The notes under the pieces were generated by a model that saw only the letters and a list, made by a program, of their open reading frames with translations, was not told where the DNA came from and searched no databases. A DNA stretch of 64,000 nucleotides, from assembly GCA_927407015.1 (NCBI GenBank), contig CAKMJT010000001.1, forward strand, positions 1 to 64,000, read 5' to 3'. How positions within the stretch are numbered: the first letter of the stretch is position 1; every line of letters begins with the position of its first letter. Origin of the DNA: an uncultured Proteiniphilum sp. (GTDB lineage Bacteria; Bacteroidota; Bacteroidia; Bacteroidales; Dysgonomonadaceae). The translations under genes and the position numbers were made by a program. Shown here one piece after another: positions 1 through 64,000 of the stretch.

Positions 1-2
1 TT

Positions 3-182
3 TCCATTGCGCTTACTGCCGATGTGACCACTGTCGATCTGGCCAAATGTACCGCTGTGGGAATGAACGACTATATTGCCAAACGGCGGTCAAGAACGGA
101 CAGAACCCCTTTGAGGTCCTTCAGGTTATTGCAACCCTTTCTCAAGCGTAGTTTCGTGTATAGCATAGTTATTGACGAATAG
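3..182 (+). pseudogene. C-terminal fragment of a response-regulator receiver domain
   Basis: The window opens inside an open frame reading ALTADVTTVDLAKC...GMNDYIAK. This is the beta4-alpha4-beta5 end of a CheY-like receiver domain of the kind found in Bacteroidota hybrid histidine kinases. The invariant Lys is present, but the Pro that should follow it is missing. From there the frame turns into unrelated basic sequence and stops at TAG, which looks like a frameshift or a broken 3' end. The 5' part lies outside the window. It faces the AraC gene convergently. It could be the true C-terminus of a divergent protein, but decay is the simpler reading. Confidence 0.55.
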
Positions 183-262
183 TCAGGACTCTCTGTCTAT
201 GACCGGGGGTATACCTGAGTAGTTACAAAAAGATGAAAAGTTGGGTTTTTGCCGTTAATTTT

Positions 263-1159
263 TTATTTTATCCTCCCTAAATCCCTGTATTCCAGAGGAG
301 TGAATCCGACTCTCTTTTTAAAAAATGAGAGAAAGTACTCATAGGAGCTAAAATTGAGCTCATACGCAATCTCCTTGACAGAATGGTTTGTTTCGGCAAG
401 TAGTTCTTTTGCCGTGCGGAGTTTTAATTCCTGGAAATATTGTGCCGGCGCATATCCGGTATATTCTTTAAACACCCTTCTGAACAAGGAGTAGCTGATA
501 CCCAGGTTGTAGGCAATTTCTTTCGCATCTATATCTTTATGAATGTTCTCAAGCATGATGACTTTGGCTCGTTCTATTGTTTGGGCCAAATCCTTTGATT
601 CGAAGTTTTTGTTTTGTGCCAATGATAAAATGGTTCCTAAAATATTAAATGCAATTCCAGCCAAATTTTGTTGCGCTGCAGTTTTATCTTCTTTTGCTAC
701 TTTGATGGCTGTCGAGAATAGATTTACGAGATCTTCATTGACCCCCACATTGAGCACCTGATTGTCGGGAGAAATAAATCCATTCGTAACAATGGCATCG
801 ATGATTTTGCCTTCAAAGCCGATATAATATTCATTCCATCCGGTCTCTTTCAGGGGGCAGTACGTATGCCACTGCCCCGGAAAAAGGAGCATCACCTGCC
901 CTTTGGATATGTTTGTCTTCTTCGTGGTGGCCGAAGTAAAGGTTCCCTTGCCTTTGCTGATGTAAACAATTTGATATTCCGATAAGACACGTCCGTTTCC
1001 AGGTTTGAAATAGTAGTTTTTGGGATGGTCGGTAGAGGGATACAACGTGTTCGGGGGGATAGGTTGAAAACCCACCGTGTTGACAGTCAGCCCAAATTTC
1101 TTATCCTTATCACTGACCAGCAGGTATTTAAAGTCAATGCCGAAATCATTGTATCGCAT
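263..1159 (-). CDS. AraC-family transcriptional regulator, probable rhamnose regulator
   Basis: The protein has a cupin-like sensor domain in its first half (SKGKGTFTS, then SKGQVMLLFPGQWHTY). A two-helix-turn-helix AraC domain occupies about the last 100 residues, ending with the family signature (SFFKKRVGFTPLEYR). The start at 1159 (MRYNDFGIDF) gives 298 aa. The longer ORF-track start would add a hydrophobic 25-residue tail that does not fit a cytoplasmic regulator. It is the last gene of the rhaB-rhaA-rhaT minus-strand run. It therefore most likely senses L-rhamnose or a product and activates this operon, possibly also the divergent operon at 5566. Ligand and operator are inferred, not seen. 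Confidence 0.85.
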   Translation of the reverse strand: MRYNDFGIDFKYLLVSDKDKKFGLTVNTVGFQPIPPNTLYPSTDHPKNYYFKPGNGRVLSEYQIVYISKGKGTFTSATTKKTNISKGQVMLLFPGQWHTYCPLKETGWNEYYIGFEGKIIDAIVTNGFISPDNQVLNVGVNEDLVNLFSTAIKVAKEDKTAAQQNLAGIAFNILGTILSLAQNKNFESKDLAQTIERAKVIMLENIHKDIDAKEIAYNLGISYSLFRRVFKEYTGYAPAQYFQELKLRTAKELLAETNHSVKEIAYELNFSSYEYFLSFFKKRVGFTPLEYRDLGRIK

Positions 1160-1227
1160 GTTTTCTGTTTTAGATTTGCATATGTTTTGTCTTTTAACGT
1201 GTAAATATACAAATAAAATCACGCCAA

Positions 1228-1276
1228 AGCACAATGCAGTTCTGGTTCCCTATTATGCAGGGTGCCGCATTGTGCT
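1228..1276 (-). terminator. Inverted repeat between rhaT and the araC-type gene
   Basis: Perfect 10-base arms (AGCACAATGC / GCATTGTGCT) enclose 29 bases that contain a smaller CCCT/AGGG stem. The element sits just after the rhaT stop and before the regulator start, with a T-rich minus-strand stretch after it. It may attenuate read-through from rhaT into the regulator gene. A protein-binding palindrome is the alternative. Confidence 0.4.
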
Positions 1277-1314
1277 GTTACACATCTCAGAGAATGAATC
1301 CGGAATGTGTATGT

Positions 1315-2346
1315 TTATTGGAATAAATTGGGTATCACCAAAGAAAAAATCAATATCGCCATGCCCAAAGCCAGGAAAGTGATCGCTTTTTGTCCTGCTC
1401 CCTTCCACTCCTTCAGGATGATGCCCCATACATTGCTGAAGACGACGTTCAGCGACATAAGAATGCTCCAGGAGAAAGCCATCATGATACTGTCCGGTGT
1501 AAAGAAGCTCTGTCCCATTCCCAATCCGAAGAACTGTGAGTACCATAGCAGCCCTGCCAGCGCACAAAATAAAATATTGTTTGTCAGCACAGCTTTGGAG
1601 GAACGGCCTATTTCTCCGCCGGTCTTGTTTTTCCGGTTCATGTAAAGGCAATAAACCAGATTGGTGATAAATCCACCTACGGTAACCAACAGGGTAACCG
1701 GATTCTGTGCGAACAGTTCCTTTGCTCCGGCAGCAATGGCTGCTTCTTTAATCGGAATACCGGCACTCAGTCCCAGGCTGAAGCAGGCGCTCATTACGCC
1801 GGAAAGCAAGGCAATGAGCAGCCCTTTTTTCAGTGCAAAATCTTTGATGGCTTTCCGTCGCTCTTCCTCAGTCATGTTTTTGGATCGCAAACTACCTGCA
1901 TACCCAACCAGTGCGATCCCAACCAAGGCGACCGCCACGGCAAGTAACAAGATCAAACCCTTGGGTGAGAACAGGTCGGTGCCGGTCAGTATGGCCGGTA
2001 TGAGTGTCCCGAATGCGGCACAGGTACCCAATGCGACCGACTGCCCCAGGGCAATTCCCAGAAAACGCATGCTGAGCCCGAAAGTAAGTCCCCCCACGCC
2101 CCACAATACGCCGTAACCAATGGCTTGCCATGTAGCAGACGGGTGGATGGTATAGATCTCAATCAGTTCTGCCGGGGAGTTGGAGATGAATGCACCCAGC
2201 AAAGGAAAGACAAGCCATGCGAAAATTCCCTGGGTGAGCCAGAAATTTTCCCACGACCACTCCTTGATCTTATTGATGGGAACGTATGAGCTTGATTGGC
2301 CCATACTTCCCACAGCAATAATCAATAAACCGATAATGGTATTCAT
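1315..2346 (-). CDS. rhaT: L-rhamnose/proton symporter RhaT
   Basis: This is an integral inner-membrane protein of 343 aa, matching the usual 344 aa of RhaT. It has about ten hydrophobic segments and an N-terminus (IGLLIIAVGSMGQSSSYVPI) characteristic of the RhaT family in the drug/metabolite-transporter superfamily. It imports L-rhamnose with protons. It starts three bases after the rhaA stop, so the two are surely cotranscribed. Apart from the family-typical basic cytoplasmic loop (RSKNMTEEERRKA), nothing in the sequence is unusual. The identification rests on sequence family and perfect operon context. Confidence 0.93.
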   Translation of the reverse strand: MNTIIGLLIIAVGSMGQSSSYVPINKIKEWSWENFWLTQGIFAWLVFPLLGAFISNSPAELIEIYTIHPSATWQAIGYGVLWGVGGLTFGLSMRFLGIALGQSVALGTCAAFGTLIPAILTGTDLFSPKGLILLLAVAVALVGIALVGYAGSLRSKNMTEEERRKAIKDFALKKGLLIALLSGVMSACFSLGLSAGIPIKEAAIAAGAKELFAQNPVTLLVTVGGFITNLVYCLYMNRKNKTGGEIGRSSKAVLTNNILFCALAGLLWYSQFFGLGMGQSFFTPDSIMMAFSWSILMSLNVVFSNVWGIILKEWKGAGQKAITFLALGMAILIFSLVIPNLFQ

Positions 2347-2349
2347 TGT

Positions 2350-3615
2350 TTACACCCTTTTGGAGGTTATCTGCTCTTCATACTCCTCAATCTCTTTGAT
2401 ATAGGCATCCCCCACGGGAACACCCTGCTGTTGGCAGTAATAACTGTACAGCGCATTCCATGGCATCGCTTTCAGCTCTTCCAGGTAAGCCATTCGCTCG
2501 AAGTTCCTGTCCTGTTTCTCAAAATCCCTCAACTTGTCGGTCGGCTCCAGCAATGCCTGTAACATGGCTTTCTGTGCGGAACGTACGCCCACCACGTACG
2601 CGCCGATGCGGTTGATGGAGGCATCGAAATAATCCAGTCCCACATGTACCCGATCTTTCTGGCCGGAACGAACAATCTCCTGAGCGATAGCGAGCAGTTC
2701 ATCGGTAAGGATCACCACGTGGTCGCTGTCCCAGCGTTCAGGACGACTCACATGCAGGGTTATTTCAGGAACAAATAACAACAGGGAGGATAATTTATCG
2801 GAGATGGTTTCGGTAGGGTGGAAGTGACCGGCGTCCAATGTCAGAAGCATGTTGTTCTTTACGGCATATCCCATATAGAATTCGTGAGAACCTACTACGT
2901 AGCTTTCACTGCCAATGCCGAAAAGTTTACATTCCACACAATCCTTCAGATAATCGGTGCTGATCTTTTCTGACAGTACTTCATCCAATGATTCCTGCAG
3001 CAGCTTTCTGTGTGCATAACGGGATACCGTTTTGTCTTTTTCCCCATCGGGTATCCAGATGTTGTGGATGCAGGGATCGCCCTGTTGGCGGCCAATCTCT
3101 GCCGCTATTCTGCGGCAACGACGTAGATGCTCTTTCCAGAATCTCCGGATTTCCGGATCGAAGTCGGAAAGGGTATAACCGCTGTTGGCCTTATCGTGCG
3201 AGAAGAAGGTGGAATTAAAATCGAGTTTCACTCCTTTTTCTTTTGCCCAATCGATCCAGCTTTGAAAGTGTTTGGGTTCAATTTGATCACGATCCACAAA
3301 TTCACCGCCGAAATCACCATAGATGGCATGCAAGCTTATCCTGTGTGTGCCGGGTATCAGCGAAAACACTTTCTCGAAATCATTTCTCAGCTCTTCAATG
3401 TTTCTGGCTTTACCGGGATAATTGCCGGTCGCCTGAATGCCTCCGGTAAGCTCACCATCCGGATTTTCAAATCCCGATACGTCATCAGCCTGCCAGCAAT
3501 GGATCGAAATAGACAACTTGTCCAATTGCTCAATTGCCTGTGCTGCATCTACTCCCAATGAGGCATACTGCTCCTTTGCTTCCTCAAATGCTCTTTTAAT
3601 CTGTTCTTCCTTCAT
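2350..3615 (-). CDS. rhaA: L-rhamnose isomerase
   Basis: This cytoplasmic enzyme converts L-rhamnose to L-rhamnulose. At 421 aa it matches RhaA (about 419 aa). Metal-binding and active-site segments typical of the family are visible: GIGSESYVVGSHEF, LTLDAGHFHP and RPERWDSDHVV. These supply the Glu, Asp, His and Asp ligands of the two-metal site. It sits between rhaB and rhaT in the minus-strand rhamnose operon, 88 bases downstream of rhaB and only 3 bases upstream of rhaT. The start (MKEEQIKRAFEEAKEQ) fits the usual N-terminal helix. Confidence 0.95.
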   Translation of the reverse strand: MKEEQIKRAFEEAKEQYASLGVDAAQAIEQLDKLSISIHCWQADDVSGFENPDGELTGGIQATGNYPGKARNIEELRNDFEKVFSLIPGTHRISLHAIYGDFGGEFVDRDQIEPKHFQSWIDWAKEKGVKLDFNSTFFSHDKANSGYTLSDFDPEIRRFWKEHLRRCRRIAAEIGRQQGDPCIHNIWIPDGEKDKTVSRYAHRKLLQESLDEVLSEKISTDYLKDCVECKLFGIGSESYVVGSHEFYMGYAVKNNMLLTLDAGHFHPTETISDKLSSLLLFVPEITLHVSRPERWDSDHVVILTDELLAIAQEIVRSGQKDRVHVGLDYFDASINRIGAYVVGVRSAQKAMLQALLEPTDKLRDFEKQDRNFERMAYLEELKAMPWNALYSYYCQQQGVPVGDAYIKEIEEYEEQITSKRV

Positions 3616-3703
3616 ACGTTTATTTTATAGATTTATAGATTGGAATTGCCTGATTTCATCATCAGCGTGTTATCCCTGTTTTATGATGAATTGCCCATTC
3701 TAT

Positions 3704-5188
3704 TTATATTTCTTTGTACACTTCAAGATATCTTTGGTAATGATCATTCCATAATTCGGTATCGGAAGGCTCAAATAGTTCCAATTCTGTGGAATTACGG
3801 ACAATACGGCGTATTTCCTCTTTGTTCTTTACCAGTCCTGCAGCTTTGGCCTGCATCAACAGATTCCCGATGGCGGTAGCTTCTGACGGTCCTGCAACAA
3901 CAGGCAGGCCGATGGCATTGGCCGTAAAAGTGTTGAGCATGTTGTTTCTGGATCCTCCGCCAATGATGTGCAGCTTTTCGATGGAAAAACTGGCCAGTTT
4001 CTGCAAATCCTGTAATACCTGTTTATACCGGAAGGCCAGACTTTCGTATATACAGCGCGCAATTTCGCCGATGGTTTCCGGTACAAACTGGTTTGTTTGC
4101 CGGCAATAGTGCTGAATAGACGCAATCATGGAAGAAGGATTGGCAAAGCAAGATGCGTCAGGATTGATAAAATATTGAAAAGGAGCAGTCTGCTCAGCTG
4201 CTGCCACAATCTCCTCGTACGTTACCGGATTATTCTTCTCCCATTCTTTCTTGCATTGTTCAATGAGCCACATGCCGCAAATATTCTTCAGGAGACGGAT
4301 GGAACCGTCAGCTCCCCCCTCGTTGGTGAAATTGAGCGCATAGGTATCCTCATTAATGACAGGTTCATCGGACTCAATCCCCATCAACGACCAGGTGCCG
4401 GAACTTAAATAGGCAAAATGGGCACTTTCTGCCGGTACTGCCAGCACGGCAGAAGCGGTATCGTGCCCGGCCACCGCGATCACTGAAATATCCTCCTGAT
4501 CGGTCAGGTGTTGCACCGAGGGTGATATCTTTCCTATCGTTGTTCCGGAGAGCACCTTAGGAGCAAACTGCTCTTTCGTCAGCCGAATGGCATCCAGCAG
4601 AGAGGGCTCAAAATCTTTTGTGTAGGGGTTGATCATCTGCGATGTGGATGCGATGGTATACTCCGTGACCATCTGTCCGGTCAGCAGATACGAAAGGGCA
4701 TCAGGCATAAACAGGATTTTATCGATAAGGGGATAGATGGACGAGTTCTCTTTCTGCATCGTATCCAGTTGAAACAATGAATTGAAGTCCATGATCTGAA
4801 TGCCTGTTTTCTCATATACTTCCTTTTTCGGTATCCTGGAGAAAAAACGTTCCGGTGCACCCTGTGTATGGGAGTCACGATAGCTGTAAGGCATTCGCAG
4901 CGGTTCGCCGTCAGCCCCAAAACAGACGAAATCTACTCCCCAGGTGTCGATCCCTACAGAGAGGATGGGGTAATTCCGGAGCTTGGTCTCGCGTAACGAA
5001 TGCACGATTTGCTCGTACAAATAAAGCAAATCCCAGTATAGACGACTGTTCACTTCCACCAGGGGATTGGAAAAACGATGAATTTCCTTCAGTACCAGGC
5101 GGTCATTTTGAACGGTTCCCAGCAGGGCTCTGCCGCTGCTTGCTCCTAAATCGATCGCCAAAAAAGAGATTAAATTGCCTTCACTCAT
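3704..5188 (-). CDS. rhaB: Rhamnulokinase (FGGY family)
   Basis: This enzyme phosphorylates L-rhamnulose to L-rhamnulose 1-phosphate. The FGGY kinase fold is clear: the phosphate loop FLAIDLGASSGRALLG near the N-terminus, the segment LSSGTWSLMGIE, and the adenosine motif IIGGGSRNNML with a following GPSEATAIGN. I start it at 5188 (MSEGNLISFLAID), giving 494 aa. The longer ORF adds 21 non-homologous residues. It is the first gene of the rhamnose operon. A promoter candidate lies about 30 bases upstream. A dedicated rhamnulose-1-phosphate aldolase gene does not follow, unlike in many Bacteroides rhamnose operons. Confidence 0.92.
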   Translation of the reverse strand: MSEGNLISFLAIDLGASSGRALLGTVQNDRLVLKEIHRFSNPLVEVNSRLYWDLLYLYEQIVHSLRETKLRNYPILSVGIDTWGVDFVCFGADGEPLRMPYSYRDSHTQGAPERFFSRIPKKEVYEKTGIQIMDFNSLFQLDTMQKENSSIYPLIDKILFMPDALSYLLTGQMVTEYTIASTSQMINPYTKDFEPSLLDAIRLTKEQFAPKVLSGTTIGKISPSVQHLTDQEDISVIAVAGHDTASAVLAVPAESAHFAYLSSGTWSLMGIESDEPVINEDTYALNFTNEGGADGSIRLLKNICGMWLIEQCKKEWEKNNPVTYEEIVAAAEQTAPFQYFINPDASCFANPSSMIASIQHYCRQTNQFVPETIGEIARCIYESLAFRYKQVLQDLQKLASFSIEKLHIIGGGSRNNMLNTFTANAIGLPVVAGPSEATAIGNLLMQAKAAGLVKNKEEIRRIVRNSTELELFEPSDTELWNDHYQRYLEVYKEI

Positions 5189-5220
5189 GATGAGGTTAAA
5201 TTTTTCTAAAAGATTGTTTG

Positions 5221-5252
5221 CAAAAATAGCGTATAAAACGAATCCTTGCAAT
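5221..5252 (-). promoter_or_regulatory. Promoter candidate for rhaB
   Basis: On the minus strand a -7 box TATTTTTG (5228-5221) fits the Bacteroidota consensus TAnnTTTG. An ATTG at 5252-5249 sits 20 bases upstream, at the -33 position (consensus TTTG). Transcription would start about 25 bases before the rhaB ATG. Confidence 0.45.
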
Positions 5253-5478
5253 GAAAAAAATGATTTAATGACTGTGTTTTTTGATATTGTTCAAAAAAAT
5301 AATCATAAACCAATGCTATCCCAAACGTGCATAAAGAAGATGTCAAAAAACACAGCTAAAAAATCAATTATTGGAATGGTATCCGCGACAAATTAAATAC
5401 ATTTGTGCTTCTTATTGATCGTAGTTATTAGAAACCTGTTATATGATGTGGGGAAAGAAACAAGTATACTGCTATTTT

Positions 5479-5510
5479 TTTGGATTTTTTATGGAATAAA
5501 AGTAACTTTG
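5479..5510 (+). promoter_or_regulatory. Promoter candidate for the dehydrogenase/aldolase operon
   Basis: TTTG (5479-5482), then exactly 20 bases, then TAACTTTG (5503-5510) is a full match to the Bacteroidota -33/-7 promoter pattern. It would give a leader of roughly 50 bases before the E2 start at 5566. Confidence 0.6.
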
Positions 5511-5565
5511 TCTCAGCATAGTTCAGCACAGTGTTTTATTTTGGAAATGCTTAAATCATTTATAA

Positions 5566-6966
5566 ATGGCAGTTGTAGTAATCATGCCCAAGCAGGGGCA
5601 ATCGGTTGAGAGTTGTATCATCACAACATTACATAAGAAAAAAGGCGATATCGTGAAAAAGGGGGATGTCTTGTTCTCTTACGAGACAGATAAGGCTTCC
5701 TTTGAGGAGGAATCACCGGCAGACGGGACCGTATTGGCCTGTTTTTACGGCGAAGGTGATGAAGTGCCCGTCCTGGAGAACATGATGATCATCGGAGAAC
5801 CGGGTGAAGATATCACCCCACTGCTGACCGTAGGTCAGGAGGCTGCATCGGGAAGTCACCCCGATGAAACGGGCAACGGCGTTACTCCTCCCGATATACA
5901 AACAGTAGAACCGGCAGCCGAAACATCGACAGCGACCATCGCCTCTACCCATAACGACAAGACACTACAGGGAGCTTCGGTTCAGGCAGGAAGCCCTGAA
6001 AACCGGTTCATCTCTCCCCGGGCAAAGATATTGGCTGAGAAAAATGCGGTGTCTGTCGCACAACTTACCGGCACCGGTCCGGGGGGCCGGATCATAGAGA
6101 AGGATGTAGAAGCCTATTTGGTCAATCGTCCCAAAATGACACCTCTGGCAAAGAAAGTAGCTGCCGAAGGGGGTGCGCAACCGGCGGCGCCGGGAACAGG
6201 TCTGGCGGGCAGATCCCGTGCGGTAGATCTGTCCGCTCCGGTAAACACCATATACGGCGTTGATTATGAGGATAAGAAGATATCGAACATGCGTAGGCTG
6301 ATTGCAAAATCGATGTATGCCTCGCTGCAAAATTCCGCACAGCTTACCCATCATCTGGGTGCGGATGCCAGACGCATTCTCGATCTGCGCAAGAAAGCCA
6401 AAGCTGCACTTGAATCCGGAAAACTTGCTGTGAACATCACGTTGAACGATATGGTGTGTTTCGCTGTCATCAAGGCGCTGAAAAAATTCCCCGAAGTGAA
6501 TGCCCATTTTCTGGGCGACAGCAAGCGATATTTCCACAAAGTACATCTGGGCCTGGCTGTGGATACCGAACGCGGGTTAATGGTTCCGGTATTGCTCAAT
6601 GCCGATGACCTGTCCATTGCCGGGCTCTGCGGCCAGCTCAAAGAGATTGCCACAGCCTGCCGTGCCGGCAGTGTGAACCCCGATATACTGGCTGCCGAGG
6701 CAGGCACATTCACCGTATCGAATCTCGGCAATTACGGGGTAGAGATGTTCACCCCGGTGATCAACCTGCCACAGTCGGCCATCCTCGGTGTCAATACCAT
6801 CGTACCTCGTCCGAAAGATCTGGGTGACCGGGTCTATGCTTTTGTACCCTATATCGGATTAAGCCTGACCTACGATCACCGGTCGCTCGACGGCGGTGAG
6901 GCAACCCGCTTCCTGAAGCAGATTGCCACTGAAATTGAGAATCTGGAACTTGATGTGCTGATTTGA
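5566..6966 (+). CDS. 2-oxoacid dehydrogenase complex E2 (dihydrolipoamide acyltransferase)
   Basis: This 466-aa E2 has the standard order of modules. An N-terminal lipoyl domain carries the lipoylated Lys in ETDKASFE at about residue 43. A Pro/Ala/Thr-rich linker follows, then a peripheral-subunit-binding domain near residues 145-180 (ISPRAKILAEKN...GPGGRIIEKDV). The C-terminal acyltransferase domain carries the catalytic His-Asp motif YDHRSLDGG near the end. It transfers the acyl group from lipoamide to CoA. It is the first gene of the operon, followed by E3 and fused E1. Substrate specificity (pyruvate, acetoin or branched-chain oxoacid) cannot be read from the sequence. The neighbouring aldolases suggest a sugar-derived 2-oxoacid. 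Confidence 0.9.
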   Translation: MAVVVIMPKQGQSVESCIITTLHKKKGDIVKKGDVLFSYETDKASFEEESPADGTVLACFYGEGDEVPVLENMMIIGEPGEDITPLLTVGQEAASGSHPDETGNGVTPPDIQTVEPAAETSTATIASTHNDKTLQGASVQAGSPENRFISPRAKILAEKNAVSVAQLTGTGPGGRIIEKDVEAYLVNRPKMTPLAKKVAAEGGAQPAAPGTGLAGRSRAVDLSAPVNTIYGVDYEDKKISNMRRLIAKSMYASLQNSAQLTHHLGADARRILDLRKKAKAALESGKLAVNITLNDMVCFAVIKALKKFPEVNAHFLGDSKRYFHKVHLGLAVDTERGLMVPVLLNADDLSIAGLCGQLKEIATACRAGSVNPDILAAEAGTFTVSNLGNYGVEMFTPVINLPQSAILGVNTIVPRPKDLGDRVYAFVPYIGLSLTYDHRSLDGGEATRFLKQIATEIENLELDVLI

Positions 6967-6986
6967 TGATTCGGCGATATGATGAT
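6965..6986 (+). repeat. 22-base post-stop element, copy 1
   Basis: GATGATTCGGCGATATGATG(AT) begins within the E2 stop codon. It matches the element after the E1 stop at 11010-11031 with three mismatches. The function is unknown. Confidence 0.5.
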
Positions 6987-6993
6987 GTGAATT

Positions 6994-7021
6994 GAACTGA
7001 AAGCTGACAACTGACAACTAA
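6994..7021 (+). repeat. Heptamer repeats between E2 and E3
   Basis: Four consecutive 7-base units (GAACTGA AAGCTGA CAACTGA CAACTAA) lie in the E2-E3 gap. They belong to the same NNRCTGA heptamer family as the arrays at 15663-15746 and 21357-21391. Confidence 0.55.
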
Positions 7022-7036
7022 AAAATTATTTTGACT

Positions 7037-8392
7037 ATGATAGATTTACTGATTATCGGTGGGGGTCCTGCCGGATATGTGGCGGCGGAAAGAGCCGGTC
7101 ACAATGGATTGAACGTGGTTCTTTTTGAGAAGAAAGCAATGGGAGGTGTCTGCCTCAATGAAGGGTGTATCCCCACAAAAACATTGCTGTACAGTGCCAA
7201 AATGTACGAAAATGCGTTGCATGGTGAAAAATACGGCGTTTTTGGAGATAACATCCGCTTCGATTATGAAAAGATGATCGCCCGCAAGAATAAGGTGGTG
7301 CGAAAGCTGGTTTCCGGTGTGGAAAGCAAGATGAAAGCCAACAAGGTGACGGTGGTCAAAGGAGATGCGATGATCGAAGGACGTTCCACCGACGGCATTG
7401 AGGTCAGCTGTAACGGTGAAAAATATATTGGGAAAAACCTGCTTGTCTGTACCGGATCCGAGGCCTCCATACCTCCCATTCCCGGATTGAAGGAAGCTGG
7501 AGAGGTGATCCTCACCAACCGGGAGATCCTGGAGATGACCGAGCGACCTGCTTCATTGGTGGTAATCGGTGGCGGCGTGATCGGGATGGAGTTTGCCAGT
7601 TTCTACAATAGTCTGGGAACGAAGGTGACAGTCGTGGAGATGCTCCCCGAAATACTTGGAGGACTCGATTTCGAAATATCGGCCATGCTGCGTGATATCT
7701 ACACAAAAAAAGGCATTTCGTTCAACCTGAATGCAAAAGTGGTGCAGGTGGATGGCAACAAGGTTGTCTTTGTGAAAGAGGGTGTGACCCACACGGTGGA
7801 AGGTGAAAAAATACTGTTGAGCGTTGGTCGTCGCCCGGTTACACAGGGCTTTGGGCTGGAGAAACTGGGCGTGGAGCTGCTGCGTGGCGGCATTAAGGTG
7901 GATGAGAAGATGCGGACCAATGTCCCCGGAGTCTTTGCTGCAGGTGATGTCACCGGCTTCTCTTTGCTGGCCCATACCGCCAGCCGCGAGGGAGAGGTGG
8001 TGGTCAACAACCTCACCGGACGGAATGATATCATGCGTTACAACGCCATTCCGGGAGTTGTATATACCAACCCGGAAGTGGCCGGCGTGGGAGAAACGGA
8101 AGAGTCGGCCAAAGCGAAAAAGATTGCCTACAAGGTGGCCAGGTTGCCCATGGCCTATGCAGGCCGTTTCGTCGCCGAAAACGAGGGTGGTAGCGGTCTT
8201 TGCAAGGTGCTGGTGGGCGAGAAGCATGGTGAGGTGATTGGCGTGTATATGCTCGGCAATCCTTCCAGCGAGATTATCTACGGTGCTTGCATGGCCATTG
8301 AACAGGAGATGACGCTGAAAGAGATGCAGGAGGTGGTCTTCCCGCATCCCACCGTGAGTGAGATATTGAAAGAGACGGTATTTACCTTTTGA
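7037..8392 (+). CDS. Dihydrolipoamide dehydrogenase (E3)
   Basis: This FAD-dependent enzyme re-oxidises dihydrolipoamide with NAD+. It shows the N-terminal FAD fingerprint LLIIGGGPAGYVAA, the redox-active disulfide GGVCLNEGCIPTK, the NAD fingerprint VVIGGGVIGMEFAS near residue 170, the second FAD motif VPGVFAAGDVTG, and the C-terminal catalytic His-Glu region FPHPTVSEIL. At 451 aa it is slightly shorter than the typical 460-475. I use the ATG at 7037 rather than the TTG at 7031 because it places the FAD motif directly after the start. It lies between E2 and E1, so it is dedicated to this complex. Confidence 0.92.
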   Translation: MIDLLIIGGGPAGYVAAERAGHNGLNVVLFEKKAMGGVCLNEGCIPTKTLLYSAKMYENALHGEKYGVFGDNIRFDYEKMIARKNKVVRKLVSGVESKMKANKVTVVKGDAMIEGRSTDGIEVSCNGEKYIGKNLLVCTGSEASIPPIPGLKEAGEVILTNREILEMTERPASLVVIGGGVIGMEFASFYNSLGTKVTVVEMLPEILGGLDFEISAMLRDIYTKKGISFNLNAKVVQVDGNKVVFVKEGVTHTVEGEKILLSVGRRPVTQGFGLEKLGVELLRGGIKVDEKMRTNVPGVFAAGDVTGFSLLAHTASREGEVVVNNLTGRNDIMRYNAIPGVVYTNPEVAGVGETEESAKAKKIAYKVARLPMAYAGRFVAENEGGSGLCKVLVGEKHGEVIGVYMLGNPSSEIIYGACMAIEQEMTLKEMQEVVFPHPTVSEILKETVFTF

Positions 8393-8406
8393 AAGCCAAT
8401 ATTCGA

Positions 8407-8445
8407 TAGTAATTCAATAGTAATTTGGTAGTAATTCAATAGTAA
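8407..8445 (+). repeat. 17-base direct repeat pair after E3
   Basis: TAGTAATTCAATAGTAA occurs at 8407-8423 and again exactly at 8429-8445, in the gap between E3 and E1. It looks like a short satellite. No function is evident. Confidence 0.6.
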
Positions 8446-8453
8446 CGCGAAGC

Positions 8454-8520
8454 GAATAACGTGAACGACGTGAACAAATAACGGCGTAAGCTGAATAACG
8501 TGAACGACGTGAACAAATAA
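8454..8520 (+). repeat. 28-base exact direct repeat pair upstream of E1
   Basis: Two identical 28-base copies (beginning GAATAACGTGAACGACGTGA) lie at 8454-8481 and 8493-8520. Each contains an internal GTGAAC doublet. They fill most of the remaining E3-E1 gap. Confidence 0.65.
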
Positions 8521-8546
8521 TAAGGAAATCAACAAATCAAAATAGT

Positions 8547-11006
8547 ATGCCAAAAGTTCAAATCATTGATCCGTCGCAAGTCCGTAAGCCGGGGTTTGTA
8601 GAGTTTCAGCCCATCCCCGTCAATCAGTATCAAAAGAGCGTCGCAGAAGAAAAAGAGAATTTCACCCACGAAGAGTTCAAAGCCATCTACCATGATATGG
8701 TGTTGATCCGTGAGTTTGAAACCATGTTGAACCTGATTAAAATCAAAGGTGAATACAACGGTACATCCTATAACCATCCCGGTCCGGCACACCTCTCCAT
8801 CGGTCAGGAGTCGGCTGCGGTGGGTATGGCCTGGACACTGACGGTGGATGATTTTATTTTCGGGAGTCACCGTTCTCACGGTGAGATTCTGGCCAAGGGA
8901 ATGTCGGCCATCCATAAGCTGGATGACGGTCAGCTTACTACGATCATGGAAACATTTTTCGACGGAACGGTCTATGAGATCGTAAAAAAAGATTTTAACG
9001 GCCCGGTGAAAGAGCTGGCAAAAAGATTTTTGGTATACGGCACACTTGCGGAGATCTTTGCCCGCAAGACCGGATTCAACAGGGGACTGGGCGGCTCCAT
9101 GCATGCCTTTTTTACGCCCTTCGGCGTCTATCCCAACAATGCCATCGTGGGCGGTTCGGGCGACATTGCCGTGGGTGCGGCACTTTACAAGAAAGTGAAC
9201 CGTAAACCGGGACTGGTGGTAGCCAATATCGGCGATGCCTCGCTGGCTTGCGGCCCGGTGTGGGAGGGAATCTCCTTCGCCGCCATGGATCAGTTCCGCG
9301 AACTATGGGAAGGAGAGATGCAGGGCGGTCTTCCCGTGATCATCAACATCATGAACAACCAATACGGCATGGGCGGGCAGACTGCCGGCGAGACCATGGG
9401 CTACGGTATTGCAGCACGCATTGGTGCCGGCGTGAATGCCGACCAGATGCATGCCGAGCGGGTCGATGGCTACAATCCCCTGGCCGTGATTGATGCCTAC
9501 AAACGAAAACGCAAGGTGATTGAAGAAAAGCGAGGACCGGTCTTGCTGGATGTGCTTACCTATCGTTACAGCGGTCACTCTCCTTCCGATGCGTCCTCCT
9601 ATCGGACCAAGGAAGAGGTGGAGGCCTGGGAAGCACAGGACTGCATCCGCAGCTACGGTGAACAGTTACAGGAGGCTGAGGTGGCCACGCCGGCTGATCT
9701 GGACAACATCTCCGATGAAATCCGCAAGCTGGTGAATGAGATGTTCCTGCTGGCCATCAACGAGGAAGTATCTCCGCGCATGGACAATGCTGACATCATT
9801 GGTGAGATGATGTTCTCCAACGGATCGGTGGATTCTTTTTCCGATGAAAAACCGGATGTACTGATGCCGATGGATGAAAATTCCCGCGTGAAAAAGATAG
9901 CCGGTAAGGAGCGTTTCGCCTTCGATGCGGAAGGAAAACCGTTCAGCAAGATGAAGCAATACCAGTTGCGCGACGGCATATTCGAGGCGATTATCGACCG
10001 GTTTTATAAAGATGCATCTCTCATCGCTTATGGTGAGGAAAACCGCGACTGGGGCGGTGCCTTTGCCGTTTACGGCGGACTGACGGAGGCGTTGCCTTAT
10101 CACCGACTGTTCAACTCACCCATCTCGGAAGCCTCCATCGTGGGTACCGCCATTGGTTATGCCATGTGTGGCGGACGGGTGATTCCTGAGATCATGTACT
10201 GTGATTTTATCGGAAGGGCGGGGGATGAGATCTTCAACCAGCTGCCCAAGTGGCAGGCCATGAGCGGCAACGTACTCAAAATGCCGGTGGTGGTGCGCGT
10301 ATCGGTAGGATCGAAATATGGGGCGCAGCACTCGCAGGACTGGACCTCGCTGGTGGCACATATCCCCGGCATCAAGGTTTGCTTCCCGGTGACACCTTAT
10401 GATGCCAAGGGGTTGATGAACGCCGCACTGCAGGGTACCGATCCGGTGATCTTTTTCGAGAGTCAGCGTATTTACGATATAGGGGAGCAATTCCATAAAG
10501 GAGGCGTACCTGAAGGATATTATGAAATTCCGCTGGGTGATCCCGATGTGAAGAAGGAGGGGAGTGATATCACCTTCCTGACCGTCGGTCACACCCTCTA
10601 TCCCGCCCTGAAGGCGGCAAAAGAACTGGAAGAGCGTTTCAGTATGAGTGCCGAAGTGATCGACGCCCGCTCACTGGTGCCCTTCAACTACGAGAAGGTG
10701 ATTGCATCGGTGAAAAAGACGGGGAAGATCATTGTGGCCGGTGACGCTACTACCCGCGGTTCGTTCCTGAACGATCTGGCTGCCAGCATCGGCCAGCTGG
10801 CATTCGACTATCTCGATGCCCCCGTGTGCGTACTGGGTTCACGCAACTGGGTCACGCCGGCACACGAACTGGAAGAGTTCTTCTTCCCGCAGCCGGGCTG
10901 GTTCATCGATATGATCCATGAACGGATTCAACCGCTCAGGGATTATATTCCCGGACAGAACTTCACCGACGGTGAGATGGTGAAACGGGCAAAAAAAGGG
11001 ATTTGA
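8547..11006 (+). CDS. Fused 2-oxoacid dehydrogenase E1 alpha-beta
   Basis: This single 819-aa polypeptide carries a thiamine-diphosphate E1 alpha half (about residues 40-400) and an E1 beta half (about 465-800). The alpha half has the GGSMHAFF segment and a ThDP/Mg motif that reads GDAS...NNQYGMGG, so the usual second Gly of GDG is Ala. The beta half has the ThDP-activating Glu region YGEENRDWGG and the transketolase C-terminal domain. A segment of about 40 residues between the SHRSHGEILAKG helix and GGSMHAFF is longer than in ordinary E1 alpha. It decarboxylates a 2-oxoacid (or acetoin-type substrate) and reductively acylates E2. Fusion keeps subunits equimolar. The substrate is unknown. Confidence 0.9.
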   Translation: MPKVQIIDPSQVRKPGFVEFQPIPVNQYQKSVAEEKENFTHEEFKAIYHDMVLIREFETMLNLIKIKGEYNGTSYNHPGPAHLSIGQESAAVGMAWTLTVDDFIFGSHRSHGEILAKGMSAIHKLDDGQLTTIMETFFDGTVYEIVKKDFNGPVKELAKRFLVYGTLAEIFARKTGFNRGLGGSMHAFFTPFGVYPNNAIVGGSGDIAVGAALYKKVNRKPGLVVANIGDASLACGPVWEGISFAAMDQFRELWEGEMQGGLPVIINIMNNQYGMGGQTAGETMGYGIAARIGAGVNADQMHAERVDGYNPLAVIDAYKRKRKVIEEKRGPVLLDVLTYRYSGHSPSDASSYRTKEEVEAWEAQDCIRSYGEQLQEAEVATPADLDNISDEIRKLVNEMFLLAINEEVSPRMDNADIIGEMMFSNGSVDSFSDEKPDVLMPMDENSRVKKIAGKERFAFDAEGKPFSKMKQYQLRDGIFEAIIDRFYKDASLIAYGEENRDWGGAFAVYGGLTEALPYHRLFNSPISEASIVGTAIGYAMCGGRVIPEIMYCDFIGRAGDEIFNQLPKWQAMSGNVLKMPVVVRVSVGSKYGAQHSQDWTSLVAHIPGIKVCFPVTPYDAKGLMNAALQGTDPVIFFESQRIYDIGEQFHKGGVPEGYYEIPLGDPDVKKEGSDITFLTVGHTLYPALKAAKELEERFSMSAEVIDARSLVPFNYEKVIASVKKTGKIIVAGDATTRGSFLNDLAASIGQLAFDYLDAPVCVLGSRNWVTPAHELEEFFFPQPGWFIDMIHERIQPLRDYIPGQNFTDGEMVKRAKKGI

Positions 11007-11009
11007 TAA

Positions 11010-11031
11010 GATGATCCGGTGATGTGATGAT
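11010..11031 (+). repeat. 22-base post-stop element, copy 2
   Basis: GATGATCCGGTGATGTGATG(AT) lies four bases after the E1 stop. It is a 19/22 match to the element at the E2 stop (6965-6986). Confidence 0.5.
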
Positions 11032-11046
11032 TCATCAACAGATCAA

Positions 11047-11094
11047 CTAATCTGCTAATCGACTAATCAACTAATCTGCTAATCTGCTAATCAA
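11047..11094 (+). repeat. Six tandem octamers before the PHP gene
   Basis: Six perfect-phase 8-base units CTAATCNN (TG, GA, AA, TG, TG, AA) end three bases before the ATG at 11098. They therefore occupy the ribosome-binding region. Confidence 0.75.
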
Positions 11095-11097
11095 TTT

Positions 11098-12267
11098 ATG
11101 ATATTGAATGTAAATGCCCATTTGCATACCCCTTATTCCTTTAGTGCTTTCCGGGATATCGATGATGCGCTGGACAGGGCGGTTGCCGAAGGAGTTAAAG
11201 TGTTGGGGATCAATGATTTCTACACCACTGAAGGGTATGAGGAGTGGGCTGAAGGATGTAAAAAAAGGCAGCTCTATCCGCTTTTTGGTATCGAATTTAT
11301 CAGCCTGAACGAATCGGATCAGAAAGCCGGATTACGGGTGAATGACCCTGCCAATCCCGGTCGCACCTATCTCAGCGGAAAGGGAATGTCCTATCCTTTC
11401 CGGCTGGCAGAACCTTATGCTACGCAACTCTCAGCCGTACAAGCCGCATCAAACAGGCAGGTGGAGGCGATGTGCAGGAAACTGAACGATTATCTCCGGC
11501 ATAAGCAGGTAGATATCACACTCGATGTGGCACAGATCAGGAATGAACTGACCAAAGGATCCCTCCGTGAACGTCATCTGGCGAAAGCACTGCGGCTGGC
11601 AGTATATACGGCTTGTGATAATGATGTCTCTGCGGTACAATCGGTTTTGGAGAATCTTTTCGATGGAAAGGCAGTAAAATCTTTGTTGAACGATATAGCC
11701 GGTGTGGAGAACGAAATTCGTTCCAACCTGCTGAAGGCAGGCGGTGTTGCGTTCGTTCCTGAAGGACACGACGCTTTTCTGCCAATGGAAAAGGTGCAGG
11801 AAATGATTGTCGCGGCAGGGGGCATTCCCACCTATCCCTTTCTGGCAGACGATGTAAATGGCAATTATACCGATTTTGAATCCAATCCGGAGCGGGTGGC
11901 AGATCAACTTACCGGGAGAGGATTTCATTCGGTTGAGTTTATTACAACACGGAATGATGTGAAGCTATTGGAAAAATATGCTTCCTCTCTCTATGAGCAG
12001 GGATTTGTGGTGACATTCGGCAGCGAGCACAATACACCTGCCATGGAACCCATTGAACTTTCTGCGCGGAACCATACACCATTGACCGATCGGCTGAAGC
12101 AGATCAACTATGAAGGAGCTTGTGTTATAGCGGCACACCAGCATGTTGTTGCACAGGGGCTGGATGGATATGTGGCCGGAAATGGGATGGCCGACCGTTC
12201 AAAGAGAGATGAGTTTAGGAAGTTGGGAGATTCGTTGATTAATAGTGAATGGCTTGTTAACCAGTGA
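11098..12267 (+). CDS. PHP-domain protein, putative phosphoesterase
   Basis: This 389-aa protein begins with the PHP metal motif NAHLHTPYSFS, followed by INDFYTTEGYEEW, the Glu segment FGIEFISL and, near the C-terminus, the His segment TFGSEHNTP. These are the usual metal-binding positions of the PHP superfamily (histidinol-phosphatase-like and polymerase-associated phosphoesterases). The middle of the protein, about residues 115-230, is helical and not recognised. It lies six bases before the aldolase/SDR gene. I infer that it hydrolyses a phosphorylated sugar intermediate or product. It is not a standard histidinol phosphatase. Confidence 0.7.
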   Translation: MILNVNAHLHTPYSFSAFRDIDDALDRAVAEGVKVLGINDFYTTEGYEEWAEGCKKRQLYPLFGIEFISLNESDQKAGLRVNDPANPGRTYLSGKGMSYPFRLAEPYATQLSAVQAASNRQVEAMCRKLNDYLRHKQVDITLDVAQIRNELTKGSLRERHLAKALRLAVYTACDNDVSAVQSVLENLFDGKAVKSLLNDIAGVENEIRSNLLKAGGVAFVPEGHDAFLPMEKVQEMIVAAGGIPTYPFLADDVNGNYTDFESNPERVADQLTGRGFHSVEFITTRNDVKLLEKYASSLYEQGFVVTFGSEHNTPAMEPIELSARNHTPLTDRLKQINYEGACVIAAHQHVVAQGLDGYVAGNGMADRSKRDEFRKLGDSLINSEWLVNQ

Positions 12268-12273
12268 GAAAAA

Positions 12274-14235
12274 ATGAAGGAGATTCAACAGTTAATTGAA
12301 ATATCGCAATTGTATGGACGGGACAATCGTTTTGTGATTGCCGGCGGTGGAAACACTTCCTATAAAAACAGTGAAAAAATATGGGTGAAAGCCAGCGGTT
12401 CATCACTGGCGACCATCACGGAAGAGGGTTTTGCCGTGCTGGACCGGTCCAAACTGAACCGAATGTCCGGAAAAGTCTACAGCAGCAATGCCACAGAGCG
12501 GGAAGAGCAGGTGAAAAATGACCTGGCTGAGGCTACGCTCACCAGGGATAAGCGTCCCTCTGTGGAGACATCGATGCACAATGTGATTGAATATGCTTTT
12601 GTGGTACACCTTCACCCTACCATCGTGAACGGGCTGATGTGTGCCCGCAATGCGGCATCGGAATTGGTGAGACTCTTCGGTGAGAAGATGTTGTATGTGG
12701 AATATACCGACCCCGGATATGTGCTTTTTAAGAAGGTGTATGATCAGATCAAAGCGTACCGGAAAAAATATAACCAGGAGCCTCAGGTGATCTGGCTGCA
12801 GAATCACGGTATTTTTGTGGCTGCAGACACCACAGGAGAGATCAGAACGATCTATACGGATCTGCTGACAAGGCTCGAGAACGCCATTACTCAGCCATTT
12901 CCCGCAGGGGAGAGAGAGACCTGTCGCTGCACGGAAGAGATCCTCCCAGCCCTGAGAATGATGCTGTCAGATAGCGGATTGAAGACATTGAGAGTGCGGA
13001 AAAACGAGTTGATAAAGTATTATTACGACAGCGAGAAGCATCAACAATCAATAGCCAGGCCCTTTACGCCCGATGCCATCGTCTATTGCAAATCAAATTA
13101 TATTTTCCTGAATGAAGAGACACCGGAAAAGGTGCTGCATGAAGCGGAAAAAGAGATTCCTTCTTTTACCCAAAAACATGGATATCTGCCTAAAGTGCTG
13201 TTGATAAAAGGGATCGGTCTGGTTGCCGTGGGCGATAATGCCGGACAGTGCAACACCATCCTCGATGTCTTTGAGGATGCGATGAAGATAGCCTGCCTGG
13301 CTCAGTCGTTCGGTGGTGAGCACCCGATGACCGCGACGCAGATTGATTTTATTGATCATTGGGAAGTGGAGTACTACCGGCGTAGTGTGGCTGCCGGTGT
13401 TACCAGGGGTCGTGCAGAGAATAAAACCATTGTGATTACCGGTGCTGCCCAGGGATTTGGTGAGGGTATTGGCCGCTGTCTCTTGCAGGAGGGAGCGAAT
13501 ATTGTCATTGCCGACCTGAATGAACAGGCGGGCAGGGCGACTGCAGACCTTTTCAACACGATGGCGAAAAGTAACCGGGCTGTTTTTATCAAGACGAATG
13601 TGGCTGATATGACGAGCCTGGAGCATCTGATGCACGAAACCGTTTGTCAGTTCGGGGCTATTGACTGTTTTATCAGCAATGCCGGTGTTCTGCGTGCCGG
13701 TGGACTGGAGGATATGACACCCGCCAATTTCGATTTTGTCACTAAAATCAATTATAGTGCCTATTTCTATTGCACCAGGGTGGTCAGCAGCATCATGAAA
13801 TTGCAAACAAAATATGCTAAGGATAATTACTATGCCGATATCATCCAGATCAACTCCAAATCAGGACTGGAAGGGAGCAAAGCCAACTTTGCCTATGCGG
13901 GAGGCAAGTTCGGAGGGATCGGGCTGACGCAATCCTTTGCTCTGGAGCTGGCCCCATACCGCATCAAGGTGAATGCCGTTTGTCCGGGTAACTTTTACGA
14001 AGGCCCTCTCTGGAGTGACCCGGAGAACGGGCTTTTTGTACAGTACCTGCAGGCAGGGAAAGTACCCGGTGCGAAAACCATAGCGGATGTGAAGGAGTTC
14101 TATCTCGCTAAAGTGCCTATGCGAAAAGGATGTACGCCAGAGGATGTGACCAGGGGAGTTCTCTATCTGATGGAACAGTGCGGCGAGACGGGACAGGCGC
14201 TACCTATCACCGGCGGACAGGTGATGTTGAATTAA
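12274..14235 (+). CDS. Bifunctional class II aldolase / short-chain dehydrogenase
   Basis: This 653-aa fusion has two parts. The N-terminal part (about 1-380) is a class II aldolase-type domain with all key elements: GGGNTS, the Glu in RPSVETSMH, the zinc His pair in VVHLHPT and the third His in LQNHGIF. The C-terminal part (about 385-653) is an SDR with TGAAQGFG, NAGVL, INSKSG and YAGGK. Its sequence INSKSG...FAYAGGKFGGIGLTQS and the ending GGQVML resemble sorbitol-6-phosphate 2-dehydrogenase (SrlD) more than generic SDRs. Similar fusions in rhamnose loci act as rhamnulose-1-phosphate aldolase/lactaldehyde dehydrogenase, and the adjacent rha operon lacks its own aldolase. That role is possible, but a ketose- or polyol-phosphate substrate fits the SrlD-like half equally well. 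Confidence 0.8.
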   Translation: MKEIQQLIEISQLYGRDNRFVIAGGGNTSYKNSEKIWVKASGSSLATITEEGFAVLDRSKLNRMSGKVYSSNATEREEQVKNDLAEATLTRDKRPSVETSMHNVIEYAFVVHLHPTIVNGLMCARNAASELVRLFGEKMLYVEYTDPGYVLFKKVYDQIKAYRKKYNQEPQVIWLQNHGIFVAADTTGEIRTIYTDLLTRLENAITQPFPAGERETCRCTEEILPALRMMLSDSGLKTLRVRKNELIKYYYDSEKHQQSIARPFTPDAIVYCKSNYIFLNEETPEKVLHEAEKEIPSFTQKHGYLPKVLLIKGIGLVAVGDNAGQCNTILDVFEDAMKIACLAQSFGGEHPMTATQIDFIDHWEVEYYRRSVAAGVTRGRAENKTIVITGAAQGFGEGIGRCLLQEGANIVIADLNEQAGRATADLFNTMAKSNRAVFIKTNVADMTSLEHLMHETVCQFGAIDCFISNAGVLRAGGLEDMTPANFDFVTKINYSAYFYCTRVVSSIMKLQTKYAKDNYYADIIQINSKSGLEGSKANFAYAGGKFGGIGLTQSFALELAPYRIKVNAVCPGNFYEGPLWSDPENGLFVQYLQAGKVPGAKTIADVKEFYLAKVPMRKGCTPEDVTRGVLYLMEQCGETGQALPITGGQVMLN

Positions 14236-14250
14236 TTAATCACAGCAAAT

Positions 14251-15546
14251 ATGAAAACAAGAGCAGTTCGACTTTACGGCAAAAAAGACCTTCGGATGGA
14301 GGAGTTCGATTTGCCACAGATTAAAGAGAATGAAATCCTGGCCAAAGTGGTCTCCGACTCACTGTGTATGTCCTCCTACAAGGCATCCACGCAGGGAACC
14401 GATCATAAGCGTATCCCCGGTGACGTGGCAGATAACCCCATCATCATCGGACATGAGTTTGCCGGTGAGCTGCTGGAAGTAGGGGCTAAATGGGCAGACA
14501 CGTTCAAACCCGGTGATAAATTCTCCATCCAGCCGGCGCTCTATTACGAAGACGGACCGGTTGGCATACTGAGTGCACCGGGCTACAGCTACAAATACAT
14601 CGGGGGTGATGCCACCTACGTGGTCATACCCAACGAGGTGATGGAACAAAACTGCCTGCTGCCCTATCAGGGAGAGGGATATTATCCCGCTTCGCTGGCA
14701 GAGCCGCTCTCCTGTGTGATTGGTGCCATGCATGCCAACTATCACACAACCCCGGGTAGCTACGCACACAGGATGGAGATTATGGACGGTGGGAAAATGG
14801 CTATACTGGCGGGAGTGGGACCTATGGGTCTTGCGGCTGTCAACTATGTACTTCGCCGTGAGGATCGCAAACCTTCTTTGTTGGTGGTGACCGATGTGGA
14901 CCAGACGCGTCTGGATCGCGCAGCGACGATCTATACCGTTGAATTCGCTGCTTCGCGGGGCATTGACCTGCGCTATATAAATACCGGAAAAATGGATAAT
15001 CCGGTGAAAGAACTGAAGGGCATCAGCGGTGATACAGGATTTGACGATGTCTTCGTGTTCGCCCCCGTGAGACCGGTAGTAGAGCAGGGGGATGCCATCC
15101 TTGCCTTCGACGGCTGCCTCAACTTCTTTGCCGGCCCGGGTGACCCCAACTTCAGTGCGATGTTTAATTTTTATAACGTCCATTATGCCTATACCCATAT
15201 TGTAGGTACCAGTGGAGGTAATAACGACGATATGGTGGAGGCACTCGATATCATGAGCCGGGGACTTGACCCTGCTGGTCTGGTGACACATATCGGCGGA
15301 CTGGATGCAGTGGCTGAGGCCACCAATCATCTGCCCGATATTCCGGGAGGAAAGAAATTGATCTATACCCATCTGTCGATGCCGCTGACCCCCATTGCCG
15401 ACTTTGAAAAACTGGGTGAGTCCAGCGAACTGTTCCGTGAGCTGGCACTGATCTGCCATAAACACAACGGATTATGGAGCGTAGAGGCAGAATCATACCT
15501 GCTCAATCATTTCGGAAATCAGAAAGAGTTAGAAGTTGAAAGTTAA
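14251..15546 (+). CDS. SorE-like zinc-dependent dehydrogenase
   Basis: This 431-aa medium-chain dehydrogenase has the catalytic zinc ligands in DSLCMSSYK and IIGHEFAGE and the nucleotide motif AGVGPMGLAAV. The four-Cys structural zinc loop is absent. The overall sequence, including MEQNCLLPYQGEGY, EPLSCVIGA, DGCLNFFAGP and VGTSGGNNDDM, resembles L-sorbose-1-phosphate reductase (SorE). It begins 15 bases after the aldolase/SDR stop. SorE reduces a ketose 1-phosphate to a polyol phosphate, and the upstream SrlD-like domain would do the complementary oxidation. The two may therefore epimerise a sugar phosphate. The last codons and stop are part of a 15-base repeat array. Confidence 0.75.
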   Translation: MKTRAVRLYGKKDLRMEEFDLPQIKENEILAKVVSDSLCMSSYKASTQGTDHKRIPGDVADNPIIIGHEFAGELLEVGAKWADTFKPGDKFSIQPALYYEDGPVGILSAPGYSYKYIGGDATYVVIPNEVMEQNCLLPYQGEGYYPASLAEPLSCVIGAMHANYHTTPGSYAHRMEIMDGGKMAILAGVGPMGLAAVNYVLRREDRKPSLLVVTDVDQTRLDRAATIYTVEFAASRGIDLRYINTGKMDNPVKELKGISGDTGFDDVFVFAPVRPVVEQGDAILAFDGCLNFFAGPGDPNFSAMFNFYNVHYAYTHIVGTSGGNNDDMVEALDIMSRGLDPAGLVTHIGGLDAVAEATNHLPDIPGGKKLIYTHLSMPLTPIADFEKLGESSELFRELALICHKHNGLWSVEAESYLLNHFGNQKELEVES

Positions 15547-15579
15547 AAGGTTGAAAGTTAAAAGGTTGAAAGTTAGAAA
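15535..15579 (+). repeat. 15-base tandem repeat overlapping the dehydrogenase stop
   Basis: Three copies of GTTGAAAGTTAAAAG (the third with one change) run in perfect 15-base phase. The first copy contains the final codons and stop of the upstream gene. Confidence 0.7.
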
Positions 15580-15606
15580 GTTTAAAGTTAAAAGTCAAAA
15601 AAAATG

Positions 15607-15660
15607 AAAACTGATCGATAAACCCCAAAACGCTGACAGCATTATCAACCCAACTAAAAG
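15607..15660 (+). repeat. 54-base direct repeat, copy 1
   Basis: This copy begins AAAACTGATCGATAAACC and ends CAACCCAACTAAAAG. It matches 15749-15802 with two mismatches. Each copy is immediately followed by a heptamer array. Confidence 0.75.
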
Positions 15661-15746
<86 letters not shown>

Positions 15747-15748
15747 AA

Positions 15749-15836
15749 AAAACTGATCGATAAACCCAAAAACGCTGAAAGCATTATCAACCCAACTAAA
15801 AGCTGACAGCTGACTGCTGAAAGCTGAAAACTGAAT
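15749..15836 (+). repeat. 54-base direct repeat copy 2 plus second heptamer array
   Basis: Copy 2 (15749-15802) is followed by GCTGACA, GCTGACT, two GCTGAAA and ACTGAAT (15802-15836), ending two bases before the next ATG. The block plus heptamers is thus duplicated. Confidence 0.7.
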
Positions 15837-15838
15837 AT

Positions 15839-17137
15839 ATGAAACAATTAGATGTGAATTTAATGCATCCGGTGGAACAGATCAATGTGATCATCGGCAG
15901 AATATACAAGAGTGGAATGACTACCACCTCGGGAGGTAACATCTCTGTCAGGGATAAGAACGGTGATATCTGGATTACTCCCTCGGGAGTAGACAAAGGG
16001 TCTCTCACCGTAAAAGATATCATGCAGGTGAAAAAAGACGGCACCCTCATAGGTCTGCATAAACCCTCATCGGAACTGCCTTTTCACAAAGCGATCTACG
16101 AAGAGCGTCCCGAGCTAATGGCCATTATCCATGCACATCCACCCGCCCTGGTCGCTTTCAGTATAGCCGGTATTGTCCCCGACACGAAAATAGTTCCGCA
16201 GGCACACAATATCTGCGGAGATATCGGTTTTGCCCCTTATGGAACACCCGGAAGTGAAGACCTGGGCGAGAAAATTGCCTTTGAGTTCAAAGACAAGCGT
16301 TATAAAGCCGTGATCATGGAGAATCATGGGGTGGTACTGGGCGGTACCGATATGATGGATGCCTACCAGCGCTTTGAGACACTGGAGTTCTGTTGCCGCA
16401 CCATCGTCAATGCCAAACGACTGGGGAATGTGAACTACCTGTCAGATGAGCAGGTATCGCAATATGTGCATCACCTGCCGACGAATGTATCGCATTTCAT
16501 GGATATTGATCATCCGTCAGAGGAGCGGGCCATCCGTACCGATATGGTCAATATCATCCGCAGGGCCTGTAACCAGGGCCTGATGATATCGACTTATGGA
16601 ACAGTCTCTGTCCGCTGGAAGGATAACGACTTCCTGATTACGCCCAGCAACATTGCCCGGTGGGATATTGTGCCCAGTGATATCGTGCAAATCAAAAACG
16701 GGATGGCTGAAGCGGGCAAGATACCCAGCAGATCAGTCGCACTGCATCAGCGTATTTATCAGCTGAATCCGCAAATCAACTCCATCATCTGTACTCAACC
16801 TGTTAACCTGATGGCCCATGCCGTGAGCGGTTCAAAATTTGATGTGCGCACCATCCCCGAGAGCTGGATCTTCCTGCAGGATGTGCCTTCCATTCCTTTT
16901 GGATTGATATACAATGATGTGGATAGCGTGGCAAAGATGTTCAACAAGAATCGGGTTATACTGGTCGAGAATGACAGCGTTTTCATCACCGGTGATAAAC
17001 TGCTGAACACGTTTGATTACCTGGAGGTAGCGGAGTTCTCCGCCAACTCGCTGGTGATGGCCGCTTCTATCGGCCCGTTGCAACCTATCGGGGATGAGGA
17101 AATCGAAGATCTGCGGGTGGTGTTTAATGTGAAGTGA
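15839..17137 (+). CDS. Tandem class II aldolase protein with a degenerate second domain
   Basis: This 432-aa protein has two class II aldolase/adducin domains. Domain 1 (about 1-210) is intact: TTSGGNISV, the Glu in PSSELPFH, the zinc pair in IIHAHPPA and the third His in MENHGVVLGG, resembling fuculose- or ribulose-phosphate aldolases. Domain 2 (about 220-430) keeps the fold pattern (STYGTVSVRWKDNDFLITPS), but the equivalent positions read SRSVALH, IICTQPVN and VENDSVFITG. The Glu and all zinc His are gone. It is the last gene of the operon. Domain 1 probably cleaves or epimerises a phosphorylated sugar, and domain 2 is probably structural or a ligand sensor. Confidence 0.8.
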   Translation: MKQLDVNLMHPVEQINVIIGRIYKSGMTTTSGGNISVRDKNGDIWITPSGVDKGSLTVKDIMQVKKDGTLIGLHKPSSELPFHKAIYEERPELMAIIHAHPPALVAFSIAGIVPDTKIVPQAHNICGDIGFAPYGTPGSEDLGEKIAFEFKDKRYKAVIMENHGVVLGGTDMMDAYQRFETLEFCCRTIVNAKRLGNVNYLSDEQVSQYVHHLPTNVSHFMDIDHPSEERAIRTDMVNIIRRACNQGLMISTYGTVSVRWKDNDFLITPSNIARWDIVPSDIVQIKNGMAEAGKIPSRSVALHQRIYQLNPQINSIICTQPVNLMAHAVSGSKFDVRTIPESWIFLQDVPSIPFGLIYNDVDSVAKMFNKNRVILVENDSVFITGDKLLNTFDYLEVAEFSANSLVMAASIGPLQPIGDEEIEDLRVVFNVK

Positions 17138-17245
17138 ACGTCCGTAAACAGTTGATGTAATCGGTCTGATACCGGATAAATATCTCATAACCGGTAATAA
17201 GATCCAAAGGACCGAATCAATACATAAGGTGTCTGAATAAGGAAA

Positions 17246-17281
17246 GAGGGTGAAATCAAAGCATGTTTCACCCTCTTTTTC
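17246..17281. terminator. Bidirectional intrinsic terminator
   Basis: A perfect 10-base-pair stem (GAGGGTGAAA / TTTCACCCTC) with a 10-base loop is followed by a run of T on the plus strand. The minus strand also has a TTTCC stretch after the stem. It lies between the convergent aldolase operon and xylA and can serve both. Confidence 0.85.
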
Positions 17282-17303
17282 AATGAATACCCGATATCAC
17301 AAT

Positions 17304-18635
17304 TTATAGATACATATTAACCATTGCTTCATAGAGCTCCTGCTTGCCACTGATCTGTGCAGGCTCCATGCCCATCGCAAGGGCATAGGCACGCATATCT
17401 TCCAGCGTCAGTTTGCCCTCTTCGAACTCTTTCCCCTTACCGGCGTCGAAAGAGGCATACCGCTCTTCGCGCATCGACAGATAAGGCGACTCTTCCAGTA
17501 TGGCTGCCGCTGCTTCCAGCGCACGGGCAAAAGCGTCCATGCCGGCAATGTGAGCGATAAAGATATCTTCCAGATCGGTCGAGTTCCTGCGCGTTTTTGC
17601 ATCGAAGTTGGTGCCGCCGCCCTGCAGTCCGCCACCCTGTAGAATCACAAGCATAGCCTGGGTAAGCTCATACAGATCGATAGGGAACTGATCGGTGTCC
17701 CATCCGTTCTGATAATCACCCCTGTTGGCATCGATGGAGCCCAGCATCCCCGCATCCACGGCACATTGCAGGTCATGCTCGAAAGTATGGCCTGCCAGTG
17801 TGGCATGGTTCACCTCCACGTTGAGTTTGAAATCCTTATCGAGGTTGTGGGCACGCAGAAAACCAATCACCGTTTCAGCATCCACATCGTACTGATGTTT
17901 GGTCGGTTCCATCGGTTTGGGTTCAATAAAGAAAGTACCCTTGAACCCTTTTGCCCTGGCATAATCACGCGCTTTGGTCAGCATCATGGCCAGATGCTCT
18001 TTCTCACGTTTCATATCTGTATTCAGCAGGCTCATATACCCTTCACGTCCTCCCCAGAACACATAGTTCTCACCACCCAGCTCAATGGTCGCATCGAGTG
18101 CATTCTTGATCTGTGTGGCTGCATAGGCTACACTGTCGAAATTGGGATTGGTGGCCGCTCCGTTCATATAACGCTTGTTACTGAACACATTGGCCGTGCC
18201 CCAGAGCAGTTTGATGCCCGTTGCGGCCTTTTTCTCCTTGACGTAGGCGACGATGGCTTTCAGGTTGGCTTCGTACTCTTCCAGCGAGTTGCCTTCTTCG
18301 ATAAGGTCCACATCATGAAAACAGAAATAATCGATTCCTATTTTCTGCATGAATTCGAAACCTGCATCTACCTTTTTCCTGGCCTTTTCAATCGCCGTGT
18401 TGCCATTATTCCATTCAAAGTCCTTGGTTTCTTCTCCAAAGGGATCGCTCGACTCTGCACAAAGCGTGTGCCAGTAAGCCATAGAGAATTTAAACCAATC
18501 CTTCATCTTACGCCCGTAAACCACTTTCTCAGGGTTGTAGTACCTGAAGGCCAGTGGATTGCGACTTTCTTTACCCTCGAATTTGATCTTCCCGATTTCC
18601 GGGAAATACTCCGTTCGTTTGTTTGCTGATTCCAT
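17304..18635 (-). CDS. xylA: Xylose isomerase
   Basis: This enzyme converts D-xylose to D-xylulose in the cytoplasm. The protein is 443 aa, typical of the longer bacterial class II enzymes. The active-site His segment (YFCFHDVDL), the metal-ligand segments [27 protein letters not shown] and [18 protein letters not shown] are all intact. It is the last gene of the long minus-strand xylan locus, 38 bases after the xylB stop. A strong terminator lies downstream. It handles the xylose released by the upstream-encoded xylanase and xylosidases. Confidence 0.97.
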
Positions 18636-18673
18636 AATTTGTTTTACTTAAATAGTGTACTATAAATGATTAA

Positions 18674-20146
18674 TTAAATAAGTGATTTCCATCGTTGATA
18701 AGCCTCCTGATAATTGCTGCTACGGATGTTGTCCGGATCCACGGTTGTGATCTTCTTGAGTGAGGAGAATGCTTCTTCGTTTGAAGCATAGATCCCGGCA
18801 CCCATCCCGGCAGCCTTGGCAGCACCGGCAGCCCCGTCGGTATCGAACAGCTCTATCTGTGCACCACTGACGGAGGCCAACGTTTCACGGAAGAGGGGAC
18901 TGAGGAACATGTTGGCGTTACCGGCCCGAATCACCCTGATATCCATGCCGATCTCCTTCATCACCTCCATGCCGTACTGGAAAGAGAATACGATTCCCTC
19001 TTGAGCCGCCCGAAGGATATCGGACAGGGAGTGTATGTTGAAGTTGATTCCATGAAAGGAGCACTCCACATTCCGGTTTTCCAGTACACGTTCCGCTCCG
19101 TTGCCAAAAGGTATGACTGAGATACCCCTGGCTCCGATGGGTGAGGCAGCAGCCAGATGATTCATATCGTTGTAACTCATCTTCCCTGAGGCCATGTTTT
19201 TCCGGATCCATGAGTTCAGGATGCCTGTCCCGTTGATACACAGGAGTACACCCAGGCGGGTTTGTTCCTGACTGTGATTCACGTGGGCGAAGATATTGAC
19301 TCTCGACAAGGGATCATATTTCACTTCATCCAACACACCGTAGACCACCCCCGATGTGCCGGCCGTAGAGGCAATCTCACCGGGATTGAACACATTGAGC
19401 GATACAGCATTATTGGGTTGGTCTCCAGCACGGTAACATAGCGGTGTGCCGGGATGCAGTCCCAGTTCATCCGCTGCTGAAGCGGTGACCCTGCCCTGCA
19501 GCCCGAAGACGGGTGCTACTTCGGGGATCATAGCCTCGTCAAATCCGAAGTGATGAAGGATATCCTGTGAAAGCTTGTTCTCCTTGAAATCCCAGAAAAT
19601 CCCTTCCGATAATCCTTCCACCGTGACAGAGACCTCTCTGGTAAGCTTCATGGCGATGTAATCGCCGGGTAGCATCACCTTGTCGATGCGGGCGTATAAT
19701 TCCGGTTCATTTTCTTTCACCCATGCCAGCTTGGATGCGGTGAAATTGCCGGGAGAGTTGAGTAAATGCGATAAGACCTTCTTTTCTCCTATCGCCTCAA
19801 AAGCTTTCTCCCCGTAGGGGACCGCACGACTGTCGCACCATATGATGGAGGGGCGCAACAGCTGCCGGTTTTTGTCGATCATCACCAGGCCGTGCATCTG
19901 CCATGAGATACCAATGGCTTTGATATCCTGAGACTGTATACCTGATTGCTCCAGCACTGATACACTGGCCAGTTTCAGGTTGTTCCACCACATCTCCGGA
20001 TCTTGTTCTGCCCATCCCGCACGTTGGGCATACATGGGCATTTCTACTTTTGGAAAGAAGTCCGAAGCGACGGTTTTTCCTGTTTCTGCATCAACAATGG
20101 AAGCTTTCACAGAAGAGCTTCCTACATCATATCCGAGTAAATACAT
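18674..20146 (-). CDS. xylB: Xylulokinase (FGGY family)
   Basis: This enzyme phosphorylates D-xylulose to xylulose 5-phosphate for the pentose phosphate pathway. The 490-aa FGGY kinase shows the N-terminal phosphate loop LLGYDVGSSSVKASIVD, ISWQMHGLVMIDK and WCDSRAVPYG for substrate binding, and the catalytic Asp region RAGDQPNNAV. Its C-terminal adenosine region is DGAAGAAKAAGMG. It lies 20 bases downstream of uxuA and 38 bases upstream of xylA. This makes the xylose and hexuronate steps one transcription unit. Confidence 0.94.
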   Translation of the reverse strand: MYLLGYDVGSSSVKASIVDAETGKTVASDFFPKVEMPMYAQRAGWAEQDPEMWWNNLKLASVSVLEQSGIQSQDIKAIGISWQMHGLVMIDKNRQLLRPSIIWCDSRAVPYGEKAFEAIGEKKVLSHLLNSPGNFTASKLAWVKENEPELYARIDKVMLPGDYIAMKLTREVSVTVEGLSEGIFWDFKENKLSQDILHHFGFDEAMIPEVAPVFGLQGRVTASAADELGLHPGTPLCYRAGDQPNNAVSLNVFNPGEIASTAGTSGVVYGVLDEVKYDPLSRVNIFAHVNHSQEQTRLGVLLCINGTGILNSWIRKNMASGKMSYNDMNHLAAASPIGARGISVIPFGNGAERVLENRNVECSFHGINFNIHSLSDILRAAQEGIVFSFQYGMEVMKEIGMDIRVIRAGNANMFLSPLFRETLASVSGAQIELFDTDGAAGAAKAAGMGAGIYASNEEAFSSLKKITTVDPDNIRSSNYQEAYQRWKSLI

Positions 20147-20166
20147 CTTTTATTTTTTATAGTTAG

Positions 20167-21339
20167 TTATTCAGAATCTATCTCATTCCGCACCACGGCC
20201 ATCATCCCTTCCACCTGTGCCAGAGCAAACATTCTCCCGTAAAAGGAATAACCCGGATTATGATTATTATGGACATCATCCAGCATCACTCTGCCGTGAT
20301 CAACCCGCATGGGGATATTCGGTTTCTCCCTTTCCAGTATACGGATGACCTCTATCAGCTTCCCGTTACCCCCGAGGTGGGATGTTTCGATAAAATCACC
20401 GTCGGGTAGTAATTCAGTGCTTCTCAGGTGGGCAAAGCCGATCTTCTCCGCAAATCTAAGGGCCAGTAGGGGTGTGTCATTATGCGCACCGGCGCTCAAT
20501 GAACCGGCACAAAAGGCCAGACCGTTACGCTTGCTGTCGAGCAGATTCATGATCCATGCAATATCTGTCTCTCCGGTAACGATACGGGGTAACCCAAAAA
20601 CCGGAAAGGGAGGATCATCGGGATGGATGCAGAGGGTAACCCCTTCTGCTTCTGCGACCGGGATCACCTTCTCCAGAAAATATTTCAGGTTCTCCCGCAA
20701 TTGGTCTTTGTCTATCCCCTGATATTGCTGAAGCAGCTTCCTGAACTCCTCCACCGGGTCAGTTCCTTCCGATATTTTGCGATGGATAAATCCCTGCGTC
20801 TTCACGATGATCGTATCAATCAACGCTGCTTTCTCCTCTGCCGTTATTGACTGACCAAGCGTGGCTATCTTCTCCAGCTCCTCCGGGGTGTAATTTCCTT
20901 CAGCTCCCTCTCGTTGCAGGATCCTGCAGTCGAAATAGGCAAAGCGAATCTTGTCGAAGTAGAGCGTGGAGGTGCCGTCCGGCAATATCCTGTTCAAATC
21001 GGTACGCACCCAATCGATGGCCGGCATGAAATTATAGCATACTGTCTTCACCCCTGCTTTGGACAGATTGATCAAACTTGTTTTGTAGTTTTCAATCAGC
21101 TGATCGCGGCCTGCGCCGGCGTACTTGATCTCCTCCGCCACGGGAAGGCTTTCCGCCACAGACCAGTGCAGACCCGCATTTCCTATAAAGCGGCTCAGGT
21201 CATTGATGGCATCCTCCGTCCACACCTCGTCGGGTGGCAGATCGTAGAGTGCCGTGACGATGCCTTCCACGCCGATCTGACGCAGCATCTCCAGCGTAAT
21301 GCTATCTTTTTTTCCAAACCAGCGCCATGTTTTTTCCAT
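20167..21339 (-). CDS. uxuA: Mannonate dehydratase
   Basis: This enzyme dehydrates D-mannonate to 2-keto-3-deoxy-D-gluconate in glucuronate catabolism. The N-terminus MEKTWRWFGKKDSITLEMLR, the segment YNFMPAIDWVRTDL, and the metal-ligand regions CAGSLSAGAHND, FAHLRSTE, IETSHLGG and RVDHGR are all typical of UxuA. The length of 390 aa is normal. It follows the GH67 alpha-glucuronidase gene in the same operon, which links glucuronic acid release from xylan to its degradation. UxaC and UxuB are not in this window. Confidence 0.95.
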   Translation of the reverse strand: MEKTWRWFGKKDSITLEMLRQIGVEGIVTALYDLPPDEVWTEDAINDLSRFIGNAGLHWSVAESLPVAEEIKYAGAGRDQLIENYKTSLINLSKAGVKTVCYNFMPAIDWVRTDLNRILPDGTSTLYFDKIRFAYFDCRILQREGAEGNYTPEELEKIATLGQSITAEEKAALIDTIIVKTQGFIHRKISEGTDPVEEFRKLLQQYQGIDKDQLRENLKYFLEKVIPVAEAEGVTLCIHPDDPPFPVFGLPRIVTGETDIAWIMNLLDSKRNGLAFCAGSLSAGAHNDTPLLALRFAEKIGFAHLRSTELLPDGDFIETSHLGGNGKLIEVIRILEREKPNIPMRVDHGRVMLDDVHNNHNPGYSFYGRMFALAQVEGMMAVVRNEIDSE

Positions 21340-21356
21340 TTTACTTTTCTATTATT

Positions 21357-21391
21357 TAGCACTCAGCTCACAGCTATCAGCGTTCAGCACT
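21357..21391 (-). repeat. Five-unit heptamer array upstream of uxuA
   Basis: On the minus strand the units read AGTGCTG, AACGCTG, ATAGCTG, TGAGCTG and AGTGCTA. This is the same heptamer family as the 15663-15746 array, and it lies in the 132-base gap between GH67 and uxuA. Confidence 0.6.
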
Positions 21392-21471
21392 CACGTAATA
21401 TCTTAGTATCGTATCAACTTAAAAACTTTTTTAACTTCAAACATCGGACTATGGACTATGAATGTATCACA

Positions 21472-23592
21472 TCAATTATGATGTTTGAGATCCAGTTTTA
21501 TCTTTTGCAACTCTTCCAGTTCATGTACCGGTCGTTCAATGTCGTAAGGAATGGGTCTGCCGGAAAAAGTCTGGAAATAGAGCAGACAGGCATCCTTCCA
21601 CCAGACGGCGTCACGCGACTGTATCCTGAGGCGTGACTGCACATGCAGGAAGCGCTCATTGTCGACATAGGATTCCATCTGATCCCATACTTTCTGAAAC
21701 GTCCGTACCTGCTGTACACCGCCGTCGTAGCGGTAACAAAGTTCATCCCATAAGGTCCGGCCGTTCTTCATCGTGTGATCCCAGGGGACATGATGGAACC
21801 AGAGCAGCAGTTCTTCGGGACATGTTTCAATATGGTTGTATTTCTCCTTTACCGGAGAGCAGTATTGCGAGACAGCATTACTTCCGTTTACTGTACGGTC
21901 GAAGCCGATACCCACTTCATTGGCGTTGTGGTAGTAGGGTGGAAGCCAGTCGGCGCGGGCTCCCGGGATATTACACCATGGTTCCGGACCATAGTGGTGA
22001 TCCCAGGCAAAGATATGGTGCAACCCCAGTGGCATCATATAATCCACAGCCGTCTCCCATGAGCCGAGCATCAGCTGCTTCACAGGTTCCACGAAGCTGT
22101 TGTCGTGTGTAAAGGTAGCACGGATCCATTCGTCAGCGATCTCTTCAGCAGGAAGCGTATGATCCCATGCCAGCCGGCCGAACGCGTACCAGTTGGCCTG
22201 TGCGAAATGGTGACCGCACCAGTTGGTATCCTCACCTATATTGGCCACGCCGGCAATGGCGCTGACCGGATGCGGGTAGATGCTTCCGTCGGTTGTTCCG
22301 GCTACGGTGAAGTTGTCACCGCTACAGTGGGTGTTGCTTCCCAGAAACTCTTTCCATTGTGTGCCGAGATAGACCAGATGGTTGGAGAAACCGAGGTACT
22401 CCTGTGTGATCTGCAGCTCGGGCATCACCGCGGTTTTCTTCACAGCCCCGAAGAGGGGACTGAAAGGCTCACGCGGCTGGAAATCGACCGGTCCGTTCTT
22501 CACCTGGATGATCACATTGTCACGAAACTGTCCGTCCAGCGGCACAAATTCACTGTAGGCCTGTTTGGCACGATCTTCTTCAGTAGGGTTATAGACAAAA
22601 GCACGCCACATCACGATACCGCCATGCGGCTTCAATGCATCGGCCAGCATATTGGCGCCTTCGGCATGGGTACGACCATAGTCCTGTGGCCCGGGCAGCC
22701 CTTCTGAATTGGCTTTTACCAGGAACCCACCGAAATCGGGTATCAACCGGTATATCTCGTTCACCTTGGTGCGCCACCACTGCTGTACCGCTGCGTTGAG
22801 TGGATCGGAGTTCTCCAGTCTTCCCAGCTCGGCAGGGGATGAGAAGTTGATGGACAGATAGACCTTGATGTGATAAGGCCGCAGCTGATCAGCGATCACC
22901 CTCACCTTTTCCAGGTATTCCCTGGTAAGTATGTCGGGTGTGGCATTCACATTGTTGAGTACTGTCGCGTTAATCCCTATGGAAGCGTTTGCCCGTGCAT
23001 ATTCCCTGTAGCGGGGCGAGATTGTTCTGGGTAGTTCGTCCCATCGCCAGATGGAATGACCGGCATACCCCCGTTCTACGGTACCGTTGAGATTATCCCA
23101 GTGGTTCAGGATACGGATATCGAAGCGCGGCTTCTCCGTCATATCGAGGTTGCTGGTGAGCCGTCCCGTCTGAATCATCCTCAGCAGATGAAACACACCA
23201 TAGAGTAGTCCGCGCTCATCCGCAGAGGCCACCACCGTCATGTTAATCTTTCCCTGCCGGACAGACCGGATGATATATCCTTCAGGGCCTGCCTCCAGCA
23301 GTTCACTGTCGAGATGGAGTCTGCGGATGGTACGATCATTGATTGTCCCTATCAGCAATGTGTTGTTTTTGAACTTGTTGGTTCCTGGGAGAAAACTGCC
23401 TGTCATCTCATTCCATGCCCGCTGAAATTCCATCATAGCCATAGACGTCTCTGAACCTTTCAAGCTGCTGAAGGAGGGTATTTCACTCACTTCCTGTGGC
23501 CGGAAACGGAGCCAGAGACGGCTCCCGTCATCCGCTTTCAGCTGAAGCACTGAAAGGAGACAATAAAGAAGTATGGATACCTTTATCTTCAT
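21472..23592 (-). CDS. Alpha-glucuronidase, GH67
   Basis: This enzyme removes (4-O-methyl-)glucuronic acid from the non-reducing end of xylooligosaccharides. The 706-aa protein has a clear signal peptide (MKIKVSILLYCLLSVLQLKA), so it acts in the periplasm. The TIM-barrel active site shows VKANSEGLPGP (acid Glu), GIVMWRAFVYNP and IQVKNGPVDFQPREP (the Asp/Glu base pair). The C-terminal helical domain typical of GH67 follows. It starts 5 bases after the GH43_1 gene and precedes uxuA, so released glucuronate can go straight to the hexuronate pathway. Confidence 0.95.
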   Translation of the reverse strand: MKIKVSILLYCLLSVLQLKADDGSRLWLRFRPQEVSEIPSFSSLKGSETSMAMMEFQRAWNEMTGSFLPGTNKFKNNTLLIGTINDRTIRRLHLDSELLEAGPEGYIIRSVRQGKINMTVVASADERGLLYGVFHLLRMIQTGRLTSNLDMTEKPRFDIRILNHWDNLNGTVERGYAGHSIWRWDELPRTISPRYREYARANASIGINATVLNNVNATPDILTREYLEKVRVIADQLRPYHIKVYLSINFSSPAELGRLENSDPLNAAVQQWWRTKVNEIYRLIPDFGGFLVKANSEGLPGPQDYGRTHAEGANMLADALKPHGGIVMWRAFVYNPTEEDRAKQAYSEFVPLDGQFRDNVIIQVKNGPVDFQPREPFSPLFGAVKKTAVMPELQITQEYLGFSNHLVYLGTQWKEFLGSNTHCSGDNFTVAGTTDGSIYPHPVSAIAGVANIGEDTNWCGHHFAQANWYAFGRLAWDHTLPAEEIADEWIRATFTHDNSFVEPVKQLMLGSWETAVDYMMPLGLHHIFAWDHHYGPEPWCNIPGARADWLPPYYHNANEVGIGFDRTVNGSNAVSQYCSPVKEKYNHIETCPEELLLWFHHVPWDHTMKNGRTLWDELCYRYDGGVQQVRTFQKVWDQMESYVDNERFLHVQSRLRIQSRDAVWWKDACLLYFQTFSGRPIPYDIERPVHELEELQKIKLDLKHHN

Positions 23593-23597
23593 TCCTG

Positions 23598-24572
23598 TTA
23601 CAATGATCCTTCAATGGTTTGTATGGTTCCATCGGCATTGTACAGCAGTTCAGCCACCTTCAGGCTCCTCAGCCAGGTTCTGCCTCCTGAGGGCACACTG
23701 TCGTGGTGGAACAGGTACCATTTCCCCCTGAACTCCACGATGGAGTGATGGGTAGTCCACCCTACCACGGGGGTAAGGATGACCCCCTGATAGGTAAAGG
23801 GTCCCAGTGGATTGTCGCCGGTGGCGTAGCAAATGCGGTGCGTGTCGCCGGTGGAGTAGGAGAAGTAGTATTTCCCGTTGAAGCGATGCATCCAGGATGC
23901 CTCAAAGAAACGACGATCCGTATCACCGGCGGTAAGCGGTTTCCCGTTCTCATCCAGGATAACGAGGTCGCGTGGTTCTTCCGCAAATTCCAGCATATCT
24001 TCCCTCAGTCTCACCACCCTGGGACATAGCGCCGGCTCTTCTCCTTCAGGCAGTTGGGCACACTCCAGCGCCTTATTGTCGCGGTAGCGCTGCAGCTGGC
24101 CACCCCACAGTCCACCGAAGTACATATAGTATTCACTATCTGTATCCTTCCAGACACATGGGTCGATGCTGTAACTCCCCTTCATCGGATTCTCCTGCGG
24201 GATAAAGGGCCCTTCCGGTTTGTCGCTGACGGCTACGCCGAGGCGAAAGATGTCGTTACGGTCCTTCAGCGGGAAGTACATATAATATTTTCCGTTTCTG
24301 CAGGCTACATCGCTATCCCACAGCTGGCGGCCTGCCCAGGGGATATCATCCGTACGCAACACCACGCCGTGATCGGTTACTTCGCCGTTCCCGACATCAT
24401 CCATCGAGAAGACATGGTAATCCTTCATATCGAAATGATCTCCGTTGTCGTTTTCCGGTATGCCGCTCTCCCTGTCGTGAGAGGGGTAAATATAGAGTTT
24501 GCCGTTAAAAACGTGTACTGCCGGATCGGCCATATAATCGCCGGGCACCAGGTATTTTGTTGTATGTTTCAT
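23598..24572 (-). CDS. GH43 (subfamily 1-like) beta-xylosidase, cytoplasmic
   Basis: This 324-aa five-bladed beta-propeller enzyme has no signal peptide, which places it in the cytoplasm. The three catalytic positions are visible: base Asp in YMADPAVHVF, pKa-modulating Asp in SIDPCVWKD and acid Glu in RRFFEASWMHRF. The close fit to short GH43_1 enzymes suggests hydrolysis of xylobiose or short xylooligosaccharides imported by the neighbouring GPH transporter. Arabinofuranosidase activity is a possible alternative. It lies between the GH10 and GH67 genes in one operon. Confidence 0.88.
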   Translation of the reverse strand: MKHTTKYLVPGDYMADPAVHVFNGKLYIYPSHDRESGIPENDNGDHFDMKDYHVFSMDDVGNGEVTDHGVVLRTDDIPWAGRQLWDSDVACRNGKYYMYFPLKDRNDIFRLGVAVSDKPEGPFIPQENPMKGSYSIDPCVWKDTDSEYYMYFGGLWGGQLQRYRDNKALECAQLPEGEEPALCPRVVRLREDMLEFAEEPRDLVILDENGKPLTAGDTDRRFFEASWMHRFNGKYYFSYSTGDTHRICYATGDNPLGPFTYQGVILTPVVGWTTHHSIVEFRGKWYLFHHDSVPSGGRTWLRSLKVAELLYNADGTIQTIEGSL

Positions 24573-24658
24573 ATCTCTTTGTCTTTTAATTCAGGGAGGT
24601 ACAGGCAATCATCGGGTGACCGTTCATCCCGCCGGAAAAGCCTGTCGCCAACAATCAT

Positions 24659-25804
24659 TTATTCCTTGTTCTCCGTAAGTTCAATCAGCTTTTGTACCAC
24701 CTGTTTCGGCTGATATTGTCTGTCAAATAGCAGCGGGTAATCTGTCCTGCCTTTCATGGGCCAGTCGTTTCTCCATGTATCTGCATCGGTCAGACCCCAG
24801 AGTGTCACACGGCTGATCTGATCACTGTATTTCAGGAACAGCTGAAAATAGTCGGTATATCTCTGTTCCCACGCCGCAGCGATATCGTCGGGAAGGCCTG
24901 CAGCATACGGGTTCATCTTCTCCTGGTAGGCGGCACTCAGCGAAACCTCCGCTGTCTCCTCACCGGGAAAGGGAAGCAGGGTGATATCCATCTCTGTGAT
25001 CATCACATTGACTCCCAGCGCTGCGTAAGCCTGGATGCTCTTCTCAAACTCACCGATATCAGGGTGATCCATCCCCATATGTCCCTGCATGCCGATACCA
25101 TCTATCCTTATACCCTCTGCCTGCAGCTGCTTCACCAGCTCCACCACACCCTTTCTTTTGCCTTCCATCGACATGGCATAGTCGTTGTAGTAAAGCTCCG
25201 CATCGGGATCAGCCTCATGGGCGAACTGAAACGCCAGTTTGATATAGTCGTCTCCTATAATTTCAAAAAACTTAGTATTCCTCCATGATCCGTCATCCAT
25301 TATCGCTTCGTTCACTACATCCCATCCATCTACACGTCCTTTGTAGCGACCTACCACGGTATGGATATGGTTTCTCATCCTTTCGATCATCACCTCCCGT
25401 GAAACATCTGCTCCGTTTTCATCAACGAAAAGCCAGGCAGGTGCCTGTGAATGCCAGACCAGTGTATGTCCGACGATGAACATGCCGTTTGCCTCCCCGA
25501 ATTCAACGAACTTGTCGGCTTCTTCAAAGAAGAATACCCCTTCGGTGGGTTGGATATGCATGCTTTTCATGCAGTTCTCCGCCACGATGGAATTAAAATG
25601 CTGTTTGATCAGACTGATTCCCAGGGTGTCATTGCCATAATTGTGGCTCTTGTTCAAGGCAGTTCCTACCAGGAACCTGCCCTGGTAGGCATCTTTCAAA
25701 GAGGATGTCGGTTCAGTTACCGTGCTGTTGCAGCTCATCAGTGCAACGCTCAGCAGCGTTGCGATGAAACCCATTTTGCTCTCCCAACTGTTTGTCTTCA
25801 TCAT
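24659..25804 (-). CDS. Endo-1,4-beta-xylanase, GH10 lipoprotein
   Basis: This 381-aa enzyme cuts the xylan backbone. The N-terminus carries a lipoprotein signal ending in SVALMSC, so the enzyme is probably membrane anchored. The GH10 barrel has the acid/base Glu in GWDVVNEAIMDDG and the nucleophile Glu in MITEMDITLLPF, with HTLVWHSQAPAW for substrate binding and a WGLTDADTWRNDWP end segment. It is the only recognisable backbone-cleaving endo-xylanase left intact in the window, because a GH30-type gene is reduced to a remnant. It sits between the transporter and GH43_1 genes. Confidence 0.95.
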   Translation of the reverse strand: MMKTNSWESKMGFIATLLSVALMSCNSTVTEPTSSLKDAYQGRFLVGTALNKSHNYGNDTLGISLIKQHFNSIVAENCMKSMHIQPTEGVFFFEEADKFVEFGEANGMFIVGHTLVWHSQAPAWLFVDENGADVSREVMIERMRNHIHTVVGRYKGRVDGWDVVNEAIMDDGSWRNTKFFEIIGDDYIKLAFQFAHEADPDAELYYNDYAMSMEGKRKGVVELVKQLQAEGIRIDGIGMQGHMGMDHPDIGEFEKSIQAYAALGVNVMITEMDITLLPFPGEETAEVSLSAAYQEKMNPYAAGLPDDIAAAWEQRYTDYFQLFLKYSDQISRVTLWGLTDADTWRNDWPMKGRTDYPLLFDRQYQPKQVVQKLIELTENKE

Positions 25805-25828
25805 AATGGTAATTTATTGAGATAATTA

Positions 25829-27235
25829 TTATTGTCTCGCTTCAATCTCGATATTGATTTTGTCAATCACATCATCTTCCAGTTCATATTTGGAGATGAT
25901 GAACATCGCCGCGATCAGCAGTATCGCCGGAATCACGGCCACAAGCCACAGTATCCCCTGTTCGGTAAAGGGTGTCTGTGAAACGGCATTTTTCTCGTCG
26001 AACCCGACAATGGCCAGCACAAAACCGGGAACAACGCCTCCCAGTGCCATTCCGGCCTTGAAGAAGATGCCAGTCAAGGCATTGACGATCCCCGAGATAC
26101 GTTTGCCGGTGGTATGTTCACCGTAGGAGATCACCTCCGGCACCAGTGCCCACATATATCCGGTGGCAACGATGACGCCGGTTGATTTGATAAACTGGGC
26201 TGTCAGCACCAGCCACACCTGCGTTTTCAAAGCCGGAACCACTGACACCACATATAATATCGCCATCCCGAGAATGGCTATGGAAAGAAAAACATAAAAC
26301 ATCTGTTTCTTACCTATCGCCTTTTTGATGGCAGGAACCATCGGCATAAAGATAAATGCAGGGATGGAACCCAGAGCCATGAAGTAAGGCAACATATCGG
26401 GTGCATGCACATTATAGATCATATAATAGGAGCCGGCGGAATTGCCGATAGCCATCATCGCGAAGGCGGTGATAAAGAAGAATGCGAGCACCCGCAGCGG
26501 ACGGTTGCGTTTGAATTCTGTCCAAAGATCTGACACCTTTACCAAAGCCATGTCTTTCTCATTCATCACCACCCGCTCCTTTGTCTGGGTATAGCAGAAG
26601 ATCAGCAGTGCCAGTCCTGCCAGTGCATAGATGGTCATGGTGATAAACCAGGCATTGCCGGATTCCGCTGAGTTTATTTTACCGTCAGGAGAGAGTGTTT
26701 TTACGATGATGGGTATCCCATAGGCTACGGCCAGACCACCCAGGTTTGCCAGGAACATCCGTGCCGCCGTGAGTTTGGTGATCTCGTCGGTATCGCGGGT
26801 AAGAGAAGCATTCAATGCGCCATACGGAACGTTCACCAGGGTATAGAACATCGACATACCCACATAAGTGATATAGGCATAGAGCAATGAACCGGAGAAA
26901 CCGTTCCAGAAACAGAGGATGGCGAAACCGGTCAGCGGTATCCCTCCCAGGATCAGATAGGAGCGATATTTTCCCAGTTTGGGGTTGTGCTTATCCACAA
27001 AGGCTCCCACAATCGGATCCCAGATCACGTCGATCAGACGGACAATAAGAAACATCACCGCTGCCGTCGCTGCAGGTATGCCGAAAACGTTGGTATAGAA
27101 GATAAGCAGGTACATCGAGACAGTCTGATAGATCAGGTTCTGAGCCAGATCTCCCGAGCCGAAGCCGATACGCTGCACCATGGAAAGTTTATAAAAACCT
27201 TTCGATTCTCCAATAGTTGGTGTCTTTAATTGCAT
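25829..27235 (-). CDS. GPH-family (MFS) oligosaccharide/xyloside:cation symporter
   Basis: This is a 468-aa inner-membrane protein with about twelve transmembrane segments. The GPH-family N-terminal signature is present (FGSGDLAQNLIYQ, then RLIDVIWDPIVGAFVD). A second-half signature is TGKRISGIVNAL. It most likely imports xylooligosaccharides or aldouronic acids into the cytoplasm with sodium or protons. It is encoded between the CE20-like esterase and GH10 genes. The cytoplasmic GH43_1 encoded two genes downstream supports this role. Pentose monosaccharide transport is also possible for the family. Confidence 0.9.
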   Translation of the reverse strand: MQLKTPTIGESKGFYKLSMVQRIGFGSGDLAQNLIYQTVSMYLLIFYTNVFGIPAATAAVMFLIVRLIDVIWDPIVGAFVDKHNPKLGKYRSYLILGGIPLTGFAILCFWNGFSGSLLYAYITYVGMSMFYTLVNVPYGALNASLTRDTDEITKLTAARMFLANLGGLAVAYGIPIIVKTLSPDGKINSAESGNAWFITMTIYALAGLALLIFCYTQTKERVVMNEKDMALVKVSDLWTEFKRNRPLRVLAFFFITAFAMMAIGNSAGSYYMIYNVHAPDMLPYFMALGSIPAFIFMPMVPAIKKAIGKKQMFYVFLSIAILGMAILYVVSVVPALKTQVWLVLTAQFIKSTGVIVATGYMWALVPEVISYGEHTTGKRISGIVNALTGIFFKAGMALGGVVPGFVLAIVGFDEKNAVSQTPFTEQGILWLVAVIPAILLIAAMFIISKYELEDDVIDKINIEIEARQ

Positions 27236-27270
27236 TTTTTTGAATTGATTATGTATGGTTCAGTTTACTT

Positions 27271-29259
27271 TTATCTTCTAGTTGACGTTCTTCCACCGAC
27301 AGTGGCATCGTTTGATTCCGTTACGGGGAATGAAGCTTCAAAGGGTGATGCCGGTAAACCTTCCCTGTTTCTCAGGTTAGCTCCCTCGGGATTGTTGCCC
27401 CAGGCGTATCTCACCTTAACCGGCTCTGTGATCTGGTCGTTCCAGACAATCACACTGTTCCCCTCGATGCGTGCCTCGGCCCATTCAACCCTTCCATCAG
27501 CACCCTGTAGCGAGAAGCCTTTCAGCTTATCGACAGGCAGCAGGTTGTCGGTGCCTTCTTTGAAATGGATAATCAGCCTGTTCCCGTCGGCCCTCATGGT
27601 GCGGAAGAGAGGACCGTCGCTGATCGCCAGCAGATTTCCGTATGCAATCCGCTCAGCCTGCAGAGCAAGTCGTTTTCCCACCTCTTTCTTGTTCAGGGGA
27701 TGTATATCGTTCCATTCACCTATATCTATCGTCACTGCCAATCCTGTGTGGGGGATCGTTTTTGATAGCTGCAGCTGTATCTCTCTCATCTCAGCCCAGT
27801 TGCTTTCGGCAGGGTAGGGCGGGTCCAGCATAAAATTGGGTAGTTGAACCATCAGGAAGGGGAGATCATGTCGTTCCCAGAGAGACCTCCATTCACAGAC
27901 CAGTGCTGTCATCAGGTCGTAATATTCGTTGTACCTCCCCGTGTTCGATTCACCCTGGTACCAGAGTACCCCTTTCAGGCCCCAGTTCTTCAGGGGATGT
28001 ATCATCGCATTATACAGCCCCGTCGGTTTGTACTGGAAAAAGGTCTCTCCTGCCAGTGCAGGCATCCTTGTACCCTGTCTGTGTTTCCATATCCCTTCCA
28101 GACTGACCTCCTCTTCTCCTTTGCCGAACACAATCTTGTAGGGCTTGTCCTCCACGAATCCCGGATTGCCGGAGTAGCTGATCAGCCTTACGGTAATAAT
28201 GTTTTCTCCCTTTTTGAGGAGATTGGCCGGTATCGGGTAAATACGCGGTGGATACTGATAAGCGGTTGTTCCAATGAAGACACCGTTGATAAAAACAGAA
28301 TCGGCATCCACGATACAGCCCATCCTGAGCACGGCGGGTGCTCCTTCCTGTTTCGCCGTCAACGTAAACTCCTTCCGGAACCAATGGGTACCGTTTACCG
28401 GATTTAAACCGTCACTTGCCCATTCCTCATCGAAGAGATCCGTCTCTTCCCAGTGAGCATCATTGTAATCCGGCGCAAACCATGGTATGGCCTCGTTCAG
28501 ACCCCTGTCCTTCCGGAAGAGAACGTTGTTCCACAGGTTCCGTCGTTCACGGTCGAGACGCTGCATGTTCGACACGTGACTGTCGGAACGGTATATATCC
28601 CTGTCGTTCAGGTGAGCAGGGAAGTGCTTCAACCCCTCCTCACTGATCCAGGCCTCTGCGGGTGAGCCGCCTACACTCGAATTGATCACACCTACCGGCA
28701 CCTCCGTTCTCTCGTACATCTCCCTGGCGAAAAAGTAAGCCAGTGCCCCGAAGGATGGTACATTCTCCGCTGTCAGCTCCTTCCAGGCAGCCGGTTTGAT
28801 TTCATCGAGGGGATGATGGAAGTTATAGGATAACGGCACCTTCAGATAACGGATCATCGGGTTGGTGTAGCTCTCTGCCTCCTCCCGGTATAAATCCATC
28901 ACCCTGCTCACCGGCAGCTCCATATTCGACTGACCGGAACCCAGCCATACATCGCCAATCAGGATATTGCTTATTTCCAGCTCGTTGATAGCCATGCGGT
29001 AAGGACCCCCTGCTTGCTGGGGTGGAATTACTACCTGCCAGTTTCCACCGGTATCGGCAACAGTCACATATTTGCTGTTCAGAAACAGGATATTGACCTC
29101 TTCCCCGGCATCGGCACTACCCCAGATGGTAATATCCTGATCACGCTGTAGCACCATGCCATCAGAGACCAGCACAGGCAGCTTTATTTTCGCTTCACCG
29201 GTTTGTGTCAACAAATAAGCGAGCAGGATCAAAATCAGTCTTATTGTGTTCATTTTCAT
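27271..29259 (-). CDS. SGNH carbohydrate acetylesterase (sialate O-acetylesterase-like, CE20-type)
   Basis: This 662-aa secreted enzyme has a signal peptide and an SGNH/SASA hydrolase domain split by an inserted jelly-roll module at about residues 200-390. Block I is GSGQSNMELPVS (nucleophile Ser). The middle block is VLWYQGESNTGRY. The C-terminal Asp/His block is IGEWNDIHPLNKKEVG. Such inserted-module enzymes are acetylesterases on plant hemicellulose. The xylan locus points to O-acetyl groups on xylose. The start codon overlaps the end of the GH115 remnant by four bases (ATGA), indicating translational coupling. Confidence 0.85.
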   Translation of the reverse strand: MKMNTIRLILILLAYLLTQTGEAKIKLPVLVSDGMVLQRDQDITIWGSADAGEEVNILFLNSKYVTVADTGGNWQVVIPPQQAGGPYRMAINELEISNILIGDVWLGSGQSNMELPVSRVMDLYREEAESYTNPMIRYLKVPLSYNFHHPLDEIKPAAWKELTAENVPSFGALAYFFAREMYERTEVPVGVINSSVGGSPAEAWISEEGLKHFPAHLNDRDIYRSDSHVSNMQRLDRERRNLWNNVLFRKDRGLNEAIPWFAPDYNDAHWEETDLFDEEWASDGLNPVNGTHWFRKEFTLTAKQEGAPAVLRMGCIVDADSVFINGVFIGTTAYQYPPRIYPIPANLLKKGENIITVRLISYSGNPGFVEDKPYKIVFGKGEEEVSLEGIWKHRQGTRMPALAGETFFQYKPTGLYNAMIHPLKNWGLKGVLWYQGESNTGRYNEYYDLMTALVCEWRSLWERHDLPFLMVQLPNFMLDPPYPAESNWAEMREIQLQLSKTIPHTGLAVTIDIGEWNDIHPLNKKEVGKRLALQAERIAYGNLLAISDGPLFRTMRADGNRLIIHFKEGTDNLLPVDKLKGFSLQGADGRVEWAEARIEGNSVIVWNDQITEPVKVRYAWGNNPEGANLRNREGLPASPFEASFPVTESNDATVGGRTSTRR

Positions 29260-30107
29260 TTTGTTTTACTTTGCGGGGGACCCAGATAGCTCTTTTTCAG
29301 TCCGCCGAAGTTGATCAGTATCTTTTGTAAAACAATTCCGGGATCAAGCACCCGGAACCGTACCGTTTGTTTGCCCGGTTCCTGCAGGGTATGGGTCGTG
29401 ATGGTTTCGTTGATGCTGCGGGCCTGCCATTGCTCCATCTGTCTGACATCGTAGTCCCGGTTGATATGGACAATCGTCTCTTCCCCGCCATTGAATGAAA
29501 CGGCGTAACGCAACCCCCTGTTCTGATTAAAATTGAGGGTAGGAGACAACAGTATATGCAGTTCCATTTCACCTGCCGACAGGGTCTCCATATCATATTC
29601 AAGATATACTGGCTCACCGGCAGCGGGATAGATGTGCTGAGGAAAGGTGGTTACCGCCGATATAGTTTTTCCCAACCCCGGAATCACCTCCCAGTGAATA
29701 GCATCCGTACCCTGTGAACGGGAAAAATTCTCTGCTTCGATGGAGATATAACCTTCTCTTTCCATAAACATTTTCGGCTGCCGCAGATCCGGTTCAATCA
29801 CATAGGTCACTGCAGGCATCACACTCTTTTCCGGCTGCTGCCAGTAGGTGTAGCCGATACGCACCTGATCCATCATATGGGCCCACTTACCCCCGGCCAT
29901 CACATTGTTGTAATGATGTGTAAGCAATGAATCGAGGTTGAAGCACTCTTTTGCCTTGTCGGCCCAATAGTTGGCTGCCGGATCACCCTTCTTAGCGTAC
30001 CATTTGTTATTGGCCATGGCATAATACATCTCATAGAGATTGGAGCAGGCATGGTATTTTGTACCGGTAATCATCATCTTCCTGCATGTTTGATTCAACT
30101 GTTTCAT
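29256..30107 (-). pseudogene. Headless GH115 alpha-glucuronidase (C-terminal part only)
   Basis: The 283-aa frame begins almost directly in the GH115 C-terminal helical region (KYHACSNLYEMYYAMANNKW, then NNVMAGGKWAHMMDQVRIGY). It continues through the final beta-sandwich domain. Full GH115 enzymes are about 800-900 aa. The N-terminal domain and the whole catalytic barrel are absent, and no signal peptide is present. Upstream is a 114-base gap and then the hairpin behind susD, with no further GH115 sequence. It therefore cannot be a working alpha-glucuronidase. The reading frame is intact and coupled to the next gene, so the stub may still be translated. Confidence 0.85.
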
Positions 30108-30221
30108 ATATGTTTGTCTGTTAACCGTCAGAGATGGACAACGGATCGTATATCCGGATCAATAAAGTAGAGAACAGATGGATATGCAATTAAAGTATGA
30201 ATATAATTAAAAATGTTTAAA

Positions 30222-30261
30222 GGAAATACAAGGAGAGCAGAAATGCTCTCCTTGTATTTCC
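30222..30261 (-). terminator. Strong hairpin behind susD
   Basis: A perfect 18-base-pair stem with a GAAA tetraloop lies 17 bases past the susD stop, followed on the minus strand by a T-rich stretch. It would separate or attenuate the downstream genes relative to susCD. Confidence 0.85.
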
Positions 30262-30278
30262 TGTTTACTTACAAATAC

Positions 30279-32213
30279 TTAATAGCCCGGATTCTGATAG
30301 GCTTTCTTTTCCTCTTCAGTCATCGTCATTCCGTCAATCTGTCCCTGCGGGATGGGACGCAGATAATGGTACTTCTCGATGGTGCGGTTATAAACTACCC
30401 GGTTATGATCACCGGCAGCCGATCCACAGATAGAGTAAGATCCGGCCAGCTCAGCCCACTTCTGCGTACGGATCAGGTCGTGCCAGCGGTAACCTTCACC
30501 AAAGAACTCGCGGCTGCGTTCCGCCAGGATATAATTGATGTCAATCACGGCAGGTGTGGCTGCTATCATGGCAGCACTGCGGTCTTCCACCTTTGCATAG
30601 TTCCCGTTGTTTTTCCAGCGCCATTTCCCTGCACGTGCACGTAGTACGTTCACGAGCTGGCGGGCTGTCATCGATCCGGTGGCACCTTTCACGGCTGCCT
30701 CGGCAGCGATCAGGTAGAACTCAGAGAACTTGGCTATATTCCAGGGACGGGTAATCGCTCCATTGGGCTGTCCGAGGCCATCTTTGTTATCAGTACGGTA
30801 AGTGCCCAACTTCCAGAGACCAGGGTAATAGATACGGCTGATCCCGCTGGGAGCTATCACCCAGTCGGCTCTGCCCGGCAGTGTGCCGGCACCCACGTTG
30901 CTCGGTCCGCCACCGGCAGGATAGGTGACAGGAATAAGGGGCTCCTCTTCCAGGAAGGTAAGCACCGGTTCCCCATTCTTCACAGGCAGTCCATTGGCAT
31001 TGAAGAGCGTTTCCTCAGTGCGGCCGCCTTTTCCCCAATTTCCGTAATATACGGAAGCAAACGTACCGTCGAAGCGGCTGTCATTCGTTTTATCGTCAAA
31101 TGTTTCGGTAAAAGCTTCTATGGTCGGTGCCATACGCGTCCAGGGACGGCCTCCCCACTGAACGGCATCCCGCTGTACGGAGGAGATGCTGTAGTCTGTT
31201 CCGTTGGCTGAGCTGCGCACGTTGGTGTAATTGCAGGTCACATACCAGACAGCATAATTCTCAGGCGGCGCACCGTTAGACCAGGAAAGGCTTGCCTGAT
31301 TGTAGTATTCATCCTCGATATGATCTGAGTAAAGTACAATTTCCTTGTTACGGTCGTTGCTGCCCAGGTGTACATCATAGTAATGGTCGAGCAGGCCGAA
31401 CGGACCTGGGTTGTTGATACCCTCGAGTGATACGTTGTAAGCTTCCTGATAATACCAGGCAGCATCGTGTCCGTCGGGATCGGTACGGGGTGTTTCCGGA
31501 TAGGTAGGAATACCGTTCGGATTCTCCAGCCACCAGGCATAGGTGAGAAAGGCCTTTGCCAGGAAAAGACGGGCAGCGGTTTTGGTGACACCACCGGTCA
31601 CGCGGCCTGTTTCGGGCAGGTTGGCAATGGCGGTCTTCAGATCAGGGAAGACAGCTTTTGTATACACTTCAGGTACTGTATTGCGGACCGAAACGCGGGA
31701 GGGTGAGGTATTGAACTTCAGCTCACCGGAACCCAGATCGAGGGGGACGCCGCCAAATGTCTGTACCAGAAGGAAGTAGTCGTAAGCGCGCCAGAAGCGT
31801 GCTTCTGAAATCAGTGACTCTGCCAGTCCGACCTCGCTGGCATTTTCGATGATTCCGCTGGCGGTATTGATATTGCTGTATACACCTCCCCAGAGCGCGT
31901 CGGAACGGCTGCTGGAAGGGTTCAGTGATCCCACACCCGACATATCGGTGTCCTTGAAATTATTATCTGCACTCTGCGCATAGGTGTACTCATCGGTACC
32001 GTTCTGTGTGGCAGCATAATAATATTGACCCAGAAAATAACGGGTATGTGCATAGAGGGAAGTCAATCCGTACTGAATTCCCTGTTCCGTTTTGAAGAAT
32101 CCGGGCTCGTAGATGGAGCGGGGTTTTTCCTCCAGAATATCGTTGGAGCAACCGAAAGCCATCAAGGCCACTACGATCATTCCCAACATATTTTTATAAT
32201 TTATTTTTTTCAT
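30279..32213 (-). CDS. SusD/RagB-family glycan-binding lipoprotein
   Basis: This outer-membrane lipoprotein captures oligosaccharides for the partner SusC channel. I use the start at 32213 (MKKINYKNMLGMIVV), which gives a classic lipobox (LMAFGCSND) and 644 aa. The longer ORF adds 28 unsupported residues. The SusD pattern is clear: EEKPRS near the N-terminus, ALWGGVYSNINTAS, RFWRAYDYFLLVQTFGGVPL, AARLFLAKAFLTYAWW, and near the C-terminus YILAERSREFFGEGYRWHDLIR. It lies 104 bases downstream of susC. No SusE/F-like surface glycan-binding protein follows; a hairpin and the GH115 remnant come next. Confidence 0.96.
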   Translation of the reverse strand: MKKINYKNMLGMIVVALMAFGCSNDILEEKPRSIYEPGFFKTEQGIQYGLTSLYAHTRYFLGQYYYAATQNGTDEYTYAQSADNNFKDTDMSGVGSLNPSSSRSDALWGGVYSNINTASGIIENASEVGLAESLISEARFWRAYDYFLLVQTFGGVPLDLGSGELKFNTSPSRVSVRNTVPEVYTKAVFPDLKTAIANLPETGRVTGGVTKTAARLFLAKAFLTYAWWLENPNGIPTYPETPRTDPDGHDAAWYYQEAYNVSLEGINNPGPFGLLDHYYDVHLGSNDRNKEIVLYSDHIEDEYYNQASLSWSNGAPPENYAVWYVTCNYTNVRSSANGTDYSISSVQRDAVQWGGRPWTRMAPTIEAFTETFDDKTNDSRFDGTFASVYYGNWGKGGRTEETLFNANGLPVKNGEPVLTFLEEEPLIPVTYPAGGGPSNVGAGTLPGRADWVIAPSGISRIYYPGLWKLGTYRTDNKDGLGQPNGAITRPWNIAKFSEFYLIAAEAAVKGATGSMTARQLVNVLRARAGKWRWKNNGNYAKVEDRSAAMIAATPAVIDINYILAERSREFFGEGYRWHDLIRTQKWAELAGSYSICGSAAGDHNRVVYNRTIEKYHYLRPIPQGQIDGMTMTEEEKKAYQNPGY

Positions 32214-32317
32214 ACGATTATTATTTTTCACATTATGGTGTATGGAACTCGCCTTACTCATTCTCCTGTGTGTAAATGATGATACGGCACTTTTCATATG
32301 TCTGTGTGATAAGGAGA

Positions 32318-35300
32318 TTAAAAAGTCAAATTAATTCCGAACAGATAGTTGCGTGTCTGCGGTGAGTTGGTACCTACAGTAAGCATGGTGCTCTCGTTGT
32401 AAGGAAGGCTGGATGTTACCGCAGCATTCTCATCACCGAAAGAGTTGGTCACCGGATCCAATCCTGACTCCTTGTTGAAAGGAGAGAACAGGACAAACGC
32501 ATTCTGAAGGCTGAAATAGAGGCGTGCATTTGCGATACCTGCTCTTTTTACCCACGAAGTGTTGGGATCGAAATTGTAACCGAGTGTGATCTGTCCCACC
32601 TTGAAGTAGGAGGCGTCGAAGTAACCCATGGTACTACCGTATTTTGGGTTGTCACCGCTCTGGATACCACCCGGTTTCGGGTATTTGGCATCGGTGTTTT
32701 CAGGGGTCCAGTAGTCCACTTTCACGTTACCGCGGCGTCCGGAAAGCAAGTTCAGATAACCGTTGGAGGCGTGCAGTGAGCTTACCAGGATACCACCATG
32801 CTGGTAGGTACCGATCACATTCAGGTCCCAGTTGTTGTATGCCACCCGGGTGTTGAATCCTCCCAGCCAGTCAGGGTCGGCGCTGATCACCTGCCGGTCA
32901 TCCGTACCGATCTCTCTGACGGGTTTGCCGTTTGCATCATATTCACCTGTATACTTCACCTTGATCATACCCGGATTTCCACCCTTTTCAAAATCGGTCA
33001 GATAGGCATCACCTTCCTGCCATAGTCCTATTTTCTCATAATCAAAGATTGAGTTGATGGGATATCCCACAAACCAGGCATTACCCTCATCCCGATCCTG
33101 ACCGGAAGCCAGTTCCACGATCTCGTTCTTGTTGGAGTAGAAGTTGAGCCCTGCATCCCAGCTCCAGCCGTTGTTGTTCTCAATAATCACGCCGGTGAGC
33201 GCCAGCTCCAAACCTTTGTTTTGTGATTTTCCCACATTACCCCAGAAACTGCTTACACCCGAAGTGGAGGGAAGGTTAACCTTCATCAGCAGATCATTGG
33301 TGTGGACAATATAGTAATCGGCAGAACCGCGCAGTCTGCTGTTCCACAATGAGAAGTCGACTCCCACATTGTAGGTGCTGGAGAACTCCCATCCCAGTTC
33401 CGGGTTGGGTACTTCAGACACATAGGCACCGGTGGTGGTGCTGCTGCCAAAGTTATAGGGCCGCAGTGAGAGCCTGCCGAGTGTGGCATAGGGTGTGACA
33501 GCCTGGTTGGAGGTCTGTCCCCATCCGAGACGCAGCTTCAGGTTGTCCACAGTGGTGACATTCTCCATAAACGACTCCCTTGCAATATTCCAGCCGGCAG
33601 AGATAGCGGGGTAGGTATGCCATTTGTAACCCGGTGAAAGACGGGAGGAACCATCTGAACGTAAGGCGACAGAGAGCATATAGCGATTGTCGTAGTCATA
33701 CATGACACGTCCCATCCAGGATTTCAGTCCCCACTCTTCGTAATGCTGGTCGTCAGGGTCGACGGTCACATCATCCTTGGAGGCCTGGCCCAGGTTCCAG
33801 TACTGGAAATGGTCGGAAGGGATATTGAGCGCACTCACCAGCGAACGGTCGTAATGAGTGGCTTCTTCTGAATAGAGTCCTGTGAAGTTGAGGTGATGCT
33901 TGTCGAAGTTCTTGTCATAAGTGACCACATTCTCCACCACCCACTGGTAGGTGAGTGATTTTTCGAGCGATCCGGTAGAAGCCGCTGTCGTCGTAGAGCT
34001 GAAAACGCCTGTTCCCTGGTACTGTCCCCTGTTAAACCCTCTCAGGTTTAATCCCAGATTCATGCGGTAGCTGAGTCCTTCCACGCCGGGTATCTTCACC
34101 TCACCGTAGAGCGAATTGTAAGAACCATAACCTGTCCGGTTGTCGGCATATCTGTCTCCCAGCTCAAGCACTCTGTCACGGGTGAAGGTCCAGTAGTCAT
34201 CTGCGATGGAGTGAATAATCGGTTTCACTGTTCCATCTTCGGCGTAGGGGTCGATCAGCGGAGAGGTAGCCAGTACGTTGTACATCCCCAGATTTGATCC
34301 GTTGGTCACATTATAGTTGTTGTTGGAGGTAAGTCCGAAGCGGAGGTACCTGCCGATGCTCTGATCAATGTTGGCGCGCAGGTTGATGCGGTTGTAATTC
34401 TGTCCGGGCATCAGTGATTTGTCTTCATAATAACCGGCTCCAAAGGTGTAGCTGCCCCCGGCCGTACCACCGGATACACCGATGTCATGGCTCATCACCA
34501 TGCCTGATTCAAACATCAGGTCCTGCCAGTCGGTGTTCACACCTTCTGCTTCATCACTCCCCAATGTTGGGCGGGTGCCGCCACCTTCAAGGTTCTCCTT
34601 GTAGATACCCGCATCCTGACGCAACTGGTAGAGTTCCTCACCACTCATCATCGGATAACGGTTGAAGAGTGTCTTTGCTCCGTAATAGGCGTTGTAGTTT
34701 ACTCTGGGCTTCTGACCTGCCATGCCTTTGAAGGTGCTGATCATGATCACCCCGTTGGCACCTCTTGATCCGTAAATTGCAGTGGATGAGGCATCCTTCA
34801 GGATGTCAATACTCTTGATATCATTGGGGTTGATGTCGGACAGTGATCCGGCAAACGGAATCCCATCAAGCACTACCAACGGGTCGTTCTCTGCATTGAG
34901 TGAACGGGTACCGCGGATACGGATCTGCATATCTGCTCCCGGTTTGGAGCTGCTTTGCTGCATCTGCACACCGGGTAAACGCCCCTGCAGGGCTGTGGTG
35001 ACATTGCCGGTGGGGATATCCCGCAGGGCATCTCCCTGCATGGACGATACCGAGCCGGTAACCGCTTCACGTCGCATGGTCCCGTATCCAACCACCACTA
35101 CTTCTTCGAGTAATTCGGTATCCTCTGCCAGTATGATCTGGAGGGTTGTTCTGCCGTTGAGGGCAATCGACTGCGAACGCATTCCCACATAGGAAACTTC
35201 AATCATGGCATCTGAAGGTACATTGGAAAGGGTGAAATTGCCGTTCATGTCGGTAATTGTACCATTGGTAGTGCCCTGTACCTGAACCGTGACACCGATC

Positions 35301-35428
35301 AGCGGTTCTCCCTGTGCATCAGCTACCGTTCCTTTGAGCGTCACGTTCTGAGCATAGAGACAGAAGGAAACCATACCCAACAGGGTGAGTAAGATTCCTC
35401 TTGATAGATTTGAACATTTTCTTTTCAT
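32318..35428 (-). CDS. SusC/RagA-family TonB-dependent outer-membrane transporter
   Basis: This 1036-aa protein has a signal peptide (SFCLYAQ), then a carboxypeptidase-like regulatory domain at about 28-105 (LKGTVADAQGEPLIGVTVQV) and a TonB-box/plug start LLEEVVVVGYGTMRREAVTGS. The plug contains VLDGIPFAG and DILKDASSTAIYGSRGANGV. A 22-strand-type barrel ends in YLFGINLTF. It imports large xylan fragments across the outer membrane together with the SusD encoded next to it. It is the only SusC in the window and would serve the whole locus. The long non-coding stretch upstream carries its regulatory elements. Confidence 0.97.
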   Translation of the reverse strand: MKRKCSNLSRGILLTLLGMVSFCLYAQNVTLKGTVADAQGEPLIGVTVQVQGTTNGTITDMNGNFTLSNVPSDAMIEVSYVGMRSQSIALNGRTTLQIILAEDTELLEEVVVVGYGTMRREAVTGSVSSMQGDALRDIPTGNVTTALQGRLPGVQMQQSSSKPGADMQIRIRGTRSLNAENDPLVVLDGIPFAGSLSDINPNDIKSIDILKDASSTAIYGSRGANGVIMISTFKGMAGQKPRVNYNAYYGAKTLFNRYPMMSGEELYQLRQDAGIYKENLEGGGTRPTLGSDEAEGVNTDWQDLMFESGMVMSHDIGVSGGTAGGSYTFGAGYYEDKSLMPGQNYNRINLRANIDQSIGRYLRFGLTSNNNYNVTNGSNLGMYNVLATSPLIDPYAEDGTVKPIIHSIADDYWTFTRDRVLELGDRYADNRTGYGSYNSLYGEVKIPGVEGLSYRMNLGLNLRGFNRGQYQGTGVFSSTTTAASTGSLEKSLTYQWVVENVVTYDKNFDKHHLNFTGLYSEEATHYDRSLVSALNIPSDHFQYWNLGQASKDDVTVDPDDQHYEEWGLKSWMGRVMYDYDNRYMLSVALRSDGSSRLSPGYKWHTYPAISAGWNIARESFMENVTTVDNLKLRLGWGQTSNQAVTPYATLGRLSLRPYNFGSSTTTGAYVSEVPNPELGWEFSSTYNVGVDFSLWNSRLRGSADYYIVHTNDLLMKVNLPSTSGVSSFWGNVGKSQNKGLELALTGVIIENNNGWSWDAGLNFYSNKNEIVELASGQDRDEGNAWFVGYPINSIFDYEKIGLWQEGDAYLTDFEKGGNPGMIKVKYTGEYDANGKPVREIGTDDRQVISADPDWLGGFNTRVAYNNWDLNVIGTYQHGGILVSSLHASNGYLNLLSGRRGNVKVDYWTPENTDAKYPKPGGIQSGDNPKYGSTMGYFDASYFKVGQITLGYNFDPNTSWVKRAGIANARLYFSLQNAFVLFSPFNKESGLDPVTNSFGDENAAVTSSLPYNESTMLTVGTNSPQTRNYLFGINLTF

Positions 35429-35644
35429 TCTCTGATTTGTTAGATTAATAATTAATAAAGTGTTGAGTGTAGATCATTGTCTGATTTATTTGTCTAAAGC
35501 TTACAAGTTGATTATCCCGACGGAGTGTTGTATTGGATCTCTTAGTCTGATTATCTTGTATTCCTTCCTTTTTTTTTGCTTTCCGATATCTTTGTTTATT
35601 TAAAACTGTTTTTCATTCACAACAGATCGATATTGCTTCGAAAG

Positions 35645-35676
35645 AAAAGATAATGTGGACGTACACAGTAAGCATA
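35645..35676 (-). promoter_or_regulatory. Promoter candidate for susC with operator copy 1 in its spacer
   Basis: The minus strand reads TATG (35676-35673), 20 bases, then TATCTTTT (35652-35645), close to the Bacteroidota TTTG/TAnnTTTG pattern. The palindromic core TGTGGACGTACACA (35654-35667) fills the spacer. The leader to susC would be about 210 bases. Confidence 0.4.
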
Positions 35677-35850
35677 ATATGATATTCAACAGCAGCATCA
35701 TTGGCATTTGTATTGTTTATTTTCCCCGGCACTTCTAATTTACACAAAACAAATTTCAGCAGTTAAAAAAACACGTATCCGACATGGATTAAAAAGCAAC
35801 CCTCCATAACTGTATACCTGAAAAACTGTTAAATAAATTGATAAAATCTG

Positions 35851-35872
35851 GAGTTGTGGACGTACACAACTC
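35851..35872. promoter_or_regulatory. Palindromic operator candidate, copy 2
   Basis: Arms GAGTTGTG and CACAACTC are perfect inverted repeats around GACGTA. The inner TGTGGACGTACACA is identical to the copy at 35654-35667, exactly 201 bases away. It is a likely binding site for a dimeric regulator of susC. Confidence 0.55.
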
Positions 35873-36124
35873 ACTTTAACAACATACCTTGATCAATTTT
35901 AAACGCTCTACTCCACTAAAAAAATGATCGAACTGTATCTTTCATACAATGTATCAGCATTTTATCTCGTAAAATCTATGCTGAAGCAATAAATCATAAG
36001 ACAAAGATATGTTATATTGTTCCATGTTGATGAAAATGAACGGAAAACTTTCATAGAAAATAAACATAACAGATATCAGTTATATTTATAACATTAGCGG
36101 AACTTTTATGGAAACTATATCATA

Positions 36125-37342
36125 TCAATTACCCCACCAGTCTGTCCATTTCTGATCATCGGTATCGGTATACGGATGAATCTCCACATTCGTATCTACA
36201 GAGGTATCATCCAGCAGGAATTTGTCTATGAATGCTTCCACCTCCGGCCGTTGCCCATCGGGTAGCATGCAGTGGCCGTGACCTGCCACGATGGAGAATC
36301 CGAACCGGTCTGCGATTCCGAATGTTTCCCATACTTTTTTGGCTGCTCTACAGGATACGTAACCCGATTCATCTGCCAGCCATTCGTAGTCCGGATTTCC
36401 CAAACACAAGAGGGCGCGTGGTGCGATCATAGCCATCAGTTCATGGTGGTCGAAGGGGAGCTTGTTCACCGTATCGGAGAACCGGAACAACTCCTCCATA
36501 AACCATACATGACTGCTCCTGCCCAGTGTCTCCACCTCACCCAGTGTCTCCGAAACCCGCCAGGCAGCCGCTCCGCCGCCGCCTGACTCCTGCGCGATGG
36601 TCAGGGCGATCCGCTCATCGAATGCCGCGGCGTAGAGCGCCATTTTCCCGGCGAAGGAACAGCCGGTGATGGCGAGGTGGCTTATGTCGACAGGCAATTC
36701 ATCCCTGACGAGTTCAATACCGTCAATCAGGCGGCTGATGCCCCAGGACCAGGCACTGTAAGCACCCATGTGGATCAGTTCGGGGTAGAGCCGGTTGATT
36801 GGTTCTTCGCCTCTTTTCTGTTGCCAGGCCATCACCTCCGTGAAGTTGAAGCTGATCTGTGCGATGTCGCGGGAGGTGAAGAGGTCGGGAGGCAGGCTGC
36901 CGGAGCCTCTGCCGATACCAATCACGGCAGGAAACGGGCCCTCACCTTCGGGCAGGATCACATGGGAGGTAAGCGTCAGCGTCTCCCCTTTCACCGTGAT
37001 ACGTACTTTCAGTGTATCGTTTCCGTATTCGGCGGTGATGGAATCGGGTTGTCCCGGCTTCCTGCCGATCTCATAGTGCTGTATCTCCGCGCCGATCTCC
37101 CTTCGTCTGCGGCCCCAGTCCGCGAAACGGGTGGATCGTCCGCTGCCGTCGGACCAGGCAAAAGGATCGGGTAGTGTTTCAATCACAGGCAGTTCCTCCA
37201 TGGCGGGCAGAGTGATCTCAAAAGGGGCAACCGAATTTTCGGCATCATAGACCAGGGGAATCTCCTGGGCTCTCACCGGTATCACATTGAACCATATGAT
37301 CCATAATAAAACGGCAGTTGTGGAGAATTGATTTGTTCTCAT
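36125..37342 (-). CDS. Glucuronoyl esterase, CE15
   Basis: This 405-aa secreted protein has a signal peptide ending near IPVRAQ. The CE15 catalytic signature is clear: the nucleophile Ser in ITGCSFAGKMALYAAAFDER, an acidic region LTIAQESGGGGAA, and the His in SIVAGHGHCMLP. CE15 enzymes cleave the ester between glucuronic acid on xylan and lignin alcohols. This fits a locus with GH67 alpha-glucuronidase and several esterases. The second motif residue is Phe rather than the common Arg (GCSRxGK), so substrate details may differ. It lies just downstream of the decayed DUF1593 and GH30 remnants. Confidence 0.88.
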   Translation of the reverse strand: MRTNQFSTTAVLLWIIWFNVIPVRAQEIPLVYDAENSVAPFEITLPAMEELPVIETLPDPFAWSDGSGRSTRFADWGRRRREIGAEIQHYEIGRKPGQPDSITAEYGNDTLKVRITVKGETLTLTSHVILPEGEGPFPAVIGIGRGSGSLPPDLFTSRDIAQISFNFTEVMAWQQKRGEEPINRLYPELIHMGAYSAWSWGISRLIDGIELVRDELPVDISHLAITGCSFAGKMALYAAAFDERIALTIAQESGGGGAAAWRVSETLGEVETLGRSSHVWFMEELFRFSDTVNKLPFDHHELMAMIAPRALLCLGNPDYEWLADESGYVSCRAAKKVWETFGIADRFGFSIVAGHGHCMLPDGQRPEVEAFIDKFLLDDTSVDTNVEIHPYTDTDDQKWTDWWGN

Positions 37343-37371
37343 TGGGTTACATTGTAATGAAAAATGTTATT

Positions 37372-37629
37372 TCAGTTTTCGGGTTGTTGGATGATTCTTT
37401 TGCAACCGGTCAGCCTGGGAATACCCTGATCGGTTACTTCACAAATGAGATGAAGCGTTTGTTGCGCTGCGTCTGACGGGATCATTACCACTGCTCCTGA
37501 GGTATTGACAACTGCTATCTTTACCGCTCCCGGATAAGTCCCTGCCTCAGGCAACAGCCACCATTTGAAACTCAACTGATCACCTTCCGGATCAAAAGTT
37601 TCTGAGGCAGCCCTGATAGTGATGCTCAC
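37372..37629 (-). pseudogene. C-terminal remnant of a DUF1593-type protein
   Basis: The 85-aa frame contains FDPEGDQLSFKWWLLPEAGTY and ends in a TDQGIPRLTGCKRII strand. This matches the C-terminal beta-sandwich of DUF1593 (nucleoside-hydrolase-like) proteins. Its large N-terminal catalytic part is missing. The frame has only a GTG start and runs upstream into the GH30 remnant without a signal peptide. It is almost certainly a deletion relic rather than a small functional gene. Confidence 0.65.
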
Positions 37630-37634
37630 CGGAT

Positions 37635-38025
37635 TTATTTTACCTTCATCCTTACAGGAACGATGCTATTTCCCGCTACCTTAACAGATGCAGTCCGGGT
37701 ATCGTACCCGACTGAGGCGGTTGTAGGTTCCATGTTTCTTTCTGCTGTTGTTTCGAGGGCACTTATCTGGCTGATTGTCCCCTGTAATGAAATTTGACCG
37801 AGCCAATCCATCTGCCATCATGTTCAACAGTTCAATACTGATTTCTGTTTCATCTTCGTTGATGTATGCGGTTGCTTTCACCGCAGGATCTCAGACCTCC
37901 ACCTTTATCCGGGTCATACCGGAAGCATATTTTGCATAATGAGAAAGGATATATCCGTTTCTCAACACTTCACCGGGTGCTGCGCAGATAAGGGTAAAAA
38001 GTATAGGATGAAATAGCTTTTGCAT
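37635..38025 (-). pseudogene. GH30-type xylanase remnant: leader plus C-terminal domain
   Basis: The frame starts with a signal-peptide-like MQKLFHPILFTLICAAPGE. It passes at once into NGYILSHYAKYASGMTRIKV, which is the start of the C-terminal beta-domain of GH30 xylanases. The whole TIM barrel is missing. An in-frame TGA stop at 37893-37891 and a frameshift near 37785 interrupt the rest. After the shift the frame reads ISALETTAERNM and ends SIVPVRMKVK. The family assignment comes from the C-terminal pattern only. The gene is plainly dead. Confidence 0.7.
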
Positions 38026-38067
38026 CATCTGATTGTGTTATCTTTTATTCTCTCCGGACGTTCCGAT

Positions 38068-39447
38068 TCATTTCATTTGCCACCAGTCGAAATCGAAAAG
38101 ATCCTTCTCTCCTTTAAAAACAAAGTAGAGATCATGGACACCGCTGATCTTTCCGACCGGTGCCGTGAGTGTTCGCCAGAGACCCGATTCACGGGTTGTA
38201 TTCACCTCCACGGTTGCAATAAGCGGTCCGTCAATCTGACCGGTACGGATTTCCATGCTGCCGCCAGAGATAGTAGAGACGCTCACCTCCACCGATTTGG
38301 CCCCGGCCGCCAGATCGACGCCCTGCACACTGATGTAGTCACCGTGTTGAATGGCTGTTACAAACAGGCGGTCGGCGATCCTTTTGCCCCTGGCCCAGTC
38401 GAAGTCGCCTTCCCACTCTGTTTCAGACCTGGTTTTGACCCCTTCGCTCCAGGCCATGGTCTCTGCCTCAACACGGATAAAAGGATTGAGAGTGCCCACC
38501 TGCTGCGGCCCCTCAATCGTAAAGTATGTTCGGTTTTGAATGGTGCCATCAGGGTTATAGACCAATTCGTCCATATCCACCGATCGCCGTTCATAAAATT
38601 TAGGGGTGATTTTTTTCAGTAAGTCGTAACTGTGCCCAAAAACATAGGATTTTCCTTGAAACGCAATGATGCCCGGGTGATTCCCCCGGCTTTTCTCTGA
38701 TGCATCAATGATCATCCCCTTGTACTCCCAGGCTCCGGTGGGTTTCCTGCTCATGGCGTAGCCGATTCCTTCGGGACAGCATGTGGAAGCATAGGCCATG
38801 TAGTAAAAACCATTGCGCTTCCAGACCCAGGGCCCTTCCTGATAATTCTTTGGCGTGGTGGGGTCCTGCATGATCTCACCGGTGTAGGAAACCATATCCT
38901 CATTCAGCCTTACATAATAGACTTTGGGGTTTCCCCAGTACATATAGGCCTGGCCATCGTCGTCAATCAACACGGTCGGGTCAATGTCATGGTCGCTGTT
39001 CCGGATCAACGGCCCCCCGATAGTATCCCTGAAGGGGCCATAGGGAGTATCGGCAACCAGTACTCCGATTCCGACGCCACCGGGCATGGGACAATAGAGA
39101 TAAAACTTCCCGTTGCGTTCAATGCACTGGACCGCCCAGGCACCGTTTTCGTAGGGCACCCATTCAAAGTCCTTCAGGGAAGCTACAATGCCATGCTCCC
39201 TCCAGTTCACCAAATCGGTGGATGAGAAAAGCAGCCAGTCCTGCATCTTAAAGCCCATGGCATCATCCTCGTCATGGCTGGTGTAAAGAAAAACCGTATC
39301 GTTATGCACCATTGGTGCAGGGTCGGCCGTGTACTTTGTCTGGATGATGGGGCGCTGGGGAGGTTGACCATTTTGAGCACCCGCTCCATATAGAGCGGCA
39401 ATGAACAAGAACACCAAAGCAAAGATTCTTCTCATTTTTTCTGACAT
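38068..39447 (-). CDS. GH43 (subfamily 29-like) with C-terminal CBM6, arabinoxylan debranching
   Basis: This 459-aa secreted enzyme has a signal peptide after the start I choose at 39447 (MSEKMRRIFALVFLF). The longer ORF adds 45 unrelated residues. Catalytic residues are the base Asp in [10 protein letters not shown], the second Asp in DIDPTVLIDDDG and the acid Glu in YQEGPWVWKRN. A C-terminal carbohydrate-binding module of CBM6 type (about 325-459) begins at IRVEAETMAWSEG and ends FDFDWWQMK. Relatives release arabinofuranose from arabinoxylan. It is a paralogue of the gene at 44959-46347. It follows the alpha/beta-hydrolase gene by 52 bases. Confidence 0.9.
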   Translation of the reverse strand: MSEKMRRIFALVFLFIAALYGAGAQNGQPPQRPIIQTKYTADPAPMVHNDTVFLYTSHDEDDAMGFKMQDWLLFSSTDLVNWREHGIVASLKDFEWVPYENGAWAVQCIERNGKFYLYCPMPGGVGIGVLVADTPYGPFRDTIGGPLIRNSDHDIDPTVLIDDDGQAYMYWGNPKVYYVRLNEDMVSYTGEIMQDPTTPKNYQEGPWVWKRNGFYYMAYASTCCPEGIGYAMSRKPTGAWEYKGMIIDASEKSRGNHPGIIAFQGKSYVFGHSYDLLKKITPKFYERRSVDMDELVYNPDGTIQNRTYFTIEGPQQVGTLNPFIRVEAETMAWSEGVKTRSETEWEGDFDWARGKRIADRLFVTAIQHGDYISVQGVDLAAGAKSVEVSVSTISGGSMEIRTGQIDGPLIATVEVNTTRESGLWRTLTAPVGKISGVHDLYFVFKGEKDLFDFDWWQMK

Positions 39448-39499
39448 ACTACGTGCAGTTTTGTGAATAATTTGGTTTCTCTTCCCTTCTGTTTCCCGG

Positions 39500-40423
39500 T
39501 TAGGGTAGACTTTTCTTATCGACCCTCCAGGTGGTGGATTGGGAGAGCCCACAAGGGTTGCCGGTAAACAGCTTCCCGGCATCCTGATCCCCTTTCAGCT
39601 GCCATTTGTACCAAGCAGTGGCCACTACGGCAAACTCGCCGCCATGCGGCTGACGGTAGGTGCCGCCATGCCCCACATCCATATTGGCCACAAATACCGG
39701 TACATGGTTGATGCGCTTGAAGTCATCCATCCCGTTCCGGTAGGCGATATCACTTTCTCCCCCCAGCAGGTAAAGGGTAGGGGTGTGCAGTTTGACCAGA
39801 TGATCCTTGGTAAGTGCGGGCATACCCGGCATGCCGCCACCATTGCCTATGATGCCACTGTTGCAGATCACGGCTGTGGTCACACGCGGATCAGGTGCTA
39901 CTTCAAGCGTTTGCAGGCCGCCACAGGACATGCCGCTGACCGCAATCCTGGTCACATCCACCTTGTTGTAGAAGGGACTTGTCGGATCACTGTTCTGCGC
40001 AATGGCCCAGTCCACTGCATCCAGCAACTGCAAGGCGGTAGATCTGCCACCACCGCGCTCACCCTCCTCCGGCATCGGGCCGATGGCAATCACCAGGAAT
40101 CCGTGTGAGGCCACTTCCGACAGGAAGTTGACATGCTCCCAGGGTGAGTTGGCGCAGGCCCCGTTGCCCCAGGTGATAACGGGCAATTTGTTATTTTTGC
40201 CAAACGGGCTCAGCTCTTCAGGACGAAAAATGGTATGCGTCACTAATCCCGCATCGGTATACATGATCGCCTTATAGGCACCAGTTCCCCCATCTTCCAC
40301 AACTCGCGGTTCCCGAAGATTGGCAAGATCAGCTGACTGAGCCGACAATGGGCTCTCAAGTCCCATTCCAAGCAACACCAGTAAAAAAAGTGAGACCTGA
40401 AAAAAAATGACAAAATTCCTCAT
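39500..40423 (-). CDS. Secreted alpha/beta-hydrolase (esterase-like)
   Basis: This 307-aa protein has a signal peptide (LVLLGMGLESPLSAQ) and an alpha/beta-hydrolase fold. The nucleophile elbow is AVSGMSCGGLQ, the acid is probably in LGGESDIAYRN and the His is in MDVGHGGTYRQ. The oxyanion region is ITWGNGACANSPWEH. It resembles the dienelactone-hydrolase/cutinase side of the superfamily. Given the locus, an acetyl- or other acyl-xylan esterase role is the best guess, but no CAZy family can be assigned with certainty. It sits between GH127 and a GH43-CBM6. Confidence 0.7.
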   Translation of the reverse strand: MRNFVIFFQVSLFLLVLLGMGLESPLSAQSADLANLREPRVVEDGGTGAYKAIMYTDAGLVTHTIFRPEELSPFGKNNKLPVITWGNGACANSPWEHVNFLSEVASHGFLVIAIGPMPEEGERGGGRSTALQLLDAVDWAIAQNSDPTSPFYNKVDVTRIAVSGMSCGGLQTLEVAPDPRVTTAVICNSGIIGNGGGMPGMPALTKDHLVKLHTPTLYLLGGESDIAYRNGMDDFKRINHVPVFVANMDVGHGGTYRQPHGGEFAVVATAWYKWQLKGDQDAGKLFTGNPCGLSQSTTWRVDKKSLP

Positions 40424-40477
40424 ATTCTTATTTATTTCATATGTTTATATAATGGTTATTATTGTTTCATTGGTTGG

Positions 40478-42856
40478 TCATTGCCTGAGCAAACGGATAA
40501 AATAAACTGCCCCGGCGGTATTTCCCGCCAGTGACTGAAACTTCACCCTGATGTGCTGCTTGTCTCTCACCATCGAGTCAGGAATAGCATATGCCACATC
40601 AAAAAACCTCGATTGGTTCCAGCGTCCGGTATTCTCTTCTGTTAATAGCTTTTCATCGTCAATGTATAAATCAAACTTACGGCCTCCCCACTCAGCACCC
40701 CAATAGCGAACCAGGAGGGTGAGACCGGTCTCTGACCCCGTTTTCATTTCATAGCTGAAATAGCCACCCCTGCTTGCATCACGGTAGAACTGGTTGTTGC
40801 TGTTGCCTGATGATGAATGTGCTGTTTGCATGGCATGGTCTGTCTCCGGTTGTTGTTCACCGGTGGCCACAAAATCGATGGTGCGCTTTTCAATGGCGAT
40901 CTTTTCGTTTTCGATCGCCGTCAGGGAATCTTTGTAGGCACTGTATCCATCGTTAGTGAGTGCCAGCCAGTATATCATATACCTTGCATCGTGTATTTTT
41001 GCAAACGGCTCCAGTGTCACATCCATCGGATTCTCCATTTTGACATTCAGCTTGAATTGCAATGGCTGATCCTTTATCGGGATCAGTTTATTAGCAATCT
41101 GTTGGATGTCATCCTCCACCAGTATCGGAGCCTGGTCAACAGGCAACATCTTCCCGCCCGGGTATTGTGCCCATCGCCCATCGTCGGCAAGTAGTCCTCT
41201 TAAATCGTCGTTACCTGTTTTGGCCCCCAGCAGGATGGGACCGTGCATGAAAGCAATGTAGTTTTCCAGGTTGGGCAGCTGTTCGACGCTGTTGTGCATC
41301 GGCAATTCCATTTTGATCACATCACCTTTTTCCCATTTCCTGTCGATACAGATATAGGACGAAGGGAGCGTTGTATAATCAATCTCTGTCTCATTTACGC
41401 TGATTTTAAGTGCTCCTTCCTGAACCCACCCGGGATAACGAATCATTAATGAAAAGTGTGAAGATCCTTCCGTAATGGTCAGCTTTGTACCCTCTTCGTA
41501 TGGGAAATTGGTCTCCTGTCTGATCCTGACTTTTTTATCCCTCCAGTTGAGTTCAGAGGGAATAAAGAGGTTCAGAAAGAGTGAATCGCCGGCATGGGTG
41601 TAGATAAACTGGTTGTATTTGCTGTGGTTCTCCATGCCAGTGCCCACGCAGCACCACATGGCGTTGTTGGGTGTGGAATATACCCGGTAGTGCCGGGGAC
41701 GTGCAGTGGTGAAATATACATATCCCCCATGTTCCGGGTGCTGGGTAGAGAGGATATGGTTGAACAGCGTACGTTCATAGTAATCGGCGTAATGTGCCGA
41801 TGGCTGCATGCGAAACAGATCCTCCGTAAGCTTCAGCATGTTGTAGGAGTTGCAGGTCTCTGGACCGTCCACATCATTGATATAGTCGCCGGATGAAGCC
41901 ACACTGGGGAAGTGCTCCCGGCGGCTATTCCCTCCAAAAGCGAGCGTCCGGTTTTGCACAATGGTTTCCCATGAGAAGTGCCCTGCTTCTTCATATGCTT
42001 TGTCGCCACTCAGTTCTGCGATTCTCGTGTAACCGATAAATTTGGGTATTTGGGTATTGGCGTGCTTGTTATCGAGATTGTCAATCCTTTCGGATAATGG
42101 CTCAAGAAACTGCTGATGGGAATATCTTCTTGCTGCCGCCAGGTATTTCTCATTGCCTGTTATCTGGTAAGCATCGGCAAAGATCTCGTTCATACCGCCA
42201 TGTTCCATATTGAGCATCGTCTGCATCTGCTCATCGTTTAAGGCAGAAGTGATGCCGATGCCCCAGTCGCAAAACTGCAGAAACAGCGCTTTTGCCTCAT
42301 CGCTGTCACCATAGAGCCAGGCATCCCTCAGTCCTGCATACATTTTATGCAGGTTGTAAAAAGGTGCCCAGGCCGACAGGTAAATACTGAAATCGCCTTT
42401 TTTGAAAGCTGACCACAATACTGCACTATTGGGAAAGCCGCCTATGTAACCGATGCCCCATTCCGCATTGTTGATCCCGTTTGCCTCCAGACACTCCCGA
42501 AGCTCCGTCAGCATATACTCCATTCGTTCTCTGCACACTTCATTGCCGGTAGCCGCATAATTGATTGCCATGGCTGAAAGATAATGCCCGGCGATATGTC
42601 CGTCCAGCCCATCCCAGTTGGGATAGCTTTCAGCCTTCTCCGGCAGACCGGCTACTTTGCGATAGGGCGCCAGCAGGCGATCCACATCATACTGCAGAAG
42701 TACGTTAAGGTTCAGGTCACGGGCCTGTTCCAGCGGACCCGCGAGCAGCGTCACATCCGAGATCGGAAACGTGTTGTTGTATAGTTTCTCCTGTGCCTGA
42801 ACAGATGCAATGCTGAGCAAAAGAAAAACGAACAATCCAATTATTCTTGTTTTCAT
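40478..42856 (-). CDS. GH127-type beta-L-arabinofuranosidase
   Basis: This 792-aa secreted protein, with the start chosen at MKTRIIGLFVFLLLS, belongs to the DUF1680/GH127 family. It has an (alpha/alpha)6 barrel and C-terminal beta-sandwiches. Typical features are DGLDGHIAGHYLSAMA, the Glu/Cys segment GPETCNSYNMLKLTEDLF, and the catalytic Cys region AMWCCVGTGMENHSKY. The Cys residues form the zinc thiolate site. An additional C-terminal beta-domain is present (about 650-792). It removes terminal beta-L-arabinofuranose. That linkage occurs on complex arabinoxylan side chains and on plant glycoproteins. It lies between the GH97 and esterase genes. Confidence 0.9.
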   Translation of the reverse strand: MKTRIIGLFVFLLLSIASVQAQEKLYNNTFPISDVTLLAGPLEQARDLNLNVLLQYDVDRLLAPYRKVAGLPEKAESYPNWDGLDGHIAGHYLSAMAINYAATGNEVCRERMEYMLTELRECLEANGINNAEWGIGYIGGFPNSAVLWSAFKKGDFSIYLSAWAPFYNLHKMYAGLRDAWLYGDSDEAKALFLQFCDWGIGITSALNDEQMQTMLNMEHGGMNEIFADAYQITGNEKYLAAARRYSHQQFLEPLSERIDNLDNKHANTQIPKFIGYTRIAELSGDKAYEEAGHFSWETIVQNRTLAFGGNSRREHFPSVASSGDYINDVDGPETCNSYNMLKLTEDLFRMQPSAHYADYYERTLFNHILSTQHPEHGGYVYFTTARPRHYRVYSTPNNAMWCCVGTGMENHSKYNQFIYTHAGDSLFLNLFIPSELNWRDKKVRIRQETNFPYEEGTKLTITEGSSHFSLMIRYPGWVQEGALKISVNETEIDYTTLPSSYICIDRKWEKGDVIKMELPMHNSVEQLPNLENYIAFMHGPILLGAKTGNDDLRGLLADDGRWAQYPGGKMLPVDQAPILVEDDIQQIANKLIPIKDQPLQFKLNVKMENPMDVTLEPFAKIHDARYMIYWLALTNDGYSAYKDSLTAIENEKIAIEKRTIDFVATGEQQPETDHAMQTAHSSSGNSNNQFYRDASRGGYFSYEMKTGSETGLTLLVRYWGAEWGGRKFDLYIDDEKLLTEENTGRWNQSRFFDVAYAIPDSMVRDKQHIRVKFQSLAGNTAGAVYFIRLLRQ

Positions 42857-42950
42857 TTCTGTTTCATTGAATGAATAATCCATTCCGAACGTGTAAGAAT
42901 CCATCAAAATGCAGTTACATGTTACGGATAAAAGAAGCCGGGGCAATCGG

Positions 42951-44897
42951 TTATTGTCTGATCACAAAACCGCCATTGGGCTGGAGCGTGACGGTCACCT
43001 TCCCATTTCTCTTGATCCTTTCGTTAGTGATAATTGCCTCTCTCTTACTGTTATCGGAATATATGGTCACTTTTTTACCAGCCACCATGGGCAGGTTCAG
43101 TTCCAGTTCCAGCGGTTCTTCCAGGGCATTCACCCCGACAATGTACCACAGCTCACCCTGACGGCGGGCGATAACCGAATATTTACCGGGATAGCCGTCG
43201 ATATAACGTGTCTCATCCCATGTAGTGGGGATCTCTTTCATAAAATCGATCAGGGAAGCAGGTGCATCGGTCATGTTGTTGGGAGTCAGCGCAAACAGTT
43301 GTACCGCGTTTTGAAAGAGGATGCCAGTCGCAATCTGAAACACATCGGTGGTGAGACGTTTCTGCCCCCTGCTGTTTCCCCTGTTGAGGAATTTGTTCAT
43401 GAAAACCCCTCCGAACTCCATGCTCCCCACGCTGTTGCGGATAAAGGGGTGCAGGGTGGCATAGAACGCCTCTTTCTCCCGCACATCCTGCGAGAAGATC
43501 AGCATCTCGGAGGCCAGCACCGCCTCACTCCCCACATAGTTGGGGTACATCCTTTCCCATCCGCGGGGCAGGGTGCAGCCGTGAAAGATAATCATCAACC
43601 CGTTGTCATTGGCATCGGAGAGGATATCCTCATAATAGCGCATGGTCTCCTGCTTGTCGCCGCCGAAGAAATCCACTTTCAATCCCTTCACACCGACTTT
43701 TTTCAGCCATTTCATCTCCTCTTTTCTGGCAATGGATGTGTTCATCCTGTTTCTGGGTCCCTGCGGTGCATCATTGAATCCTCCGTTGGAGTTATACCAG
43801 AGGAAGACATCCACCCCTTTGGAATGGGCATAGCTGATCAGCTCTTCCATTTTCTCGTAGCCGATGTTGGTATCCCACAGTGCGTCAATCAGGATGTATT
43901 CATATCCCATCTCGGCTGCCAGGTCGATGTACTTCACCTGATCCTCCCGGTTCATACTCTGGTCCTGCCATACGATCCAGCTCCAGGTGCCCCGTCCGTA
44001 CCGGTACTTCTGCGAGGGTTCGTAGAGCGGCTCCACCAGGTCGAAGGGAATGGTGGTCTCCACGATGGGTTTCAGGCTGCTGCCCACCGTGATGGTGCGC
44101 CAGGGGGTGGCACCGGGGAGTGAGAGCTGCGCTCCTGTGCTACCAAAGCCGTTGTTCTGCCGCATGTCGGGATATGCCACCCCGTAGAGCCCCTCTTGGG
44201 TGCCATCGCTCAGGTGCGAGGCACAGTACTGGCTGGTCACCCCGGTTTCGGAGATCAGCACCCATCCGTCGTCGCCAATGCGGAAGAGGCCCGGGAAGAC
44301 ATACCCCAGGTTGCCATGGGTGGGTTTACCCACAGGCTCATCATTGGTATAGCCACTCTCGTAGCTGGGGGACGTTCTGGCAAAACCTCCCATGGCCCCC
44401 ATCATCGGGGAGAGAAAGGTGGTGGTGTATTCCGGGAACTTGAAGCCGGTGGCTTCTCTTTCCACTACGCAGGCTCTTCTCTCACCCCATAGCGGAAGTT
44501 CATAGCGGAATGCCACGTTGTTGTTGCTTACCTGGAACACAATCTCCACTCCTCGCTGCTTTGCATCTTCAAAGGAGCATACCAGTCTGTTTGCCTCATA
44601 GCGGATGGAGGAGTGTTTGATTTTCTCCTGGGTGTAGTTCTTTTCCACCAATGAGGTTGAAGAATCTTTGAATGTCAGGTCCCTGCTGAAATCACCCTCA
44701 TTGGTGATGATCCCCAGCGGTGATTTTTCCAGGATGCATTTGCCCGCATACGCTACGGTGTATTGGGGTCGCCCCTCTTCAAGGTAGAGCATAAGCTTCA
44801 GCTTTCCGTCAGGGCTGGTCAGCGTGGCAATCTGCGCAAAGAGGATATGGGTGGTAAAGGTGAATAAGACGGAGAGGATAAGAAATAAATGCTTCAT
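42951..44897 (-). CDS. GH97 glycosidase, probably retaining alpha-galactosidase type
   Basis: This 648-aa secreted enzyme has a signal peptide (FTFTTHILFAQ), an N-terminal beta-supersandwich, a TIM barrel and a C-terminal beta-domain. The barrel carries LKVDFFGGDKQETMRYY, where the Asp corresponds to the nucleophile of retaining GH97 alpha-galactosidases. It lacks the extra catalytic Glu arrangement of the inverting SusB type. The calcium-binding N-terminal and TWSWIVWQDQSM segments are also typical. Some relatives act on beta-L-arabinopyranosides. In this locus it would remove terminal galactose-like caps from xylan side chains. Confidence 0.88.
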   Translation of the reverse strand: MKHLFLILSVLFTFTTHILFAQIATLTSPDGKLKLMLYLEEGRPQYTVAYAGKCILEKSPLGIITNEGDFSRDLTFKDSSTSLVEKNYTQEKIKHSSIRYEANRLVCSFEDAKQRGVEIVFQVSNNNVAFRYELPLWGERRACVVEREATGFKFPEYTTTFLSPMMGAMGGFARTSPSYESGYTNDEPVGKPTHGNLGYVFPGLFRIGDDGWVLISETGVTSQYCASHLSDGTQEGLYGVAYPDMRQNNGFGSTGAQLSLPGATPWRTITVGSSLKPIVETTIPFDLVEPLYEPSQKYRYGRGTWSWIVWQDQSMNREDQVKYIDLAAEMGYEYILIDALWDTNIGYEKMEELISYAHSKGVDVFLWYNSNGGFNDAPQGPRNRMNTSIARKEEMKWLKKVGVKGLKVDFFGGDKQETMRYYEDILSDANDNGLMIIFHGCTLPRGWERMYPNYVGSEAVLASEMLIFSQDVREKEAFYATLHPFIRNSVGSMEFGGVFMNKFLNRGNSRGQKRLTTDVFQIATGILFQNAVQLFALTPNNMTDAPASLIDFMKEIPTTWDETRYIDGYPGKYSVIARRQGELWYIVGVNALEEPLELELNLPMVAGKKVTIYSDNSKREAIITNERIKRNGKVTVTLQPNGGFVIRQ

Positions 44898-44958
44898 TGT
44901 GTTTGTTTACTTTGTTAATGATGAGCGTTGTTTTAATGTTTGTCAGGAGTGGGAGGCC

Positions 44959-46347
44959 TTACTCAGAGAACCTCCAGTAATCGAAGTACATCAGGTGGCT
45001 TCCGGGTTTTCCCCTGACGATGAAATAGAGGTCGTGCAGACCGGTGACACCGGCCAGATCAGCCGACACCACAGCCCAGCGATCGCTGCCCCCGGTACGG
45101 GGAATGCGCATTGATGCAATTATCTCACCCTCCCGGCTTCCCAGCCTCACCTCCAGGGTGACGGGGTCATTGTGTGTGGTGCCCACACGGGCGGTGAATT
45201 GAGTGGCACCTTTCTCCCGGAAATCCACCTCACGTACCCTGATATAGGCGCCGTCCCTGTTGGCCGTCACAAATACCCCCACCTGATCATTCTGCGACGA
45301 CTTGAATCCTTCGGAGAAGGCGATGGTCTCTGCCTGGTTCAGCAGGTAGGGATTCAGTGTGGCCACACCCTTGCTGGTCCCTTCAGTCATGTTCAGTTGC
45401 GGGATGGATCCGTTGGGGTTGAACCGCAGCTCTTCCACCGCCACGGAGCGGGTAAAGCCGCCACCACCCGGCAGTGCACCGTTGTGATAGAAGAAGTAGG
45501 TTTTTCCCCTGAAGTCGATTACCCCGGGATGGTTGGTGAATGCCTTTCCCTGGGCAGGCATCACCACACCCCCGTACTTCCAGGGTCCTTCCGGGTGCTG
45601 ACTGGTGGAGTAACCAATGTGTTCCGGCAGGGGGCCACCCGGCCAGAAGAGATAGAAGAGGTCGTTTCTCTTGTAGAGCCAGGGTCCCTCCTCGTAGAGG
45701 GTGCTGCGCTGCGGGTCTCCTTCTCTTTTGCCGAACGATTCCACGGTGAGGGGTACCTTCACGATATCGCCCTCGTAGGAGATCATGTCTTCGTTCAGCT
45801 TCACATAGTAGAGGTTGGGGTTCCCCCAGTAGAGATAGGCCTGCCCGTCGTCGCCTATGAAGACGGTAGGGTCAATATCTCCCCAGTCGGTCTGTGCCAG
45901 CGGCTTGCCCAGCGGGTCGTAAAACGGCCCCAGGGGGCTGTCGGCCACCGCCACACCAATGGCTCCCCGGTTGTTCTCCCTGGCTATCACCGGCACGTAC
46001 ATATAAAATTTACCCTCTCTCTCAATGCACTGTGCTGCCCATGCATCGCCTTTGGCCCACTCGAAATCGCTGTATGAGAGCACCACACCGTGGTCGGTCC
46101 AGTTCACTATGTCGTTGGTGGAATAGAGGCGCCAGTCGTCCATGGTGAACCAGGTAGAACCATCGGCATCATGGGTGGTATAGAGGTAGAGCCGGTCGTT
46201 CCATACCATGGGGGCCGGGTCGGCGGTATAGCGTGTCTGGACGATAGGATTCTGTGCCATCACGGGTTCGACGGTTGCCACCTGCAACACAATCAATAGT
46301 AAGAAGAGAAACACTCTCTTTTTTCTTTTAGGAACAGAAATATTCAT
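44959..46347 (-). CDS. GH43 (subfamily 29-like) with C-terminal CBM6
   Basis: This 462-aa secreted enzyme has its start placed at [15 protein letters not shown], giving a signal peptide ending in PVMAQ. It is built like the gene at 38068: base Asp in [11 protein letters not shown], second Asp in [12 protein letters not shown], acid Glu in [13 protein letters not shown]-terminal CBM6-type module runs from [13 protein letters not shown] to YFDYWRFSE. An arabinofuranosidase acting on xylan is most likely. The divergence between the two paralogues in the loop after the acid Glu (FWPGGPLPE versus YASTCCPEG) suggests they handle differently substituted xyloses. Confidence 0.9.
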
Positions 46348-46412
46348 TCGCGATGCTATTTTTGTTGAGTGAGATGGTAAGTAAGAATTGATTTTGATCA
46401 TTCGTTTCAGAA

Positions 46413-47639
46413 TTATTTTTTCCATAAGTTGGGTAAAAAGCGGAAGTATAGCAGATGCCGCCAGGTGGACCAGTCATGGCCGCCGTTGCCGCCGATGTAA
46501 TATTCATGCTCTATCCCGTGATGGGTCAGTGCATCGTGCAGCGCCTGGCAGCGCAGGTTGAAGAAGCCTTCAGCTTCTTTTTTTCCCTGGCCGACAAAGA
46601 GATAATCCACCTTGCTGTTGACCTGCGAATCTTGCAGGAAGTGCTGCAGGGTGTTTTCCGCATCGGTGTCGCCCGCACTGAGGATGCCGAAGTTGGCAAA
46701 CAGGTCGAGTGAACGGAAGCCGATGAACATGCTGTGACGCCCACCCATGGAGAGCCCCGAGATTGCCCTTCCTTTGGGCTCTTTCCGGGTTGAATAACTC
46801 TCATCCACCAGTGGAATCACATGTTCCCGCAGCTCTCTTTCGAACAGGTCGAACGTCAGTTCTGCATGGCGGGGATGGTTCCTGTGGATGATCTGGTTAT
46901 TGGGAATGACGATCAGCATCGGCTCCGCTTTTTCCTCAGCCAAGAGGTTGTCCATGATGAGGTTCACCCTGCCGTCGTAGACCCAGTTGGAGGGCAGCTC
47001 ACCGCTCCCGCCCAGCAGGTAGAGCACCGGGTACTGCTTGTCGCTGCGGTATCCGGGTGGGGTATAGACATACAGCTCACGATCCCCGTTGGTGACGCCG
47101 GAGTGGTAGATATGCCGGACCACATTGCCGTGTGGCACCTGCTTTGCATCATAGTAACCCGGCTTATCTCCATGTACCACCAGTTGACTGTAGGGTGGCA
47201 TAGCGGTGAAGGCTGCGAGGGTGTTGGAGGGATCGGTCATCTGCATCCCGTCCACACGGAAGTGGTAGGCATAGATATCGGGATCCAGTGGACCGATGGT
47301 CAGCGACCATATCCCATCCTCCCCTTTGGTAAAGGGAATGGGCTGATTGCCCTTCCCCAGTGCCGTAAGGATGGCACCGGGAGGGAGCAGTACCTCACCT
47401 GAACCGGGTGCTTTCAGCCGGAAGGTGACGGTCCGGTCAGCATGTACTTCGGGTGAGTTGAGCGGTGCACTGAAAGGAATCAGTCCCCCGGTATCCTGGT
47501 GCGGGTTGTAATCGAGGTTCACATTGGCCTGCTGTGCTGCTGAAGGAAACGAACATTCCAGGAGAAGGCACAGCAGGAACAGGCAATTTTTCGGGATTCT
47601 TTTCTGTTCCCGTAAGCTATTATGTGAAATGAAATTCAT
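46413..47639 (-). CDS. CE1-type esterase (feruloyl/acetyl xylan esterase) with N-terminal CBM48-like domain
   Basis: This 408-aa secreted protein has its start chosen at [17 protein letters not shown], followed by a hydrophobic leader ending in SAAQ. An N-terminal early-set (CBM48-like) domain covers about 45-140. The esterase-D fold follows, with the Ser elbow [13 protein letters not shown] and the catalytic His in [13 protein letters not shown]. Such enzymes remove ferulate or acetate from arabinoxylan. The gene lies next to a stub of a second CE1 gene (47666-47785), so the locus once carried two. Confidence 0.88.
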
Positions 47640-47665
47640 CGGTTCATCGGTTTTTATGGAAATGA

Positions 47666-47785
47666 TTACTGGAAGAGCAACTGAGCAAACTGATAGAGCG
47701 ACCTGCGCCAGGTGAGCCATTCGTGGGCTGTGCTGAGTGTCATGACGGCTATCAGACATAGACACCAAATATTTCTTTTGTTCAT
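47666..47785 (-). pseudogene. CE1 esterase micro-remnant: signal peptide joined to last 19 residues
   Basis: This 39-codon frame is too short for the ORF track. It reads a good signal peptide (MNKRNIWCLCLIAVMTLSTA) and then directly HEWLTWRRSLYQFAQLLFQ. The second part is the His-containing C-terminus of CE1 esterases; compare [19 protein letters not shown] in the next gene. The complete catalytic body of roughly 250 or more residues is missing, yet the join is in frame. It lies 4 bases after the GH31 start-side neighbour's 3' end and 26 bases before the intact CE1 gene. Confidence 0.75.
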
Positions 47786-47789
47786 CGTG

Positions 47790-50201
47790 TTATAGTTTTA
47801 TGATCAATTTTTTTCCTGTGTAGCGTACGCTCCGGCCGTTTTCCTGACCGGGTTCCATTCCCTTTCCATTTTCGGGTGTCACTAGCGTGATATGGAAGGT
47901 GCGCTCCTGCAGTATACCGGGAAACGCACCCTCGCGATCACCGATGATCAGGTTTTTTTTATCATCATCCCAGCTGAAAGTGATGGTGGAAAAGAGCCCC
48001 TTCTCATAGTTGTAGTTGTCTTTCTCATCCTCGTAGAGGGTGAAGGTGCCGTCAGCACCGGGGTAGACACGTATTTCCAGGCTGTCCCAGGGTTTTTCCT
48101 CAGCATACTGCACCTCCGGACCGATGGGAAGGATGGAGCCGCTCTTCACATAGAGGGGTATGATATCAATGGGTGTCTCACGTCGGATGGTCTGCCCGCC
48201 ATTGAGCAGTTCGCCTGACCAGAAGTCGACCCATTTTGCACCTGTTGGCAGATAGAGTTCCCGGCTGCCGGTGACGGAGTAATCCTCCCGGTTTTCCCGG
48301 GTGTACATCGACTCGGTCACCGGAGCCACCAGTAGCGATTTGCCGAACAGGTACTGATCATTGATATCCAGTACCTTTCTGTCATCCGCAAAATCCATCA
48401 CCAGCGCCCTTATCATGCTGGATCGGTTGCGCGTCACATCCCACGAAGTGGAATAGATGTATGGCAGCAGCCGGTAGCGCAAACGGATAAATTTTTCAAT
48501 GGCATCATACTGTATGTCTCCTTTATGACCGAATTGATAAATCTCACGGGGTGCATCGGCTCCATGGGAACGCATCATGGGTGAGAAAGCGCCGAACTGC
48601 AGCCAACGCACGTAGAGCTCCCGATATGCAGGGTCCTGCAGTTTCCCCGGGAAATTCCAAAGGAAGAAACCGCCGATATCGCTGTTGTAATGTGGTATGG
48701 CGCAAAGAGTTAGATTGAGTCCCCCCGATATCTGATTACGGAGGGCATCCCAGGATGCGACTACATCGCCCGACCAGACGTTGGCACCGTAACGCTGTTG
48801 ACCCGCGAAGGCAGAACGGGTGAGGATGAATACCCGTTTGTCGCTCATCACCTTGCGTTGGTTGGTGTAGACCCCACCTACGGTCATCAGCGGATAGGCA
48901 TTGCGCACCTTCCGGAAGGAGCCCAGATAGGTCTGGTTGTCAAAATCTTCCGGTTTCCAGTCGAGATGGTCTGGCTCGGTGGAGTCCATCCACCAGCCAT
49001 CCATGCCGAGGGAGAGCAGGCCCTTGTTCAGATATTTCCAGTATATTTCTCTTGCCTGTGGGTGATACGCATCATATACCCTCACACCCGAGGGGTAGTC
49101 GGGATTGGGTGGCCACTTCTCTGACCCTGACTGGGGCCAGGTGATGAAGTCCATCAGCATATTGCCCTCCTTCAATTCCCTGTATGGCTTGGTCATGGGG
49201 CCGAACGATGACCAGATGGAGATGATCATATGCGCATGGAGGCGATGTACCTCCTCAACCATCCTTGCCGGGTCATAGAACTCGGGATTGAGGAACTCCA
49301 TGGCGTTCCAGAGGTAGTTGTTGCCCCAGTACTGCCAGTCCTGGATGATACCGTCGAGGGGTATCCCCAGTTCCCTGTATCTCCTGACTACACCCACCGT
49401 CTCATCCTGGCTCTTGTAACGCTCTTTGCTCTGCCAGTAACCATAGCTCCAGAGGGGAAACATGGGTACATCGCCGGTGAGTTCACGCATCGCGGCAACC
49501 ACACCATCGGCATCGCCCCCGTAGAGAAAGTAGTAATCGATGCCGTCACCCACCTCCGAGACGAGGGAGGTCTCCTGTGGCGTGTCTGTGAACTGCGTGG
49601 GTGAGTAGTTGTCCCAGAAGAGACCATATCCCTTCACCGACTGGAAGAAGGGAATGTAATCATCGGTGTTGCCCTGGATCATGCGCAGGCTTGTGTTCCT
49701 TTGATTCATCTTCCCCTGTTGCTGGATCCCCAGACCGTAGATCGCCTCATCCTCCTCCAGCAGAAAAGTCTGTCCCACGCTGTAGGTCGCACTTCCGGCA
49801 TCGTTGAAGGGGCTAAAGGTGCTTCCGGAGGGCTTTTCCGCCAGCAACAGCCTGCCTCTCTCCGTGTGGAAGAGTACCTGCCCGCTGACGCTGTTCACCT
49901 CTACGCTCAACCTGTCGCTGGAGAGCGTGATCCGATCACCTTTCGTCCCGTATCTAAGCGCACTCTTTTCCGCTGTCCTGATCACCGAGAGACTCTCTTT
50001 CGCAAAGTTGGTTCCGGTCGACCATTTCAATATGCGCACGATGACGGGAGAGAAGAATTGTACTTCTATCGTACTGTTGTCAGTGATGATCCTGGCTCCG
50101 CTAACGGTTTTCTGCCACCCGGCGGCATCAGCCACAGGGTGATAAAAGAGCAGGAGCAGCAACAATCCGGTAGCATTCCTGAATGTTTGACAATGTTTCA
50201 T
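47790..50201 (-). CDS. GH31 glycosidase, probable alpha-xylosidase
   Basis: This 803-aa secreted protein, start at MKHCQTFRNATG, has the GH31 layout: N-terminal beta-sandwich, TIM barrel, then proximal and distal beta-domains. The nucleophile Asp is in GWWMDSTEPD and the acid/base Asp in ANVWSGDVVASW. IIQDWQYWG and the region HYNSDIGGFF are substrate-site segments typical of alpha-xylosidases and related GH31 enzymes. It would remove alpha-linked xylose, which is found on arabinose side chains of complex cereal xylans. It is encoded between GH43_12 and the CE1 cluster. Confidence 0.88.
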   Translation of the reverse strand: MKHCQTFRNATGLLLLLLFYHPVADAAGWQKTVSGARIITDNSTIEVQFFSPVIVRILKWSTGTNFAKESLSVIRTAEKSALRYGTKGDRITLSSDRLSVEVNSVSGQVLFHTERGRLLLAEKPSGSTFSPFNDAGSATYSVGQTFLLEEDEAIYGLGIQQQGKMNQRNTSLRMIQGNTDDYIPFFQSVKGYGLFWDNYSPTQFTDTPQETSLVSEVGDGIDYYFLYGGDADGVVAAMRELTGDVPMFPLWSYGYWQSKERYKSQDETVGVVRRYRELGIPLDGIIQDWQYWGNNYLWNAMEFLNPEFYDPARMVEEVHRLHAHMIISIWSSFGPMTKPYRELKEGNMLMDFITWPQSGSEKWPPNPDYPSGVRVYDAYHPQAREIYWKYLNKGLLSLGMDGWWMDSTEPDHLDWKPEDFDNQTYLGSFRKVRNAYPLMTVGGVYTNQRKVMSDKRVFILTRSAFAGQQRYGANVWSGDVVASWDALRNQISGGLNLTLCAIPHYNSDIGGFFLWNFPGKLQDPAYRELYVRWLQFGAFSPMMRSHGADAPREIYQFGHKGDIQYDAIEKFIRLRYRLLPYIYSTSWDVTRNRSSMIRALVMDFADDRKVLDINDQYLFGKSLLVAPVTESMYTRENREDYSVTGSRELYLPTGAKWVDFWSGELLNGGQTIRRETPIDIIPLYVKSGSILPIGPEVQYAEEKPWDSLEIRVYPGADGTFTLYEDEKDNYNYEKGLFSTITFSWDDDKKNLIIGDREGAFPGILQERTFHITLVTPENGKGMEPGQENGRSVRYTGKKLIIKL

Positions 50202-50309
50202 CGTAATCTGTTTTTCGTTGCCCAGCTGCACCGGGATCGGGTATAGAATCAATGGATCTGCAGATTCAGTGATCTGCGGTATGCTGGTTCTCCGGCAAGC
50301 CGGTTTGAT

Positions 50310-52034
50310 CTATTCCGGGAGAGCATCGTTCATCGTGGTGGCATGCAGTCCGATCAGGTTGCCGGTGAAGCCGCCCGCCACATCGGTGGAGAGGATGTCT
50401 CCGGAGACCGTTTCACCCAGATTGTGAAAGGTCTTTCCGTCTGTTGCATAGTTGAAGCGGTAAGCATCTCCCTTTGCATTGATTTGTAGTGAGAACGGTT
50501 TCTCCGTATCAATAGGCGTGCTGGCCATGATGGTTGAGAATCCTTTCTCTGTGCGCTGCAGCACCAGGTAATCCTGCTTCCCTTTCCGGGTGACACCAAA
50601 GAGATAATGAAACCGCTCGCTCTGATAGCAGACCATGCCGGCCAGCTCCTTTTCCGAGGATGGTTTGTACTGCACGGTGGTGGTGGCAGTGAAATGTCTG
50701 TGCTGTTGGCGGTGGAAGAGGGTAGAGGTGGGAGCTGTCTCCTTGAGGTTGACCGCGAACGGTGTGAGGAGAATTCCTTTTTTGTCTGCTTTAATGAACT
50801 CTTCCCGGGGACCTCTCACCCCTATCCAGCGGTAGTCCGGCGCTGTCGACCGGAAATCATCCTGAAAGGTGAAATTACCGTTGGGAAAGAACTCCTCCCT
50901 GCCGGTTTTATTCGACACGCCTTCCGGCATTTTCAGCTTCGGCATCATGGGCACCAGCCCGTTCTCAAACACGGGGTACCTGCCACTCCAGTCAACCGGA
51001 AGGATAAATGTTTCACGACCGGTGTTCACCCTGTTCTGTTCATTGGGGCGGATAGCCAGGAAAACACCGTAATATTTCCCGTCGGGACCCTCAACCAGGT
51101 CGGCATGTCCTGCCCAGTCCACCTTGTTTTCCCGGTCGGGATGCAGGTAACGCTGCGACAGAATGGGGTTGTTGGCAGCCGGCGTATAGGGACCCTTGGG
51201 GTGATCGCTGGTGAAGATCACCTCACTGTGCCAGTCACCGGTACCCCCTTCGGCACACATCAGGTAATAGGTACCCTCTTTTTTGTAGATATGGGGTGCC
51301 TCAATCCAGATCGGTTGCCGGGTAATATCTACTCCGCCATCAACAATAATCTGGTCGCTGCCGGGGATCACCTGATCCTTCTCCATGTCATACTCCCATA
51401 TCTTGATCACCCGGTGACCCTCATACAGCTCTTTGCCTCTGTCGGGTGCATCATTGTGGACCACATAGGCCTTGCCATCGTCATCGAAGAAGAGAGAGGG
51501 GTCGATACCGCTGAAATTGAGTTTCTGCACCTCGCTCCATCCCTTCAGGGGGTCTTTTGTTTTCACCACCATATTTCCAATGTTGCCGGCAATCTGGGTG
51601 GTGATCATGTAAAAAGTATCATTGTTGGGGTTGTACTTGATGGCCGGAGCGTAGATCCCCGCACTGATGCCGCTGTCATGCACGATCAGCTGCGATTTCC
51701 GGTCGAGAACATGGCCAATCTGCTTCCAATTCACCAGGTCGTTGGAGTGGAAGATGGGGACTCCGGGGAACATGGCAAAAGAGGAAGTTACAAGGAAATA
51801 ATCTTCTCCTTTGCGGGTAACGGAGGGGTCTGGATAACAGCCCTGCAGGATCGGATTATAGAATTCATCCGGTTGCAGCGGGTTCTCTTCGTACACAGGA
51901 TCTTCACCCTGATAGATAAATTGACTGAAAACGGGGTGGTTTGAGCTAACTCTCTTTTGGGCGTTGATCCCGGTAACGGTAAACGACAAAGTTAATGCAG
52001 TCAGCTGTAGCGTGAGATTCATTGTTCGGTTCAT
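50310..52034 (-). CDS. GH43 (subfamily 12-like) beta-xylosidase/arabinofuranosidase
   Basis: This 574-aa secreted enzyme has a signal peptide ending in VTGINAQ and a GH43 propeller. The base Asp is in GCYPDPSVTRKGEDY, the second Asp in SGIDPSLFFDDDG and the acid Glu in IWIEAPHIYKKEG. A C-terminal concanavalin-like beta-sandwich (about 385-570) follows, as in GH43_10-12 xylosidases. It would hydrolyse xylose or arabinofuranose from xylooligosaccharides in the periplasm. It is the first gene downstream of the hybrid sensor gene, 120 bases away. Confidence 0.9.
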   Translation of the reverse strand: MNRTMNLTLQLTALTLSFTVTGINAQKRVSSNHPVFSQFIYQGEDPVYEENPLQPDEFYNPILQGCYPDPSVTRKGEDYFLVTSSFAMFPGVPIFHSNDLVNWKQIGHVLDRKSQLIVHDSGISAGIYAPAIKYNPNNDTFYMITTQIAGNIGNMVVKTKDPLKGWSEVQKLNFSGIDPSLFFDDDGKAYVVHNDAPDRGKELYEGHRVIKIWEYDMEKDQVIPGSDQIIVDGGVDITRQPIWIEAPHIYKKEGTYYLMCAEGGTGDWHSEVIFTSDHPKGPYTPAANNPILSQRYLHPDRENKVDWAGHADLVEGPDGKYYGVFLAIRPNEQNRVNTGRETFILPVDWSGRYPVFENGLVPMMPKLKMPEGVSNKTGREEFFPNGNFTFQDDFRSTAPDYRWIGVRGPREEFIKADKKGILLTPFAVNLKETAPTSTLFHRQQHRHFTATTTVQYKPSSEKELAGMVCYQSERFHYLFGVTRKGKQDYLVLQRTEKGFSTIMASTPIDTEKPFSLQINAKGDAYRFNYATDGKTFHNLGETVSGDILSTDVAGGFTGNLIGLHATTMNDALPE

Positions 52035-52154
52035 TGCGGGGAAGTATTATTTGCAGGTGAATTTATATCAACACGACAAATATATGACTCTGCATGAGAA
52101 CAGCATCCTGATTTTGGATAGTTAATTCACTTTTATAGATAAAACAGAACTACA

Positions 52155-55100
52155 TCACAACTTGGAAGGAGATTTACCAAAATAAGCTTTAAAGGCAGCA
52201 CTAAAATACTTTACACTGGAGAAACCACATAACTCACTCACCTCTGTGATGGTATATGTACCCGACTGAATTAATTTCAAGGCATGATTCAACCGGATGC
52301 TTCTGATGAAATCGATAGGCGACAGGTCCGTCAGCGATTTGATCTTTTTATAGAGAAGGGATGAACTGACGTTCATTTCTGACGCGAAGGTCTCTTTGTT
52401 GAACGCTGAATTATCCATATTGGCATGTACCACAGACACTGCTTTCCTGACAAATTGATCGTCCAGTTCATTCAGGTAGATAGGTTCACCCTCTTCCTCA
52501 TCGATGAGTCGAAGGGCTTTTTCTCTGACCGTCCTACGGTTTTGAATGATATTGGATATGCGTTGAAGCAGCAATGTCATATCGAACGGTTTTGTCAGAT
52601 AATCATCCGCACCCAGCCCCAGTCCGTGTAACTGCTGCGATTTCTCATTCAATGCGGTCAGCAGAATAACCGGTATATGGGAGGTTTCGTAGGTTGATTT
52701 GATGAGCCGGCATAATTCAAAACCATCCATATTGGGCATCATGACATCCGAGATAATCAAATCGGGCAATTTTTTCTGCACCATACTCCAGGCCTCCTGA
52801 CCATCTTTTGCGACAGCTATTTTGTATTTGCGTTGTAATGATTGCTGCAGAAACTTTTTTAAATCATCATTGTCTTCCACAATCAGGAGTTGTTCTTTTT
52901 GATCGCTGTCGGGTTGGTTTTCCGGGATGGATTCGTCCTTGATGAGGAGTTGCGAGGCATGATTTTCATTTCGTGGTGCACCCGCAGAGAATGATGGAGA
53001 AGTCGCCGTGACCTCCTTATAGGGTATGATGATGCGAAACAGTGAACCTTCATTCTCTTTGCTCTCCAGCGATACGGTACCATTGTGCATGGCTACGTAG
53101 TTCTTGACCAGCAACAGACCGATACCCGAACCCACAATGGTTGAGTTGACCACATTGTCGCCTCTGTAAAACTCTCTGAAGAGTTTTTTCCGGGCATTTT
53201 CTGAAATTCCCAGACCATGATCCTTTACCTCCAGCATCCATTTATTTGGGTCACTGGTCAGTTTGATCTCAATCTCACCCTCCGGATGTGAATATTTGAT
53301 GGCATTCGATATCAGGTTGTCGATCACTTTCTCAATTTTCAGTTCATCCACTGCCGTCACATAGGACTCTTTGTCAGCGCTGAACAGAAGCTTTATCCCG
53401 TGTTTCAGGGCTGCTGCATCGAACATTGACTTTCGCTGACTTACAATCCTAACCACATCGGTCATCACAAAAAAGGCCTGCCCTTTTCCGATATCCACCT
53501 TCTGGAAATCGAGCAATTGATTGGCCACATAGGATAGACGTTCAGACTGCTCCGTGGCCAGATTGAGGTAATAACGTCCTTCACCCGACAGGTTTTTTTC
53601 CTTGTTCAGCTCCTCAATAGGTGCATTGATAAGGGTCAGGGATGTGCGGATGTCATGAGCCATGTTGGTGAAAAAACGGATCTTATCTTCTGCATGGTGT
53701 TGTCTGATCTGGTTAATATAATACCTGAGGGCAAAGAACAGTATGGATACCATTACAAAGAATACCCCCAGACGGAACAAGACTGTATTCCACCAGGGAG
53801 GGGTGATATGAATCAGTAGTGATCGCTCGTTGATAATCTGTTTCATTGAGCTGTCGTACATGCGTATTTTCAGCGTATAGTCGCCACTGGGCATACTGGC
53901 ATAGGTGATAGCCCTGGAGTTGGCTGGCTGGGTCCACTCCCCGTCAATCCCTTCCATCTTCCATGAGAATTTGGAATAGAGAGCGGTGGTGCCGATGGGT
54001 AGAAAATCCAGCGTCAATGTATTTTGATTATACTTCAGTGATATCTCCTGTAATTCATCCAGCGGAGAGTCGATTGTCACAAAAGGACTGTTTCGCAATG
54101 AACGGCCTGAAATGACGATATCCTGAAAATAAATTCTCCCTTTGGAAGGTGAAAAGAGTACAGCGTCGGGTTCGAACATCAAGGCACCGCTGCTGGTACC
54201 CCAGATGAGTTGTCCGTTCGTTAATTGCAGTGATGCGTTCTGATTGAAAGAGACATTGAAAAAAGGAGGCAGCGATGAGAAAACAAGCATGTTTTTCTCC
54301 TCCATATCAAATTTACAGAGTCCCGATTCTGTCCCCAGCCATAAGTATTTCCCTTCCCTGAGGATACTGTTCACATAGTTAGAGGGCAATCCGGTATCGG
54401 TTGTGAATTTTTCAACCGTATTGTCTCTCAGGTTGTACCGCACCAGCCCATCTCCCGAGGTTGCCATCCATACATTATCACCAATGATGATCAGATCATA
54501 CAGGAGATAACCATCCAGTATGGTGCGGGTCTGGGCTGTTTGTATGTCCAGCAGCGATAATCCGTAGGTACAGGCCAACAGGAGATTACCGGGGGAGTGT
54601 TCGGCAAAAGCATAGACCGGTTGAAAAGGATATTCCATAAAACGGTTTTCTCTTTCTATATAACGGAAGATCTGACCCAGGGGACTCCCCATCCAAAGAT
54701 CACCGCGGCTGTCTTTGAAAATATCAAAGATATAATTGTTGGTCAGGGATGAATGGTCATCTTCGCTCGAATAATGGGCTATCTCCCTGCCGGATGTACC
54801 ATCGATGACGTATACGCCGGATGAGTAGGTCCCGGCCCAGATATTGCCTTTCCTGTCCTCACACAGAGAGAGGAACACTTGTGCCTGCTCCTGTTCGTTC
54901 TGATAAAACGTACGCCAGCTGTCTGTTGAGACATACCAGCAACTCACTCCGTTATTGGTTGCAAACCAGATGTTACCCCGATTGTCTTCAATGACTTTGT
55001 TTACGTTATCATTACTCAGTGAGTTGGCATTGTTGATTTGATGTGTGATCTGAGTAATGTCAGCCGATCCCTGGTCAAAATAGGACAATCCACCACTATA

Positions 55101-56042
55101 GGTGCAAATCCAGACACGTTTATGCGGGTCAAGAAAAATATCATAAACCCCATTGCCCTTCAACGACAAGGGATTATCTGCATTTTCCTTATAGATGTTC
55201 AATACCTTGCTGCCGTCCTTTGACAATTCCCAAATACCCTGTCCGTCTATCCCGACCATCAGTGTTGAATCTGTGTTCGCTTCAATGGCGTAAATCGGTT
55301 GTTTGGGAAAAGGATGCAGCAGTGATTCCCTAAAAATATTTCTCTTCACATCAAACAAATATAGGCCATCAGAACTTGTCCCTACCCATAGCTTATCATC
55401 CGCTTTATTGTAAAAGAGTTTTGTGACTTTAACCGTATTATTGTCCGTGTATTTGAATATCTGGCGGTCTGAAAGTGAATGGGTGTTCATGAGCCAGAAT
55501 CCGTTATTGGTCCCCATCAACAGATGAATATCATCGTACCATTCCAAATCCTGTACTTCGGCATATTTCTCTTTCCCCAAGTGGATCAGCTTGTTATCCT
55601 GAAATTTATACAAACCAGTAGTGGCCGCAATCAGTAAAGAGCCATTGTTGTCAATTACGATCCTGTTTAGCACCAGATGACTGTCATTCAGTGGCTTGCG
55701 GATATCTACCAACAGGTCAAACCGGTCAAAAACAGCATTATAATAAAAAATCTGTCCGTTGTTGGTATATGCCAGCAACGAATCCTTTTCATACAGTAGT
55801 TTTGTATTGATGATGTTGGGTGTTTCGTATGGCAACTGATAGATATGGTAACTGTTATCCGTTAGCCGAAGCACACCAATTTTGGAGGAAGCCCAGATAA
55901 ATCCGTTCTTGTCCCTGCAAACAGAAGCGATCTCTCTCATGCTGATTCCATGAATGGTGTTGATATCATAGAACTTTACATTGGAGGAATAGCTGACAAG
56001 AATGGAAAAAAAGAAAGCGGCTATGAATAATCTGGTTTTCAT
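52155..56042 (-). CDS. Hybrid two-component system sensor/AraC regulator (HTCS)
   Basis: This single 1295-aa protein senses glycan fragments and activates the locus. In order it has a signal peptide, two seven-bladed regulatory propellers (about 20-690, with repeats such as GFIWASSKIG and DLWMGSPLG) and a Y_Y_Y domain. A transmembrane segment lies near residue 785 (LGVFFVMVSILFFALRYYI). The histidine kinase core follows (FTNMAHDIRTSLTLI; HATPase with GSGIGLLLVKNYV), then a receiver domain (ISDVMMPNMDGFELC, DDYLTKPFD) and a C-terminal AraC domain. The usual Pro after the phospho-His helix motif (HDIRTP) is Ser. It sits mid-locus between GH43_12 and GH3. Confidence 0.96.
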   Translation of the reverse strand: MKTRLFIAAFFFSILVSYSSNVKFYDINTIHGISMREIASVCRDKNGFIWASSKIGVLRLTDNSYHIYQLPYETPNIINTKLLYEKDSLLAYTNNGQIFYYNAVFDRFDLLVDIRKPLNDSHLVLNRIVIDNNGSLLIAATTGLYKFQDNKLIHLGKEKYAEVQDLEWYDDIHLLMGTNNGFWLMNTHSLSDRQIFKYTDNNTVKVTKLFYNKADDKLWVGTSSDGLYLFDVKRNIFRESLLHPFPKQPIYAIEANTDSTLMVGIDGQGIWELSKDGSKVLNIYKENADNPLSLKGNGVYDIFLDPHKRVWICTYSGGLSYFDQGSADITQITHQINNANSLSNDNVNKVIEDNRGNIWFATNNGVSCWYVSTDSWRTFYQNEQEQAQVFLSLCEDRKGNIWAGTYSSGVYVIDGTSGREIAHYSSEDDHSSLTNNYIFDIFKDSRGDLWMGSPLGQIFRYIERENRFMEYPFQPVYAFAEHSPGNLLLACTYGLSLLDIQTAQTRTILDGYLLYDLIIIGDNVWMATSGDGLVRYNLRDNTVEKFTTDTGLPSNYVNSILREGKYLWLGTESGLCKFDMEEKNMLVFSSLPPFFNVSFNQNASLQLTNGQLIWGTSSGALMFEPDAVLFSPSKGRIYFQDIVISGRSLRNSPFVTIDSPLDELQEISLKYNQNTLTLDFLPIGTTALYSKFSWKMEGIDGEWTQPANSRAITYASMPSGDYTLKIRMYDSSMKQIINERSLLIHITPPWWNTVLFRLGVFFVMVSILFFALRYYINQIRQHHAEDKIRFFTNMAHDIRTSLTLINAPIEELNKEKNLSGEGRYYLNLATEQSERLSYVANQLLDFQKVDIGKGQAFFVMTDVVRIVSQRKSMFDAAALKHGIKLLFSADKESYVTAVDELKIEKVIDNLISNAIKYSHPEGEIEIKLTSDPNKWMLEVKDHGLGISENARKKLFREFYRGDNVVNSTIVGSGIGLLLVKNYVAMHNGTVSLESKENEGSLFRIIIPYKEVTATSPSFSAGAPRNENHASQLLIKDESIPENQPDSDQKEQLLIVEDNDDLKKFLQQSLQRKYKIAVAKDGQEAWSMVQKKLPDLIISDVMMPNMDGFELCRLIKSTYETSHIPVILLTALNEKSQQLHGLGLGADDYLTKPFDMTLLLQRISNIIQNRRTVREKALRLIDEEEGEPIYLNELDDQFVRKAVSVVHANMDNSAFNKETFASEMNVSSSLLYKKIKSLTDLSPIDFIRSIRLNHALKLIQSGTYTITEVSELCGFSSVKYFSAAFKAYFGKSPSKL

Positions 56043-56144
56043 TGACAGTTTACTTATTGGAACTCAATCAAACAGTTTCCGGGAATCACTATAGTCATCA
56101 ATGGGAGCGATACCTCCGGCATCGTTGACAGCACAAGCAATCTT

Positions 56145-56176
56145 CAAAGATAGTAACAATTGCTTAAAAAAACATA
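56145..56176 (-). promoter_or_regulatory. Promoter candidate for the HTCS gene
   Basis: The minus strand reads TATG (56176-56173), 20 bases, then TATCTTTG (56152-56145), a perfect -7 match. The arrangement is the same as that proposed upstream of susC. The leader would be about 95 bases. Confidence 0.5.
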
Positions 56177-56223
56177 AACGTTTCCGGATTCTTTCGATTT
56201 GCAGCCAATTGCTTACCTCTGTT

Positions 56224-59200
56224 TTATTTATTCATCTGATCATAGGTGATACCCCTGTTTTTTATGTGAAAATAGTCAAAGGAAACAGTAAATGGAGAAT
56301 TCGGTTTGGTCGTATCGGAATCAAACCAGAAGGTGCTGGTCATGCTCTGCGTGATGATGCCGTCACAGGCAATCAGACCCACCCTGACATCCCGCAATGT
56401 AGCATCGGCCCTTCCGAGCTCTTTGTACTCCCTGCCGTCGGTTGAATAGAAGGCAGTGTAGCGGGCCCCCTCCTTGATCAGTCGCAGGTAGAGGTGTTGA
56501 TCACCGGTGATCATCTCCTTCAGATCGAACGATGCCACCGATCGAGCAATATCATTCTCCTCCACCAGCAGGTCGATGGTGCCCGGCTGTGGCCCTTTCT
56601 GGCGGGTGGTCTTGGTTACTGCACGGAGCATCAGCTTCACGAAGTTGTGGTCGTCCTGCCATGCAATGATTCCTGCATTCTCCGGTTGTGAGGGAGCCCG
56701 TGAGCCAAATAGTTTTGTCTCTATGGTCCAGTCGTTATTGGCACTCTGCAGGAGCACGTTGCGGGCGTTGTTGCTCTTCTCTGAGATATCCCCCTTTTCG
56801 GTGGTGATGGTGAGTGATCCGGGATGGGCTGTGAAGGAGTGGTTGACTCTGTTTTCCCTGATCCATTTCCACTGTGATCCGGGTTGGCTCCCGTTGAATT
56901 CATCGCTCAGAGAGGGGCGATCGAAATGCAGATAGTAACTGTTCTCTTCCATCGTATGGTAATCAATAAAGCGTATGATGGCTGTGCCGGGAATGGTAGA
57001 CGCCTGTTCTACTTCCACGCCGATTCCTTCGCTTATAGCTTCTGCTTTCACTACCGGAATGGCGGATTGTTCCTTCATCAGGAAGCTGTATGCCTTCACT
57101 TCCGGTTTGAACGACGGAAGCGGTATGCCGTTCACGCTGATGGTGGCAGGTGTCAGGTCGGGAACCACCTTGACCGGGTAGCTGTCGGATACTGTGGTGC
57201 CGTTGTAAGTAACGTAGGCGAAGACGGAAGCAACTCCCGGGAGTTCTGCTGTGATTGTTCCGTTTTGGTCCACACTCACCACCGATGGGTTGTTGCTTTT
57301 ATAGACGATGTGTGACTCATCGATTGCGATAAAGCTGTCGTCCAGCAGTGTTGCCGTCAGGCGGGTCTGTGCCGTTTCTCCCGGTTGCAGGATTATATTA
57401 TCCGTCTCTGCGACTACCGTCTCCAATATCGGCTTGAATTGTCCCTTCATCACCGCTTCCACACTGCCCCTGATGTCGCGGGATGAAGCGCCTACCTCGA
57501 AGGTGTAGTTTCCCTGGTCGAATGTGTTGTGGTTTTGCTCCGCCTCCCAGTACCAGAGATCAGCGCAATCGATGTCGATGTAAACGGTTTTGGTCTGTCC
57601 GGCGGGGATGGTGACCCTTTTGAACCCTTTCAACCGTTTGAGCGGCCGTCCTTTCGCCTGGGCATCGGCTGTCCTGAGGTAGACCTGTACAATCTCGTCG
57701 CCGTCCATTGCTCCGTTGTTGGTGACATCTAAGGAGATGGTTATTTTGTCATAGGGAGTGATCTCTTTCTTACTGATACTGAAGTCACCATAATCAAAAG
57801 AGGTATAGGAGAGTCCGTATCCGAATTCGTAGGAGACCTCCTTGTCGAAATACCAGTAGGTCCTGCCGTTCCGGGTCTCATCACCCCGTAGTGCGTAATC
57901 GCCGAACTCAGGAAGGTCATTGACGGAGCGATACCAGGTGACGCTACTCTTTCCGCCGGGATTGACTTCGCCGAACAGGATCTTTGCCATGGCCGTTCCC
58001 TGTGCCTGACCGTTATAGCCGGTGTAAATCAATCCGGGAATGTGCGGGTTCTGCTTGATGGCTTCCACCTCCACCATGCCCATTGTTTGCATCACCACGA
58101 TGGTATTGGGATTGACAGCAGCCACCGCCTCTATCAGCTCCATCTGATTGCCAGGAAGGGAGAGGGAGAAGCGGTCGGATTCCTCTCTGCCGGTATTCTG
58201 GTCTGTGCCCACGAATATGAGTGCCACATCGGCTGCGGCCACCCTGTTGAGTGTCTCGGGGTCTACTGACTCCGGTTGCGGCTCCCGAAAGACAACATAA
58301 AGATCCTGCGGTCCTGTGATACCCAGTGTGTTTACCTTTACCGGAAGGGTAACCCCTCTGCCGAAGGAGCGGTCACCCTCTGCCCTTTCAACCCGCTGTG
58401 AAGCAATGATATTACCGGTAGCCGCACCCACTCTTACCTCAATGGTACCTCCACTTTGTGCCACATTCAATTGCAGGATCAGCGAATCGAGATGGGTCAG
58501 GTTGATGTTGTGGTAGGCTGTCCAGTCGCCATCCTTGATCCCCTGCAGGGTGGGGTTGCCAAACCGTTCCGTGGCGATGATGCCGGGAGCAGCCGCATCG
58601 AAGTCGGTGGCGTTGTACTCTTTGCGGTCACCGCTGCTGCTGCGTGTGGTGAAGCTGCGCAGTGTAAAGAAATCGGTTCTACGGCTCGTATTCCCTCCCT
58701 CACCGTGGAACAGCTCGATGGGGAGATTGTGTTGTTCGATATAAGTACGCAATCCCTGCAGGTGGGAGATGCTCAGGTGTCCTTCCACCGGACCGGAGTA
58801 ATCACCCAGCTCCACCCTGTCGGCCTGTGGTCCCAGGACGGCGATAGTCCTGATCTTCGCGGACTGTAACGGGAGTGCTTTTGTGGCGGTGGATGCCACC
58901 GGTTCATTTTTCAGCAGGACGGGGCTTTTCGTAGCGATTTCCAGTGCCAGATCGTTGTGCGCAGGGTCGTTGATGATGTCGGGTCTGAGCCTGGAGTAGG
59001 GGACGATGGCAAGAGGGTCAAACTCGCCCAGCCGCATGCGGATGGTCATCATATTGATCAATGCCCTGTCGATATCAGCCATGGTGATCAGGCCCTGTTG
59101 CAGTGCTTCCAGCGCATTGCTCTGGTACTCTCCCCCGCAGTCAGAGTCTACTCCGGCCTTCAAACCGGCAGCAGTGGCCTCCACGCCATCCTTCAGGAAG

Positions 59201-60045
59201 TGATGTCCCTGGAAGATGTCGGAGATGGCTCCGCAGTCGCCCGTCACATATCCATGCATACCAAATGTTTTTCTGGCAATGGAGTCTACCAGAAATTTGC
59301 TGGCAGAAACAGGAACTCCGTTCACCGCATTGTAGGCCGTCATGATGGAAGGGAGATTATCTTTCTCTATCAAAGCTTTGTAAGGGGTGAGATAGAACTC
59401 ACGCATATCCCTTTCGTCCAGCTCCGAGTTGCCGTTGTGGCGGTTGTATTCACTGTTGTTGGCGATATAGTGTTTGCCGGTGGGTACTGTTTTCAGGTAC
59501 ACGGGGTCATCACCCATCATGCCTCTCACAAAGCCGCCGGCCAGCTCGGAAACCAGAAAGGGGTCTTCACTGTAGCTCTCGGCGGTACGGCCCCAGCGGG
59601 GATCTCTCGCCGGTTCGATGACGGGAGACCAGTAGGTGAGGGTGAAGATACGTTCGTTGTTGAAACCACGGGCCTCATCTGCAATCACGGAGGCCTCTTT
59701 CCGTATCAGCTCCGGATCCCAGGTGCTGCCCACGGCGATGCTGTTGGGGAAGGAGGTGGCTGTCATCCCGGCATTGTTGTTCCTGCCTACCACCCCGTGC
59801 AGTGCTTCGCCCCACACATCATACTTGTTGATGCCCAGTCGCGGCACCGGTGACATGGTGTTCCCCAGCAGTGTCTGCTTCTCTTCCGGTGTCAGCCGTG
59901 AGACCAGATCGGCTGCCCTCTCCTCAAAAGAGTAGGCCGTGTTCAGGTAGATAGGCAGATTGCTCTTTGCCGGAGCAGTGGTTTGTGCCGGCAGGCACAG
60001 GATAGATAGAATCAACAGGAAGGTGCTGAAAATGATGTGTCTCAT
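56224..60045 (-). CDS. Large multimodular GH3 glycosidase, probable beta-xylosidase
   Basis: This 1273-aa secreted enzyme has a signal peptide (LILSILCLPAQ), then the GH3 barrel with GRTAESYSEDPF, KHYIANNSEYNR and the nucleophile Asp in YVTGDCGAISDIF. The second GH3 domain is interrupted by a CBM6-like insert at about 480-610. A fibronectin-like GH3 domain follows. After that come unusual extra modules: a Big-type immunoglobulin-like domain (around 880-960, ITAELPGVASVFAYV) and a C-terminal concanavalin/laminin-G-like domain (about 1040-1270). Ordinary GH3 xylosidases are 750-900 aa. The additions suggest carbohydrate or surface binding. Confidence 0.9.
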   Translation of the reverse strand: MRHIIFSTFLLILSILCLPAQTTAPAKSNLPIYLNTAYSFEERAADLVSRLTPEEKQTLLGNTMSPVPRLGINKYDVWGEALHGVVGRNNNAGMTATSFPNSIAVGSTWDPELIRKEASVIADEARGFNNERIFTLTYWSPVIEPARDPRWGRTAESYSEDPFLVSELAGGFVRGMMGDDPVYLKTVPTGKHYIANNSEYNRHNGNSELDERDMREFYLTPYKALIEKDNLPSIMTAYNAVNGVPVSASKFLVDSIARKTFGMHGYVTGDCGAISDIFQGHHFLKDGVEATAAGLKAGVDSDCGGEYQSNALEALQQGLITMADIDRALINMMTIRMRLGEFDPLAIVPYSRLRPDIINDPAHNDLALEIATKSPVLLKNEPVASTATKALPLQSAKIRTIAVLGPQADRVELGDYSGPVEGHLSISHLQGLRTYIEQHNLPIELFHGEGGNTSRRTDFFTLRSFTTRSSSGDRKEYNATDFDAAAPGIIATERFGNPTLQGIKDGDWTAYHNINLTHLDSLILQLNVAQSGGTIEVRVGAATGNIIASQRVERAEGDRSFGRGVTLPVKVNTLGITGPQDLYVVFREPQPESVDPETLNRVAAADVALIFVGTDQNTGREESDRFSLSLPGNQMELIEAVAAVNPNTIVVMQTMGMVEVEAIKQNPHIPGLIYTGYNGQAQGTAMAKILFGEVNPGGKSSVTWYRSVNDLPEFGDYALRGDETRNGRTYWYFDKEVSYEFGYGLSYTSFDYGDFSISKKEITPYDKITISLDVTNNGAMDGDEIVQVYLRTADAQAKGRPLKRLKGFKRVTIPAGQTKTVYIDIDCADLWYWEAEQNHNTFDQGNYTFEVGASSRDIRGSVEAVMKGQFKPILETVVAETDNIILQPGETAQTRLTATLLDDSFIAIDESHIVYKSNNPSVVSVDQNGTITAELPGVASVFAYVTYNGTTVSDSYPVKVVPDLTPATISVNGIPLPSFKPEVKAYSFLMKEQSAIPVVKAEAISEGIGVEVEQASTIPGTAIIRFIDYHTMEENSYYLHFDRPSLSDEFNGSQPGSQWKWIRENRVNHSFTAHPGSLTITTEKGDISEKSNNARNVLLQSANNDWTIETKLFGSRAPSQPENAGIIAWQDDHNFVKLMLRAVTKTTRQKGPQPGTIDLLVEENDIARSVASFDLKEMITGDQHLYLRLIKEGARYTAFYSTDGREYKELGRADATLRDVRVGLIACDGIITQSMTSTFWFDSDTTKPNSPFTVSFDYFHIKNRGITYDQMNK

Positions 60046-60100
60046 AGCTGACTTTTTTTTTGTGGAAAATTTCTGTCTTTTTTTTGTTTTCTCCGGATAA

Positions 60101-61024
60101 TTATTCCGACATATTTTTGATATAGGGCAGTTCAGGCATTACGCCGAAACCGTAGAATTTTTGTGCATTGATGCCTAAAAAAAGGGCTTTTTCTGTTTCT
60201 GAGAGGAGCGATGACCGGAGGATGAAATCATACGACATCCGGTAGGTGATGGCCACCATCGTACGGGGGTAATCGGATCCCCACATCAGCTTGTCGATCC
60301 CCACCAGGCCGATCGCTTCGCGGATGGCCCGGACGGCCCCTGAAAAGGGGTAAAACTCTTCGTGGAAGAGCCAGGTGATTCCCCCTGATTCAATCATCAC
60401 CTGTTCGTGCCGTGCCATCTTGATCTGCTCCTGCCACTCGCTTCGTGTTACCATGCCGAAATGACCGATGGCAATCTTCAGTGAGGGGCAGGTGGCAATG
60501 ATCTCCTCCATCTCTGCCACCTGGGTGGCACCATCGGCCAGGTCGATGGAGAGGATGATCCCCTTCTCCTGCATCAGGTGAAAGAGCTGCATCATCTCAT
60601 CACCGGTGAGCCATGTCCTGCCATTGTCGGTGATCAGCCGTTGTGCGGGTATCTTAATGGCCCTGAACCCTTTTTCGATCAGTTGCTCAGCCTCCCGGTA
60701 GAAACCGGGCTTGCGCAGGTCCACCATGCCGCAGCAGAGAAACCGGTCGGGGTAGCGCTGTTGGACTTCCATCAGATAGTCGTTCTGGTTCCCGTCGATA
60801 TACTCCTGTGTGATCACGCTGGCTGCCACCTGTGCATAATCCATGTTGGAGAGAAATATCTCCGCGCTGTTCCTGCCGTCGGTCATGTAGGGCGGCAGCA
60901 TCTGCCGCACCTCACCCATGAAGAGCGACCTGCCATTCGTCATTGTTTTGATCTGCTGGCCGTTCACCTCCGCATCCTGAGACAGCCAGAGGTGTGCATG
61001 TGCATCTATCAGGAGGGTACTCAT
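60101..61024 (-). CDS. Amidohydrolase-superfamily sugar lactonase
   Basis: This 307-aa cytoplasmic TIM-barrel protein has the metal motif LIDAHAHLW at the N-terminus, GFRAIKIPAQ with the Lys region, the His in IAIGHFGM, and the final Asp in LMWGSDYPRT. This fits the amidohydrolase-2/COG3618-like group that includes L-fucono- and L-galactono-1,5-lactonases. Its start overlaps the stop of the zinc dehydrogenase gene by four bases (ATGA). Position after GH95, an aldo-keto reductase and a dehydrogenase supports hydrolysis of an L-galactonolactone or L-fuconolactone. The exact sugar is inferred. Confidence 0.75.
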   Translation of the reverse strand: MSTLLIDAHAHLWLSQDAEVNGQQIKTMTNGRSLFMGEVRQMLPPYMTDGRNSAEIFLSNMDYAQVAASVITQEYIDGNQNDYLMEVQQRYPDRFLCCGMVDLRKPGFYREAEQLIEKGFRAIKIPAQRLITDNGRTWLTGDEMMQLFHLMQEKGIILSIDLADGATQVAEMEEIIATCPSLKIAIGHFGMVTRSEWQEQIKMARHEQVMIESGGITWLFHEEFYPFSGAVRAIREAIGLVGIDKLMWGSDYPRTMVAITYRMSYDFILRSSLLSETEKALFLGINAQKFYGFGVMPELPYIKNMSE

Positions 61025-62043
61025 GATTCAAAGCCGATTAGATACCTGAAAACCTTACCGGGGTTTGATGCCCAATGCTCCAGTGCAGCCTGTGCCTCTT
61101 CGGGGGCATAGATGCCGGAGATAAGCCTGTCTACCGGGCAGCGCCCCTCCCTGAGATAGGCGATGACAGCCCGGAAGTCGGTCGGGAGGGCGTTGCGTGA
61201 CCCCCTGATGTCCAGCTCTTTCTTCACGAAATACTGGGTGTCGAAAGCGATCTCCTCCTTCGCATAACCGATATAAACCACTCTGCCGGTGAAGGCAGCG
61301 GCAGCGATGGCTGTGCGATAGGTCTCCGGACGGCCCACCGCCTCAATCACCACGTCAGCACCCCGTTGTTCGGTGATCTCCCTGATCCGTTCCTTCACAT
61401 CCTCTTTCGAAGAATCGATGACCTCGCGGGCTCCCAGTGAAGCTGCCAGGGACAGCTTCTGTTCATCAAGGTCCACGGCTATCACCCCGGCGCCCCTGTT
61501 TGCGGCGCGGATGATGGCTCCCAGTCCAATCATACCGCAGCCGATCACCATCACGCTATCGGTATCTTTCACCCCTGCACGGTCCACGGCGTGGAATCCG
61601 ACACTCAACGGCTCCACCAGGGCCATGTCACGCACGGAGAGCAGGTCGTCGGTGAGCACCTTCTCCCAGGGCAGCGTGATATACGCCGCCATGGCTCCGT
61701 TGCGTTGTACACCCAGTGTCTGGTTGAATTCGCAGGCGTTGGGGCGGTCGTTCAGGCAGGCTGGACACTTGCCGCAGCTGGAGTAGGGGTTGAAGGTGGT
61801 GTGCATGCCGGGGCGAAGGTGGGGAGGCACATCAGCGGCTACTGCCTCAATCACTGCCCCTATCTCATGACCGGGAATGATCGGATAACGAGCCAGGGGA
61901 TTGGCTCCCCTGAAGGTGTTGAGGTCGGAACCACAGAAACCGACATATCTGATCTTCAGCAGCACCTCACCAGTGCTGATCTCCGGTTTGGGTTGCTGGA
62001 TAAGCTCAATGGCTCCCGGTCCGGTTATTTGAACTGTTTTCAT
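61021..62043 (-). CDS. Zinc-dependent medium-chain dehydrogenase, possible L-galactonate dehydrogenase
   Basis: This 340-aa enzyme has catalytic zinc ligands in VGFCGSDLN and IPGHEIG, the four-Cys structural zinc loop SSCGKCPACLNDRPNAC, and the NAD motif VIGCGMIGLGA. The C-terminal segment VKKELDIRGSRNALPTDF is shared with the sorbitol/L-galactonate-5-dehydrogenase branch (LgoD-like). In the cassette it would oxidise the aldonate made by the neighbouring lactonase, giving D-tagaturonate if the sugar is L-galactose. An L-fuconate or generic polyol substrate cannot be excluded. It is translationally coupled to the lactonase gene and 26 bases from the aldo-keto reductase. Confidence 0.75.
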   Translation of the reverse strand: MKTVQITGPGAIELIQQPKPEISTGEVLLKIRYVGFCGSDLNTFRGANPLARYPIIPGHEIGAVIEAVAADVPPHLRPGMHTTFNPYSSCGKCPACLNDRPNACEFNQTLGVQRNGAMAAYITLPWEKVLTDDLLSVRDMALVEPLSVGFHAVDRAGVKDTDSVMVIGCGMIGLGAIIRAANRGAGVIAVDLDEQKLSLAASLGAREVIDSSKEDVKERIREITEQRGADVVIEAVGRPETYRTAIAAAAFTGRVVYIGYAKEEIAFDTQYFVKKELDIRGSRNALPTDFRAVIAYLREGRCPVDRLISGIYAPEEAQAALEHWASNPGKVFRYLIGFES

Positions 62044-62069
62044 TTGTTGTTTTTTTTCTATTGATGCGT

Positions 62070-63008
62070 TCAGCTGTTCACCCAGCTATCCCTAAATCCC
62101 GGCGCTAAAATGGTTCGTATTTCCTCCAACAACTCCCTGTCGAGAGGTGTACCGGCGTAGCTGATGGTTCTCAATACATTCTCCGGGCTGGAGGAACTGA
62201 ACAGGGTGGTGGCAATACGCGGATTGTCCGTGCTGTAACTTACCGCCAGCTGTTCAATGGAGACTCCTTTCGATTTGCAGTAGTCGACTGCCTTTCTGGC
62301 GAGCCGCTGCAGGGCTGCCGGTGCGGGGTGCCACGATGGTGCCCCGCGTTCGGTCAGCAACCCCATGGAGTAGGGTGAAGCATTGATGACTCCCACCTTG
62401 TGTGCCTCAAAAAAATCGAGGTAGTCCGTCAGCGAGTCATCGTTCAGCGTGTAGTGGCAAAAGGAGAGGACACTCTCCACGATTCCTGCCGGCACCTGTT
62501 CGATGACATACCGGAAGTGACGCAAATTCAGGTTGGTGATACCGATATGTCTCACGATACCCCGGTCGCGCAGTGCTGCCAGGGCCGGCAATGTCTCGTG
62601 ACAGACCTGTTCCAGGTCGGCAAACTCGATGTCATGCACATTGATCAGATCGATCTGCTCCACACCCAGCCGTTCCATGCTCTCATAGACGCTCTCCCGC
62701 ACCCTGGAAGCGGAGTAATCCCACTGGTTCACCCCATCCCTGCCGTAGCGGCCCACTTTGGTGGAGAGATAGTAACGGCTTCGTTCCACCCCTCTCAATG
62801 CCTTTCCCAGCACGTTCTCTGCTTTCAGGTGGCCGTAATAGGGAGAGACATCGATGAAGTTGATACCCTGCTCCAGGGCGGTGTGTACCGCACGGATACC
62901 CTCTTCCTCCTTCATCGGGTGGAAGACAGCACCGAGGGAGGAAGCACCGAAGCTGATTTTGGAGAGCTTCATCCCGGTTTGGCCCAATTCGCGGTATTCC
63001 ATATTCAA
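62070..63008 (-). CDS. Aldo-keto reductase, probable L-galactose/L-fucose 1-dehydrogenase
   Basis: This 312-aa cytoplasmic AKR begins MEYRELGQTGMKLSKISFG. The catalytic tetrad is visible: Asp and Tyr in NFIDVSPYYG, Lys in YLSTKVGR and His in LINVHDIE. The family branch includes plant L-galactose dehydrogenase and bacterial L-fucose (D-threo-aldose) dehydrogenase, both of which oxidise the sugar at C1 to a lactone. Its place between an alpha-L-fucosidase-family gene (GH95) and a sugar lactonase strongly suggests that this is the first oxidation step for the sugar GH95 releases. Confidence 0.8.
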   Translation of the reverse strand: MNMEYRELGQTGMKLSKISFGASSLGAVFHPMKEEEGIRAVHTALEQGINFIDVSPYYGHLKAENVLGKALRGVERSRYYLSTKVGRYGRDGVNQWDYSASRVRESVYESMERLGVEQIDLINVHDIEFADLEQVCHETLPALAALRDRGIVRHIGITNLNLRHFRYVIEQVPAGIVESVLSFCHYTLNDDSLTDYLDFFEAHKVGVINASPYSMGLLTERGAPSWHPAPAALQRLARKAVDYCKSKGVSIEQLAVSYSTDNPRIATTLFSSSSPENVLRTISYAGTPLDRELLEEIRTILAPGFRDSWVNS

Positions 63009-63048
63009 TCCTATCTGTTATAAGTGATGGGCGGTTTATGATACCTGC

Positions 63049-64000
63049 CTACTTTTTCTTTATCTGATATTGCTTGCCCGCTTCGGTCCGGAGATCATAC
63101 TCATAGACTTTCCGGTGTTCATACTTCACGGCCACAACCGCTTCTTCACTGATCAGGGGTGCTTTCACTGCAGCCTTCTGAAAGAGGGGGTTGGAATTTT
63201 CTCCTGATGCCGGTATGAGTCCTTTTCCCTCCAGCGGCACATAAGCGCGTATGCGCAGATTCCCTCCCAGCCGGGAGATGAAAGTGGCTTCCTGCAAAGT
63301 GCCTGCCATCCAATCCATGGCTACTTCGAACCCTCCGCGGGCGATGATGCCCTTGACTGTACCGCTCTCCCACCTCTCCGGCAGTGCCGGTAACAGGTGC
63401 ACCGCTCCATCGTGACTCTGCAGCAGCATCTCCGCCACACCGGCTGTCAGGCCGAAGTTGCCGTCGATCTGAAAGGGGGGGTGGGCCGTGAAGAGGTTGG
63501 GATAGGTTCTCCCGTTTCTGTTGCCATCGGGACCGGCCAGCGTCAGCATGTTTTGGATGATACGGTAGGCATGATCACCATCCAGGAGACGTGCCCAGAG
63601 GTTCACCTTCCAGCCGATGGACCAGCCGGTGGCCTGGTCACCGCGATAGAGCAGCGACTGTCTGGCGGCGGCAAACAGTTCCGGTGTGGCGTAGGGGGAA
63701 ATCTGGTTGCCGGGATAGAGACCATAGAGGTGCGACACATGGCGGTGTTCGTTTGCAGGGTCATCCACATCGTCCAGCCACTCCTGCAGCTGTGCGTGTC
63801 TGCCGATCTGCATCGGTGGCAACCTGTCGGCCATGTTGCGCAGCTGACGGCTGAAGGCCGGATCCCCGCCCAGCAGGTCATTTGCTGCGGCTGTACGGGT
63901 GAACAGGTCGAACAGCAACTGGTTGTCCATGGTGGTACCGGCCGTCACGGGCCCATGTTCGGGTGATACGGAGGGGCAGGCCACCATCCATCCGTTGTCG
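63049..64000 (-). CDS. GH95 alpha-L-fucosidase/alpha-L-galactosidase (5' end outside window)
   Basis: This is the C-terminal part of a GH95 enzyme. The frame runs off the window edge at 64000. The visible part contains [10 protein letters not shown], the [18 protein letters not shown] catalytic-region motif, [39 protein letters not shown] and [12 protein letters not shown]. These are all strongly conserved in GH95. The family removes terminal alpha-L-fucose or, in some xylan loci, alpha-L-galactose. Downstream genes encode sugar oxidation enzymes rather than fucose isomerase and kinase. This favours a sugar used oxidatively, such as L-galactose. Confidence 0.92.

Follow-up and report, generated by a model that had tools for sequence, protein, structure and literature searches.

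Known CBM48-CE1 esterases of Bacteroidota xylan polysaccharide-utilisation loci (PULs) include Bacint_01039 (PDB 6NE9), wtsFae1A (6RZO), and DmCE1B_ct (7B5V), and a study of the Dysgonomonas mossii xylan PUL, in which 6NE9 is identified as Bacint_01039, described the CBM48-CE1 architecture as common to 6NE9, 6RZO, and DmCE1B_ct (PMC8040265). It is also established that bacterial pseudogenes are lost mainly by deletion (Kuo and Ochman 2010, PMC2916853). Here, we describe a short ORF in a window of 64,000 nucleotides (i.e. the whole stretch of DNA that was analysed), which has the leader and the TAHEW...LLF C terminus of the CBM48-CE1 esterases but, unlike them, lacks the CBM48 domain and the CE1 fold save for the last ~20 residues. 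The locus resembles deletion-eroded pseudogenes (PMC2916853) in that a gene inactivated by deletion lies between intact neighbours in a conserved neighbourhood; it differs from them in that ~90% of the gene was lost in apparently one step and the ends are joined in frame.

Results

The ORF encodes 39 amino acids between an ATG start and a TAA stop and is made up as follows.

47666..47785, (-): relic of CE1-A; leader (20 codons) plus the final 19 codons of a CBM48-CE1 esterase, in frame

Its translation consists of MNKRNIWCLCLIAVMTLSTA (leader) followed by HEWLTWRRSLYQFAQLLFQ (C-terminal part) and the stop; the whole peptide, as read from the window, is MNKRNIWCLCLIAVMTLSTAHEWLTWRRSLYQFAQLLFQ. 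Across 39 genomes of the genus, residues ~16-39 matched the C termini of ~392-aa ORFs with 83-95% identity (best E value per genome, 3.7e-10), and residues 1-22 matched N termini in G026:C15, G020:C134, and G029:C1 with 50-59% identity (E values of 2.8e-4 to 0.1). Both sets of matches fall in the same ORFs and in the correct order, i.e. in one intact gene family (CE1-A), and their strength goes far beyond chance. An earlier note on this DNA had described the ORF as a 39-residue CE1 relic with a leader fused in frame to an esterase C terminus, and the match of both ends to one intact CE1-A gene bears this out.

In Proteiniphilum-like congeners, full-length CE1-A is a 389-aa CBM48-CE1 esterase of the feruloyl/acetyl-xylan type. 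The intact CE1-A of G029 matches 6NE9 over residues 7-388 (E value of 5.6e-173), as well as 7B5V (1.5e-117) and 6RZO (1.4e-115). It also matches PF00756, and no Pfam match was found for the 39-aa relic ORF. Past the leader, the relic retains 19 residues, including the His of AHEW, which aligns with intact CE1-A and 6NE9 and which, from what is known of the CE1 family, we take to be the catalytic His. The GxSxG nucleophile Ser, the acidic residue, and the α/β-hydrolase body are absent, by which the relic does not qualify as a CE1 enzyme; with the CBM48 domain gone along with the nucleophile Ser and the entire hydrolase body, it cannot be an esterase. Alignment to the intact orthologues thus agrees with the note that the catalytic body is gone and that the frame, leader, and terminal His region are kept.

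The relic lies in a cluster that would correspond to a xylan-type PUL, the substrate being judged from the gene families. The cluster contains a hybrid regulator, GH43, GH31, CE1, GH43-CBM6, GH97, GH127, a PETase-like hydrolase, a further GH43-CBM6, and a glucuronoyl-esterase-like gene, and a SusC/SusD pair lies further on. The features that bear on the relic are as follows.

52155..56042, (-): hybrid two-component regulator, head of the cluster
50310..52034, (-): GH43 gene; directly precedes CE1-A in congeners
47790..50252, (-): GH31 gene, 4 nt upstream of the relic; between GH43 and CE1-A
46413..47639, (-): intact CE1-B esterase, 408 aa, PF00756; ATG 26 nt after the relic stop
44959..46425, (-): GH43-CBM6 gene; in most congeners, next after CE1-B (or CE1-A)
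37375..37635, (-): second decayed gene; Sde0182 C-terminal domain without the nucleoside-hydrolase-like body

The order in congeners is regulator-GH43-CE1A-CE1B-(GH43)-GH97-GH127, and CE1-A directly precedes CE1-B in G026:C15, G026:C223, G018:C24, and G029. Because congeners carry CE1-A directly before CE1-B, full CE1-A belongs at the position of the relic; related genomes with a full CE1 at this place, which the reading in the earlier note requires, do therefore exist (G029, G026, and G018). The 26 nt between the relic and CE1-B equal the spacing that follows intact CE1-A (26-27 nt in the measured cases, G026:C15 and G029). In this assembly (estimated to be 94.7% complete), we found no intact orthologue of CE1-A at any other place, the best remaining CE1s being 42-50% identical. 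Among the congeners examined, GH31 stands between GH43 and CE1-A only in this genome and in G015, a sister species, in which GH31 is 89% identical to that of the window. We note that GH31 genes ~60% identical to the window's occur in other contexts in other congeners.

The earlier note had also observed that the adjoining CE1 gene is alike at its C terminus, and the intact gene at 46413-47639 does carry an analogous C terminus. It had proposed from this that the relic began as a tandem duplicate, which does not hold. At 32% identity, CE1-A and CE1-B are too far apart for the relic to be a recent tandem copy, and several congeners have them next to each other as distinct families; they are ancient paralogues, and the relic belongs to CE1-A. 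A copy of the adjoining CE1-B was rejected as the source since the closest matches are CE1-A orthologues, and the two most similar other CE1s of this genome, G000:C1:91200-91265 and G000:C1:108640-108708 (73% and 61% over the C terminus, respectively), were rejected because the syntenic CE1-A genes are the closer match and cover the leader as well.

The second decayed gene is a 97-aa open frame that matches PF21027 (E value of 1e-22), and ~490-aa open frames with the Sde0182 C-terminal domain are present in G029 and G010. In G009:C64 (L035 3252-5825), Sde182-like and glucuronoyl-esterase-like proteins are fused in a ~853-aa ORF; they are separate in the window.

The place at which the ends of CE1-A meet can be read approximately from the sequence.

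47726..47731, (-): deletion junction (approximate); shared GCC, perhaps ACAGCC(C); ~1,047 bp missing compared with intact orthologues

In all four intact orthologues in which both sides could be placed, the join corresponds to the removal of 1,047 bp (349 codons). The intact genes read ...AGC Axx GCC and then (C/A)GG GCC CAG on the leader side, and ...GGT ACG GCC and then CAC GAG TGG on the C-terminal side; the relic reads AGC ACA GCC CAC GAA TGG. The homology at the junction could be as little as GCC and no more than about 8 bp, as estimated from the sequences of relatives rather than that of the ancestor itself. Because the two sites carry (Thr/Ser)-Ala codons in register, an in-frame join needs no selection. 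The A-x-A signal-peptidase site that precedes Q in the intact protein (e.g. SSAKA-Q) lies within the deleted part.

In G015, which lacks CE1-B, the position of the relic is occupied by ATGAACAGAAAATTTTTATGG joined to ATTTTGCTCAGTTGCTCTTTCAATAA; this shorter relic keeps ~7 codons of the leader and the final 7 of CE1-A, joined out of frame. We scanned contig C1 of this genome (139,677 bp) and a 33-kb part of G015:C117 for additional remnants with a procedure that is blind to those inside unrelated long ORFs, such as this relic. It yielded the Sde182-like remnant in the window and two remnants in G015:C117, namely a GH43 gene cut to ~8 start codons and 25 end codons (L031 187-362) and a PETase-like/GH43-CBM6 pair cut to a leader and an end (L031 9443-9540), both out of frame. 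Because the G015 relics are out of frame, the frame of such remnants is not conserved; and, because G015 carries a different CE1-A relic and two further end-relics, the cluster is one that has been pruned by deletion.

The synonymous divergence (dS) between the genome of the window (G000) and G015 is 0.43-0.67 (GH31, GH97, and GH43). A neutral remnant older than the split of the two would be expected to have gathered ~9-14 substitutions (an estimate from half dS multiplied by the number of sites). The 18 C-terminal codons retained in the relic (~43 non-synonymous sites) show no amino acid change compared with L156 and L157, two relatives in which the gene is intact, with the species represented by one genome. 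Hence, unless selection acts on the peptide, the deletion must be far more recent than the split. The C-terminal conservation could reflect selection, for which we see no other support; we favour youth because no similar ORF occurs in the other genomes of the family that were searched and the frame is lost in G015. If the deletion is indeed that recent, then the one in G015 is independent, and CE1-A was probably lost once in each of the two sister species. An older deletion common to both species, followed by a second one in G015, is conceivable in strict terms.

Discussion

We consider that the ORF is a recent loss-of-function remnant of CE1-A left by a single ~1,047 bp deletion, i.e. a product of ordinary gene decay, and put the probability of this at roughly 0.88. 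The ancestral operon would have been GH43-(GH31)-CE1-A-CE1-B-GH43-GH97. One deletion of ~1,047 bp, mediated by a few bases common to both sites (GCC, possibly ACAGCC), would then have fused the Thr/Ser-Ala codons of the leader to the Thr-Ala codons just before the presumed catalytic His. The downstream operon would be undisturbed, as the start and stop of the relic and its spacing to CE1-B are unchanged. The sequences show directly that both ends are homologous to CE1-A, that the place is syntenic, how large the deletion is and in what frame it lies, and that the body is gone; we infer the one-step, short-homology mechanism, the recent date, and the absence of function from these comparisons.

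A misassembled join in a genome that in fact carries an intact CE1-A seems very improbable. The genome is a 63-contig draft, but no more than about 8 bp are common to the two ends, a match too small to mislead an assembler into collapsing them; the contig, 139 kb long, has both neighbours in the expected order, and the sister species has also lost CE1-A. Even less credible is a functional small peptide for export, which would be HEWLTWRRSLYQFAQLLFQ once the leader is cleaved off; the earlier note had suggested that a small secreted peptide could now be encoded. In its favour, neither the ORF nor the leader is broken, one can discern by eye a possible S-T-A cleavage site, and the retained C terminus has no non-synonymous change relative to two relatives; such conservation, though, is equally expected from youth, and the deletion took away the cleavage site of the intact protein. 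Among 101 genomes of the family, no other such short ORF was found at an E value of 0.001 or below (only G000 itself matches), and the relic in G015 is out of frame.

It is somewhat less unlikely, although we still doubt it, that the relic ORF was kept as a translational spacer or leader over which ribosomes would pass from GH31 to CE1-B, avoiding polar loss, with its amino acid sequence being irrelevant. The small gaps (4 nt to GH31 and 26 nt to CE1-B, the second being the spacing of intact operons) would suit such a role, as would the out-of-frame relic in G015, which has no CE1-B, a correlation drawn from two genomes. One-third of deletions would be in frame anyway, and two genomes are too few independent cases. 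A broader form of this idea, that short-homology deletions repeatedly strip enzyme bodies from operons in the genus and leave their start and stop ends, with selection favouring open-frame joins that keep downstream genes expressed, of which the relic would be one selected as a spacer, we regard as quite improbable.

Read as a product of decay, the relic would be a clean example of how Bacteroidota trim PULs enzyme by enzyme. Its interest is modest and lies in the probable repeated and independent pruning of one esterase, the deletion of pseudogenes itself being already known. It is also a warning for annotation, as an in-frame mini-ORF with a leader need not be a peptide gene.

Two variants of CE1-A were seen in other congeners. 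A copy in G018:C151 (L161 1-815) has an internal out-of-frame deletion of ~40 residues near the contig end, which may represent decay or an assembly error; G018 also has an intact CE1-A copy on C24. Further, in G024, G016, and G025 (L172 3370-6240, L173 4685-7555, and L174 7374-10244, respectively), CE1-A is fused to the preceding GH43 in one 956-aa ORF.

What the first reader, a model, noticed from the sequence alone, without database searches (positions are those of the whole stretch)
60101..64000. GH95-linked oxidative cassette for L-galactose (or L-fucose) inside a xylan locus
Four adjacent, partly overlapping genes encode a GH95 enzyme, an aldo-keto reductase of the L-galactose/L-fucose dehydrogenase branch, an LgoD-like zinc dehydrogenase and an amidohydrolase-type sugar lactonase. 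I recall an equivalent set described for L-galactose in Bacteroides vulgatus (L-galactose to lactone to L-galactonate to D-tagaturonate), and L-galactose caps are known on maize glucuronoarabinoxylan. Here the release enzyme and oxidation pathway sit in the same locus as the xylan debranching enzymes. The product D-tagaturonate would join the hexuronate route also fed by GH67/UxuA.
Basis: partly seen in the sequence, partly recalled or inferred. Interest (0 to 1): 0.75.

Follow-up and report, generated by a model that had tools for sequence, protein, structure and literature searches.

The report
L-galactose catabolic cassette in xylan locus
A Proteiniphilum-like bacterium carries, inside its large xylan-digesting gene cluster, an enzyme likely to clip rare L-galactose caps off cereal xylan next to three genes likely to turn that sugar into a central metabolite; each part is known, but their union in one locus, apparently by a horizontally acquired block, is not reported in the papers I could search.

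Summary
Confirmed and mostly right. On the minus strand lie, in order, GH95 (830 aa, running past the window edge), an L-galactose-dehydrogenase-type aldo-keto reductase, a Zn dehydrogenase of the LgoD/Bvu0222 kind and a cog3618-type lactonase, inside a xylan PUL resembling Bacteroides ovatus PUL-XylL. The full GH95 groups with full support with the proven corn-xylan alpha-L-galactosidase BACOVA_03438, not with a characterised xyloglucan fucosidase. The three oxidative genes form a cassette conserved across Bacteroidales. Its AKR co-occurs with the L-galactosidase-type GH95 clade (25 of 29 AKR+ genomes versus 30 of 364 without, p=2e-20). In other genomes it also lies in rhamnogalacturonan-II loci, another plant glycan with L-galactose. 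L-galactose is therefore much likelier than L-fucose; the genome has FucI/FucP elsewhere. In sister species GH95 abuts GH3 without the cassette. The window's copy does not belong with the genus's resident cassettes (AU p 0.002, 0.006, 0.02), so it looks acquired as a block. The genome lacks the UxaA and UxaB families but has UxaC, UxaE and a mannonate oxidoreductase, so D-tagaturonate probably reaches KDG via UxaE and the locus's own UxuA. Activities, transfer and transport are inferred. New variant of a known kind.

The parts
63049..64000 (-). GH95, predicted alpha-L-galactosidase (C-terminal 316 aa in window; whole gene to contig position 65541)
   Evidence: PF22124/PF21307; best PDB match 4ufc = BACOVA_03438, 1015 bits, next 710; 100%-supported clade with 4ufc; T370/N372/N374/E501 equivalents kept
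62070..63008 (-). Aldo-keto reductase, predicted L-galactose 1-dehydrogenase (Bvu0219 type)
   Evidence: PF00248; top five PDB matches are all 'L-galactose dehydrogenase', best 7lh6, 422 bits; single copy in genome
61021..62043 (-). Zn-dependent medium-chain dehydrogenase, predicted L-galactonate 5-dehydrogenase (Bvu0222/LgoD-like role)
   Evidence: PF08240/PF00107; 33% identity to E. coli LgoD over 308 aa; four structural-Zn Cys and GHE motif kept in alignment A2
60101..61024 (-). Amidohydrolase (cog3618-type), predicted L-galactono-lactonase (Bvu0220 type)
   Evidence: PF04909; AF2 model pLDDT 91; Foldseek top hits 4i6k and 4dlf/4do7, a COG3618 amidohydrolase of B. multivorans; HxH, His188, Asp251 invariant in 41 relatives
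56224..60045 (-). GH3 beta-xylosidase-like with CBM6 and GH43_C2-like domains; next gene downstream; in sister species it abuts GH95 directly
52155..56042 (-). Hybrid two-component system regulator (HTCS) of the PUL
50310..52034 (-). GH43 with C2 domain
47790..50252 (-). GH31
44959..46425 (-). GH43-CBM6
42951..44897 (-). GH97
40478..42946 (-). GH127
36125..37342 (-). Glucuronoyl esterase (PF22244)
32318..35428 (-). SusC-like transporter (judged from its place beside SusD and its size; no family search was run on it)
30279..32297 (-). SusD-like lipoprotein
25829..27235 (-). MFS_2 sugar transporter
24659..25804 (-). GH10 xylanase
21472..23592 (-). GH67 alpha-glucuronidase
20167..21339 (-). UxuA mannonate dehydratase, the proposed entry point of the L-galactose carbon into KDG
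   Evidence: TIGR00695/PRK03906 well over cut-off
18674..20146 (-). XylB-like FGGY kinase
   Evidence: TIGR01312, 321 bits, below cut-off 380
17304..18635 (-). XylA xylose isomerase
   Evidence: TIGR02630, 686 bits

Best explanation
The four genes are a release-and-use module for the L-galactose caps of cereal-type glucuronoarabinoxylan, embedded in a xylan PUL of a Proteiniphilum-like bacterium (Dysgonomonadaceae). Predicted steps: exported GH95 removes terminal alpha-L-galactose from xylo-oligosaccharide side chains; in the cytoplasm the AKR oxidises L-galactose to the 1,5-lactone, the amidohydrolase opens it to L-galactonate, and the Zn dehydrogenase oxidises C5 to D-tagaturonate. D-tagaturonate is then most likely epimerised to D-fructuronate by UxaE, reduced to D-mannonate by an SDR oxidoreductase (both in one operon on contig C9, with UxaC and a KDG-kinase-like gene) and dehydrated to KDG by UxuA, which lies in the xylan locus itself. 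The AKR-ADH-lactonase block appears to have been acquired as a unit and inserted between GH95 and GH3. Shown here: gene content, homology, phylogeny, co-occurrence, synteny, presence or absence of downstream families. Inferred: all substrates, the order of reactions, location of the proteins, co-transcription, transport.
For: GH95: best PDB match 4ufc = BACOVA_03438, which releases only L-Gal from corn xylan (PMC4491172); 100% clade with it, apart from XacAfc95 fucosidase and the genome's two other GH95s. AKR: all top PDB matches are L-galactose dehydrogenases, and 7lh6 nests among the Bacteroidota triad AKRs. ADH: LgoD homologue. Lactonase: fold and catalytic residues of cog3618 lactonases. 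Co-occurrence of the AKR with the L-galactosidase-type GH95 clade: family 32/46 versus 4/55, p=3e-11; within genus p=8e-7; order 25/29 AKR+ genomes, p=2e-20; genomes with only other GH95s show none (3/34 versus 1/21). RG-II context: triad 3' of a BT_1020-like gene (L163), and sister-clade GH95 flanked by apiosidase, GH78 and GH28; BT1010 GH95 releases L-Gal from RG-II chain A (PMC10154630). Independent GH95-triad neighbourhoods in L032 and L173/L053. UxaE route: no UxaA (0/39 genus genomes), no Mannitol_dh family, UxaE present (28/39), operon UxaC-UxaE-SDR mannonate oxidoreductase-kinase. Foreign block.
Against: No activity was measured. GH95 is only 55% identical to BACOVA_03438, and no single residue predicts L-Gal over L-Fuc (Thr370 is kept in a fucosidase). 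GH29 fucosidase-family genes lie near the triad in 17 of 80 loci. No permease sits beside the triad here. Co-occurrence counts share ancestry between genomes. The AU result for the lactonase is modest (p=0.02), G051 of the same genus has an AKR in the window's group, and base composition does not mark the block as foreign. The UxaE step is on another contig, away from the PUL.
Confidence: 0.82

Rival explanations
1. The cassette serves L-fucose: GH95 is an alpha-L-fucosidase and the three enzymes make L-fuconate and onward products.
For: GH95 and GH29 are mainly fucosidase families; GH29-family genes lie near the triad in 17 of 80 loci and a FucP-like permease in 17; a weak hit of the lactonase to the L-fucono-1,5-lactonase model, 30.5 bits against a cut-off of 400.
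Against: GH95 groups with the L-galactosidase and not with XacAfc95; the genome has two FucI and a FucP elsewhere; the cassette has no fuconate dehydratase and ends in a C5 dehydrogenase that would give a deoxy-ketoacid with no known outlet from fuconate (established pathway knowledge, inference); triad co-occurs with the L-Gal clade only; some GH29s are L-galactosidases too (BpGH29, PMC12316285).
Confidence: 0.08
2. The triad is a general L-galactose (or L-glucose/L-galactose) utilisation set that lies in the xylan locus by accident and is not tied to GH95.
For: [quoted passage not shown]
Against: Short gaps and shared strand with GH95; same placement in three species; strong co-occurrence with the L-Gal GH95 clade and separate linkages in L032, L173 and L053.
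Confidence: 0.08
3. (Outlet only, compatible with the best explanation.) D-tagaturonate goes by the E. coli/B. vulgatus route (UxaB, UxaA) with genes missed by an incomplete assembly or carried by a different enzyme family.
For: Genome is 94.7% complete; published routes use UxaB/UxaA (PMC12632266).
Against: UxaA family absent from all 39 genus genomes, including near-closed ones; UxaE present in 28 of 39 and in an operon with UxaC and a mannonate oxidoreductase.
Confidence: 0.12

Closest known systems
L-galactose pathway of Phocaeicola (Bacteroides) vulgatus, Bvu0219-Bvu0222 (Hobbs et al. 2014; known here only through PMC12632266 and from memory)
   Same: Same three enzyme types for L-galactose to D-tagaturonate; B. 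finegoldii and B. gallinarum loci show the AKR-lactonase-permease-ADH layout that the Bvu numbering implies.
   Different: Here the triad sits in a xylan PUL beside GH95, in the order AKR-ADH-lactonase, without a permease, and the downstream route appears to be UxaE/UxuA rather than UxaB/UxaA.
Bacteroides ovatus PUL-XylL with GH95 alpha-L-galactosidase BACOVA_03438 (PMC4491172)
   Same: GH95 of the same clade, in a xylan locus that also has GH31, GH97, GH43, GH3, GH10 and an HTCS.
   Different: The passages read describe no L-galactose oxidation genes in PUL-XylL; the present locus adds the triad, GH67/UxuA and XylAB.
RG-II locus with GH95 alpha-L-galactosidase BT1010 (PMC10154630)
   Same: GH95 L-galactosidase acting on a plant glycan; the triad lies in or near RG-II-type loci in G035, G054 and others.
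   Different: Different glycan; the GH95s of such loci form a sister clade (BT1010 itself was not in the tree).
E. coli lgoD (yjjN) L-galactonate oxidoreductase
   Same: Same enzyme superfamily and predicted reaction.
   Different: Only 33% identical; E. coli continues by UxaB/UxaA.
Luteolibacter LG18 lgu cluster (PMC12632266)
   Same: Related L-galactose dehydrogenase and an NAD-dependent L-galactonate dehydrogenase.
   Different: Includes tagaturonate reductase and altronate dehydratase, no glycosidase; dual L-glucose/L-galactose route.

Membership tests
GH95 alpha-L-galactosidase (BACOVA_03438 type) | GH95 catalytic domain with Asn372/Asn374 and general acid Glu501 | tested here: met
   PF22124/PF21307; residues kept
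GH95 alpha-L-galactosidase (BACOVA_03438 type) | Phylogenetic grouping with a proven L-galactosidase apart from proven fucosidases | tested here: met
   100% SH-aLRT clade with 4ufc, apart from 7kmq; few characterised references available
GH95 alpha-L-galactosidase (BACOVA_03438 type) | Thr370 as specificity marker | tested here: inconclusive
   Thr is present, but also in the fucosidase XacAfc95
GH95 alpha-L-galactosidase (BACOVA_03438 type) | Releases L-galactose, not L-fucose | not testable with these tools
   Needs assay
L-galactose oxidative pathway (Bvu0219/0220/0222) | AKR of the L-galactose dehydrogenase branch | tested here: met
L-galactose oxidative pathway (Bvu0219/0220/0222) | cog3618 lactonase with metal-binding HxH and catalytic Asp | tested here: met
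L-galactose oxidative pathway (Bvu0219/0220/0222) | Zn dehydrogenase forming D-tagaturonate | tested here: inconclusive
   Family and zinc motifs met; specific substrate not predictable; Bvu0222 sequence itself not in hand
L-galactose oxidative pathway (Bvu0219/0220/0222) | Downstream UxaB and UxaA (outlet, not part of the three-gene core) | tested here: not met
   PF04295 and PF01232 absent; UxaE present instead
Xylan PUL (XylL-like) | SusCD, HTCS and xylan-active GH families in one locus | tested here: met
L-fucose oxidative pathway | Fuconate dehydratase with the dehydrogenase and lactonase | tested here: not met
   None in the cassette or its neighbours annotated here; not searched genome-wide

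The most novel reading that the evidence does not exclude
A complete sugar-catabolic block was horizontally transferred into the middle of a xylan PUL, exactly next to the glycosidase that frees its sugar, displacing the resident copy, and it drains through a UxaE-UxuA bypass not described for L-galactose, so that xylose, glucuronate and L-galactose from one polysaccharide are released and started on catabolism by one locus.
Probability: 0.5. Interest if true: 0.55.

Novelty: new variant of a known kind. Interest (0 to 1): 0.45.

Why it matters
L-galactose caps are among the features of complex cereal xylan, and the fate of the released sugar in xylan degraders is not described in the papers I could search. 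This locus links release to use, gives a testable genomic marker (AKR-ADH-lactonase) for L-galactosidase-type GH95 enzymes, a family where sequence motifs fail to separate L-galactosidases from fucosidases, and shows a PUL apparently growing by taking in a metabolic block for one side-chain sugar.

Tried and rejected
Using Thr370 as a specificity marker was dropped. Plain phmmer of the lactonase against the PDB gave only a spurious hit to a pentatricopeptide repeat protein; a profile and a fold search were needed. Fetching the 2014 B. vulgatus paper failed. Promoter and terminator scans gave no more hits than shuffles and say nothing about operon limits. GC content as a sign of transfer was uninformative. 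A first AU test included a doubtful member (L030) and was replaced. P. vulgatus genes themselves were not among the loci, so B. finegoldii and B. gallinarum served as stand-ins.
Full report
WHAT IS THERE. The window is the first 64 kb of a 139,677-base contig (C1) of a 3.18 Mb draft genome, 94.7% complete. Its nearest named relatives are Proteiniphilum-like Dysgonomonadaceae (L006). The four genes of the finding are confirmed on the minus strand: GH95 (whole gene 63049-65541 on the contig), AKR 62070-63008, Zn-ADH 61021-62043 and amidohydrolase 60101-61024. The gaps are about 40 and 26 bp, and ADH and lactonase overlap by 4 bp. GH3, HTCS and GH43 follow downstream; upstream of GH95 lie GH31, a SASA esterase, a gene without a strong Pfam hit, GH8, a GH43-like gene, a GH5 and a GH10-like gene (the GH10-like, the GH31 and one GH43-like call here are from reading the sequence and from homology, not from a family search). 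The window also holds GH97, GH127, GH43-CBM6, esterases, glucuronoyl esterase, SusCD, MFS, GH10, GH67, UxuA, XylB and XylA. This is a large xylan PUL.

SUBSTRATE: GH95. Its best solved relative is 4ufc, BACOVA_03438, at 1015 bits, against 710 for the next, a xyloglucan fucosidase. BACOVA_03438 released only L-Gal from corn xylan (PMC4491172). On a tree of 47 GH95s the window enzyme is in a 29-row clade with 4ufc (100% SH-aLRT); XacAfc95 and the genome's two other GH95s fall outside. Identity to 4ufc is 55%. Asn372, Asn374 and Glu501 are kept, and so is Thr370, but Thr370 does not discriminate, since XacAfc95 has it and is a fucosidase (PMC8245568).

SUBSTRATE: TRIAD. The AKR's five best PDB matches are all named L-galactose dehydrogenase; 7lh6 nests among the Bacteroidota triad AKRs, nearest B. 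finegoldii and B. gallinarum and others. The ADH is 33% identical to E. coli LgoD and keeps the zinc ligands. The lactonase was the weakest call by sequence; its AlphaFold model (pLDDT 91) matches cog3618 amidohydrolases best, including 4dlf/4do7, which I recall as the L-fucono-1,5-lactonase of Burkholderia multivorans; the metal and catalytic residues are invariant in 41 relatives. By established chemistry these give L-galactose, lactone, L-galactonate, D-tagaturonate, the route reported for P. vulgatus (Hobbs 2014, cited in PMC12632266).

CO-OCCURRENCE. GH95s in the family fall into two score groups (about 800 bits and above; 663 and below). The AKR occurs in 32 of 46 genomes with the upper group and 4 of 55 without (p=3e-11), within the genus in 14 of 16 against 2 of 23 (p=8e-7), and in an even sample of 393 Bacteroidales genomes 25 of 29 AKR+ genomes have the upper GH95 against 30 of 364 AKR- (p=2e-20). 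Genomes with only the lower group show no link (3/34 versus 1/21). These tests do not correct for shared ancestry beyond the within-genus check. In other genomes the triad lies in a rhamnogalacturonan-II setting: 3' of a BT_1020-like gene in G035, while the sister-clade GH95 is flanked by apiosidase, GH78 and GH28. RG-II chain A is the substrate of the other known GH95 L-galactosidase, BT1010 (PMC10154630). Separate GH95-triad neighbourhoods exist in L032 (GH29-AKR-lactonase-FucP-like-GH95-ADH), L173 and L053.

L-FUCOSE. The genome has FucI with FucP on C29 and a second FucI on C6. GH29-family genes near the triad in 17 of 80 loci keep fucose alive as a rival, but some GH29s are L-galactosidases (PMC12316285).

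WHERE THE CARBON GOES. The genome lacks PF04295 (UxaA) and PF01232 (UxaB/UxuB family); UxaA is missing from all 39 genus genomes. It has UxaE (28 of 39 in the genus) in an operon with glucuronate isomerase, an SDR D-mannonate oxidoreductase (PRK08277, over cut-off) and a KDG-kinase-like gene. The likeliest path is D-tagaturonate, D-fructuronate, D-mannonate, KDG, the last step by UxuA at 20167-21339, inside the xylan locus.

ORIGIN. In G079, G070, G060 and G056, whose GH95s are 78-84% identical, GH95 abuts GH3 with no triad, in an otherwise similar locus; these genomes carry a triad elsewhere. The window genome has one AKR copy. In trees of all three genes the window, L006 and L018 copies group with Tannerellaceae and others, not with the nine resident triads of the genus; holding them together is rejected at p 0.0023 (AKR), 0.0064 (ADH) and 0.021 (lactonase). 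Block acquisition with loss of the resident copy is the simplest reading; an old second copy lost in other species is not excluded. In L018 the GH3 is gone as well.

VERDICT. Each component is known; the joining of L-galactosidase and oxidation triad in a xylan PUL, its apparent arrival as a block, and the UxaE/UxuA outlet are not described in the papers held here. New variant of a known kind.

Noticed in passing
G000 contig C9, L151:7948-15779: Hexuronate operon UxaC-UxaE-SDR mannonate oxidoreductase-kinase-Gnd-nickel-dependent putative hexonate epimerase (NF052594); the epimerase's substrate is unknown.
   Followed up: partly
L162, L176, L177 (sister species): A gene about 30% identical to the window's GH97 lies between GH95 and GH31 in sister species, but is absent at that place in the window genome, L006 and L018.
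   Followed up: no
L032:8414-16884: Soil Bacteroidota cassette GH29-AKR-lactonase-FucP-like-GH95-ADH: a compact L-galactose or L-fucose module with two glycosidases and a permease.
   Followed up: partly
L017:13346-14884, and GH29 genes in 16 further AKR loci: GH29-family genes recur beside the triad; they are candidates for further GH29 L-galactosidases.
   Followed up: no
window 1315-5251: L-rhamnose genes RhaT, RhaA and RhaB next to the xylan locus.
   Followed up: no
window 27271-30107: A GH115 C-terminal domain of 283 aa stands alone beside a 662-aa SASA esterase; no full GH115 catalytic domain was seen there.
   Followed up: no
window 15839-17137: Class II aldolase of 432 aa, about twice the length of the matched models, divergent from XylA; function unclear.
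   Followed up: no
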